From: Mesostigma viride
Taxonomy: Eukaryota > Streptophyta > Mesostigmatophyceae > Mesostigmatales > Mesostigmataceae
Assembly: GCA_009746045.1 (NCBI GenBank)
Contig: RPFO01000940.1
Location: forward strand, 1 to 64,000
Length of the DNA: 64,000 nt
Direction of reading: 5' to 3'
Below the pieces are notes generated by a model. The model was not told the DNA's origin. It made no database searches and saw nothing but the letters and a program-made list of their open reading frames with translations. Made by a program: the position numbers and the translations under genes. This document shows, in pieces, positions 1 through 64,000 of this stretch (positions within the stretch are counted from its first letter, which is position 1; every line of letters starts with the position of its first letter).

Positions 1-50
1 AATCCAGGCAGGCAATCGAAAAGGGATGCATAAAACAGCAGACCACGTAC

Positions 51-329
51 TGGGAGCAGCCGCAGGGCGAGACTGAGCCACCAGGTCGTCGATCGCAGCG
101 TGCGAATTGACTTCCGTGCCTGCGTCGTCCAGGTGGTCGTAGTCGTTGTGGTCAAAAAGGTCGTCAGAGGGGTTCCAGCCTGCAAAGAATGAATAGAAAA
201 TGCCAATGGCGTTCCTGTCAGCTGCTGAAAATGCCCAAAAAAACAAACCAAGGAAACACAAAAACAGACATGCATGGGGAAATACGTACGCTCAGGTTCC
301 TGGGCCTCATGTTCTGGTGTCGTCGCCAT
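51..329 (-). CDS. RING/TRAF zinc-finger gene, left copy: exons 1-2 only, cut by window edge
   Basis: This mirrors the complete gene at 11114-12635. Exon 1 is 290-329 on the minus strand (ATG at 329, 40 nt). A GTACGT donor and TTTGCAG acceptor lead to exon 2 at 51-179 (129 nt), which again ends at a GTACGT donor. Exon sizes and phases equal those of the right copy, so the gene model is supported twice. One residue differs in exon 1 (Pro here, Gln on the right). Exon 3, which encodes the RING and TRAF-type fingers, would lie left of position 1 and is not visible. Confidence 0.75.
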
Positions 330-429
330 AGCTGGCTAGCTGCTGATAGTGGTATCCTGCTGCTGTTCTGAGTGGTTCGTGAGGGTTTGGCTGCATTTTT
401 GGTCGTGTTTGGGCTTTTGGCCTCGTGGG

Positions 430-800
430 GAGGAGGACGAACGGCATATTCCCGGCATATTCCGGGAATATTCCCACGAATATGCCGTGGGACGGTCGCT
501 AGAAGGAAACTGTCGCGCCGCGTCGGCAGTTACGTGACAGGATACGGACTGTCATGGCAGACTGACGATCGGACAGGTGTCAGACGGGACAGTGCGCTGA
601 CTGTCGTGGCAGATCTTCGTAACCGACGCGGCGGAACCGGCGCGGCGCGGACTGACGTGGCAGCTGTCAGATCTGACGTGGCATACTGACATGGCAGGCC
701 GTCCGAACCGGCAGCTGACGGATACGGCTTGTACGGACTGTCATGTCAGACCGTCAGACTGCCACGTGGCAGTCTGGCACAATTGGACGGATCTAGTGGG
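430..800 (-). promoter_or_regulatory. Upstream repeat array of the left RING-gene copy
   Basis: Between the start of the RING gene (329, minus) and the 3' end of the F-box-like gene (1018) lies an array of near-palindromic motifs. Nested GGAATATTCC and CGTGGGA blocks occur at 440-495. From 540 to 780 there are about eight variants of CTGWCRTGKCAG, ending with a perfect CTGCCACGTGGCAG at 765. It mirrors 10650-11000. The array has the look of a transcription-factor binding cluster; function is inferred from position and motif repetition. Confidence 0.5.
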
Positions 801-1017
801 AAATCTTACAATGTACGTGCAGCGTATTTGTAGTAATCTGTACTACCTGTAGTACACCTGATGCATTTCTACTTCGAATATACTTCTGTACTACGAATCC
901 TAGTGCAATTGTACTATGAGACGCCATGAGATAGAGACAAAGTCATGGATTTCCATTAGAATCATAATAAGGCTTAATGCCCATAGGGGACTTTGTCTAT
1001 TCCAAAGGGGCACTTAG

Positions 1018-1653
1018 TTAGTGAACCCCCTCCAGGGCCAGGCGGCGACAGAACTTGTCGTACATCTTGTCGCAGGTGGCATTCATGACCCTCAGTTCCC
1101 TCTCGCAGACAGCGGGGGAAAAGTTGACAGGCAGATAGGCGTCGTACTCGGCCTTCACGAGGTCCACGAGCACACGGCAATGCTCCTCTGCGGTCTTATC
1201 CTTATCCACCTGAGGAATGGATTCAACATACTCCTTCATCACATCCCACAGGCGGGGAATCGCGCAAACGCGGTCAGACAGCTTAACCTCTAGGTCGATG
1301 GCCAGAGTTGCCACCTCCATACGCCTATCGCCATACTTGCAGGCGTCCATCCTCTTCTCAAAAGTGGAAAGGGACTGCACACCGCCTTGAGCGATGGCGA
1401 TGGCAAAGTTGCGCAGGGCCCATCCTGTATAGTGGCAAAACGGCCCTGGCTGCCTGCGCTTAGAGAGGAAGCGCCCCTCAAGCTCATTGGCAATAGCATC
1501 CAGCAGCTGCTTCATTCGCTGCTCTGTCTTAGCTTTGACAGCGTCCCACGGCACTTGCAGCTGCTTGCTGACACCACACCCGTGGGGCCATGCCAACTCC
1601 ACGATTTCGTGCACAATCTCAGCTGGCAGGCTGTTAAAAGTGGCAGCGGCCAT
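1018..1653 (-). CDS. F-box-like protein, paralogue A, left copy (211 aa)
   Basis: Intact frame of 211 residues. The N-terminus (residues 6-45) reads TFNSLPAEIVHEIVELAWP and continues to a VSK..L...W.AV pattern, which resembles an F-box (LPxEIxxxI..L...VSK.W). F-box proteins bring substrates to SCF-type ubiquitin ligases. The rest is predicted helical with no domain I recognise, apart from SIPQVD near residue 147, which the 222-aa paralogue at 4297 also has (SIPDVD). The two share about the same length and layout, so they are diverged paralogues. The right copy differs at residues 48 (K/M), 56 (N/T) and 182 (V/A), with no indels. The gene is divergent from the zinc-binding gene at 2124. An imperfect stem-loop (TGCCC..CTTTG / CAAAG..GGGCA) lies just past the stop at about 978-1016. 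The F-box call is by motif only. Confidence 0.8.
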   Translation of the reverse strand: MAAATFNSLPAEIVHEIVELAWPHGCGVSKQLQVPWDAVKAKTEQRMKQLLDAIANELEGRFLSKRRQPGPFCHYTGWALRNFAIAIAQGGVQSLSTFEKRMDACKYGDRRMEVATLAIDLEVKLSDRVCAIPRLWDVMKEYVESIPQVDKDKTAEEHCRVLVDLVKAEYDAYLPVNFSPAVCERELRVMNATCDKMYDKFCRRLALEGVH

Positions 1654-2123
1654 GTCTTCTTTGTGGTAGTGGTGCTAGTGCTGTTGGGATGCTGGAGCAG
1701 GCGAGAAGTGCCCACTTTGACGTGGTGTCGGACCTTTGTACCCGCCCCACGGCATCTTCGCGGAATATTCCGTGGACCGACGATCTCCCACGGGACGCTG
1801 CCACGTGGCGGAGATCGGACGGTCCACGGCAATTCAGATCTCCCATGATAGTACGGCGTATCTCGGATACGGCGCGGCGCCGGTACGGCCGGACCAGTAT
1901 CATGGATACTGGTCCGAGTACCGTGGCACGGCATTCCGCCACGTCACTACCGCGCCGCGCCGCGCCGCGCCATGGAACCTTCTAGAGGATCGATCCCAGC
2001 CGTCCGATGAAGATCTCGTGGGAGGGCCAGTTTCCACAGGTACAAAGGTCGTGCAGGCCTACCAAATGCACCATCACACCACAGAACAGCCATAGCCAGC
2101 GCAGAAAACAACAGCAGACCGCC
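1654..2123. promoter_or_regulatory. Divergent promoter region between F-box-like A and the zinc-binding gene (left)
   Basis: Both flanking genes read outward from this 470-bp region. On the minus side, TACAAAGGTC (about 1731-1740 on the plus strand as complement) lies roughly 80 bases before the ATG of gene A. On the plus side the same TACAAAGGTC occurs at 2041-2050, about 75 bases before the ATG at 2124. This duplicated element is a good TATA-like core-promoter candidate. Further motifs are GGAATATTCCGTGG near 1761, GCCACGTGGC at 1800, a CATGATAGTACG block, a duplicated ATACTGGTCCG palindrome around 1900 and TCGTGGGAGG at 2016. GCGCCGCGCC runs raise the GC content. Confidence 0.5.
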
Positions 2124-3375
2124 ATGTCCGTTGATGCAGCAGCTGGGCCATTGTTCGGGCTCAGACTAGGGCACAGACTAGGGCCTTGCATGGGCTTGGT
2201 TCTCCCAGATGCTATGGATTGCCATATCCTCGCTGCACAAAAACTAGGACTGGTTGTTCCGCCATAGCTCCTGCGCTTGTGCCAGTGCCTGCGCCTGTGC
2301 CAGCGCCAGTGCCTGTGATTGTGCCAGTGCCAGTGCCTGCTGCGCCAGTGCCTGAGCCTGTGTACGCCTGCCTGGGCTATTCGCCCCTCGGTTTAAGGAC
2401 TCTGACATTTGGCCTCACAGGCCATGTGTGGCCAAATGGTAGTGGCGATTCCAAGTTTCCTCTGGTGCATTGCGTCACCTGCAAAAAGGTGCCGGAGAGG
2501 GCAGTGTGCAAGAAGGAGAACGGGGAGATGCAGTGCCGGGGGTGCGCTCTGGATGAACTGAGCGACAAGGTGGATGCACTAGGTCCCTCTCCTCCCACGG
2601 AGCAGGTGCAGGAGACTGTCAAGAATTTTGACACGGGCTTGCAGATTTACAAGTACGAATATGAGCCCAAGCGTCTCCCGCCTCCTCCCACCGGCTACCC
2701 TCTGTCCAAGTGCATGTGCGCTGTGTGCAAGAAGCCTGCTCTCCACGCGCACGAAGTGGTGAAGGAGGTCACCCCTCAGATGCTGGAGACTACTTCCCAT
2801 TTCCGTGTTGCCAAGCTCGTGGTTGGCGACGTCGTTTGTGGGATCTGCCGCAACGAGTTCCTGGCCCAGTATGTCGACAACAACGTGGTCATCAGCAAGG
2901 CCATGTCTCGCGGCATGCAGTATTGGGAGTACAAGGGCCATATCGATGAGGTGTTCCAGTACAACGAGGAACTCCACAAGATGGCAGAGCGCGCCCATGA
3001 CAACACGCACAACGGCCCCTCCAGTGACAAGTTTTACTGGCCTCGCAGGCAGTGCCAGAAGTGCATGAAGCGCATCGACATCAACGTGCAGAACCTGTAT
3101 GTGGCTCCAAGGCCTCGTTCTTTGACGTTGACTTGGTCTGCTACGAGTGCGCCAAGTTCTGCAGCCTCGTTTCTGAGGCTGTCGCTTTCCCGGGCTTTAG
3201 CCGCCCCAACAACCGTCTCAAGCGTAATGCAGAGGCCGGGGCTTCCTTCTGTACGATGTTGTGGGGTCCAACAAGCCCTATTTCTTCGCGTAGGGTGTCA
3301 TCTGGGCACTTCATTGGCCCATGCAAGCCTATGGAGGCTACTGTTGATAGGGACTTGTGGTATTCTATTTTGTAA
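2124..3375 (+). CDS. Cys-rich zinc-binding protein, left copy, frameshifted
   Basis: The ATG at 2124 is the mirror of the start at 9302. The first part is out of frame with the rest because of short length differences relative to the right copy near 2131-2165. From 2186 the frame is open to 3118, where a T-run one base shorter than on the right (TTT against TTTT) shifts it again; the proper C-terminus (to TAA at 3373-3375) is in another frame. The conserved part has a Val-Pro-rich linker and then paired cysteines typical of zinc sites (CVTC, CRGC, CMCAVC, CGIC, CQKC, CYEC), suggesting several treble-clef or RING-like fingers. No catalytic domain is recognised. The right copy is broken at a different place, so the ancestral gene was probably intact. 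Confidence 0.65.
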
Positions 3376-3378
3376 TGA

Positions 3379-3431
3379 ATAAGACTCTTTGCATGCAAAT
3401 CCAACACTCATGCACTAGGCGTAGGACTTGA
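3379..3431 (+). terminator. Shared 3' element after the zinc-binding gene (left)
   Basis: Three bases after the stop begins AATAAGACTC.TTGCATGCAAATCC, followed by AACAC and, 35 bases on, TAGGACTTGA (3422-3431). The same two blocks in the same order follow the unrelated RING gene at 12766-12841. It includes an ATGCAAAT octamer and an AATAAA-like A-rich start, so it may be a cleavage/polyadenylation or termination signal. The function is inferred. Confidence 0.55.
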
Positions 3432-3440
3432 CTTGTTTGC

Positions 3441-4042
3441 GAAAAGTTCGGGCTATGCGGATAGCCCGAACTTTTGGGGATAGCCCGAACTTTTGGAAAC
3501 CTTGCTAGGGAAAAGTAAAAGTTTCCAGTGGGATCCCAGCCATTTGAAAAGTTCGGGCTATGGTTCGGGCTATCAGTTTATAGCCCGAACCGGACCCTTT
3601 TGCCCCTTGGCGGTGGTGTCATGCATTGTACATGGGGTAGGGACTTGGTTATTTGGACAGTGTGCAGTGTATGTGTGTGTGTTTCTTCCTTAGATTGCTA
3701 ACACATAAAATATAGGGGTATTTCCTGTATATACAGATAGGATTGCTAACACATAAAATATAGGGTATTAGCTATGATTATTTATAGATGACAATTGCTA
3801 ACACATAAAATTTTATGTGTTGGGAAACAGAGTAAAAGAAAGAGTAGCATTCCACCCATAGCAACACACCGCCCAGAGGGGAAAAAGGGGGTTCGGGCTA
3901 TAAATCGATAGCCCGAACCATAGCCCGAACTTTTCAAAATGGCTGGGATCCCCACTGGAAACTTTTACTTTTCCCTAGCAAGGTTTCGAAAAGTTCGGGC
4001 TATCCCCAAAAGTTCGGGCTATCCGCATAGCACGAACTTTTC
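3441..4042. repeat. Fold-back element nested in the left arm
   Basis: About 150 bp at each end are inverted copies of one another and are built from AAAAGTTCGGGCTAT and its complement. The first hairpin at 3442-3475 has a 15-bp perfect stem around GCGG. Inner GGTTCGGGCTAT/ATAGCCCGAACC stems flank an AT-rich core (3690-3830) with three copies of ATTGCTAACACATAAAAT. No open frame. It may be a MITE-like insertion or a structured intergenic region; target duplications are not evident. Mirrored at 7381-7982. Confidence 0.75.
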
Positions 4043-4296
4043 GTGGGAGCCTATGGCTGGGCGCCACGTGGCACGGTATCCCACGAGTTGCCGGCGCCGC
4101 GCCGGCGCGACGCTCCACGGAATATCGTGGGACGCCGCGCCGGCGCGACGCTTGCACGGCACTATCGTGGGACGCCGTGGCCGAGAGGGTATAAAAGCGG
4201 AGTCACGGGCGTTTGGGGGTAGGTCTCGCCTCCGACACTGCCAGGCACACAGTCATCCACACGCAGACAGCCATCCTTACAGCTGTAAAATACACA
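4043..4296 (+). promoter_or_regulatory. Promoter of F-box-like gene C, left
   Basis: A clear TATA box, TATAAAAG at 4190-4197, lies 100 bases before the ATG at 4297. Upstream are GCCACGTGGC at 4051, three CGTGGGA-type motifs (two inside ATCGTGGGAC at about 4125 and 4163) and GCGCCGGCGCGACGC repeats. The CGTGGGA and G-box motifs recur before the other genes of the palindrome. Confidence 0.65.
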
Positions 4297-4965
4297 ATGG
4301 CCCATGCTGGTGCTACTTTCGAGGATCTGCCAAGCGAAATTTTGTTTGTTTTGGCAGAGCTCAGCTGGCCCTACTTGCGTGGTGTGAACAAGGCCTCTCA
4401 CAAGGAATGGGAGGCCGTGCTGGCGATAATGGAGGCAAAGGTTCGCGCTGTGCGCAATTTGATTGACGAGGAACTGGAGTTCCGCGATGCCAACCCCTAT
4501 TGGTGGTTCGTCGATATAAAGAAGGTGACACCCCGCCGCCTGTATGAGATGACGCCTGATCAGCTGAGGGCCATTTATGACAAGGTGTCTGTGCCCCGCT
4601 TGCGTGAGGCGGAGGGGTACTTGTACACTACCCGCGCTGATCGTTTGGAGCAGATGGATCACGCGTACACTGATTTTGTGGAGGTGCTCAACCGAACTGT
4701 CAAGGTCCCCGTTGGCCCCCACACTAAGGCGGCGAGGGACGCCTATTTTGCGTCCATTCCTGATGTGGATCGCGAGAATGTGATGGAGCGTCGCGTTGAT
4801 GAGTTGGTCACTGTTCTGTGCGCGGGATTGGTGGCTGACGACACGGAGGCCAACGGGGGCGTGCCAACGGGTTTGGCCGACCTTCTCAGCGACATTTTCG
4901 ATTACAAGCACCGGATGATCGGTCGTATCTTCACCCATCCATCGTATAACCGGGTGATGCCTTAA
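4297..4965 (+). CDS. F-box-like protein, paralogue C, left copy (222 aa)
   Basis: I start this gene at the ATG at 4297, not the in-frame ATG at 4213, because 4213 lies close to the TATA box in the probable 5' leader and because MAHAGATFEDLPSEI aligns with the MAAATFNSLPAEI start of paralogue A. Residues 7-45 form an F-box-like segment (LPSEILFVLAELSWP, then GVNKASHKEW). A later SIPDVD motif matches SIPQVD of paralogue A. No other domain is recognised. The copies in the two arms are identical over about 210 residues; a one-base indel near 4900 gives different C-termini (HPSYNRVMP here, HPSIV on the right). A probable role is substrate adaptor in a cullin-RING ligase, inferred only from the N-terminal motif. 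Confidence 0.8.
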   Translation: MAHAGATFEDLPSEILFVLAELSWPYLRGVNKASHKEWEAVLAIMEAKVRAVRNLIDEELEFRDANPYWWFVDIKKVTPRRLYEMTPDQLRAIYDKVSVPRLREAEGYLYTTRADRLEQMDHAYTDFVEVLNRTVKVPVGPHTKAARDAYFASIPDVDRENVMERRVDELVTVLCAGLVADDTEANGGVPTGLADLLSDIFDYKHRMIGRIFTHPSYNRVMP

Positions 4966-4986
4966 ACAGGCAAATAGGGATCAACT

Positions 4987-5014
4987 GATATAGCCTATTG
5001 GAAAAGGCTATATC
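4987..5014 (+). terminator. Stem-loop after F-box-like gene C (left)
   Basis: GATATAGCC (4987-4995) and GGCTATATC (5006-5014) form a perfect 9-bp stem with a 10-base loop, 21 bases after the stop codon at 4965. Position suggests a 3'-end processing signal. Confidence 0.45.
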
Positions 5015-5159
5015 CCATGGACTGTCTTATATAACTTTTAATAAGACCGATTCCTATTGAAATTTGTCTCACAATGAGTCCCACAATGAGCCCCACTTAA
5101 AAAAAAATCTAAACCGCATACTATAAATAGCTAATGGAGCTATAGGGGTACCAGATTCC
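5015..5159. other. AT-rich spacer, no gene seen
   Basis: Contains duplicated CACAATGAG(T/C)CCCAC, an A9 run and CTATAAATAG. No coding signal. It mirrors 6266-6408. Confidence 0.5.
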
Positions 5160-6265
5160 CACGAACAATAGGGATTTCCCGCCACCCGCGCCTGTCACGT
5201 GATTTGTCTGCCACGTGGCATGACCCGATTGGTCAGCCCAGTCTCGTGGGATTCCAGATTCACATGGTGCCACGTGGCAGCCACCCACTCGACAGGGTGT
5301 CCCATGGGACTCCAGGGACCCCCATGGGTGCCACGTGGCAGGATCCCATTGGACAGGGTGTATCATGGGACGCCAGGGTCCCTGGGTGCCACGTGGCGGG
5401 TTCCGATTGGACAGGGAGTACCATGGGAGTACAGGGTCCCACGGAGATTCGGGGTCCCGGTGCCACGTGGCGGTTACTGATTGGACAGGGAGTCCCATGG
5501 GTGCCACGTGGCAGCGTCCCATTGGACAGGGAGGTCCCATGGGTGGCCAGGGTCCCAGGGGTCCCGGTGCCACGTGGCAGTCGCTGATTGGCCAGATAGT
5601 CCCATGGGAATCTCAGGGTGCCACGTGGCAGCCTCCCATTGGCGGCTACTACGCCAGGGTCCCTGGCAGGGTCCCACGATATATTTATCCCAACAATTGA
5701 CGGGTTAGAGGCGCCTCTAACCCGTCAATTGTTGGGATAAATATATCGTGGGACCCTGCCAGGGACCCTGGCGTAGTAGCCGCCAATGGGAGGCTGCCAC
5801 GTGGCACCCTGAGATTCCCATGGGACTATCTGGCCAATCAGCGACTGCCACGTGGCACCGGGACCCCTGGGACCCTGGCCACCCATGGGACCTCCCTGTC
5901 CAATGGGACGCTGCCACGTGGCACCCATGGGACTCCCTGTCCAATCAGTAACCGCCACGTGGCACCGGGACCCCGAATCTCCGTGGGACCCTGTACTCCC
6001 ATGGTACTCCCTGTCCAATCGGAACCCGCCACGTGGCACCCAGGGACCCTGGCGTCCCATGATACACCCTGTCCAATGGGATCCTGCCACGTGGCACCCA
6101 TGGGGGTCCCTGGAGTCCCATGGGACACCCTGTCGATGGGTGGCTGCCACGTGGCACCATGTGAATCTGGAATCCCACGAGACTGGGCTGACCAATCGGG
6201 TCATGCCACGTGGCAGACAATCACGTGACAGGCGCGGGTGGCGGGAAATCCCTATTGTTCGTGGG
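5160..6265. promoter_or_regulatory. Central G-box / CCAAT-box array around the palindrome axis
   Basis: Each half contains nine CACGTG sites (left: 5196, 5212, 5271, 5332, 5390, 5464, 5505, 5571, 5622), most inside TGCCACGTGGCA, spaced about 40-75 bp. Between them ATTGG (inverted CCAAT) recurs, usually as CCCATTGGACAGGG or GATTGGACAGGG, with CCATGGGA and CAGGGTCCC blocks. The innermost part is CGATATATTTATCCCAACAA followed by TTGACGGGTTAGAGGC and its mirror. The translated frames here are repetitive by-products of the array, not genes. Such dense, symmetric factor sites could be a bidirectional enhancer, a replication origin or a terminus-resolution region. Function is inferred. Confidence 0.65.
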
Positions 6266-6408
6266 AATCTGGTACCCCTATAGCTCCATTAGCTATTTAT
6301 AGTATGCGGTTTAGATTTTTTTTTAAGTGGGGCTCATTGTGGGACTCATTGTGAGACAAATTTCAATAGGAATCGGTCTTATTAAAAGTTATATAAGACA
6401 GTCCATGG

Positions 6409-6436
6409 GATATAGCCTTTTCCAATAGGCTATATC
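6409..6436 (-). terminator. Stem-loop after F-box-like gene C (right)
   Basis: Mirror of 4987-5014: a perfect 9-bp GATATAGCC/GGCTATATC stem downstream of the minus-strand gene ending at 6474. Confidence 0.45.
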
Positions 6437-6473
6437 AGTTGATCCCTATTTGCCTGTTTAAGGCATCACCCGG

Positions 6474-7127
6474 TTATACGATGGATGGGTGAAGATACGA
6501 CCGATCATCCGGTGCTTGTACTTCGAAAATGTCGCTGAGAAGGTCGGCCAAACCCGTTGGCACGCCCCCGTTGGCCTCCGTGTCGTCAGCCACCAATCCC
6601 GCGCACAGAACAGTGACCAACTCATCAACGCGACGCTCCATCACATTCTCGCGATCCACATCAGGAATGGACGCAAAATAGGCGTCCCTCGCCGCCTTAG
6701 TGTGGGGGCCAACGGGGACCTTGACAGTTCGGTTGAGCACCTCCACAAAATCAGTGTACGCGTGATCCATCTGCTCCAAACGATCAGCGCGGGTAGTGTA
6801 CAAGTACCCCTCCGCCTCACGCAAGCGGGGCACAGACACCTTGTCATAAATGGCCCTCAGCTGATCAGGCGTCATCTCATACAGGCGGCGGGGTGTCACC
6901 TTCTTTATATCGACGAACCACCAATAGGGGTTGGCATCGCGGAACTCCAGTTCCTCGTCAATCAAATTGCGCACAGCGCGAACCTTTGCCTCCATTATCG
7001 CCAGCACGGCCTCCCATTCCTTGTGAGAGGCCTTGTTCACACCACGCAAGTAGGGCCAGCTGAGCTCTGCCAAAACAAACAAAATTTCGCTTGGCAGATC
7101 CTCGAAAGTAGCACCAGCATGGGCCAT
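6474..7127 (-). CDS. F-box-like protein, paralogue C, right copy (217 aa)
   Basis: Mirror of the gene at 4297. It starts at 7127 with MAHAGATFEDLPSEI and matches the left copy until residue about 207. There an extra base (TTCGAAGTAC against TTCGATTAC) changes the last dozen residues and ends the protein at 6474. It is not clear which C-terminus is original. It has the same F-box-like N-terminus, SIPDVD motif, TATA box (7227-7234) and 3' stem-loop as the left copy. Near-identity of the two coding regions means recent duplication, gene conversion between the arms, or an assembly effect. Confidence 0.8.
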   Translation of the reverse strand: MAHAGATFEDLPSEILFVLAELSWPYLRGVNKASHKEWEAVLAIMEAKVRAVRNLIDEELEFRDANPYWWFVDIKKVTPRRLYEMTPDQLRAIYDKVSVPRLREAEGYLYTTRADRLEQMDHAYTDFVEVLNRTVKVPVGPHTKAARDAYFASIPDVDRENVMERRVDELVTVLCAGLVADDTEANGGVPTGLADLLSDIFEVQAPDDRSYLHPSIV

Positions 7128-7380
7128 TGTGTATTTTACAGCTGTAAGGATGGCTGTCTGCGTGTGGATGACTGTGTGCCTGGCAGTGTCGGAGGCGAGA
7201 CCTACCCCCAAACGCCCGTGACTCCGCTTTTATACCCTCTCGGCCACGGCGTCCCACGATAGTGCCGTGCAAGCGTCGCGCCGGCGCGGCGTCCCACGAT
7301 ATCCGTGGAGCGTCGCGCCGGCGCGGCGCCGGCAACTCGTGGGATACCATGCCACGTGGCGCCCATCCATAGGCTCCCAC
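7128..7380 (-). promoter_or_regulatory. Promoter of F-box-like gene C, right
   Basis: TATA box as complement CTTTTATA at 7227-7234, 100 bases upstream of the ATG at 7127. Then come CGTGGGA motifs (complement TCCCACGAT at about 7252 and 7291) and GCCACGTGGC near 7352. A few substitutions and one indel separate it from 4043-4296. Confidence 0.65.
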
Positions 7381-7982
7381 GAAAAGTTCGTGCTATGCGG
7401 ATAGCCCGAACTTTTGGGGATAGCCCGAACTTTTCGAAACCTTGCTAGGGAAAAGTAAAAGTTTCCAGTGGGGATCCCAGCCATTTTGAAAAGTTCGGGC
7501 TATGGTTCGGGCTATCGATTTATAGCCCGAACCGCCCCTTTTTCCCCTCTGGGCGGTGTGTTGCTATGGGTGATGCTACTCTTTCTTTTACTCTGTTTCC
7601 CAACACATAAAATTTTATGTGTTAGCAATTGTCATCTATAAATAATCATAGCTAATACCCCTATATTTTATGTGTTAGCAATCCTATCTGTATATACAGG
7701 AAATACCCCTATATTTTATGTGTTAGCAATCTAAGGAAGAAACACACACACATACACTGCACACTGTCCAAATAACCAAGTCCCTACCCCATGTACAATG
7801 CATGACACCACCGCCAAGGGGAAAAGGGTCCGGTTCGGGCTATAAACTGATAGCCCGAACCATAGCCCGAACTTTTCAAATGGCTGGGATCCCACTGGAA
7901 ACTTTTACTTTTCCCTAGCAAGGTTTCCAAAAGTTCGGGCTATCCCCAAAAGTTCGGGCTATCCGCATAGCCCGAACTTTTC
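7381..7982. repeat. Fold-back element nested in the right arm
   Basis: Mirror of 3441-4042, with the same AAAAGTTCGGGCTAT-based inverted ends and AT-rich core with CTAACACATAAAAT repeats. Several single-base differences from the left copy are visible. Confidence 0.75.
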
Positions 7983-7991
7983 GCAAACAAG

Positions 7992-8045
7992 TCAAGTCCT
8001 ACGCCTAGTGCATGAGTGTTGGATTTGCATGCAAAGAGTCTTATT
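7992..8045 (-). terminator. Shared 3' element after the zinc-binding gene (right)
   Basis: Complement of AATAAGACTCTTTGCATGCA at about 8026-8045 and of TAGGACTTGA at 7992-8001, directly after the stop at 8048-8050. Same block as at 3379 and 12766. Confidence 0.55.
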
Positions 8046-8047
8046 CA

Positions 8048-9302
8048 TTACAAAATAGAATACCACAAGTCCCTATCAACAGTAGCCTCCATAGGCTTGC
8101 ATGGGCCAATGAAGTGCCCAGATGACACCCTACGCGAAGAAATAGGGCTTGTTGGACCCCACAACATCGTACAGAAGGAAGCCCCGGCCTCTGCATTACG
8201 CTTGAGACGGTTGTTGGGGCGGCTAAAGCCCGGGAAAGCGACAGCCTCAGAAACAAGGCTGCAGAACTTGGCGCACTCGTAGCAGACCAAGTCAACGTCA
8301 AAAGAACGAGGCCTTGGAGCCACATACAGGTTCTGCACGTTGATGTCGATGCGCTTCATGCACTTCTGGCACTGCCTGCGAGGCCAGTAAAACTTGTCAC
8401 TGGAGGGGCCGTTGTGCGTGTTGTCCTGGGCGCGCTCTGCCATCTTGTGGAGTTCCTCGTTGTACTGGAACACCTCATCGATATGGCCCTTGTACTCCCA
8501 ATACTGCATGCCGCGAGACATGGCCTTGCTGATGACCACGTTGTTGTCGACATACTGGGCCAGGAACTCGTTGCGGCAGATCCCACAAACGACGTCGCCA
8601 ACCACGAGCTTGGCAACACGGAAATGGGAAGTAGTCTCCAGCATCTGAGGGGTGACCTCCTTCACCACTTCGTGCGCGTGGAGAGCAGGCTTCTTGCACA
8701 CAGCGCACATGCACTTGGACAGAGGGTAGCCGGTGGGAGGAGGTGGGAGACGCTTGGGCTCATATTCGTACTTGTAAATCTGCAAGCCCGTGTCAAAATT
8801 CTTGACAGTCTCCTGCACCTGCTCCGTGGGAGGAGAGGGACCTAGTGCATCCACCTTGTCGCTCAGTTCATCCAGAGCGCACCCCCGGCACTGCATCTCC
8901 CCGTTCTCCTTCTTGCACACTGCCCTCTCCGGCACCTTTTTGCAGGTGACGCAATGCACCAGAGGAAACTTGGAATCGCCACTACCATTTGGCCACACAT
9001 GGCCTGTGAGGCCAAATGTCAGAGTCCTTAAACCGAGGGGCGAATAGCCCAGGCACGTACACAGGCTCAGGCACTGGCGCAGCAGGCACTGGCACTGGCA
9101 CAATCACAGGCACTGGCGCTGGCACAGGCGCAGGCACTGGCACAAGCGCAGGAGCTATGGCGGAACAACCAGTCCTAGTTTTTGTGCAGCGAGGATATGG
9201 CAATCCATAGCATCTGGGAGAACCAAGCCCATGCAAGGCCCTAGTCTGTGCCCTAGTCTGACGCCTGAACAATGGCCCAGCTGCTGCATCAAGCTGAGAC
9301 AT
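8048..9302 (-). CDS. Cys-rich zinc-binding protein, right copy, frameshifted near 9056
   Basis: The start at 9302 (MSQLDAAAGPLF) reads in frame through a Pro-Val-rich stretch to about 9056. There two bases are missing relative to the left arm (GTACGTGCC against GTACGCCTGCC) and the frame is lost. Downstream the frame is open to the stop at 8048 and includes the intact C-terminal part that is broken in the left copy. Cysteine pairs CVTC, CRGC, CMCAVC, CGIC, CQKC and CYEC suggest several zinc-binding fingers. The two arms break at different places; their undamaged parts together imply an ancestral protein of roughly 415 residues. It is divergent from F-box-like gene A at 9774. Confidence 0.65.
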
Positions 9303-9773
9303 GGCGGTCTGCTGTTGTTTTCTGCGCTGGCTATGGCTGTTCTGTGGTGTGATGGTGCATTTGGTAGGCCTGCACGACCTTTGTACCTGTGGAAACTGGC
9401 CCTCCCACGAGATCTTCATCGGACGGCTGGGATCGATCCTCTAGAAGGTTCCATGGCGCGGCGCGGCGCGGCGCGGTAGTGACGTGGCGGAATGCCGTGC
9501 CACGGTACTCGGACCAGTATCCATGATACTGGTCCGGCCGTACCGGCGCCGCGCCGTATCCGAGATACGCCGTACTATCATGGGAGATCTGAATTGCCGT
9601 GGACCGTCCGATCTCTGCCACGTGGCGGCGTCCCGTGGGAGATCGTCGGTCCACGGAATATTCCGCGAAGATGCCGTGGGGCGGGGTACAAAGGTCCGAC
9701 ACCACGTCAAAGTGGGCACTTCTCGCCTGCTCCAGCATCCCAACAGCACTAGCACCACTACCACAAAGAAGAC
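9303..9773. promoter_or_regulatory. Divergent promoter region (right)
   Basis: Mirror of 1654-2123. TACAAAGGTC occurs toward gene A at 9687-9696 and, as complement, toward the zinc-binding gene at about 9377-9386, each some 75-85 bases from its ATG. GCCACGTGGC at 9619 and GGAATATTCC at about 9655 are conserved. Confidence 0.5.
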
Positions 9774-10409
9774 ATGGCCGCTGCCACTTTTAACAGCCTG
9801 CCAGCTGAGATTGTGCACGAAATCGTGGAGTTGGCATGGCCCCACGGGTGTGGTGTCAGCAAGCAGCTGCAAGTGCCGTGGGACGCTGTCAAAGCTAAGA
9901 CAGAGCAGCGAATGATGCAGCTGTTGGATGCTATTGCCACTGAGCTTGAGGGGCGCTTCCTCTCTAAGCGCAGGCAGCCAGGGCCGTTTTGCCACTATAC
10001 AGGATGGGCCCTGCGCAACTTTGCCATCGCCATCGCTCAAGGCGGTGTGCAGTCCCTTTCCACTTTTGAGAAGAGGATGGACGCCTGCAAGTATGGCGAT
10101 AGGCGTATGGAGGTGGCAACTCTGGCCATCGACCTAGAGGTTAAGCTGTCTGACCGCGTTTGCGCGATTCCCCGCCTGTGGGATGTGATGAAGGAGTATG
10201 TTGAATCCATTCCTCAGGTGGATAAGGATAAGACCGCAGAGGAGCATTGCCGTGTGCTCGTGGACCTCGTGAAGGCCGAGTACGACGCCTATCTGCCTGT
10301 CAACTTTTCCCCCGCTGCCTGCGAGAGGGAACTGAGGGTCATGAATGCCACCTGCGACAAGATGTACGACAAGTTCTGTCGCCGCCTGGCCCTGGAGGGG
10401 GTTCACTAA
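9774..10409 (+). CDS. F-box-like protein, paralogue A, right copy (211 aa)
   Basis: Mirror of 1018-1653, same length, uninterrupted. It has an F-box-like N-terminus (LPAEIVHEIVELAWP, VSKQL...W.AV) and a central SIPQVD shared with paralogue C. It differs from the left copy at residues 48 (M), 56 (T) and 182 (A), by point substitutions and without indels. The flanking non-coding DNA at 10410-10900 carries many more differences, including indels. That contrast suggests both copies have been kept under constraint. Its partner genes suggest ubiquitin-related work; direct evidence is limited to the motif. Confidence 0.8.
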   Translation: MAAATFNSLPAEIVHEIVELAWPHGCGVSKQLQVPWDAVKAKTEQRMMQLLDAIATELEGRFLSKRRQPGPFCHYTGWALRNFAIAIAQGGVQSLSTFEKRMDACKYGDRRMEVATLAIDLEVKLSDRVCAIPRLWDVMKEYVESIPQVDKDKTAEEHCRVLVDLVKAEYDAYLPVNFSPAACERELRVMNATCDKMYDKFCRRLALEGVH

Positions 10410-10640
10410 CTAAGTGCCCCTTTGGAATAGACAAAGTCCCCTATGGGCATTAAGCCTTATTATGATTCTAATGGAAATCCATGACTTTGTCTCTATCTCA
10501 TGGCGTCTCATAGTACAATTGCACTAGGAATCGTAGTACAGAGAGTATAATAGAAGTAGAAATGCATCAGGTGATACTACGTAGTACAGATTACTACAAA
10601 TACGCACGTTGCACGTACATTGTAAGATTTCCCACTAGAA
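10410..10640. other. 3' flank of F-box-like A (right), no gene seen
   Basis: An imperfect stem-loop of TGCCCC and GGGCA lies just past the stop (about 10414-10451), followed by AT-rich DNA with GTAGTAC repeats. It differs from its mirror (785-1017) by several indels. Confidence 0.4.
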
Positions 10641-11113
10641 TCCGTCCAAGTGTCGCCATACTGCCACGTGGCAACCTGGACGGTCTGACATGACAGTCCG
10701 TACAAGACTGTATCCGTCAGCTGCCGGTTCGGACGGCCTGCCATGTCAGTACCGTGCCACGTCAGATCTGACAGCGTGCCACGTCAGTCCGCGCCGCGCC
10801 GGTTCCGCCGCGCGTCGGTTACGAAGATCTGCCACGACAGTCGGCACACTGTCCCGTCTGACACCTGTCAGAACCGTCAGTCTGCCATGACAGTCCGTAT
10901 CCCTGTCACGTAACTGCCGACGCGGCGCGACCGTTTCCTTCTAGCGACCGTCCCACGGCATATTCGTGGGAATATTCCCGGAATATGCCGGGAATATGCC
11001 GTTCGCCCTCCTCCCCACGAGGCCAAAAGCCCAAACACGACCAAAAATGCAGCCAAACCCTCACGAACCACTCAGAACAGCAGCAGGATACCACTATCAG
11101 CAGCTAGCCAGCT
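10641..11113 (+). promoter_or_regulatory. Upstream array of the RING/TRAF-type gene
   Basis: Mirror of 330-790. It contains CTGCCACGTGGCA at 10661, a run of CTGACATGTCAG-like motifs to about 10910, then CGTGGGAATATTCCCGGAAT at 10966. No TATA box is obvious before the ATG at 11114. Confidence 0.5.
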
Positions 11114-12635
11114 ATGGCGACGACACAAGAACATGAGGCCCAGGAACCTGAGCGTACGTATTTTCCCATGCATGTCTGTTTTTGTGTTTCCTTGGTTTGT
11201 TTTTTGGGCATTTTCAGCAGCTGACAGGAACGCCATTGGTCATTTTCTATTCATTCTTTGCAGGCTGGAACCCCTCTGACGACCTTTTTGACCACAACGA
11301 CTACGACCACCTGGACGACGCAGGCACGGAAGTCAATTCGCACGCTGCGATCGACGACCTGGTGGCTCAGTCTCGCCCTGCGGCTGCTCCCAGTACGTGG
11401 TCTGCTGTTTTATGCATCCCTTTTCGATTGCCTGCTGGATTTTGCAGGTGATGGCCACTATCTGTTGGATGTTGCAGGTGATGGCCACTATCTGATACAT
11501 TTTGCAGTTGTCTGTGTGTTTTCCTTTGCATGCAGGCCTGCTGCGTGGTGGTCCCAGCTCCCGTTCTCGTTCTGGAGGCGCTGGGCCCAGCGGTGGGGAC
11601 TTAGCCGCATTGCAGCGCCAGCTGAGGGAGACGCAGGAGGAGTTGGAGCGCGAGAGGAACCGCAGCAGGCGTCGTTCTTTCTCCCCTGATCCCACTCGCG
11701 AAGAGCTCAAGAAGATGCGCTTGGCTCTCGAGGAGGCGAACCACAAGATCACGTGGTTCGAGAAGAGGCTGGCGTGCTGCGACATCTGCACCGAGCCCTT
11801 CGGCACGGAGGGGAAGTACCCCATCATCTACCTCGTGGAGGGCGTCCACACCTGCGTCCCTCAGCACTGCAACAAGTGCGCTGATATGCTCGAGGCCCAC
11901 GCTCTGGAGTATAATTCTACCAGGCCCAACGCCCGTGTGATTGGCAAGCGCTGCCCAGAATGCAAGGAGCTCCTGATGCGCACTGGCAGCCAGTACAAGC
12001 GCAATGTGGGTGTCGACAGACTCACATTCACCCTTGTGAATGTGCGTCTGTGCGCTCGCGGGTGCGGCGGCGAGGTCGTGCTCGGCGAGGAGGCGATTCA
12101 CGACAACACCTGCGCTAAGCTTGTCAGGCCCTGCCCCAACAAGCTTTCTCTCCCTGGTGATAACGGCACCGTGACCATCCTGGGCTGCACCTACCAGGCC
12201 ACCAGCCGCGAGGACTTGGATCGCCACCTGCGCGTGGTGGACAACGTGTCAGAGTGTGGTTTCCGTGGTCTGCCGGCCGCCATCGCCGCCGCCGCCGCCG
12301 CTGCTGCTCCTCCTGCTGCTCCTGCTGCTGCTCCTGCTGCTGCTCCTGCTGCTCGCGCTTCTTTCGCTGTTCGCGCTGTGGGGGGGAATGCGGATTACCC
12401 CGCGGGAGTCAACGGTTTCCTGTCCGCCCTGCAGTACATCAGGGATCACCCCCAACTGCAGTGCTCCGGGTCTGCGGGCAATGCACTGGCTGTGGCCTTC
12501 TTTGAGGCACTCGGCGGTGGCGTTGGGTGGGACGCGCTGGCCGTGAGGCGGTTGGTGGAACGCTTCCGCGATGCGACGAGGCGCATTGTTGAGAGGGACG
12601 CACAGTTGGTTGCTAATGTTCAGCCCAGGAGGTGA
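11114..12635 (+). CDS. RING plus TRAF-type zinc-finger protein, 3 exons (422 aa), probable E3 ubiquitin ligase
   Basis: Exons are 11114-11153, 11264-11392 and 11536-12635. Both introns have GTACGT donors and GCAG acceptors and are in phase 1. The N-terminus is acidic (DDLFDHNDYDHLDD), followed by a coiled coil with RS-rich flank (about residues 78-135). A RING follows at about 138-199 (CDIC, then HTC..QHCNKC, then CPEC). A TRAF-type zinc-finger segment follows at about 225-285 (RGCGGEVV....HDNTC...PCP, then C...DLDRH). An Ala/Pro-rich stretch from codon-repeat DNA (12285-12360) precedes a helical C-terminus. RING-TRAF proteins are normally E3 ligases. It shares upstream motifs with the palindrome genes and a 3' block with the zinc-binding gene. 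Exons 1-2 lie within the palindrome; a left copy is visible at 51-329. Confidence 0.8.
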
Positions 12636-12761
12636 TTGTGGTTGAGGATGAGTAGGGGGTCTAGAAAGGGGAAGGGGGCTATTCCTCCCTGTAGTGAGTG
12701 TGCCCTTGGATGCACCTCGTTGAGGACATTGTTGATTAGGACTTTGCCTATTGTACATTGT

Positions 12762-12841
12762 AATAAATAAGACTCATTGCATGCAAATCCAACACCAATG
12801 CATCATTAGATAGGAACCCGCGGCCCGCGAATAGGACTTGA
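12762..12841 (+). terminator. Shared 3' element after the RING gene
   Basis: AATAAATAAGACTCATTGCA, then TGCAAATCCAACAC at 12782, then TAGGACTTGA at 12832-12841. It matches the block after the zinc-binding gene base for base except for a few positions. It contains a canonical AATAAA at 12762. Confidence 0.6.
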
Positions 12842-12858
12842 ACGGATATCCCATGATA

Positions 12859-13890
12859 CTAGAGGTTCCCACGATACTGGCGCCTGTCACAGTACGGCCA
12901 GGTGGACGGCCGGGTGGACGGTGGGGTCGCCCTAGGGTTTAGTAGCTGCTGCCGCTTGGCCGGGGGATGATCACCCTGCTTGGCGTCGCCACCATGCCCG
13001 CGCTTGCGCCCTCGCTGGCCCCCGTTGTTGCCGTGGCCGACGACCTTTTTCAGGATGGCCGTAAGCTCCGACCGCGTAATGGGAGCCTCTGCGCCTGAGG
13101 AAGAAGACGCGCCGGTATCCACCTTGCGCAGGGATGGCAGAGCAGCCGAGGCAGCCGGCTTGGACTGCGCACTCTTGAAGCATGATATCAAATACAGCAT
13201 GCCCTCGTCGAAACTGACGGCACTCTTCTTTTTGAGTTCCGTCGCTATGGTCAGATGCACATCCGACGACAGGTCGCATTTCTTGAGAAATCGATTGCAC
13301 AGGAAAATGGGCTTGAGAGTATCTAGCAGCTTGTGCTTGTGCACGAAGACCTGGAAATCACGTGCAGCCCCGGGCAAATTTGCCTTATTAACTGCATAGC
13401 CCTCGAAGTCATTGAAGGCTTGCTCGTCGGCCTCTTCCTTAGACCGCGACAAGTGGGCATCTAGACCGTTGTAAAAAACTTCCCAGGTTTGTTTGTTGTC
13501 GTCCGCAATGCGAACTAGATTGGCAATGTTTGGGTGCTTTGTTGTACTGCAGAATACTGCACGGAACTTGCCAATCAGTTCCGAATCTTTGTCTGCGCGT
13601 CCATCGCGCAGACGCTTGAGAGCAGCTAGAAAATCTGCTGCGTCGTCCGCCGTATAGTCGGCAGGTAGATCCGCGGGCACCTCCGTTTGCTTGAGAGGGC
13701 CGCGATTCAGTGCGTCGTCAGCAGCAAGCATCAGATGCTTGAACTGCTTGGCCAGTTCCGGTTGCGCCACGAGGGTTTGCATCAACCTCGTGGCCTCGTC
13801 CGCACTAAAGCGTGGCAGGACGGTCCCGGCGGCCTCGCCACTTGGCGTATCTGTGTGTTCGCCCGTGCGGCTCCGTGTACCGGAAGCCAT
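12859..13890 (-). CDS. Gag-like protein of unknown element (343 aa)
   Basis: Uninterrupted frame starting MASGTRSRTGEHTD at 13890. The main part is helical (SADEATRLMQTLVAQPELAKQ onward), and the C-terminus is basic and Gly/Arg/Lys-rich (GGQRGRKRGHGG, PPAKRQQ), as in nucleic-acid-binding tails. Size, composition and the adjacent transposons suggest a retroelement Gag or ORF1. No zinc knuckle or protease is seen and no polymerase follows, so it may be an orphan. A small CGTGGGA/CATGATACT cluster at 12850-12885 near its 3' end resembles palindrome promoter DNA. Confidence 0.6.
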   Translation of the reverse strand: MASGTRSRTGEHTDTPSGEAAGTVLPRFSADEATRLMQTLVAQPELAKQFKHLMLAADDALNRGPLKQTEVPADLPADYTADDAADFLAALKRLRDGRADKDSELIGKFRAVFCSTTKHPNIANLVRIADDNKQTWEVFYNGLDAHLSRSKEEADEQAFNDFEGYAVNKANLPGAARDFQVFVHKHKLLDTLKPIFLCNRFLKKCDLSSDVHLTIATELKKKSAVSFDEGMLYLISCFKSAQSKPAASAALPSLRKVDTGASSSSGAEAPITRSELTAILKKVVGHGNNGGQRGRKRGHGGDAKQGDHPPAKRQQLLNPRATPPSTRPSTWPYCDRRQYRGNL

Positions 13891-14320
13891 CGGGATTTTT
13901 ATGAATACAAGTTAAAGCCCGACCGGCTCAGCTATGGCGGTCGGTCACGTTGAACTTGGGATAAGGTGAACACAGAGAACTGCTGTCGGAGCTGGCCCAC
14001 CACTGGTTTATGTCTTAGCCAGCAACCCTATCCGGTTAGCCGTAACCGTGGGACAAGCTAGCCGTCCGTACTGACCCGGATAAGGCCCCGGACTGGGGCC
14101 TAGGTGGCGCCGGCCTTAGGCGCCGCCCTTAGACCGGTCGCCCGCATCGGACCGCCGGATTATAGCCGGCGGCTGAGCGGACGCTAGCGGAAGGCGTGCG
14201 GACGGACATGGGGAACTCAGAGCCAGATCCTAGGGCTCTAGAGTTACTCAACTGCTATGCACAACAAGAAGAGGTGGAAGACGGTTGTCCAGGCCCACAC
14301 GCCCGCCAGCCCCTGTGGGC
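13891..14320. other. GC-rich flank upstream of the gag-like gene
   Basis: Contains short GC inverted repeats (GGCCCCGGACTGGGGCC at 14085; GGCGCCGGCCTTAGGCGCC at 14106). No gene or terminal repeat could be supported. Confidence 0.35.
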
Positions 14321-14324
14321 AAGC

Positions 14325-14699
14325 CCCCCCCCCCCCCAAGAGGAAGGGGCGCTTTGCTGAGTAAAGTAGTTACGATTTTCTACATTAGATAAGCCTAGAG
14401 TTAGACTAGCTCGGTTTCGCCCCTTCGCCCACCTCCGTCCATATCCAGCAACTGCCGAGGGAATATGTGCTACATGATCTCCCAACGGAGTCATGTTATA
14501 ATTTAATGTAACTGATTTAATTTAATGCTAGGTCCCTCCCCCCAAGAGGAAGGGGCGCTTTGCTGAGTAGAGCGGTTAGGGTTTTCTAGATTAGATTAGC
14601 TTAGTAGAGTTAGCTTAGTTCGGTTTCGCGGCTTTGCCCACCTCCATCCATCCAGCAAGGGAATACGTGCTAAATGATCTCCCAACCGGGAGTCCGATT
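14325..14699. repeat. Imperfect tandem duplication, about 205-bp unit
   Basis: CCCCCAAGAGGAAGGGGCGC followed by TTTGCTGAGTA starts both at about 14330 and 14541. The similarity continues through CTCCCAACSGGAGTC at the end of each unit, with substitutions and small gaps. No coding content. Confidence 0.7.
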
Positions 14700-15092
14700 A
14701 ATTAATTAATTAATTAATAGACACGTGACTGCGTCACGTGAGCATAAGTCCTCAGTGGGAGGGGAACATGGGATGGAATGGATGGTATAAGCTATCTAGG
14801 TCCTAGTTACAGGGGTGTGGGCACCGCGGCCCGAATCCCTATGAATGCCATACTTGGTCACACGCGGAGCCCCCACAGGCTTGGGGGTGGTCTCCTTCAG
14901 CACTACTTGCCATCTATCCTTGCACACCATCTGCCTCCATATCACAACAGACAAACCAGGAGGCTGCCCGGGGGTGAGCCCGTCACGTCTAGTGTAGCAC
15001 ATGTCCATGCCGAGTCTATCACGAAAAGTCCACGGGTGGCGGCCCTGCCGCGCGCGGCCGGGGGCACGCCAGGTGAGGACATATCCCCCAGG
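14699..15092 (-). mobile_element. 5'-truncated LINE copy with 12-bp target duplication
   Basis: The CGGGAGTCCGAT target duplication lies at 14687-14698 and 15093-15104. The element reads on the minus strand: its 5' end is truncated at 15092 and it ends in a (TAAT)n-type tail at 14699. It encodes the last about 70 residues of a LINE ORF2 (frame ending at 14796), nearly identical to the copy at 41683-43147, followed by a 3' UTR identical to 32378-32561. The short target duplication and simple-repeat tail fit an RTE/L2-like LINE. Confidence 0.85.
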
Positions 15093-15114
15093 CGGGAGTC
15101 CGATGTTATAGTTT

Positions 15115-16397
15115 CCAGGTTGGCAAATACGTGCGTATTGTCAAAATAAATACGGCAATACGCGTTTTTTTGGCCCCGACGTACTATACGCGTATTTTGT
15201 CAGGAATACGTGATTTGGACTTGGAAATTTTCGAGGTTCGAGCTGGGGCAGCGCTTGGCGCCAGGCCAACCGGACCGTGGCGCGGCGCCTACCTTTACCA
15301 AGATTTTCTACACTGTACTATGAGCTAGGCTTTTCGCAAGTCCAGTAATGACTTGGCAGTTGGCAAGCTAGCTGAAATTACACGGAGAGACCGAGAGAGT
15401 GCCAGCACGATGAAAATGCCAGCTGTGCTGGGAACGTGGTATTTGTAACACAGCCTGTATCCGCAGGCCAGAAATCGGGAGAATCCGGACCATGGTAGCT
15501 CGAGCCTGCCGTTATCTTGTCCGCGTTTTCGAGTCGTTCAGGATGATGAAGATGAATGGTGTTGGAAATGTGTAGCCTTGTGCATTGAAATTATGGCTGG
15601 CTTACGTGTAGAGCGACTAGATGACCTAGACGGTGGGGCCGGAAACAGCATGCTTGATCAGGGCGTGTGTTTCGAGCCTAACTGCATGGCCGGGAGTGTC
15701 TAGTGGTGAGCACCATTGCTGCGATCGCTCTCCCACCATTTACGAGGAAATACCCGCAAATGGAAAACCACTGAAAAGGTCTAGCTAGTCAGTCATCACG
15801 TTAGCCATGCCATGATTCCAAACGTCCAAGAACTGCACACATTGCAAAGGCAAAAAGCCGGAGGACAGCACTTTCAAATGTGCGGCGGGAACCAAAAGCC
15901 CGCGTATGCCAGAAAACATCGTGTTGCTGCAGCGACGCGACGATGTGGACAACGAATCCAGTTCCAAGCTCGAACGGCCGCGAAGGAGATCTGGCATCAC
16001 AGGGTTCAGATGTGCGGAGATACTATGCGATCCAGCCGGTCCACGACCTGTTTGTAGAGCTTGCAAGGAATGTGCACATGCAGTAATGGGTACGTAAATT
16101 ATGGTGGCAGGTTGGTAGGGAATAAGTGCAAGGAATGTGCACATATTGCATTAAAAAATTATGGAAGGCTGGTGGGGAATAAGTGCAAGGAATGGTGCAG
16201 ATTGAATTATGCCTTCCACCATAATTTACTGATCTCCATGCATAACAATGCCCCCTAAGGCCTTAACCCTTAAGGCCCATTCATAACCATGCTGCACACT
16301 GCCACGTATTCTGCTGACGTATTCTGCCATGCTCCACGTATAATACTCGTATTTTGAGGCCGACGTATTTGACGTACCGAAGTATTGGCCAACCTGG
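15115..16397. mobile_element. Non-autonomous hAT-like DNA transposon, 1283 bp
   Basis: Inverted ends CCAGGTTGGC / GCCAACCTGG are flanked by a perfect 8-bp direct repeat TATAGTTT (15107-15114 and 16398-16405). Subterminal sequences are rich in inverted GTATT/AATAC motifs (ATACGTGCGTATT at the left, GACGTATTTGACGTACC at the right). An internal direct repeat of GGGAATAAGTGCAAGGAATG occurs at about 16115 and 16177, with a related copy near 16060. No transposase frame. 8-bp duplications fit hAT or P-type elements. Confidence 0.75.
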
Positions 16398-16405
16398 TAT
16401 AGTTT

Positions 16406-16610
16406 AATTTTCATGCTAGCTATCTAGTTCCCGGCCTAGTTACACAGTTGTGGGCACCACGAATCGCTATGAATGCCGGCCAAACCGGTACGAAGTGGGT
16501 CACACGCGGAGCCCCCGGCCACTGACTCATCTGAGATGATCATTGGGGGTGGTCTGACTGGTCTCCTTCTTCATGACTTTGGGGGTGCGGCAACCATTCC
16601 ATCATTATGT
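16406..16610 (-). repeat. Diverged LINE 3'-UTR relic
   Basis: AGCTATCTAGTTCCCGGCCT, GTGGGCACC, CGCTATGAATGCC and GTCACACGCGGAGCCCCC occur in the same order as in the LINE copies at 14780-14880 and 32470-32550, with small insertions. Confidence 0.65.
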
Positions 16611-18124
16611 CAAGATCCATTTGTTTACTAACATGACACAGTCACGTGCCATAATAAATTATCATGCATGCACCCGCAGCTAGGCGATCATATGCCGAGC
16701 TACATGACCGTCTACACCCAACTAATCAAGCGAAAGCCGCTTCAGTAGTCAGTCGGTAGTGCATGATGATTGAACGCAACGATTTTGAAGCAACTAAAAG
16801 ATCACTGATGTTCATTCAGTAATAATCATTCATTTCATTTCGTCTGCACCCGGCGAGGTTTGCGTCAGAGTTTACAAATAATCAGTGGAGCCCGTGGAGG
16901 AGACCCGAGGTTACTTCTAGCCACGAGACCGTTCCCAACACGAGACCGTCCCAACACCAGATTGTCTCAACGTGAGTTCTGAGCCGTCACGTGCCCATGT
17001 GCCAAGACATTGCATTCCAAAGCTGCCACGTGGCAAGCCCGTGATACGCTGCTGCTACAGTACCAAACTGACAGTCTGAGTAAGAAATTTTTTGCCACGT
17101 GGAATATGAGCGGTCATGGCGTTCCACGAGAAATCGAACATGCTATTATACCCATGAAATTCGCTCCTGTAGTGGCTGATGCGGAGAGCGCAGGCCCAAA
17201 GCTCGGCTTAAATTCATAGAAACGTACGTGAGTCCGCCCGTACAGCTCTTCTCCGAATGGCCCATTTTCCCGCTGCTCTCTCGAACGACCGTCTTGCATT
17301 GAGTAATCCGCATTTGCGGCCATTCGTTTGGCAGGCTGCGAGGTAATGGCTCATCTTAGATGCTCGTACCATTATGTGTGGGTTGTGCAAGCAGGGGAGA
17401 AGGAAAATAGTGCATCCCCGCTGTTCTGCTGCGGCCGGTCGATGGCATATACATACGGTTGTGCAGCGAGTACTCAATCCGCTTCAAGTTGACATATCTT
17501 GTCACCGTACCTAATGTGCTGGTTGTTGACTGATGCCATTTGCTTGTATCCATACTATAGTTTATTTATTATCGAACCCAAACCTGATGGATTGCCTGCG
17601 TTGTTCGATGAATGCCTTAGTTCGGGTGCCTGCCTTTTTGTTCATTTCGGATGCACGGCAGTCGGCAAGGGTCCCCAACCACGAGAATGGCATGCACCTT
17701 AAAAATTTAGCCTTAACGCACCCATTCAGTGCTGCAAAAATGATTTTCTTGTGCACGCCTTGCGCCCAGTCGCCATGCATATCAACATTCTGCTGTATCC
17801 TCGCATAATATTCACCACCACTGGTGTCTCAAGGGAATCGATTGGTGGTTCTCATCCGCTGTACTCTAGGTACAAACGGCAGGGATGGGCAAGAAACTCC
17901 ATTTTTACAGAATTTCTCCCACGCGGTCTTGACCCGGATCCCCAGATTTCCAAGCCTTTCAAATTTTCTTGGTTTGTCCGTCACAGTCTGGCACCGGTAC
18001 GTTAAGTTAGGGTTTAGTTAGAAGTGTAACGCATAATATTGCATTCTCACGTGTCAGAGAAATCTGTAAATTGATTCCCACATGCTCGGCTGTTTGCCAC
18101 GCCGTATTCGTTTGCGTCACAGAC
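16611..18124. other. No gene recognised
   Basis: Moderate-GC DNA with scattered short frames. It holds a few ACGAGACCGT repeats near 16920 and G-boxes at 17023 and 17095. It contains the presumed promoter of the gene starting at 18125, but no TATA box is clear. Confidence 0.4.
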
Positions 18125-30634
<12,510 letters not shown>

Positions 30635-30834
30635 CTGGCGCAAGTGTGACAAGGCACACCTGAATCATGCCTGATTGCTCCCCTTTGGTGAAAATCGGCA
30701 GCTGATGCCTGAATCACAGCCACAAAACTACGTTACACGCGGACCCCTTGGGAAACGCCGAGCACGTTCTAATGCGTTCCATCCCCACAAGTTCCACATC
30801 GGGAAAGCCACAGATGTGTGCTCCCTTGAGCAGA

Positions 30835-31112
30835 CGCACACGCACACGCACACGCACACGCACACGCACACGCACACGCACACGCACACGCACACGCACA
30901 CGCACACGCACACGCACACGCACACGCACACGCACACGCACACGCACACGCACACGCTCACGCACACGCACACGCACACGCTCACGCACACGCACACGCA
31001 CACGCACACGCACACGCTCACACACACGCACACGCACACGCACACGCACACGCACACGCACACGCACACGCACACGCACACGCACACGCACACGCTCACG
31101 CACACGCACATG
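30835..31112. repeat. (CACACG)n hexanucleotide array
   Basis: About 45 copies of CACACG with occasional CTCACG variants. Open in both strands as a by-product. Confidence 0.95.
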
Positions 31113-31982
31113 CACACACACCGACATGCGTGGAACTATTCCCGCTGGAACTAGGCGCTGTTGTGAACAGATGCGGTGCTGCATGTACATAAGAACCACT
31201 ACGCCGGCTAGCTGCAGCTGCATATGGACTGCTAATGGACTGCTTAGTGGTACGCGTGGTTACATGGACATGCTAGAGGCATGCACTAGCCTATAGGCAG
31301 GCCTGAGCCTCTGCATGAGCTAGCTAACCAGCGGATGGGCATGTTCATGCATGTATATTGTATGTGCATCCAGCGATGTGAATCACCATTGAGCTATGCG
31401 GCCGACATTGCATTTAGTAACTACACTTGGCATACAATGTACATATATTACTCAGCCGTGTTCAGCCCGTCTCACGGTGCGAGACTGAACAAGTCTCGCG
31501 TGCAGACATGTGTGTAGTACTCCTACACACAGATCTCGAGTGATTTATCTAGTACCAAATCCGAAAGGCTTGCATCACTCCCCGGACAGGAGAACTTTTG
31601 CGGATGACTGTAGGTGTAAGTTGGCGATGCCATGGTAACCGGAGACGTCCGTCCTATAGTCAGCAAAATTGGTGCGAGAGGTCCCCAGTTCGATTCCGGT
31701 CGGATTCATTTGCAGATCGCGTTTTCCACGTTTTCCGCGGCCCGGCACTGAACGCAAAGGTTTTCACCTTTGCGGAGTGCCTGATCAGAATATATTACTC
31801 GCGTGGATCCGGCCGGCATGTACGTGTACGTACACCAGCTTGATGATTGATCTGGCTTCCTCTAGTTTGTTATAGCTGCTAGTGCTTCGGTGCCTTAACT
31901 GCATGCATGCATCGAGATCAAGTGCCATGCATGCATGTCAAGTGCATTTCAAATGCCGTATACATTTGTGCATAGGTATATT
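31113..31982. other. No gene; tRNA-like B-box motif at about 31687
   Basis: GAGAGGTCCCCAGTTCGATT CCGG (31676-31699) fits the internal Pol III B-box of tRNA genes or tRNA-derived SINEs. I cannot fold a complete cloverleaf, because the T-stem has two mismatches and no matching acceptor stem lies 5'. The rest holds nothing recognised. Confidence 0.3.
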
Positions 31983-32345
31983 AATTAATTAATTAGAAAC
32001 ATAACTCCGTTGGGAGTATATGTAGCACATAGCCCTTGAGAAGGGGCATATGGCCTATAATACATTCTAAGCTACTTCCTGCAAGGGTGGGAATGTAAAC
32101 GACACTTGCTCTAGGTGCACCAGGGCACCTGCACCCCCCAGAGTCTCGGGCAACACCCAGCTAAGGGGAGCCCGTCATAGGGGGGGAAGATCAGCATAGC
32201 TATACAAGAGCTAGAGCGTGGCATCTCAGCAGAGAGCAGCTCTCTGCATGGGCACAGCATAACTAGATAAAGCTAGGCATCATCTGGAGTGTGGCACATA
32301 ATAGGCACACATGTACATGGCTAAATAATACTCGTGAATCAGCTG
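31983..32345. repeat. Interspersed repeat R, copy 1
   Basis: Starts with (ATTA)n, then TCCGTTGGGAG, TAGCACAT, GAGAAGGGGCATATGG, CTACTTCCTGCAAGGGT, AGATCA.CAT, CTCAGCAGAGAG, GGCATCATC. The same order is seen at 43505-43800 at about 80% identity by eye. Confidence 0.75.
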
Positions 32346-32590
32346 GTATAGAGCCTGTAGGAGGCTTACATGTACATTAATTAATTAATTAATAGACACG
32401 TGACTGCGTCACGTGAGCATAAGTCCTCAGTGGGAGGGGAACATGGGATGGAATGGATGGTATAAGCTATCTAGGTCCTAGTTACAGGGGTGTGGGCACC
32501 GCGGCCCGAATCGCTATGAATGCCATACTTGGTCACACGCGGAGCCCCCACAGGCTTGGGGGGGTGGTTTTACCGGATTAGGATACATTT

Positions 32591-33376
32591 TTTTGTCTAG
32601 GATACATTTGATGCACTGTGCAGTTTTCAGATGTGTTTGTGGGGGTTGATTGCGCCTAGCATGCATTTTATTGAAGCAATGAGTTTCCCAAGATATACAT
32701 TATATAAACTAAGACAATTGACCCATTAACGCAATGAGACAACATCAATGAGACAACATATGCCAATTGAAGGCTGCCCGCAACTTTATTCCAAGTTCAT
32801 TATTATATGATTCCAAGACCATAACTCTTCCAAGACCGTACATCTTCAAGATATAGCACTACAGACACCCACGCGGCTTCCGCGGTCATCACGCTCCTCC
32901 TCCAAGACAACTCAACCTTACAGGACGTTGGGCCATCATACGTCCGGAATAATTGTGTCACTTATTACATAACCAAACTTTTTGAGGGATCGCCATGGTT
33001 GCATGGTTTCAACACATGCGCCCTGCACTCATGTGCATCAAAGGTGTTGCGTAGTGCCAACTCAGTGTCAAAGAACTGATTCAATAATATTTCCCGTATG
33101 GCCATGAAGGCCCACATGAGTTAAACATGGCCGAGAGTGATTGCATCATCCTTCTTGGCGACATCGGTCTTGACGACGTCGATGGGGAAGACGGCAGCAC
33201 CTGCATGTGAACAAAAGAATCCATGAACTGTGGCATCCAAAGGCAACAACATATTAGCATCCCATTGAACACGAAGCCACGCTGACCCGGCCATCCAGCC
33301 GCCCACGCAGCCACAGAGCCAGCCAGCCACGCAGTGACGCACCCACCCAGCCACACATCCACGCATCCACGCACCC
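32591..33376. other. Left subterminal region of the TIR element
   Basis: AT-rich, with ATGAGACAACAT repeats near 32730. A similar region with AAAAGAGACAACA lies near the right end (41466, 41531). No gene supported. Confidence 0.45.
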
Positions 33377-34270
33377 GGCACCCCCCCCCCCCCCAGCCAG
33401 CCACGCAGCCACGCAGCCACGCAGCCACGCAGCAGCGCAGCCACGCAGCCACACAGCCACGCACCCTCCTTTCCAGCCACGCAGCCACGCAGCCACGCAG
33501 CCACGCAGCCACGCAGCCACGCAGCCACGCAGCAGCGCAGCTACACGCAGCCACACAGCCACGCACCCTCCTTTCCAGCCAAGCAGCCACGCAGCCACGC
33601 AGCCACGCAGCCACGCAGCAGCGCAGCCACGCAGCCACACAGCCACGCACCCTCCTTTCCAGCCACGCAGCCACGCAGCCACGCAGCAGCGCAGCCACGC
33701 AGCCACACAGCCACGCACCCTCCTTTCCAGCCAAGCAGCCACGCAGCCACGCAGCCACGCAGCAGCGCAGCCACGCAGCCACACAGCCACGCAGCCACGC
33801 AGCCACGCAGCCACGCAGCAGCGCAGCCACGCAGCCACGCAGCCACGCAGCAGCGCAGCCACGCAGCCACACAGCCACGCACCCTCCTTTCCAGCCACGC
33901 AGCCACGCAGCCACGCAGCCACGCAGCCACGCAGCCACGCAGCCACGCAGCCACGCAGCCACGCAGCAGCGCAGCCACGCAGCCACACAGCCACGCACCC
34001 TCCTTTCCAGCCAAGCAGCCACGCAGCCACGCAGCAGCGCAGCCACGCAGCCACACAGCCACGCACCCTCCTTTCCAGCCACGCAGCCACGCAGCAGCGC
34101 AGCCACGCAGCCACGCAGCAGCGCAGCCACGCAGCCACACAGCCACGCAGCCACGCAGCCACGCAGCAGCGCAGCCACGCAGCCACGCAGCCACGCAGCC
34201 ACGCAGCCACGCAGCAGCGCAGCCACGCAGCCACACAGCCACGCACCCTCCTTTCCAGCCAAGCAGCCAC
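33377..34270. repeat. (GCAGCCAC)n minisatellite
   Basis: About 890 bp of GCAGCCAC octamers with recurrent GCAGCAGC and a 20-bp variant block GCACCCTCCTTTCCAGCC that gives a higher-order structure. Translates to Ala-Trp-Leu-Arg-Gly-Cys-Val type repeats, taken as by-products. Confidence 0.95.
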
Positions 34271-34349
34271 GCAGTCACACAGTCAAACCCCCCTACACCC
34301 CCCCCCCACACACCCCCCCACCCCACCCACTCAACACTACACGAATGAC

Positions 34350-34485
34350 TCACAAAGAACTGCTGCACCACCGATGATCCCTGCGGGAACTGCTCTGCTG
34401 CCGACGGTCCCTGCGAAAACTGCTGCAGTGCCGACAATGCCTGTGGAAACTGCGACATTGCCGACGCTGCCTGCGGGAACTGAAG

Positions 34486-34542
<57 letters not shown>

Positions 34543-34579
34543 AGTTGTTGCTGCAGTTGCTGCTGCAGTTGCTGCTGCA

Positions 34580-34618
<39 letters not shown>

Positions 34619-34966
34619 GCTGGACCACTTGTTTCTGCACCTCTTGACGCAGCTGCAAACCAAGCTCTTCAACCTTCTTGCTTTGGTTCTCCATAGCTCG
34701 TTGCATCTCTCTCATCGTCTGTTCCACGCCCACCAGTACGGGGGTCGGCGGCGGCAGCGGCTGGGTACGCTCTGGCTGGGTGCGCTCTGGCTGCCGTGCA
34801 GGACCTTGCCACATCGGCCGGCGCATTGGTGGTTTGCACCGGCCAAAAAATCTACTTTCATGGCACCAGATTTCTTTCCTAGCACCCATTTTCTACAATC
34901 GTCCCCGGCATAACACAAATCAATCAATTCGTCCATGTCATCGCTTCGGCTATCAGCATCGGGCAT
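34350..34966 (-). CDS. Coiled-coil polyglutamine protein, frameshifted (about 205 aa)
   Basis: The start at 34966 (MPDADSRSDDMDELIDLCYA) reads to about 34856, where a TTTTTT run shifts the frame. The second part continues RCKPPMRRPMWQGPARQPE, a Pro-rich linker and a coiled coil (about EQTMREMQRAMENQSKKVEE), then polyglutamine interrupted by Leu from the CTG array. The C-terminus is Arg/Ser-rich. A DNA-binding or oligomerising accessory protein of the TIR element is plausible from its position. No domain is recognised and no catalytic residues are seen. Confidence 0.5.
34485..34617. repeat. (CTG)n trinucleotide array
   Basis: CTG repeats interrupted by CAGTTGCTGCTG blocks at 34540-34580. Reads as polyGln on the minus strand. 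Confidence 0.95.
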
Positions 34967-35115
34967 AGTTCCCGTGGCTAGTGCCCATCATTCTTTCCAC
35001 CTTGAGCGGGGCGAAGTCACGAATTCAAGCGCGAAGTGCATTTGAATCAAGCGGGAACTGGGTGACACTGCTTGAAGACGTGCAGCTCCAAGGCATGCAA
35101 ATGATGCAATGTATG

Positions 35116-36345
35116 AAAGATACGATACGCAAAGTTCAGGTGTTCAGGTGAAGCCGTGAAGACGTGGTGAAGACAGGTGAAGACGCGGTGAAGACGTGAA
35201 GACGTGAAGACGTGAAGACGTGAAGACACGATACGGCAAGTTCAGGTGAAGTTCAGGTGTTCAGGTGAAGCCGTGAAGACGTGAAGCCGTGAAGCCGTGA
35301 AGACGTGGTGAAGACAGGTGAAGACGCGGTGAAGACGTGAAGACGTGAAGACGTGAAGACGTGAAGACGTGAAGACACGATACGGCAAGTTCAGGTGAAG
35401 TTCAGGTGTTCAGGTGAAGCCGTGAAGACGTGAAGCCGTGAGGCCGTGAAGACGTGGTGAAGACAGGTGAAGACGCGGTGAAGACGTGAAGACGTGAAGA
35501 CGTGAAGACGTGAAGACGTGAAGACACGATACGGCAAGTTCAGGTGAAGTTCAGGTGTTCAGGTGAAGCCGTGAAGACGTGAAGCCGTGAAGCCGTGAAG
35601 ACGTGGTGAAGACAGGTGAAGACGCGGTGAAGACGTGAAGACGTGAAGACGTGAAGACGTGAAGACGTGAAGACACGATACGGCAAGTTCAGGTGAAGTT
35701 CAGGTGTTCAGGTGAAGCCGTGAAGACGTGAAGCCGTGAAGCCGTGAAGACGTGGTGAAGACAGGTGAAGACGCGGTGAAGACGTGAAGACGTGAAGACG
35801 TGAAGACGTGAAGACACGATACGGCAAGTTCAGGTGAAGTTCAGGTGTTCAGGTGAAGCCGTGAAGACGTGAAGACGCGAAGACGTGAAGACGTGGTGAA
35901 GACAGGTGAAGACGCGGTGAAGACGTGAAGACGTGAAGACGTGAAGACGTGAAGACGTGAAGACACGATACGGCAAGTTCAGGTGAAGTTCAGGTGTTCA
36001 GGTGAAGCCGTGAAGACGTGAAGCCGTGAAGCCGTGAAGACGTGGTGAAGACAGGTGAAGACGCGGTGAAGACGTGAAGACGTGAAGACGTGAAGACGTG
36101 AAGACACGATACGGCAAGTTCAGGTGAAGTTCAGGTGTTCAGGTGAAGCCGTGAAGACGTGAAGACGCGAAGACGTGAAGACGTGGTGAAGACAGGTGAA
36201 GACGCGGTGAAGACGTGAAGACGTGAAGACGTGCATGCAAGGTATCAAAGATACGATACGCCGCAAGTTCAGGTGAAGTCGTGAAGACGTGAAGACGTGA
36301 AGACGTGAAGACGTGAAGACGTGAAGACGTGAAGACGTGAAGACC
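35116..36345. repeat. GTGAAGAC minisatellite with 149-bp higher-order unit
   Basis: Octamer GTGAAGAC repeats with the marker CGATACGGCAAGTTCAGGTG recurring at 35229, 35378, 35527, 35676, 35817, 35966 and 36107. Spacings are 149 bp, or 141 where one octamer is lost. No coding content is claimed. Confidence 0.95.
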
Positions 36346-36439
36346 AGGACTGACACGTGAAGACTGGGACGTGAAGGCAAGTTGCAGCACTCGGCCGCTG
36401 CAGTCGCACGCAGGTAGAAACGAGTATTGCTGCTTGAAT

Positions 36440-36750
36440 CTGTCAAGACCCCATCGAATGTAAAACAGGTTTTTCGTAAAGAAATCCGATTTGTGGGCGG
36501 GCTTTATATTATTATATATTGCTTCTGTCCAAGCACTACCGGATGTAAAACAGTATACTTCTTGAAGAAATAAGTTGGGGCTTTGTTGGGCGTCACATTT
36601 GACCGGTGGGCGGAGTTTCCTGCTTCTGTGAAGGCGCCATCGAATGTAGATCAGTAGATTTTCTAAAGAAATCTGAGTTGTGGGCGGGGCCTTTATTGCT
36701 TGTGTCCATCCACCACCGGATGTAGAACAGTAGACTTATTGAAGGTGAAT
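36440..36750. repeat. Degenerate 75-100-bp repeats, 4 units
   Basis: Each unit contains CCRYCGRATGTARANCAG, then a TTGAAGAAAT-like stretch, then GGGCGGGG (about 36449, 36535, 36645, 36710). Confidence 0.7.
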
Positions 36751-36885
36751 CACGATACAACAGCTGTAGTTGACAACATCATGACCGGCACATCTTTCCC
36801 CCACCGCTGCTCAACCCGGTCCCCCCCAAACTCCTCCACACTTGCCCACCTTTCCACCCTCCTCCACGGCCCGTTGTGTTTGCAG

Positions 36886-39800
36886 GCGTCGGCACAAAGG
36901 GAGGAGGCCGTGCGAGCCGGGAAACTCACGGTATGGTTTGATTTCTAGTTTTGTATTAGGACCCTAGGGTAGCTATGTTATATAGGCATGTCTGACAGCA
37001 TAGCTCACCATTTCATTACCATGGGATGCTGAGCATACCATTTCCAGAGAGGTAAGTCAGTCACTCTTCGCAGTTGACAAGTCAGAGAAAGCAATCAAGT
37101 GCAGCGTTCACAACTCTTGCCGCTCGTAACCTTTTGTCTGCCCTGTTTGGCAGCTCCCTGTCTTTGCTTTCTCTCGTATTTCTTTCTTTTGTCTCTTTTC
37201 TACATCTTTCTTTGCTAATTCTTGAATATATGATGCTATTGTAGCATCCTTCTAGCGCGGATCGCTCTTAATATCCTTCTCGCGCACGTTTCCTCGCTTT
37301 TTCTCATGTAAGAGCGTCTTCCCTGCCCATGCAGCGTGTACCTGGTGTGTGTGGCTCTGCCTTGCCAATCACAACTGACCGACATGCTGGTCAGGCACTG
37401 CAGGTCGTTGCCCTTGCGTGTGTGAACCTGCTGTTTTGGCTGTTCCCATGGCCGCTGCGTGTGTCCGTGAATGATACCATGGGAGGGAGACTTCTCCCAT
37501 GGGTCCCCTTCGCTGACACTCGTGATGTAGGTTCGCGTCGACTTGTTTCTCTCACTGTGCCCATATTGGCCTCGCACGGCTTTGTCTCTCATTCCTTGTT
37601 TGCATGCGGCGGCGTGTAGACCATCATCTTCATCCGAGACCGCAACAGCAAGGGCCAGGAGGTGAGTAATTGCTGAGGGCATGGCTCCTATCCCTTGATG
37701 AGTCTAGCGCCATGTACCACCCTCTATGCCTGCATATAGGTGACGCATTGAAAATGCAAGCATCTTACTAGAAGTAGCACGGGCCTCCGAGGTGAGATTC
37801 TGCGCAGGCCTCATGATCCCAATGGACCTGCGAAGCGCATGGCGCGCATGGGCGGCCGGCCGGCGCAGCTGGCATGCGGCGGGGCGGGGCTGTCGACGGG
37901 CGGCGGGGCAGGGCCGTCGGCGCGCGGGGGCCAGCGGCGCTGCCGGTGCGCGCGGGCGGCGGGCCGGCGCACCTGGCATGCGGCGGGGCAGGGCTGTCGA
38001 CGGGCGGCGGGGCGGGGCAGTCGACGGGCGGCGGGGCAGGGCCAGCGGCGCTGCCGGCGCGCGTGGGCAGCGGGCCGGCGCAGCTGGCATGCGGCGGGGC
38101 GGGGCTGTCGACGGGCGTCGGGGCAGGGCTGTTGACGGGCGGCGGGGCAGGGCCGTCGGCGCGCGGGGGGCCAGCGGCGCTGCCGGCGCGCGCGGGCGGC
38201 GGGCCGGCGCACCTGGCATGCGGTGGGTCGGGGCTGTCGACGGGCGGCGGGGCGGGGCAGTCGACGGGCGGCGGGGCAGGGCCGTCAGCGCGCGGGGGGC
38301 CAGCGGCGCTGCCGGCGCGCGTGGGCGGCGGGCCGGCGCAGCTGGCATGCGGCGGGGCGGGGCAGTCGACAGGCGGCGGGGCGGGGCAGCCGGTGCGCGG
38401 CGGGGCGGCGCCGTCGGCGGGCGGCGAGGTGGCGCAGCCAGCGCGCAGCGAGGTGGCAGCGGCGGCGCAGCCTGCATGCGGCGGGGCAGGGCTGTCGACG
38501 GGCGGCGGGGCGGGGCAGTCGACGGGCGGCGGGGCAGGGCCGTCGGCGCGCGGGGGCCAGCGGCGCTGCCGGCGCGCATGGGCGGCGGGCCGGCGCAGCT
38601 GGCATGCGGCGGGGCGGGGCTGTCAACGGGCGGCGGGGCAGGGCCGTCGGCGCGCGGGGGCCAACGGCGCTGCCGGCGCGCGTGGGCGGCGGGCCGGCGC
38701 AGCTGGCATGCGGCGGGGCGGGGCAGCCTGTCGACGGGCTACGGGGCGGGGCAGCCGGCGCGCGGCGGGCCGGCGGCGCAGCCGGCGGGCGGCGGAGCGG
38801 CGGAGCGGCGGAGCGGCACAGCCGGTGCCTGAAAAACGCGGTCGCTCAATGAAGGTGCACCACGCCGTCTTCTTCCAGGTACAGGGCAACACAGAGACCT
38901 GGTTGTCCTACCGGACCACGGAGTCCCAAAAGACGCCGTGGCAGCCCGCGGGGACTCGACAGGAAGGCGCGCCACGGTGCGGGAAGGCGATGACACAGCC
39001 ATACAGGTTTGATGCGGAGGGGCGGCCGCTGTTTGGCGTCCGACTTGTGGATCCAGACCGCATTCCGATGTTGCAGGACACCCCAGCCTTCGCACCATTG
39101 AACATGGAGTTTCTGGGGAAGGAGCTGGAGTCGATCAAAACAAGGGTCGAGAAGTTGCCCCATGGCATCTGGCAGTGGTACTTTCCGCCCGACACCATCA
39201 AGCCAAACAAGGCCTTTTTTCGCAAGTCAAGTCCCACATGCCCCTGAGGAGGTGCCTGAGGAGTGGCGCCCTTTGCCGTGGCCATCTCGCGCGGACATCT
39301 CCGCCCTGCGTGAGCACGATGCAGCGCCTGAACCACCACCGACGCAAGAAGAGCACTTCATGGCGTTGGTCGACGCAGAGGCGGTGCGCGTCACCCCGCT
39401 GGTAGACCGAGTTCGTCATGATGGCCACACACAGCAGGAATGGGCGGCAGAAGACAGGGCCATGGCAGCCAAGGTCGCTTACTTGAAGCGCATGCAAGGC
39501 GTTGAGAAAGGCTCCGCTGTTCTATACTGGCACCCTTCAGCTGGTATTCTCTGCAACTCGAAGCTCACGTGGACTCCAGTCCTCGTTGGCATCATCAAGG
39601 AGGTGGTTGCGAAGGAGGATGGCGGCCAACCTTCTATTGAGCTCTTTGTATACCGCGCTAAGCATTTGCATGACACGTGGCACCCGTGGAATACAGACAT
39701 TGCGCAATGGCCCCATCCGCCAACCACTGCGGCGCACACGGTGATCATCACCGCCTCAGACCTCGTCTTGACACAAGTGGTGGGCAAGCGAGGTCAGCCG

Positions 39801-40379
39801 CCCCATGGAGTCTCCTTGGGTGCGAACGAAAAGCTCACCAAGGAGTGCCTAAAGGCGCTGAAGGAGGTGCCCTATGACGCGGAACACCCGGTCGTGAAGT
39901 GGCAAGATGCTGAATGCTCGAAGGGCATCGTCGGCATGGCGAAGGCATGCTGGGAAGGCGTAACGCTGCAGGTCAAGAGTGGCAGCCGCAACCTCGTAGG
40001 GCAAGTCGTGTGTCATTGGGCGTCGGAGCGTGTGACATCCGCGGACGGTCGCACCGAAAGCCGGGACGGCAGGTACCATGGTCGTGTCGCTGTTGTCGAC
40101 ACGCAAAACGACATGGTAGCCATGTACTGGGGTGCCCGTTGGGAGGAGGACGCGGTTTCTTGCGTGCCTCTCCACGAGCTGGAGGCACAGATCTGCGGGT
40201 GCCCCGGTGTGGTCGTCCCTGCGTTGCAAGCGCCGGATATCACCCTGGCCGAGGCTCGATTGCGCGAGATGGTTCCACCCAGCGACGTTGTGGCGGAGAA
40301 CAACAACGCAGGCGCCTCCCGGCGTCGGAAGCGAGCGCTCATCCTTGCCGATGACGATGACGACGACGACGACTGCTGA
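36886..40379 (+). CDS. Spliced gene of unknown function in the TIR element; 5' end not found
   Basis: Three exons join in phase 0: 36886-36930 (ASAQREEAVRAGKLT), 37620-37661 (TIIFIRDRNSKGQE) and 38879-40379 (VQGNTETWLSYRTTESQ onward), with TGCAG, TGTAG and TTCCAG acceptors and GTATGG and GTGAGT donors. The last exon is broken once, at a T-run at about 39215. After it the protein continues ASQVPHAPEEVPEEWRPLPW to an Arg/Lys patch and an acidic Asp tail (stop 40377-40379). Two segments (about 39520-39690 and 40075-40200) look like small beta-barrels of Tudor/SH3 type, a weak impression. No transposase, nuclease or other catalytic motif was recognised. At least one upstream exon with the start codon is missing from the model. 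Confidence 0.5.
37840..38835. repeat. Very GC-rich minisatellite within an intron
   Basis: About 1 kb of GGCGGGGC, GTCGACGGGC and GCGGGCCGGCGCAGCTGGCA blocks, the last recurring about every 105-130 bp. It is open in several frames because it lacks A/T stops. I place it in the intron 37662-38878. Confidence 0.85.
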
Positions 40380-40385
40380 AGCGCA

Positions 40386-40800
40386 AGCAGCGTTGTTGTC
40401 ATTGAGCTGCTCATGTGCTGCTGCTGCTGCTGTGCTGCCATGCTATTGCTGCTGCATTGCTGCCGTACTGCTGCTGTGCTATTGTGCTGATGTGTTGCTG
40501 CATTGCTGCCGTGCCGCTGATGTATTGCTGTCGTGCTGCTGTGTTGATGCACTGCTGCATTGCTGCCGTGCTGCTGAGCTAGTACTGCCTATTAGTGAAT
40601 TTCCTATCAATGGACTATAGTCCACTGATAGGAAATTCAGGAATCGGCATACTAAGTTGCTGCTGCGCTGACTTGTGCTCCTGCTATGCGGCCGTGTTGA
40701 TGTGCTACAGTTGTGCTGCTGCTGTGCTACGGTCATGCTGCTGCTGTGTTGCTGGGCTGATGTGTTGTTGCATTGATGTAGTGGCTATTGTTCCGCTACT
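40386..40800. repeat. GCTGCTGTGCTG low-complexity tract
   Basis: Degenerate trinucleotide-rich DNA (GCTGCTG, TGTGCTGATG) following the gene. No separate gene supported. Confidence 0.7.
40596..40639. terminator. 44-bp near-perfect palindrome
   Basis: TGAATTTCCTATCA..TGGACTA is followed by its reverse complement with one mismatch. It lies 217 bp after the stop codon of the upstream gene; it could form a cruciform or an RNA hairpin. Confidence 0.6.
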
Positions 40801-41682
40801 ACAATTTGCTACTGATGCCGCTGCTGGTGCTTTTTTGCATGTCAGTGCCCGCTATGTTCACACCACTGTTGCCGCGGTTGGTATCGCGTGATTTCCACCG
40901 GTTGTGCGTTGACATGTGTTACTCATGCATTTGCCCCTATATTTGGTAGCACGCGGTTTCGCGTTAGTTAGGTGCAGACAGCTGCATGTAGACAAACATC
41001 TTGTTTAAGTCGGTCAATTAACTGTTCTTGACGCATCATGGTCCAAGTCGACCGACCTGTAGGGACCAGTAGAGCAATTGTCTAGGAGAAAGAGCGTGAT
41101 CGCTGCAGAAGCCGCGTGGCAGCCGTGGCTGTACCTGTAGTACGACCTGCATATATATGGATACTGTATTTGGATACTGGGTTGTTTATCAATTCTGGTT
41201 TTAATTTATTTAGTGTACCTGGTGTTGGCATGCCAACTCAGTGCTAAACTACTTTATGCACAATGATGCAACTTGATGCTATAGTGACGTGCCACGATGT
41301 AACTTTATTAACTTCACCATTAGTCATGGGGTCAATAGGATTGCTCATTATGCCATGTTAACATGAACCATGGGTTACGTAATAGTGAAAACAGTAATCA
41401 TGATGCTCCACTTGAAGTCTCCAACATGGTCATGTTTGGAATTTTATTGATCATATTCACAATATATGAAAAGAGACAACAAACGTGGAAGCATGGCACG
41501 CCGAGGCCGATAATATATGTGTGAAATATGAAAAGAGACAACATCTTTGGCAAGCATGATCATATTATGCTTGCCAAACATATTAATGATATCGACCATG
41601 TCCAGAAACCATGTTTGCCAATGGTGCATTTAGGATACATTTGAAGCCGTGCAAATGTATCCTAATCCGGTAAAACCACCCG

Positions 41683-43147
41683 GGGTGGTCTCCTTCATCA
41701 CTACTTGCCATCTATCCTTGCGCACCATCTGCCTCCATATTACAGACAAACCAGGAGGCTGCCCGGGGGTGAGCCCGTCACGTCTAGTGTAGCACATGTC
41801 CATGCCGAGTCTATCACGAAAAGTCCACGGGTGGCGGCCCTGCCGCGCGCGGCCGGGGGCACGCCAGGTGAGGACATATCGCCCAGGCTGGGCGGGCTTG
41901 GTGCCAGCTAGTCTATCTGATGTATCGACCTGATCTGTGCGGGCCAGGTGCCCGGCTAGGCCCAGGCGCCTGTGCCTAATAATGTGGGAAACATAGGGCA
42001 AATCAGCGTACAAATCCTCATTACTAATGTGCAAACCCAAGGGGATGTTAAGGGCCTTGCGCAGCATCTTGGTGACAGCGCCGTCGAGTCGTTGCTCCAG
42101 CTCCTGCATCAGTGTCCACGTCTCGGCGCCGTAGGTCAGGATCGTCAGAATGACGACCTTGAAGAGGTCACGCTTGACGATCCGGGGTAGGGCGGGGTTG
42201 CTCCACCAGCGGCGGTGGTCATGGAGGTGCGCCCACGCCATGCCGATCCGTGTCGTCATGTCGTCCTCGCAGTCGGGAAGCCAACTGCCGAGCAGCTTGA
42301 AGCGGCCTGAAGGAGGGTAGTTGACCTCGGCATCGTCTAAGAGGCGGAGTGTGGGTGGGGTCCCTGCCATGCCGAGGGCCAGGGCCTCCGTTTTGGGGCT
42401 GATTTCTAGACCAACCGCCCGAGCCTCGAGCGCCAGGCAGTCCAGCCAAAGTTGGGCAGACTCCGGCTTCTCGATGAGCGTGATGTCGTCGGCATAAATG
42501 AGGTCAGCTAGTAAATTCTGCTTGTTAGTCGGCCCCCCTTCCCCAAGCTCGTTCGTGATCGCTAGGCCAGGGGCACGGCCTGCAATGCTAGCAAAGCGAG
42601 CACGTGCCTGGCGCATAACATAATCCACTACAATAATAAACAGGTACGGCGACAGGACGCAACCCTGCCAGACGCCGGTCTGCAGTGGGCATGGCGGGGT
42701 AATGCCGTGTTGAGTGCGCACCGAAGTGCCGGTCGACCCCTCATACAGCGTGCGGATGACGGTAATCAGGGGAGTGGGGACGCGAGCGCGAGCAAGTACA
42801 GCCCATAGAGCGTCCCAGAGGACAGAATCAAAAGCCTTGATGAAGTCGACGAAGATCAGGATGGCGGGAAACTCACCAGGTTGCAGGAGAGCGATTTCCT
42901 CGAAGAGGCGACGCGCGACGAAGATGGCCATGACGGTGTTGCGCCCAGGACGGAAGCCCATTTGACTTTCCCCCAGGTGACAATCGAGAGCAGAACGAAG
43001 GCGGTTGAGGATCATGCGCATGAACAACTTAAGTGCGGCGCTCTGGATGCAGACTCCTCTGTAGTTGGCGGGGTCGTCAGGGGAACCTTTGTTTTTGTAC
43101 AGCATAATACGGTAGCTGTGCTGCCACTCAGGAATCGGCGGCGCGTT
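41683..43147 (-). pseudogene. LINE ORF2 fragment: reverse transcriptase and C-terminal domain
   Basis: A frame of about 490 residues from the truncated 5' end. RT motif A is FVDFIKAFDSVLWD, motif B is GVWQGCVLSPYLF and the catalytic motif C is YADDITLIE. The C-terminal segment MLRKALNI...HIIRHRRLGLAGHLAR is typical of RTE/L2/CR1-type LINEs. The endonuclease domain is missing through 5' truncation. The frame runs into the TIR element after KETTP; in the unbroken copy it continues to a stop at 14796. Confidence 0.85.
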
Positions 43148-43172
43148 TTACATGTACATGGCCACGGTCTAT

Positions 43173-43450
43173 CTATTCTACGCTACTACTGCTGTATTCC
43201 CCTAAGCTGGGGCGTCTGGAGTCGTTGGGGCCACGGGGGTCGCATGCCAGGGCTTGTGGCCGACGTAGATGGCCGCCGGCCCCCTTCCAGTACACCGGCT
43301 GCCCCGCCTTGGTCTGCCGGAGCTGGAGGTAGGTCGGCCATAGCTCCCGTCGCCGTTGTTGCTGCGCCAGGGTCAAGTCGTCGTCAAGGGTGAAGTGAGT
43401 CTTCTCGAGCCGCGCTTGCGGCGTCTGAGGAAAGAAATCTTGTCCGCCGG
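43173..43450 (-). pseudogene. LINE ORF1-like fragment B, frameshifted
   Basis: Contains DKISFLRRRK, then TLAQQQRRRELWPTYLQL, then GQPVYWKGAG, the same order as fragments at 25300 and 55625. It lies just outside the 12-bp target duplication of the split LINE, so it belongs to an older insertion. Confidence 0.6.
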
Positions 43451-43504
43451 ATTCTTAAAAGGTGAGGAGGATACCATGCATAGGTATATGTACACCAGAT
43501 ACCT

Positions 43505-43800
43505 ACTAAATTAAATTAAATTGTAACATATCTCCGTTGGGAGGAGTACATGTAGCACATGTCCCTGAGAAGGGGCATATGGCTTTTTGTACATTCTTGG
43601 CTACTTCCTGCAAGGGTAGGGTGTAAACTACGCCTGCTCTGGGTGCACAAAGTGCACCTGCACACCACTATATGTATTCCAGCTGACCTAGGGCGCGGGC
43701 ATATAGGGGGGAAGATCATCATGGCTATACAATGGCTAGGGCATGCCTTCTCAGCAGAGAGTGACTCACTGCATAGGCAGAGCTTGGCATCATCCATGGG
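43505..43800. repeat. Interspersed repeat R, copy 2
   Basis: Begins with an ATTAAATTAAATT tail and matches 31983-32345 in block order. Confidence 0.75.
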
Positions 43801-44806
43801 GGGGGGCGACTTGAGAATGAATGCGAAAGACCTTTGACTTCCTATGCGTCACAGCGCACGATGGTGAATACTTGTCACACAATACGAATAAGCTCAAACC
43901 CGGAAAACCGGTTTCGTATATTACAATGTTACCACACAGATTAACACTCCTCAATGCGGGAAGACTTACACCCAGTAGGCGAGGGATTCACACTCGAGCC
44001 CACAGGAGGCTTACACTCCAGGATTAAGCGATGGTAAATAATCTGTAGAGCTACGTGGTAAATTACGATACAAGGTCCGGATTGCTGGCATAGCTCGTGC
44101 CTTGCCTATTTTGTCCCTTCGTCCCCGTTGGTGGCTGCGCCTGGCGCTGCCAACCAGGCATGACGTGAGGTCCGCGGGGACGGGCTTCTCGAACCGTCTA
44201 GAACATATTAAAGACCAGTACGGCTAGAGGCCTCTCCTGAAAAATATCCAAATGTCCGTAGGTACCATCATAACGCGTGTGCAGTGCCACTTGGCTGTCC
44301 CGTAACTCCCGTTCAGGGGCTAGGTCTGCCTACGGCGCAAAGGCCAAGTTCGTCAGCAAAACTTCTACACTTACTTCCACACGGATTGCCTCCGAGGCTG
44401 CCAACTATACTATGGCCTCGGCACTGGCGCCGGATTACGGTCGGCGCCGATCGACCGCGGGGACGGATAATTTAACCCCTAGTCCGAAAAGTGTATGTGA
44501 TCGCATACACTTTGACTTAACGTAATAAACCACGTAATTCCCGGAGCGCCGCGCCACCCGTGACGGAGGGAAGTTGTCCGGTGGGTCTGGGAACACTTAG
44601 GGACGAAGGTGATGCATAGGTTTGGGGGGGTTATTCGCCATAGCTTGGTAATTACAACGTGCATTGAGAAAGTATCACGTGACTTTGGCGGGAAATTTTC
44701 ACTCGCGCGCGCGCGCAACGAGATATGGCTGCCAACGTGCCTGTTAAATTACGGAGGAGGAGGAAAGATCTTTGAGCCGTTTCGACCTCAATATATATTG
44801 TATTAA
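43801..44806. other. No gene recognised
   Basis: Unremarkable DNA with a short (CG)n tract at about 44704 and a G8 run at 43799. No frame has supporting features. Confidence 0.4.
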
Positions 44807-46524
44807 CTCGTCGTCTGTCCCAACTCAGTCCTCACAGGAGGACTGAGTTGACAATTTTCAACCGCGTGTAGCGACTAGGTGGGGGGTCCATCCCAAATGT
44901 TTTGATGTGGATCTGGGGTGTACTAGATATCATTTTGTTGGCAAAAATACTGCATATGTGAAAACTTGACCCGAACACCTGAAAATTACACGGACGTTGG
45001 GCGCCCCTCGCGAATTTGCATTTTTCGGGATAAGAACGAGTGGGAAAAATTCAATCAAATCCTGGTGCATGAAGAAAAAATATAGGCATGTAAACAACAT
45101 AGTTCTTGAAGCGTGGCAAAAAACTGGGCTCCATTTGGCCACTGCAACTGCCTGAAACAATTAAAAAACTCTCAGTCCTCAGGAGAGGAATGGGGCTTTT
45201 GCTAACTTTGCTAGCATGTAAGTGCGGTCATACTACATCACCGTGGCCACCAACCATCCCAATCAACTCATTTCCCTTCAAGCATTACAGGACAACACAC
45301 TTGCATCATCATACTTCAGGTATATCATGCCTTATCATGTAGTGAGAGCCTATGCATGCATGTAGGGAATGGGCTTGGATACCTACCAACAAAGGGTTAT
45401 GTTATAAGTGTCAACCACCAATATAATGGGTAGGTTAAGCATATTTCCATTGTTTCAAACAACAATAGATATGGCTATAACTGTTTTGCCTTGCCATGAT
45501 GTGGCCAACATAGTTGCTGGCACATGATGGCAGTGGTTTGTCACCAAGACTTTTCACTCACCCGTAAAAGCTTGAATGCACCCTTGACGCAGCCCGTGGC
45601 CACACAATCATGCAGTATGAACGTAGCAAAAGAATAACTAACATCTATGAAGGTGTTTAAACCTGCACAGCTCCTAAAACCCTGCACAACTACACTGGGT
45701 TAAGGCAAATGCCTGCTAACATCATCTGAAAAGGGGGTTTTAGAGAGGGGCAGGCAACGGTCAAGAAAGAGCATCAAGACTTGAACCTGACAACGCCTCG
45801 CAAGCTTAAACTCATGTACGAACATCAAGGAACGAAGAGGCAACGATTATCCGGCTTTACCTGGCACGGCTGGCGTTACCTTGGCCCAGGCGGTGCCCGC
45901 AAAAGTGGCACTTTGCGGCACATAGACCATGACGTGACAGAATGGTCGAGATCATCAAATCTATACTGTCACTCAATATATTCTAATGCAACTCATGTTA
46001 ACATGTAGAAAGAAACCTATCAGCCATTGAAATTGCGCCGGAAAGCAAGCGCAGTAATCAATTCCGTCGACCTGCCTTATCGCAGTTTTTTCCAGCAAGA
46101 ACAGTGCCGACACCGGGTAAATCGCATCCCCGCGAGCTAAAAATTGATTTATATCATCTTTAGGGCATGTTAAATCTATTTACTGAGTTTGGACGGCTAA
46201 CTCGTCCGCAAACGTAAACTGCATGCATGGGCGCGAGCCGCCATGGCTAGGTCGTGCATTTCCGGAACTCGCGTTTCACGTGGAAAAGTACCCTTACCAC
46301 CTGTACTTTGACCGTACAGTTAGCCGCGCATACCAAATCCAAAAAAATCCCAAAAATATGTCCAAGAAAGATCTTTTCACGTAGTATTTGAATAAATTTT
46401 GAGAGAATTTTTTTGTCAAACATTCTGACCGGGGCGAATTTTCTACGAAACCCAAAAACTCGGTCCTCTAGAGAGGACTGAGTTCAACTCAGTCCTCCGT
46501 AGAGGACCAGGGACAGACGACGAG
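44807..46524. mobile_element. Non-autonomous TTAA-type DNA transposon, 1718 bp
   Basis: The TTAA target duplication lies at 44803-44806 and 46525-46528. Terminal inverted repeats CTCGTCGTCTGTCCC / GGGACAGACGACGAG are perfect over 15 bp. Next to each end lies a hairpin built on AACTCAGTCCTC/GAGGACTGAGTT (44822-44849 left; two at 46459-46506 right). No transposase frame. TTAA duplication is typical of piggyBac and Kolobok superfamilies; the end sequence does not decide between them. Confidence 0.88.
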
Positions 46525-46550
46525 TTAATGATTAAATTGCGTAGTGACCA

Positions 46551-46675
46551 AAGACATGGCCAACAAGGCCTTCCCAACAAGGGAATTGACCCAACAAGGG
46601 TGACGACTCCGACCAACAAGGTCTTTCCAACAAGGAATTCCCAACAAGGGTGTGAGTTGGACCAACAAGGTGACT
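46551..46675. repeat. Dispersed CCAACAAGG repeats
   Basis: Nine or so CCAACAAGG(G) units at irregular 11-24-bp spacing, just outside the TTAA element. GATGCCGATAAG repeats follow at 46737-46780. Confidence 0.75.
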
Positions 46676-46780
46676 TTCATTAGAAAATAGATTACGTTTT
46701 TATATCTTGTGTCGACCAAGGCATTGATGCTGAAAAGATGCCGATAAGATGCCGATAAGATGAACTAGATGCCGATAAGG

Positions 46781-47545
46781 TGTCTCGAATGTTCTAGAGC
46801 ATCATCGAGAAGATAAGGTTCAGGAATATTCGATAAAGGTGCCGACACCCTGATGAGTGTCTACATGTTCGAGCTGTACTGTCGTTCGGCACACCCTTTT
46901 TATATGATAACTGTCGACTAAACAAATTCGTCACAAATTCTACATAGCATCGTCAAAACATTGCAAATATTTAGAAACAATTCCGGTGAAGAGTTAGCTG
47001 ATCTAATTGCAAAGGGTAACACTCGGTTCCCTGGCTACCAACGATCAGGTTCTTGACCAAAAGTACGTCAAATGTCATCCTAATTGCTAAAGTGACAAAT
47101 AAATGCCACCCGCTACCAACGGATGAAAAAGTATTGTAGTCCAGAAGTAAAAAAGTTGTCACACGTGGCAAACAGTGCCAGATTTCCTGACAGTGCCGTT
47201 ATCAGGGAAATTTGCGTCTCGCGGCTAGAAACGGTTTAGAATGTTGCTCAGAATGATGATGCGTGATTTTCGTAGGTCAGGCATGGCCAGATTTTTAGGA
47301 TTGGGAAAATACAGGTAGGAAAATACTGCCTTCTTGGTCGTCAGTGCCAGACAAGTCATCGCCTATCATATGTCGATTTTCTCCTTATGGCCGGGCAGTC
47401 TGCGCCAGCCCGAGCATCCAGGTTCATCAAGTTTCGTTTAAGTGGCCAGCCGGAGCGGCTGCTTAGGTTTTAGCGGACAAGTGTTCGAAGCGCGTCATTG
47501 GTGAATTACTAGGGAACTTGGGTTTCCCCGCGAAACTCCAACCGC
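46781..47545. other. No gene recognised
   Basis: Moderately AT-rich, only short frames without features. Confidence 0.4.
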
Positions 47546-47547
47546 AC

Positions 47548-47850
47548 GTTCAGATTTCCAAATCTCAAGTAAAGTTCGGCGCAACTTTCTGAACGGGGGC
47601 AGTTGACGAGCAGCATTCCTCCGGACGAATGAATTGCGTTCCATACTTGCGCAAAATTTTGAAAGGTAGCTTGCGTGCAGCCCTACTAAAATTTGCGCGC
47701 ACGTTCAGATTTCCAAATCTCAAGTAAATTTCGGCGGAACATTCTGAACGGGGGTAGTTGGCGGGCAGCGTTCCTCCAGACGAATGAAATGCGTTCCATA
47801 CTAGCGCAAAATTTTGAAAGGTAGCTTGCGTGCAGCCCTACTAAAATTTG
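47548..47850. repeat. 154-bp tandem duplication
   Basis: GTTCAGATTTCCAAATCTCA onward repeats at 47548 and 47702, with few differences, up to CCTACTAAAATTTGCGCG. Confidence 0.9.
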
Positions 47851-47853
47851 CGC

Positions 47854-48045
47854 GAAGTGTGGGACTGAAAATTCGTAACGGAAACTGTTTGGTAGTTGCC
47901 GTCACTTCCTCTTGTGCAAACGTGTGGGAGTGAAAATTCGTAACGGAAACTTTTTGGTAGTTGCCGTCACTTCATTTTGCGCGAGTGTTGGGCTGAAAAT
48001 TCGTAACGGAAACTTTTTGGTAGTTGGCGTCACTTCCTTTGGTTC
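47854..48045. repeat. About 65-bp tandem repeat, 3 units
   Basis: Each contains TGAAAATTCGTAACGGAAAC followed by TTGGTAGTTGCCGTCACTTC (47868, 47931, 47993). Confidence 0.9.
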
Positions 48046-49730
48046 GACTGAAAATTCGCTGAAATTCGCTGAATTCGTACCGTAGCCTAATTTTTAGTAC
48101 CTCGAAGTGACGGGGCACCTAAAAATTTGCCCACAAGTACACTTGGCAGCGCGCTCACTGGGAAAAATTGTACAGCCGCTCCGGCGGGCCACTTGAACGA
48201 ATTGTAATGTGCTACGGGATGTCCCCTGCAGCATTTGCTGCGAATGCGGACGCATTTATAGGTCATCTTTGAACGAAACATCAACCTGGTAATCATAAAG
48301 GATGCATGCTTGACGCGGCTATGGCGGCCTATGCCCGTAGAGCCACGGTATCTGTGAGTTATGGTGGTCCCGGCCAGCGGACCCCGGGAAGGACATGAAC
48401 GAGCTGGGTACGACAACGTATTTGCGTGTTGTTTGCAGCGGAATTCGTCTCCCATGCAATATATATGACGATTTTATCTTTGCATATTTCAGCAAGCTTT
48501 CATGCCTGTTGTAGAGAGTGGTTTCAGCCCTGAAAGTGCCCAGTTTATGGCATATCTTTGGAGTGTATCATTCCGTTAGTGCAGGTAGGCAACGTGTTTG
48601 TATTCCAGCACTTTTGGCAGCATTTTATAGCTTTTTATAATGCATTATTGTGTTGCATGTCATAGATAGCTGTTTACACGCGCGTAACCCACACACATAT
48701 ATGAGCACGTTATATAGAGGTAATGGGTTATCCGGGTGGTCTGACCCAAGGAAACCCCCATTGGACTATCCAACTAAGTTGTCCTATGTTGGTATTGAGG
48801 TTCCCTACCCTCCCTGGGAAAAAAGTGGGGGGTTAACTTTTCCTTGGGGAAAAAAGATCGTCTTTTGGCCAACTTTGACTAGAGCTATCATCCAAATGCT
48901 TTGATAAAGCCATGGTATTATTGCATATTCTGAAAGCCCTTGAAGTGTAGATACTCCTAGCATCTTGGTTGGGGGTATTTGGAGTTGTGGCCTGTGAGTT
49001 ATGATTTTTTTCATTTTCAGGGGTATGAAAGTGCCAAAAATGGGTCAGCGGACTATGGGTTAATACCACAAATGGCATGTTGCATCCGTGCAACAGGCAA
49101 GCTGAAATAGGCTTAAAATCACTAGTTTGTTGGTGGCTGCCTCCTAGAATGCATGCCTTGCGTAGGGTATCCGTACCACGCGTTACCTACATGCATGGAC
49201 AAGTTGGCACCTGCACATAGGTGCCATATAAGGGCAGTGTGATGATGCAGTTATGTTTCCCCATCTTTGTGGAAGGGAAATGTATCGTATGACATGGTTG
49301 GTGGCCTTATTAGCAGGTAGTATGCCCACCCCTACCCCCTTGGTTGCTTTTTACCAACGGTACCCCTATTATGGGCTGTACTGGGCGTAACTGCTGGTGA
49401 TACCCACCCAAATGATGACCCCAATGGCTCAAACTGTTCAGCAACTAACTGTTTATCATCCCTGGAGTGGTAGGTGCCTAGCTAGGTCTTAAAATGCACA
49501 TTCTACCAAAAATGAAAACGCGCGTTTTGACCCCCCTGACTTTGACGGCAGTTATACATAGCCTACCCTGCATATATGTAAGGTTTTGATATACCAACCC
49601 GAAGGGCAACTCATGCATGGACATGCTTGGCCCCCAAGGACAGCCATTGGATATGGGTGGGTTGGATGGCATCTGGTTTGCAAAATTGTGAAGTTACAGC
49701 CGATGCATCGGCAGTATTTCTGCCCATTTT
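48046..49730. other. No gene recognised
   Basis: AT-moderate DNA, short frames only, no splice-joined model could be built. Confidence 0.4.
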
Positions 49731-49732
49731 GG

Positions 49733-49935
49733 GGTTAACCTAACTAAAACATGTGCACCTTGGAGGTCAGGGCCGAACTAACTTGGGTGCTCGGAAGTGG
49801 TAATTCTTCCGGGCATAATAGTGTTCCGGCCCGATTTGCCTCAGGCAGCAAAAAGGTTCCGGCACTACTATTTAATTAACCTAACTTAAACCTGTGCACC
49901 TTGGAGGTCAGGGGTTCGAAACCTGCCATGCAGAG
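49733..49935. repeat. SINE-like duplicated block with tRNA B-box motif
   Basis: TTAACCTAACTWAAAC.TGTG followed by CACCTTGGAGGTCAGG occurs at 49735 and 49876. The second copy continues into GGTTCGAAACC (49913-49923), a good Pol III B-box consensus. No complete tRNA fold. Confidence 0.45.
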
Positions 49936-50342
49936 GCAGTTCCGGCGCAATATCATTTGCGTGCCAGCAGCCCAGGCGGTTGTCTCCAGGTCTATTAATT
50001 CGACTCCCCCTCCACGAGGCCACTATTTAAGGGGAGGTGGCACCCCCAAAACCTCAAACATTGACCTATGGTAATAACACTTGAAATTCATTTGCGCAAT
50101 GCTGAAATATGATTGGGGGCACTAAATAACATCTCTTGTGAGTTGTCCATGCACTTGTTGGGGGTACTACCCCCAAGTATACGCCAATATTGCGCTACTA
50201 TAAATAGAAAAAGACGCTAATTAGGGCTGGGTATGCCCCAGCCAATGCACACATTTGTTGGCGACTAAAAATCCCTCCCTGGCGACCCAAGCCAGGGGCA
50301 AAACAAAAACCGGTGGACGCATAAGACAAGAATGAAGGGAAC

Positions 50343-53300
50343 TTAAGAGGAAGGCAGAGAAAAGACGCTCCGCCAAATGCGCGGGGGGCAGGCGGCGATA
50401 GCCCGAACCAGGGCGTCAGGAAGGGTGAGGGCCAAGCTCCGGTGCAATCCCACATAGTGGGCGACAGTTTTGCTGCTGCGCCAGCGACCCCGATGCTGAA
50501 TATCAGCCATGCTGCGCTGCCGCAAAAAATCATAGGTAGCCCCCCCATGCCGCAGCCCGTGAATGGTAAACACCGTGTCGACCCCCAAAGCTTGCGTGGC
50601 CTGATGCCAAACCCGGCTGAACTGGGCATAATCGTAAGGGAACACCCGCTCCCAGGCCGCCTTGCCACGCATACAAGCCCGCAAGAGGGTCTCAGTCATG
50701 ACATCCTCGATCACCACAGACTGCACCTCCCCCTTAGCCGTCTTAGCTGACATCAACAACAAGGCGCCCCGCTGCGAACCCCGCAACCGAACATCAGGCT
50801 GCAAGCGCACATGGCCGACCAACAGGTTGAGCGCCTCCGATACCCGCAGGTATTGTTGGAAAATAACGATGACCATCATAGCCGCACGAGGCTGCCGCTG
50901 GAGCACCATAGTACAAGCAAGCGCAAACGCAGCCTCCCATGGAATGGGGGGGGGGCACGAGGGGGTGCCAACGTGCGCCAGCCAGCCAAAACACTTCGTG
51001 CCAAGGCCCAATCCCGCACCTCCCGGGGGAAGTACAAATTCAGGCCCATAAGCGCATTGACACACAACTGGCGGCTGTAACACCGTGAGTGCGCCCAAGC
51101 GACATACTCGCAATAGTATTCCTCTATCGTCAAGCCGCGCAACAAGCTGCCAACCCGACCCCGCCGGCTCGCCCACCATGCGAAAAAGGACCTAAGACCC
51201 CGATGGTAAACCATCAAAGTAGCCGGCTTCACCTTGCCCTCAAGAAGGGTCAAGTAGCTAGCGCCAAGCCGAGGCCCGGGATTGGGATGAACACCCTCGC
51301 GAGTCAAATCGCGGACCCACCCGGCCACCGAGGCAGCCATGGAAAGCCCCCGCGAAGGCCCATCCGCAGGCTGAAGCTCACTTGGCGTCCAGACCCATTG
51401 TGAGCGGCTGCCGGTGACCAACGTAAGAGCGCACAACCGGCGGCATTGCTTGTTTAACCGGTAAGAAGAGGAACGCCCTTTAGCCAAGCAGCCCAAAGCG
51501 GCAGTGGAGTCCACTAACCTCACCACCCGCTTACCCCATGTTCCGAGGTTCCGGGCCGAGCGCTCCACCCCCTTCACAGCGGCCCGCACTTCCTTCTCGT
51601 TGATGTGCATGGTCGAATCGCGCCAGCGACTCTTGATCCCGACGCGCCATCGCCCGTGGATGATGGCTTTTTCCGCGGCCTTGGTCAAGGGTCTAGGCCC
51701 GGCATACATGGCCTCACCTGGGGTGAGGAGGGTTGGGTAACCCCGCACCTCCCGGGCCCGAGCTAATTCCGTCACCTCAGCTGGGGCCATCTCAGCGTAG
51801 ACAACCCCCTGCCCAAAACTAGACGCATCCGAGGCCACCACCACCGGAGCCAGGGCAGCCCCCCGGTCCACACGGAGCATGGGGGCCAACGCCATGGCAC
51901 ACTCGAGCTCATCGCGCACACCTTGCCACAAAGGTCGCGTTCGCTGGCCCCACCCCTTGAGGTTGATGAACTTAAAACTCTGCTGCCATATGGACAAGCA
52001 AGTGCGGCTGAGCATCTGCAGCCACACCCACCGGCCCACGACGGCCGCCAGCGCCTCAGCGGTAGCGCGTCCCCTCTCGAGGAGTACACGAGTGTGCGCA
52101 ACCACAAGGGTGAGCTGCTTAGCTGTCGGCTCCAACACCCCATCCCGCCGGTGAACAACACCCAGAGCTTCTAGCTCGTCCTCCCCCTCCGGGCTAGCCA
52201 TGATCGTCTTGTCCTTGGAGGGCACAAGGTTGTTAGGCGCGTACCCGTCTTCAATAGCACTCGCGATTAAGCGATTCACCGCCTCGCACGTGCGCCCATT
52301 GCTGACCACCAGGTCATCAATAGTGATGGATACCATAGGGGCAGGGGGGTCCTCAAGGTCGATTTGCATCTCCCTCGTGCTCTCCTCCTTGTACTCGATG
52401 GCTAGGGCGGTTGGGTTACCCCATGCATTCCGAAGCACGGTCAGCTCCCCTACACTTGTGAGGCGGTTCACCTGCCGTCTAGGATCCAAAGCGCCCGTGG
52501 CATAGAGGACCATCTCATGGATGGCTTCCCCTAGCGCTACAGCGTGGGAGTGCCCCATGGCCAGCACTTTCAGCACTGGCCACACCCTCCTCCGCCGCCC
52601 CGGCAGCCCGACATCGGTGGACCACACATCAGGTAGCCCTTGATAATCCCACCACCACTCCGGCACTTGGATGGTATAGTAATACGAGACCAGATCGCTC
52701 TTGGCCGTGTAGCACCGACCCTTGATATAGACCTCCGAGTATATGCCCAGGTGGGGTAACACCGTCTTAGGGGGGTCCACCCACAGTGCGTTCCCCAACT
52801 TCTTATTCACAATGAGCCTTAACTCCCCCACTCCTTTGGCCACCCCAAAACATCCGTCTACCCACTTTGGCCGCGTCTCTCGGAACTCCACCATCCCCAC
52901 GTCCGCTGCCCTCCCCATCAACTTGCCCCACTCCGCCATGGTGCACCCTCGGCTGGGGGCAGGTACATTCCAATACCTCGCACTGGCAGCCACCTCCGGC
53001 TTGATGCAGTTGGCTTCGCTCGCGTACACCTCTCGCCAACTAGGTCGTAGCGCCAGCAAATCCAGCAGCTTCGCCTTTCCTGCCACCTCGCGCTTCGGCA
53101 GACTCACCCGCTCCGCCACAAGTTGTTCATACTTATTACATTTCCCATAGATTAGATCACTTCCTTCTGCGGGGCCTGTCGCAACGCCGGTTACGCGGCG
53201 ACTGTACCACTCGCAGTGCTTCTTGACCCTTTTCAGGGCCTCCGCCGTTCCTCTGGAGCACGCGCCTCCAGATTTAGGCGGAGGGTCTGCCCCCCCGTGC

Positions 53301-53419
53301 CATAGCCAATTCAACCACGTAATCACCTTGTGTTGTAGAGTGAAGGTCCGGCGGCGGCGAGTTGCACGCTGGCGTCTGCGTGCTGACCTCACTCTCCCCC
53401 ACGTAGTGCTTAGAGGCAT
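50343..53419 (-). CDS. DIRS-type Pol: RT, RNase H, tyrosine recombinase
   Basis: The ATG at 53419 (MPLSTTWGRVRSARRR) lies 47 bp after the gag stop; the frame is open further upstream but only as antisense-like overlap with gag. RT: motif A SDLVSYYYTIQV, motif C SITIDDLVVS. RNase H: VVVASDASSFGQG, INEKEVRAAV, RLVDSTAALG and PADGPSR supply the acidic residues. The recombinase N-terminal part (KPATLMVYHRGLRSFFAWW) is still in this frame. A C-run at about 50947-50955 then shifts it by one, and the catalytic part continues to 50343: Arg in YLRVSEAL, Lys in SAKTAKGE, HGLRHG (HxxR), GRW and the nucleophile in AHYV. All catalytic residues are visible, so only the homopolymer shift separates it from an intact protein. 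Confidence 0.85.
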
Positions 53420-53466
53420 TGTAGGAAGAGGCAGTGGGAAGGGGGAGCGGTTTACCCTTTCGGTGT

Positions 53467-54525
53467 TTACTTGGTTTGCTGGGCCTTGCCCAGCTTCTCC
53501 ATCATCGTGGCGCTTTGCAGGGCCATCTTCATGGCCGGGTTGCTCACCAAGGAGGCATCTTCCTTGAGAGCAAGGAGGTGGCCAGCCACCTTCCACCCTC
53601 CTGACCCCTGGCTCTCCACTAGGAGCATGGCTGCCACCACCCTCATGAGATACTCTACCCCAGCCAACTCCCCGGCTGCCGGCCCCAACTCCTTGAAGAG
53701 TGTGTCCATGGCCAGGGCGATGTTCATGACCACCTTCCTGCTTTCCTGGTTCCTCCACCCCCCTTGGCGAGTAGCCATGATCCAACTCTTTATCCCCCCT
53801 CCATTGTCGTTGGCATCCTCGAGCACCTCGGGGAGCACTCTCTCTTGCACCCTCCAATTCACCACTTGTGCTCGAGTGGGCAGCGTCACCCCTTTGGTCT
53901 TTTTCGGCTTCCTGGAAGCCCCATCTGCCCCGGCCAGCGCATCCTTCAATTTCGTCAGGAAATCCTCTTCCTCGGACTCCTCCTCCTCCTCCTCTTCTTT
54001 GCCCGCCTGCCCCTGCTTGCCAATAATAGCCGCCAGCTCCAAGAGCTGCTCCCTCACATCCCCCGCGGCCTTTCCCTTGCTCGGGGCTGGGCTTCCGACT
54101 TTTTTCGTCCCCTTTTTCGCCCCTTTCGTGGGCCGGCGTGGTGGCTGCATCTCCTCTTCGTCCGAGTCCGCCAAGTCCCGGGCGCTTTGGAGGGCTGCCA
54201 CTAGCGCTTCGTTTGGGTCCGCTGCTGCCAGAATTTCAGGCCCGTCCACGTGGTCGACCAGCAGTCCAACGACGGACTCCAGCTGGGCCGCAGACCACCG
54301 GCTGACAGTAGTTACCCAGTCGGTCCCGAGGACCGCCTCAAAGGCAGCGCACACTTCAGGCAGGCCCGAGCAAGTGGAGAGCTCCTGATGGAGCCTTTTC
54401 TTCTGCGTCGGCCAGCCTAGTCGGCCCTTTCCCGTCTGTTTAGTAGCTGTCGGCACCTCGGGATTAGCTTTCGGTAATTGCTTCCCAGCACCTGTCGAAC
54501 CTGGCTTCCGCCCGGGCTTCGGCAT
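53467..54525 (-). CDS. DIRS-type Gag (352 aa)
   Basis: Intact frame beginning MPKPGRKPGSTGAGKQLPKA. It has a basic N-terminus, helical segments, an acidic Glu run (KEEEEEEESEEED) and Lys-rich linkers, ending LGKAQQTK. No zinc knuckle, as is common for DIRS gag proteins. Assignment rests on position directly upstream of the DIRS-type Pol. Confidence 0.75.
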   Translation of the reverse strand: MPKPGRKPGSTGAGKQLPKANPEVPTATKQTGKGRLGWPTQKKRLHQELSTCSGLPEVCAAFEAVLGTDWVTTVSRWSAAQLESVVGLLVDHVDGPEILAAADPNEALVAALQSARDLADSDEEEMQPPRRPTKGAKKGTKKVGSPAPSKGKAAGDVREQLLELAAIIGKQGQAGKEEEEEEESEEEDFLTKLKDALAGADGASRKPKKTKGVTLPTRAQVVNWRVQERVLPEVLEDANDNGGGIKSWIMATRQGGWRNQESRKVVMNIALAMDTLFKELGPAAGELAGVEYLMRVVAAMLLVESQGSGGWKVAGHLLALKEDASLVSNPAMKMALQSATMMEKLGKAQQTK

Positions 54526-55624
54526 CCCAGCCGCTTTGCAGAAAGGAATTCTGGGCGTCAGCTACGCTGCCCCTGACCCCTGTCGCCGCCTTCGTTAAAA
54601 CAAAAGAGACCGCCATGAGCTAGGTGAGCAAGCTTTTATCGTGTTTCAAGGCCAACGGCTCTCTACCAACGGCCAGATCCGGCAACGGCCTCTAAACAGT
54701 TTTAGCCGTCAAGTTTTACTTCAGATATTGCCTGTTGCAAACCCGTCCGCAATCACAGATCTGCTAGGAGAACCTAGACGCAAAAATCCGTCGTCAAGGT
54801 ACTCAGCACACCGTCAAGGTATGGGCCGCAACAATTAGGCCATATCTTCCGTAATACTCGTACACTAGAAGCCTAATCAACCTTATTACGATCACATCAC
54901 CCAGCTCTATTTCACCTAGCATCAGCGGCTCCCCTTCCGTATCACTATAAAGAAACTATGTTCAGAGAACCCCGATTTGTAGTTCCCTGAGTGTGTAGTA
55001 GCTTGCTGAGCTATTTACATCATGGAAATGGCAAAACCTTGAACAGTTCCCGCAATTAAACAGGTCTATTTTTACCGGACACTGGGAATAAACATATCAT
55101 AAACACTTCAGATAAGCCCCCAAAATCAAGCAATTAAAAATCCGGCTAACACAGGGGGACAGCAGTGGTCAAAGTCCCAGGTCATTCTGACAAGTCTAGC
55201 TAGCTCAAGTTATAACGTTTTGCGTGCTAAAACCTGAACATACGCTAAATGAGGCTTTTCTGTGTATAAGGCCACCTAGACATGATGTTTTCCATCCAAG
55301 AAGCCAAAAAACATGCCCAACTCGATCACACAACATAAGAAAAGGCTAGGCACCTCATCTGCCCTCCCCTGCCCTCAGCATGGCCAGCCTTGCCAGCGTG
55401 GGCATAGCAACACCATTGCTAGGCATACATACATGCACCAAGAAAGCATACACTATGCTCAGCCCTTGGAACTGGTTACCATGTATATATTTAAGCCAAG
55501 AACTCAGCAAGTATACGTGTAAAAACCTTAGAAAGACTGCCCGAGCAATAGAGGCAACTGCAGCCTGCAAACTTAAGGCAGCAAATCATACATGCTGTCT
55601 GCCATGCATTCACACACCGCCTTC
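54526..55624. other. 5' flank of the DIRS-type element, no gene seen
   Basis: Includes the probable 5' region of the element (CGTCAAGGTA repeated at 54795 and 54812). TATGTTCAGAGAACC at 54956 also occurs at 27326. Confidence 0.4.
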
Positions 55625-55895
55625 CCCACTAGCTCACGGGACAAGGCGGCTCCCCCACCAGTCCCGCTCACCTTCCCCTCCCCTGAGGATAAGCAGCGGT
55701 TCCTCTCTCGTCGCAAGAGGTTGCACGACCTCACCTGGACGCTGGACGACGACCTTACCCCCGCTCAGCAGCAGCAGTGACGCGACCTGTGGCCGGAATA
55801 CCTCCGCCATAAGCAGGACCCCCAGAAGCCCAAGGTGTATTGGAGGGGCGGGGACCTGATGATCAACCACAAGATGTGGAAACCCCCAGCGGGCT
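55625..55895 (+). pseudogene. LINE ORF1-like fragment C with stop
   Basis: DKAAPPPVPLTFPSPEDKQR, then RRKRLHDLTWTLDDDLTPAQ and QQQ, a TGA at 55778-55780, then RDLWPEYLRHKQDPQKPKVY, W.GG and KMWKPPAG. Best-preserved of three copies. Read-through of the single TGA gives the full C-terminal domain. Confidence 0.7.
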
Positions 55896-56582
55896 AGAAT
55901 AGCAATAGCCCTAGTGTAACGTGCCAAACCCATCGGCCAGGCACGTTGGGAAAGATCGTTTCTATCTACGGGACCATCGTCCCGGTTTGTTGCCTGCCTG
56001 AGAGGGGAAGGGAATCACTATTCTATGGGCTACTTGCTGTCATCACAGCGTAGGCCCAGAGGCATTATAATGATTACCTTCTTGTGTTCTTGCAATTGCA
56101 GTTTATGCAAGATTATGCGTCAGACATGATTGTAATAAAAGGAATAGATTCGTAGCTCAGATTGACTGAGGTGGGTGAGTCGGCGGATTGACGAACGACT
56201 GTCTAATTGTGCATCGTCCTCGCAAGCCTTTATGCCAAGCAGTGCCACTAGGTCGGCACTCGGCACCAGCCAGTGGCTGATCCACTCGTGTGGCCCAAAT
56301 TCACCCGTCACTAAGTTACGACCTGAAGTTCATTGTAGTGTGCCGAACTACGGGTCGAACATAGGGCTGATCGACCTCTAACCATGTCGATCCGTGGTAA
56401 CCATCGTTACGTTATGCCATCGGACACACATCCATCGATATATATTAAAAATATAATTACTTACAGCAGAGTGAAATCACTCAAACCAAAGCAAACGCCC
56501 AGCTATAAACCTATATACAGAGCCATGTCAAAGCTCTATACTACGAAGTACGATAAGACCAATGGAAACGCCTAACGGGAGG
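55896..56582. other. No gene recognised
   Basis: Includes the 3' flank of the RLE LINE. No tail repeat, polyA or satellite sequence is obvious at the 3' junction. Confidence 0.4.
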
Positions 56583-56585
56583 AAC

Positions 56586-59362
56586 CTAATAGCCCTGCTG
56601 CACCGCAAAATCAGCCCGCGTACGGCGGAGCATGATGTCCGCCATGGCCCGAGTCAGCGCCACCGACAAGCGCTGACGCCAATATGACGTCCAGGTCCGC
56701 GCCGACCATGGGGCCCGCTGGCCCTCCAGGTCCAGCCGGTCCTCCCGGAGCCGGCAACACTCCTTGAAGAAGGCGGAGGTCAGGGGCCCCATGGCCCCAA
56801 ACTCCTCCAGGACAAAGGGCACCACACGATGGTGCCCGACGTCGCCGTAGGCCAGGAGCTTGGTCCGCTCCGCCCGGTCCGCCGTGTAACCTGCCGTGAG
56901 GGAGGCCCCAGCCACGTGGCTAAGAGCCAAGGGCCGCGCCACCGAAACGTCAATAAGCAGATGCCGGCCACCCCCCTCAAAGTCCAGCACCACGATGTCA
57001 GGCCGGTGGTTGGGGGAATAGAAGGCAGCGCCATCCGCATCCTCGGACCGGATGTTCGCGTGGGGGAAAACCGACCGAATCATGGCGAGCACCACCGTCA
57101 GGAGGACAGTGTGCAAATACAAATACCAATTCTGATTCTGTTGGCCCCCCATGCAGGCAAGGTAGTGAGTCCCCGTGGGATCCAGCGGCTGCCCACAGCT
57201 ACCACAAGGCCGCCCGGCCGGAACAAGAGGCTGCGGGGCAAATAGCTGGTGCCGGAGCGCCACCGAGTAGTGGCTGGGAGCCAAGGCGAATGGGGGGGCC
57301 ATGGGAAGAGCACGAAGGTACGCCGAGCCCACACTCCGCAAGGAAAGCGAGAACAGCCACGCACGTCCCTGGGCGTTGAGGTCCGCGAAAAGAGCAATCC
57401 AATCAGCCGTGTGCAGAATACCCGCGTAGGTTTTCTGGTGTTTATCGATGACGCGAGCAGGGAATGCGGCGGGAGATTGAACGGAGGCGACCGAGGGAGT
57501 GCCGCGAGGGAGGTGGCGCTGTACCGCCTGAGCGGCACGGACGGGAGAACAGGCCTGCTGGATCTCAGCATAGGCCTCCTGGATGGCGGTGACGAAGGGC
57601 AAAGGGCTGCTGGGGTCCAGGAGGTCAGGCGCTGCCGTTGCCAAAAGGGGCAGGAGCCGGCAGCTTTCCGCCCACGACTGAGCGACGGAGCCCAAAAAGG
57701 CTGCTGGGGCCAGCCGGGCGGCACGAGTCAGACCGCAGCCACCCATCCGTGCAGGCAGGGAGGCAATGCGAATAGCATGTGGCGGGAGGTCGGGGCCCGG
57801 GACCAGCTGCGCCAAGGCCGACTGGATGCGTTCGTCGTGGCCCTCGGCGGCCAGCCGGACCTGAGACGGAAGAGCGCCCCGGAGCCAGTGAACGACGCGA
57901 GGGTGAGCGCAAAACCACAGAAGCAGACCCTTGGTCTGCGAATCATGAAGGCGCGCAATCAAGGGCAGTACCTCAGTGCGTGCCTCGAGGGCGGCCCGCA
58001 GAGCATCGATGACAAACGCGGGGTCGCCAACCGGAACGCCGAGGACATCCAACCCATGGAGGCGCTCGTCCCGGCCCAAGAGCTGGGGCGGAAAGCCGGA
58101 GCAATCACCTTGGGGCGAGTACACCGCGCACTTGGCAAGGGTCAACTGGAGGTTGATGTCGGCCACCGCGGTCTGCAGTGCCAGCAGAGCCGCGGTGGTG
58201 TCCGGCACAGGGCCCAGCAGGTAGATATCATCCAAGTAGGCCTGAATAGCGACCGCCGGGTGGGCAGCATGGACCGCTTGGAGGCAACCCTGGAGGGGGG
58301 CGGCAAAGTACAGGGGTCCCAGGGGGTCCCCTTGCTGGGTGCCCGACCGCGACAGCAGGCCGCCGCGAGTGCCGTCCTCCATGATGTGAACCAGTTGGCC
58401 GGGCTGGCCGTAGCACACGGCTGTCCAAGCGTACAAGTCCTCGAAGGACTCCATGACGGCCGCAAACATGCTGGCGCGGGACAGACTGTTGAACGCGTTG
58501 TGGCAGTCGACCTTGACGACAGCGTGGGTGGGGTGGGCCTCGAGGTAGGCCTGCACCGAATGGATGAGGATATCCGCCCCGCCTGGAGTCGTCACCCCCA
58601 GCTGGGCCGCCACCGAGGTCTCACCCGCTGCGAGGGGCGGGCAGAAAAAGGCACGGAGCTCGGGCGCCTTTTGGCGGCAGATCACTTTGCCCACGAGCTT
58701 GCGGAGCACCTCACCGCAGGCGATCGGGCGCACCTTGCCCTCGGGGGGGGCAAGACACCCTTGAGCAGAGCGAGGAGGCGAGCGCCCGCTAACCACTCGC
58801 GCGCAGCGGGAGGAACGCGACCAGCCGCCAGGTCAATGAGGGTGTCAAAGAGAATGTCCTCGCCCCCATGCCCCACCAGGACCTCCAAGTGCTCGTAGCG
58901 CCAGCCCGACGGCCCGGTAGAGGAAGCCCGCGGGACCTCACGCATCACCTCCAGGAAGCAGTCGCGGTCCAGCCGGAGGGGGGCCGGCAGGGGGTCCGGC
59001 ACGGGCAGCTGGAATCCGGGCTCCGCAGGGTGAAGAGCCTCCAAGGCCGCCAGGGTAGCCGCATTGGCGGGGGCGAGCTTGGCCATTTCCAAGCGGGTCA
59101 TGGCCCGGCTGAGCTGCCCCTCGCGGACGAGGCGGATGACGTCGGCGGCCACCCGCTCGAAGTTGACCTCCCCCGACAGCCGGGCCGTGCGCGGGGGCGG
59201 CACGCCAAACAGCCCCTCCCAGTCCCCCTGCAGAAAGCGTCGGCAACGGGCAATAACCGCACCCTGGAGGCCGCGCACACCACGCCCGAGAGGGGTGAGG
59301 AGCAGGCGGGGGGTCACCATGTGCAGTTTAAAGCCCAGCGGGTCGTCCGGAGCGGCGTGCAT
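56586..59362 (-). CDS. RT and restriction-like endonuclease part of the RLE LINE
   Basis: The first part (59362 to about 58745) begins MHAAPDDPLGFKLHMVTPRL; a run of eight G at about 58742 shifts the frame into the 736-residue part ending at 56586. RT motif A KVDCHNAFNSL (about residues 95-105 of that part), motif B GTQQGDPLGPL (151-161), motif C AYLDDIYLL (186-194). Then CGSCGQPLDPTGTHYLAC (CCHC) and the endonuclease core HRPDIVVLDF...LLIDVSVARP. Upstream of 59362 the same frame continues (WDACAINPTSTLTDLPHRAR) to an in-frame TGA at 59471-59473, so this part was once joined to the RING section. Confidence 0.85.
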
Positions 59363-59470
59363 GCGCCGGAGAGAAACGATTGCACATTGCGCGAAAAGGC
59401 TACGCGCGCGGTGGGGGAGGTCGGTCAGGGTAGACGTCGGGTTGATGGCGCATGCATCCCAGGGACCGTG

Positions 59471-60397
59471 TCAAGCCAACGCCAACTGGCCGAGTAGTCG
59501 GGCGGCGGGGGCTGGGAGCCGGGGGAGCCGAGGCGGGAGGGGGGAGGGGGCCGGGACTGCTGGCCGGTTGAGGGGCCGTTGAGCAACACAGGCGCGCGCG
59601 TGCTGAGCGCGCCCGTGAATGGAGTACACCCGCTGGCAGTGAGCTTCCGGGCACCGGTAACAGCTCATGGCCTGCAGATCCGCCGCGCCGAGATCGGGGT
59701 GCACAGCGCGAAGGTGCTGGCAGAGGAGGTTACGGTTGTGGAACACACCCGCACACGGGGACCCCGTGGGAAGCAGCACGGCACACCGGTGAAGGCCGTC
59801 GGCGGGCGCTGAGTGGCGGGGAGCGGCGCCAGCAAAGGCAGGACGTGGGGCCTGCGGCGTCTCCCCAGCCGGGCCGGCAGGCGCGCGCACCACGACCCGA
59901 CCAGCGCCCGGCAGGCCCGCCGGGGCCACGGAGGAGGCAGTGCCCACCGGGGAGACCCCCAGCGGAGGGGGATCGAGAACGCCGGCGCCCCTCCCAGGGG
60001 GACTCGCCAGCGCGCCCGCGACCACCCCAGGCCCCGGCAACGAGGCCGGGGGCGGAGGCCGAGGGGTCGGGGAGGCAGCTGGCCCCGGGGCCCGGTGGGG
60101 ACCCGGCAGGGGACCCAGCGAGACCGGGGGCGGGCCGAGAGGAAGCGCAGTCCCAGGGGGCGGCACAACAGCCCGGCACAACGGGCAGCGCGGCACGGAG
60201 TGGAGCAAGCTGCGCGCGATGCACGCTTGATGGAATGTGTGGCCGCACGCGGGCAGGCGACACAAGCCATCCCCCGGCCGGAAGGGCTCAAGGCAGATGG
60301 CACAGGAGCCCGACTCGGGGTCGTCCCCCTCCAGAAGGGACCGGACATGAGGGGGGGCGGGTCCCAGCCGGCCTCCCAGCAACCCGGGAGGCGGCAA
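59471..60397 (-). CDS. RING-H2 and C2H2 zinc-finger section of the RLE LINE
   Basis: RING-H2 at residues 32-75: CAICLEPF, CRLPACGHTFHQACI, CPLC. A Pro-rich linker follows, then two C2H2-like units: CAVLLPTGSPC...HLRAVH and CYRCPEAHCQRVYSIHGRAQ with a following H/C. C2H2 fingers are usual in RLE LINEs for DNA binding; a RING is not, and might confer ubiquitin-ligase activity. It ends at the TGA at 59471-59473 with downstream frame continuity. Confidence 0.75.
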   Translation of the reverse strand: MPPPGLLGGRLGPAPPHVRSLLEGDDPESGSCAICLEPFRPGDGLCRLPACGHTFHQACIARSLLHSVPRCPLCRAVVPPPGTALPLGPPPVSLGPLPGPHRAPGPAASPTPRPPPPASLPGPGVVAGALASPPGRGAGVLDPPPLGVSPVGTASSVAPAGLPGAGRVVVRAPAGPAGETPQAPRPAFAGAAPRHSAPADGLHRCAVLLPTGSPCAGVFHNRNLLCQHLRAVHPDLGAADLQAMSCYRCPEAHCQRVYSIHGRAQHARACVAQRPLNRPAVPAPSPLPPRLPRLPAPAARLLGQLALA

Positions 60398-60920
60398 TCT
60401 GGGCGCGCGAGAGGATGCCGACCGGTTGGTCAGCCGCGGGGTGCCATTCGTGCGGGATGCCTGCCAACTCCAGGATGTCGTGGAGGAAGGCAGAAACAGG
60501 CGTCCCCGCGGTTAGGGGCTGGGCGCGCCCGGCCGAGTCCACCAAGATGGCCTGGCCGCCCTGAACCGCGATGGGGGCCCCGAACTCCACACGCAGCATG
60601 GCGGCCTGCGCCAGGCTGAGGGAGGTGATGAGAAAGCCCCCACTGGCAACCGGGCCGGGAGGCGGGGCCTGGGCGTCCAAGAAGAGGCGAAGCTGCCGCG
60701 GGGACATGAGGCCCAGGTCGGCGCCGCCCGCGAGGTAGGCCGCCCGCACCGAGACCTGTGCGTCTCGAGCCACCGCCGTGACGAACTCGACCACCGCCTG
60801 ACCCACCCGCTCGTCCAGGGAAAGCAGCTCTTCCTGCCGGGCGGCCGGGAGATGCCACGGCAGCCGGCAGCCGGCGTGATATCCTTCCAAGACATACCCC
60901 CAAAGAGTCGAGGCCGTCAC
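60288..60920 (-). CDS. Middle section of the RLE LINE protein, unknown domain
   Basis: Coherent frame STLWGYVLEGYHAGCRLPWH to about 60400, where it shifts into the RING section. Helical, no family recognised. Upstream it connects by another frame change to GVVGRATFSWAYCPLLLDAV (about 60918-61080). Confidence 0.5.
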   Translation of the reverse strand: MTASTLWGYVLEGYHAGCRLPWHLPAARQEELLSLDERVGQAVVEFVTAVARDAQVSVRAAYLAGGADLGLMSPRQLRLFLDAQAPPPGPVASGGFLITSLSLAQAAMLRVEFGAPIAVQGGQAILVDSAGRAQPLTAGTPVSAFLHDILELAGIPHEWHPAADQPVGILSRAQIAASRVAGRPAGTRPPSCPVPSGGGRPRVGLLCHLP

Positions 60921-60960
60921 CGGGGGGCGGCGGAAAGAAATGTCGCCCGCACCTGCGCAA

Positions 60961-61749
60961 CTAGGGCCAGGAAGGCCGGGGGCCTAGGGAGCGAGGGGAA
61001 GGCGGCCTGGAGCCCGACCGCGTCCAGCAACAAAGGGCAGTACGCCCAAGAAAAGGTGGCGCGGCCCACCACGCCGACAATGTGCGAGGGCGGCCACGAG
61101 GTGAACGCGTGGGCCCGGGGGCCGCCGTCCCACGCGGCAAGGACGGGGGTGGCGGCTGGGTGGCCAACCGCGGCCGGGGGAAGGGAGGCCAGAGCGTCGG
61201 GGAGCGAGGGGCCGGGGGCGGGCGCCGGGGTCGCCAGGCCCGCCGGGGGTCGGCCGGGCTCAGCCCAGGCGACAGCGCCGCGCCCCCGTCGGCGGGGCCA
61301 GGCGACGGGTGGGGCCCCGGGGCCGAGGGCGCCAGGGCCCGAGCAACGGCGGCCCCATCGGGCAGGCCACGGCCCGCCCCGAGGGCCTCGGCAGGGGGGC
61401 ACACGGGGCAGGGGGCCGGAGCACCCAGCGGGGAGGGCAGCCCGGGGGCCCGCCGGGGGGGACAGCGCGGGCACGTCCAGGAGCCCGGCGGGACCCGGTA
61501 GAGCCGGGGAGTAAGACACTGCAAGTGCCACCCGGAATTGCAAGCATCACAAACTAACATGTGGTGCCCGCGGTGCCCGCTCCGGCAGACCTCGCAGACC
61601 AAGGAGGGGGAGACCGGGGCGCCCGAGCCCCCCGCAGCCGGGTCGCCCACCTCCGCAAGAAGGGCCGCAAGCCGAGAGGACCGCCGAGGCGCCAACCGGG
61701 GAGCGGGGGAGCCGTTGGGCGAAGGGGGTCGTGGGTCGTCCATGAACAA
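60961..61749 (-). CDS. PHD-finger N-terminal section of the RLE LINE
   Basis: ATG at 61749 (MFMDDPRPPSPNGSPAPRLA). PHD finger at about residues 51-97: CEVC, CDACNSGWHLQC, SWTCPRC, the C4-H-C3 pattern with the conserved Trp before the last pair. Downstream it becomes Pro/Gly/Arg-rich and the authentic reading frame moves to another register. PHD fingers read histone H3 tails; here one could guide integration to certain chromatin. Confidence 0.75.
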   Translation of the reverse strand: MFMDDPRPPSPNGSPAPRLAPRRSSRLAALLAEVGDPAAGGSGAPVSPSLVCEVCRSGHRGHHMLVCDACNSGWHLQCLTPRLYRVPPGSWTCPRCPPRRAPGLPSPLGAPAPCPVCPPAEALGAGRGLPDGAAVARALAPSAPGPHPSPGPADGGAALSPGLSPADPRRAWRPRRPPPAPRSPTLWPPFPRPRLATQPPPPSLPRGTAAPGPTRSPRGRPRTLSAWWAAPPFLGRTALCCWTRSGSRPPSPRSLGPRPSWP

Positions 61750-61856
61750 TCAGGGCAGGCGTGGCAGCCACCGAGGGGGGGGGCGGGGGTGTGGGGGGCG
61801 GAGCCCCCCACGCGGGGGGTTTGGGGGGCGGCAGCCCCCCAACGCGCTGCGGTCGC

Positions 61857-63871
61857 GGTACCGCCTGCCGTCCGGCACTTTGAAGCCCGCCGGTGCTATA
61901 ATTCCTATCGTCCACGCATGTTTTCCCCTGCCTCAAACCGCACGTTGCATTTAAATCTGGAGCCCAAAATTCACTGAAAACGTGTGCCAGCCGGTAGCAA
62001 ACTGGGCCAAGCTGCCACGGAATGGTGGTACCGCCTGCCGTCCGGCACTTTGAAGCCCGCCGGTGCTATAATTCCTATCGTCCACGCATGTTTTCCCCTG
62101 CCTCAAACCGCACGTTGCATTTAAATCTGGAGCCCAAAATTCACTGAAAACGTGTGCCAGCCGGTAGCAAACTGGGCCAAGCTGCCACGGAATGGTGGTA
62201 CCGCCTGCCGTCCGGCACTTTGAAGCCCGCCGGTGCTATAATTCCTATCGTCCACGCATGTTTTCCCCTGCCTCAAACCGCACGTTGCATTTAAATCTGG
62301 AGCCCAAAATTCACTGAAAACGTGTGCCAGCCGGTAGCAAACTGGGCCAAGCTGCCACGGAATGGTGGTACCGCCTGCCGTCCGGCACTTTGAAGCCCGC
62401 CGGTGCTATAATTCCTATCGTCCACGCATGTTTTCCCCTGCCTCAAACCGCACGTTGCATTTAAATCTGGAGCCCAAAATTCACTGAAAACGTGTGCCAG
62501 CCGGTAGCAAACTGGGCCAAGCTGCCACGGAATGGTGGTACCGCCTGCCGTCCGGCACTTTGAAGCCCGCCGGTGCTATAATTCCTATCGTCCACGCATG
62601 TTTTCCCCTGCCTCAAACCGCACGTTGCATTTAAATCTGGAGCCCAAAATTCACTGAAAACGTGTGCCAGCCGGTAGCAAACTGGGCCAAGCTGCCACGG
62701 AATGGTGGTACCGCCTGCCGTCCGGCACTTTGAAGCCCGCCGGTGCTATAATTCCTATCGTCCACGCATGTTTTCCCCTGCCTCAAACCGCACGTTGCAT
62801 TTAAATCTGGAGCCCAAAATTCACTGAAAACGTGTGCCAGCCGGTAGCAAACTGGGCCAAGCTGCCACGGAATGGTGGTACCGCCTGCCGTCCGGCACTT
62901 TGAAGCCCGCCGGTGCTATAATTCCTATCGTCCACGCATGTTTTCCCCTGCCTCAAACCGCACGTTGCATTTAAATCTGGAGCCCAAAATTCACTGAAAA
63001 CGTGTGCCAGCCGGTAGCAAACTGGGCCAAGCTGCCACGGAATGGTGGTACCGCCTGCCGTCCGGCACTTTGAAGCCCGCCGGTGCTATAATTCCTATCG
63101 TCCACGCATGTTTTCCCCTGCCTCAAACCGCACGTTGCATTTAAATCTGGAGCCCAAAATTCACTGAAAACGTGTGCCAGCCGGTAGCAAACTGGGCCAA
63201 GCTGCCACGGAATGGTGGTACCGCCTGCCGTCCGGCACTTTGAAGCCCGCCGGTGCTATAATTCCTATCGTCCACGCATGTTTTCCCCTGCCTCAAACCG
63301 CACGTTGCATTTAAATCTGGAGCCCAAAATTCACTGAAAACGTGTGCCAGCCGGTAGCAAACTGGGCCAAGCTGCCACGGAATGGTGGTACCGCCTGCCG
63401 TCCGGCACTTTGAAGCCCGCCGGTGCTATAATTCCTATCGTCCACGCATGTTTTCCCCTGCCTCAAACCGCACGTTGCATTTAAATCTGGAGCCCAAAAT
63501 TCACTGAAAACGTGTGCCAGCCGGTAGCAAACTGGGCCAAGCTGCCACGGAATGGTGGTACCGCCTGCCGTCCGGCACTTTGAAGCCCGCCGGTGCTATA
63601 ATTCCTATCGTCCACGCATGTTTTCCCCTGCCTCAAACCGCACGTTGCATTTAAATCTGGAGCCCAAAATTCACTGAAAACGTGTGCCAGCCGGTAGCAA
63701 ACTGGGCCAAGCTGCCACGGAATGGTGGTACCGCCTGCCGTCCGGCACTTTGAAGCCCGCCGGTGCTATAATTCCTATCGTCCACGCATGTTTTCCCCTG
63801 CCTCAAACCGCACGTTGCATTTAAATCTGGAGCCCAAAATTCACTGAAAACGTGTGCCAGCCGGTAGCAAA
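61857..63871. repeat. 170-bp tandem satellite-like array, about 12 units
   Basis: GGTACCGCCTGCCGTCCGGC marks unit starts at 61857, 62027, 62197 and so on every 170 bp to 63727; the last unit is cut at 63871. Units appear identical by eye. The array contains TTTAAATCTGG and GCTATAATTCC but no long open frame. It begins right at the 5' side of the RLE LINE, so it may be 5'-UTR monomers of that element or an independent satellite. Confidence 0.97.
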
Positions 63872-64000
63872 CGGTACCGCCATTCCGTGGAGCTTGGCCC
63901 AGTTGCTAACCGGCTGGCACACGTTTTCAGTGAATTTTGGGCTCCAGATTTAAATGCAACGTGCGGTTTGAGGCAGGGGAAAACATGCGTGGACGATAGG
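63872..64000. repeat. Inverted copy of the 170-bp unit at window end
   Basis: From 63872 the unit runs in the opposite orientation, with several single-base gaps relative to the other units (for example GTGGAGCTTGG against GTGGCAGCTTGG). Either a true array inversion or a fold-back at a contig end. Confidence 0.85.

Follow-up and report, generated by a model that had tools for sequence, protein, structure and literature searches.

The window analysed here, a stretch of 64,000 nucleotides of Mesostigma viride DNA (contig C1917:1-64000), opens with a mirror-image set of F-box-like, zinc-type and RING/TRAF-like genes. An earlier note had taken this set for a virus-derived or selfish module, placed inside a palindrome, that redirects host protein degradation. 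The locus raises the question of what kind of element the palindrome is and whether its genes can be assigned to the ubiquitin system.

Architecture of the Palindrome

Alignment of the two arms confirmed that the mirror-image gene block and the palindrome of the window are real, and the gene positions agree with the layout described before. The block, here termed A, is a head-to-head palindrome of 14.5 kb without spacer and with four genes per arm. Its centre (5699..5726) is identical in all 12 of the 12 palindromic loci examined. The left arm (1..5712) is truncated by the contig start; the right arm (5713..12945; 7,233 bp) is complete, homology with other copies stopping at position 12945. 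According to the comparison across copies, the outer terminus of A (12866..12945) is ...CCCTAGGGTTTAGTAG, and its outer sequence end reads ...GGGTTTAGTAG. Positions 1-5712 and 5713-11441 align along the entire left arm, with 29 substitutions in 5,699 aligned columns and about 30 small indels. A palindrome end at 11441 was rejected, because the left arm is cut off by the start of contig and window and the other copies place the outer end at 12945. The RING/TRAF-like gene (11114-12635) is thus part of the arm, and its exons 1 and 2 are already mirrored at about 1-330. The duplication of three genes that had been noted holds for the two F-box-like genes and the zinc gene, to which the RING/TRAF-like gene has to be added.

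An array of G-box (CCACGTGGC) and CCAAT repeats with units of about 41-66 bp extends on either side of the centre (5199..6226). Comparison within the window also revealed a MITE-like insertion with terminal inverted repeats of about 180 bp (3440..4043) and its mirror copy (7380..7983). Outside the element, A interrupts a gag-like ORF recognized by eye (12946..13890, minus strand), the final 28 codons of which fall within A; this ORF had no match in Pfam.

Genes of the Arms

F-box-like gene 1 (FB1; 211 amino acids) is found at 1018..1653 on the minus strand and at 9774..10409 on the plus strand. F-box-like gene 2 (FB2; 222 amino acids) is located at 4297..4965 (plus strand), with a right copy at 6474..7127 (minus strand) that is frame-shifted at the C-terminus relative to the left one. 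The frame of the multi-Cys zinc-type gene is interrupted in the left copy (2124..3375, plus strand) and, at another position, in the right copy (8048..9303, minus strand), so that neither arm contains a clean copy; the interruptions may reflect sequencing error or decay. The RING/TRAF-like gene (11114..12635, plus strand) consists of three exons (11114-11153, 11264-11392, and 11536-12635) separated by GT-AG introns, and its exon 2 and most of exon 3 are also present in the Mesvir1 model Mv02857. When FB1, FB1 plus FB2, and the RING-like protein were compared with 5.8 billion proteins, in a search that left out the zinc protein and detects only relatives with short exact words in common, all homologues were from Mesostigma (6 clusters).

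The proposed redirection of host protein degradation was not borne out. None of the six F-box-like members matched the F-box model of Pfam, and the RING/TRAF-like protein, whose Cys/His spacing was judged by eye, matched neither a RING nor a TRAF model there. No PDB relatives were found by sequence. Structure prediction gave models of too low quality for the fold to be judged, the F-box-like N-terminus being predicted at pLDDT values below 50 and the RING-like protein at a mean pLDDT of 41.7. With an approximate F-box profile, most members scored in the top ~1.5% of shuffles, over just 10-16 residues, which is marginal.

In FB2, a near-constant N-terminus is followed by a remainder that differs between subfamilies. 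Between the window and the copy on contig C1801, codons 1-60 are 99% identical at the DNA level and codons 61 to the end 88.5%, with 95.3% in the adjacent noncoding DNA. For codons 61 to the end, dN is 0.158 and dS 0.152 in this comparison, and dN/dS against the copy on C667 is 0.29. The C1801 copy behind these values is partly decayed, its FB1 being broken. FB2 may couple an unchanging N-terminal part, putatively for docking, to a variable part that would bind a host target.

Copies of A and Their Outer Ends

One search of the whole 440-Mb genome yielded, among the matches listed, at least 21 contigs, the window's own included, on which two FB2 copies lie in mirror image at a distance of about 2.1-2.2 kb; an FB2 subfamily of ~80% identity likewise occurs in pairs. 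A gene pair recurring in mirror image on this many contigs puts the palindrome far beyond chance. At five loci (C1768, C1835, C1964, C115, and C255) both ends are visible and the flanks differ. The palindrome of C1801 lies deep within a 7.9-Mb contig; its arms are 99.4% identical and differ at 17 of 1,800 sites, compared with 107-132 differences from other loci. In this divergent copy, each arm is closer to its partner than to other copies. C2189 has the opposite pattern, with 27 differences between its arms and 12-25 from other young copies. Among young copies, the contrast within and between loci is barely informative.

Twenty-three outer ends of A could be seen. Eight of them, on seven contigs, join a DNA termed B, while the other 15 adjoin 11 other flanks of varied sequence, some within contigs of 1.6-6.2 Mb; at most loci, the non-B side is covered for a few hundred bases to a few kb. 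The A/B junction is a hairpin-like imperfect palindrome with a stem matched at 29 of 32 positions and a core of 32/33 nucleotides. This core is in flip orientation in four of the eight cases and in flop orientation in three, one having a short core of 14 nucleotides. The flip core agrees with the reverse complement of the flop core at 31-32 of 32-33 positions, against just 10-11 when both are compared in the same orientation. A short loop in two inverted-complementary forms, as in the hairpin (flip/flop) telomeres of viruses, is present, but it is not flanked on its two sides by one and the same terminal repeat. A and B match over about 32 bp around the core only (29/32), so that a simple telomere fold-back does not account for the junction. 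As to the geometry, B is 37 kb long and bounded by A ends on either side in C2180, but in C667 viral DNA runs on beyond the end of B.

Viral Genes in B and Its Continuation

A helicase encoded in B (C2180:15471-16523) has as its best PDB chain the vaccinia VETFS (7amv_W; 2e-6), followed by poxvirus NPH-I (0.16); the match covers the C-terminal part, and Pfam Helicase_C scores 21.3 bits, under the Pfam cut-off. It represents the VETF/D6-D11-type helicase of Nucleocytoviricota. On the 6.0-Mb contig C667, in DNA that extends onward from an A arm and B, an AEP primase of the ASFV C962R type (456860-458203; PF23162, 3.8e-19) provides the D5/C962R-type primase of the same phylum, and a match to Herpes_UL52 (1.4e-5) was found as well. 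A ribonucleotide reductase and a MYND protein are above the Pfam cut-offs; an OTU match (18.8) is under its cut-off. The reductase matches 291 IMG/VR stretches, the best 80 of 291 at 54-67% identity and many of them probably phage, and it is not diagnostic. B also contains a distant F-box-like ORF, recognized by eye, and a GGAATATTCC motif in common with A. A itself is devoid of any hallmark or core viral gene. The A- and B-linked stretches read showed neither a capsid gene nor one for a packaging ATPase or a polymerase, and no family B polymerase, A32 ATPase, or VLTF3 was among the ORFs scanned. The viral DNA is linked to long contigs. C667, of 6.0 Mb, carries an A arm, B, and the primase, and A with the B junction is found on C1801 (7.9 Mb) and on C1835 (1.6 Mb); this linkage to host DNA, as given by the assembly, is that of an endogenous element.

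Origin of the Palindrome

With several palindromes joined to giant-virus DNA, the block appears to be the terminus of a virus that invaded the chromosomes many times. We consider it probable that A derives from the end, or from a junction, of a giant virus of the Nucleocytoviricota that became endogenous in M. viride. The virus would be linear, with the A arm as terminal inverted repeats and with ends of the hairpin type. Replication through the hairpin would create the arm-to-arm palindrome, as in concatemers of hairpin-ended giant viruses, and the host genome would have taken up units, cut at the A/B junction, again and again, in most cases recently. The arms would carry genes for interaction with the host, a type of gene that viruses of this sort retain close to their termini. 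The part of the earlier note that assumed a virus-derived or selfish module is supported, A being multicopy and sharp-ended and joined to DNA with giant-virus genes at eight of its 23 outer ends; the part that invoked ubiquitin is unsupported, though it may yet hold.

There is a smaller chance that A is a palindromic mobile element or viral satellite of its own, linear and hairpin-ended, that rides on or inserts beside the endogenous giant virus and also moves alone into the host genome. Such an element would account for the 15 outer ends at 11 differing non-B flanks, the identity of both A ends, the lack of a core viral gene, and the loci that carry A without B in the stretch read. However, all eight A/B joints are one specific junction, which bounds B on either side in C2180; B carries the distant F-box-like ORF and shares the GGAATATTCC motif; no transposase or integrase was recognized in A; and the non-B flanks are mostly those short stretches described above. 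It is very unlikely that A is a fold-back artefact of sequencing or assembly, with false inverted duplications near contig ends, although fold-back artefacts are known from long reads (PMC12870357). The zero spacer, the location of the window palindrome at a contig start and of five others 3-14 kb from contig ends, indels as common as substitutions between the window arms, and the identical flank at both outer ends of C1728, as expected from fold-back, would fit such an origin; it is opposed by the invariant centre, by C1801, by the five loci with unlike sequence on their two sides, and by left-arm variants of the window that are common to another genomic copy (Mv02857). A lineage-specific cluster of ordinary host genes that multiplied by inverted duplication within repeat-rich DNA would explain the Mesostigma-only homologues and the spliceosomal introns of the RING-like gene, but is just as improbable in view of the specific junction to giant-virus-gene DNA, the one sharp end against 11 unlike flanks, the insertion into the gag-like ORF, and the distant F-box-like ORF within B. 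The note had regarded its reading as refuted if an F-box fold was missing and the genes were ordinary dispersed host genes; the fold is not shown, yet these are not ordinary host genes.

Returning to the endogenous giant virus, a more far-reaching version is put forward tentatively. A giant virus of a streptophyte alga might spread via the chromosomes of its host as units that are bounded by complete 14.5-kb palindromes and cut at the flip/flop telomere-like junction, the genome keeping many snapshots of end replication; the palindrome might also move alone, as a hairpin-ended satellite with host-interaction genes diversifying in one half.

Comparison with Known Systems and Significance

The genome of chlorovirus PBCV-1 ends in 35-nucleotide hairpin loops of two inverted-complementary forms, followed by an inverted repeat of 2.2 kb, according to PMC7019647. 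Common features are the 32/33-nucleotide core with its two inverted-complementary forms, the presence of long inverted repeats, a green-algal host, and virus-borne F-box-like proteins (PMC7019647). Unlike in PBCV-1, the core sits between two differing sequences, A and B, within host-genome contigs, and the repeat takes the form of a head-to-head palindrome of 14.5 kb.

Giant endogenous viral elements of green algae have been reported chiefly from chlorophytes. The Mesostigma DNA resembles them in its giant-virus genes on long contigs and differs in the streptophyte host, the many copies, and the preserved telomere-like junctions; no report of such an element in Mesostigma was found in the literature searched. 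Poxvirus genomes have hairpin ends, inverted terminal repeats with host-range genes, and concatemer junctions, and carry host-interaction genes close to their ends. Their terminal regions share with A the head-to-head palindromic junction and such genes, putative in A, to which the helicase closest to VETFS may be added, in contrast to the algal host and the spliced RING-like arm gene. For pandoraviruses, PMC6418002 describes proteins of the F-box and Ring kinds; one species also has an end segment repeated as an inverted, near-identical copy. The F-box and RING domains of A are putative.

End replication of giant viruses and their entry into algal chromosomes are hard to study, because ends are easily lost from assemblies. 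In M. viride, many copies, most of them probably recent, keep the centre, both loop orientations, and the insertion junctions, and the steps would be readable from sequence. If the proposed origin is true, it would document such a virus from a lineage among the deepest of the streptophytes, on the land-plant side of the green tree. The constant first part of FB2, together with its diverging rest, is a pattern that host-virus conflict might produce.

Architecture of the arms

The mirror-image layout proposed in the earlier note is borne out by alignment of positions 1-5712 with 5713-11441, which adjoin with zero spacer and differ by 29 substitutions in 5,699 columns plus ~30 small indels. Three genes had been counted as mirrored; these stand, but the RING/TRAF-like gene belongs to the arm, too. 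Since homology to other copies of this head-to-head palindrome, termed A, reaches its limit at 12945, the arm comprises 7,233 bp with four genes, which are the F-box-like FB1 (211 aa) and FB2 (222 aa), a multi-Cys zinc-type gene, and the RING/TRAF-like gene. The latter is clean, with three exons and GT-AG introns; the visible mirror stops in its second intron solely because the contig begins there. In neither arm is the zinc gene uninterrupted, and the breaks fall at differing positions. A coding-like codon-position pattern was obtained in the copies measured, third-position GC being 0.67-0.74. Within each arm lies a MITE-like insertion with terminal inverted repeats of ~180 bp. Counting one strand, 22 of the window's 25 occurrences of CCACGTGGC and 4/4 of GGAATATTCC fall in 1-12000. 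At their 3′ ends, the zinc and RING-like genes have a stretch in common (3342-3414 and 12730-12802) with 84% identity.

Outer ends and the A/B junction

The A ends found terminate at ...GGGTTTAGTAG, with minor variants in contigs C258, C1728, and C2189. Altogether 23 ends were collected, 22 by pattern match and one as a variant in C258; the A end is absent from 5 of the 18 genomic stretches examined. Eight of the 23, on seven contigs, pass by way of TATGGGGTC-core-GACCCCATA from A to CTACAAAACCCTAAGGTGACCCC, where B begins, B being neighbouring DNA with giant-virus genes. The core, the centre of this hairpin-like junction, measures 32-33 nt in seven cases, pointing one way in four of them and the opposite way in three; in the eighth it is 14 nt long. 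Reverse-complementing one form of the core reproduces the other at 31-32 positions; A and B around the core constitute an imperfect palindrome, with 29 of 32 positions matched and no likeness further out.

The remaining 15 ends run into 11 distinct flanks, as judged on the initial bases. One flank is common to C2189, C735, and C115, and a common flank is found at both C258 ends, likewise at both C1728 ends. The outer flanks of C1728 open with near-same sequence in mirror image, unlike five loci with differing flanks. The window flank is a gag-like ORF cut by the element, with the final 28 codons inside A.

Genes of segment B

In C2180, B extends over ~37 kb with an A-type junction at each side. 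Encoded there are a ribonucleotide reductase split into two pieces (PF17975, 2.7e-6; PF02867, 6.2e-7) and a MYND protein (PF01753, 1.1e-9), and matches below the cut-off were obtained for a helicase C-terminal region (PF00271, 3.3e-4) and, weakly, OTU (PF02338, 0.0024). The best PDB chain for the helicase is the vaccinia VETFS helicase (2e-6). At E 0.01, 15 of the 20 B ORFs scanned had no match. The ORF at C2180:23237-23905, starting FQALPPLALRIILDRSWPTGHGV, is by eye a distant F-box-like relative and had no profile match.

In the 6.0-Mb contig C667, B-like DNA (97-98% identity) follows an A arm and is succeeded by additional genes, including a C962R-type AEP primase (PF23162, 3.8e-19; Herpes_UL52, 1.4e-5); nine further proteins went through the primase scan, eight of them encoded in C667 and one in C2180, and none had a match at E 0.05. 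GGAATATTCC is common to A and B, occurring twice in the 7.2-kb arm and three times in 36.8 kb of B; it is missing from the remaining 50 kb of the window and from 20 kb of other stretches, half being C667 viral DNA. CCACGTGGC is not enriched in B (3 in 36.8 kb versus 22 in the arm, both strands).

Possible origin of A

According to excerpts of PMC7019647, the linear DNA of the green-alga virus PBCV-1 is closed at its ends by hairpin loops of 35 nt in two inverted-complementary forms, with a 2.2-kb inverted repeat after each loop, and the virus encodes F-box-like ankyrin proteins binding a viral Skp1. Comparable loop length, the two orientations, and inverted repeats are seen here as well. The A arms may be terminal repeats, and the arm-arm palindrome would be the product of copying through an end; units would have been cut at the A/B junction and then inserted into the host genome. 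The geometry of this reading is tentative: A and B are alike for ~32 bp only, in C2180 there is an A end at either side of B, and viral DNA extends beyond B's end in C667. It is rather unlikely that A is a separate satellite element. Flip/flop telomeres are known, as are endogenous giant viruses of green algae, and PMC10120064 and PMC10675990 deal with viruses integrated in protists and green algae; literature listings and abstract beginnings yielded no account of an endogenous giant virus or flip/flop telomere for Mesostigma.

Copies in the genome

The genome searched comprised 439,911,974 bases in 2,243 contigs, the window being C1917:1-64000; the published NIES-296 assembly (441.8 Mb) is described in excerpts of PMC6947507 as based on PacBio RSII reads, Canu, Pilon, and optical maps. 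With the 222-aa query, 153 matches were obtained (150 of 363 candidates scored). By hand count over the matches listed, a + copy of FB2 followed by a - copy, 2.05-2.25 kb apart and with 95-100% aa identity, is present on at least 21 contigs, the window's included; the pair is shortened or split in C308, C38, and C2189. Among the matches listed, an ~80% FB2 subfamily is likewise paired in C1852, C2240, C1801, C1660, and C2200. The central ~108 bases of A are the same in all 12 palindromic loci compared (window, C1768, C258, C2189, C2180, C1737, C1801, C1189, C435, C671, C735, C914); the unpaired copy in C2043 is without the palindrome centre. Deep within a 7.9-Mb contig lies the C1801 palindrome, whose arms match one another at 99.4% identity and the window at ~96%.

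Counted over ~1,800 bp outward from the centre, arm-versus-arm differences per locus are 0, 0, 0, 2, 3, 17, and 27. C1801 has 17 differences between its own arms versus 107-132 to other loci, while the 27 in C2189 exceed its 12-25 to other young copies; between loci the young copies show 0-25 differences, so that for them the within/between-locus contrast tells little. The gene model Mv02857 carries the window left-arm variants 'SQRT' and 'DTCPI' of the outer arm, and its length there agrees with the right arm. Owing to the recurrence of the mirrored pair, the common centre, the interior position of C1801, the arm comparisons, and the left-arm variants in this separate genomic copy, it is very improbable that the palindrome is an artefact.

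C667, with a single A arm that departs from the mirror 12 bp beyond the centre, is a rearranged copy. At C667:442701-442777, this arm end is followed by a second GC-rich dyad, after which B DNA runs opposite to its direction in C2180. At C1768:1763361-1770255, ~6.9 kb of other sequence lies within one A arm, at the MITE-like element.

Elsewhere, the window contains a tandem 170-bp satellite (61857-63856) with 300-nt identity in 11 registers, which may be centromeric or subtelomeric. It also contains a reverse transcriptase (41633-43147, minus strand; RVT_1, 3e-25), by eye of the non-LTR type, and an ORF for a tyrosine recombinase (50346-51191, minus strand; Phage_integrase, 1e-6). A recombinase ORF alike by eye adjoins the C1737 copy of A (L020:2459-3454).

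The F-box-like proteins

FB1 and FB2 have their first 60 residues in common (42% identity, E 3e-12). The F-box assignment suggested earlier was not recovered by profile, none of six family members matching an F-box model. Against a rough, hand-made nine-sequence F-box profile, five of the six scored 1.0-1.8 bits over 10-16 N-terminal residues, scores equalled or beaten by 7-13 of 2,000 shuffles for one protein and 17-27 of 2,000 for the other; the sixth, P0005, matched best at residues 77-88 (4.1 bits), which is not N-terminal. AlphaFold predicts an all-helical structure (mean pLDDT 65.6), the N-terminus of which is not to be trusted.

Mv25780 is identical to the window FB2 in the first 60 columns (60/60) and differs in 48 of the remaining 164. 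The window and C1801 are identical at the DNA level to 98.9% in FB2 codons 1-60, 88.5% from codon 61 to the end, 95.3% in the noncoding DNA from gene to centre, and 98.7% just past the gene; the divergent block therefore spans the second part of FB2 and, more weakly, adjacent DNA. Codons 61-end show 51.7 nonsynonymous and 14.3 synonymous changes (dN 0.158, dS 0.152). Towards C667, whole-gene dN/dS is 0.29; thus, constraint holds in that comparison. A block boundary close to codon 60, together with divergence on the noncoding side, would suggest that a divergent allele was exchanged; the greater divergence of the coding part would fit relaxed or diversifying selection as well.

Protein searches covering three of the four arm proteins, with FB1, the FB1+FB2 alignment, and RING as queries (in one search, the 7,997 candidates with most shared words were scored), returned, at E ≤ 1, only Mesostigma viride gene models (EukProt Mesvir1), namely Mv25781 and Mv25409 for FB1, Mv26238, Mv25505, and Mv25780 for FB2, and Mv02857 for the RING/TRAF-like protein. 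As Mv25780 (FB2) and Mv25781 (FB1) bear adjacent numbers, the two genes are probably neighbours at another site as well. The FB2 search matches listed genome-wide include a relative of 226 aa (30% identity) in ~20 single copies, and the same search gave a further set of ~231-aa relatives (28% identity); hence, the F-box-like family is large in the Mesostigma genome.
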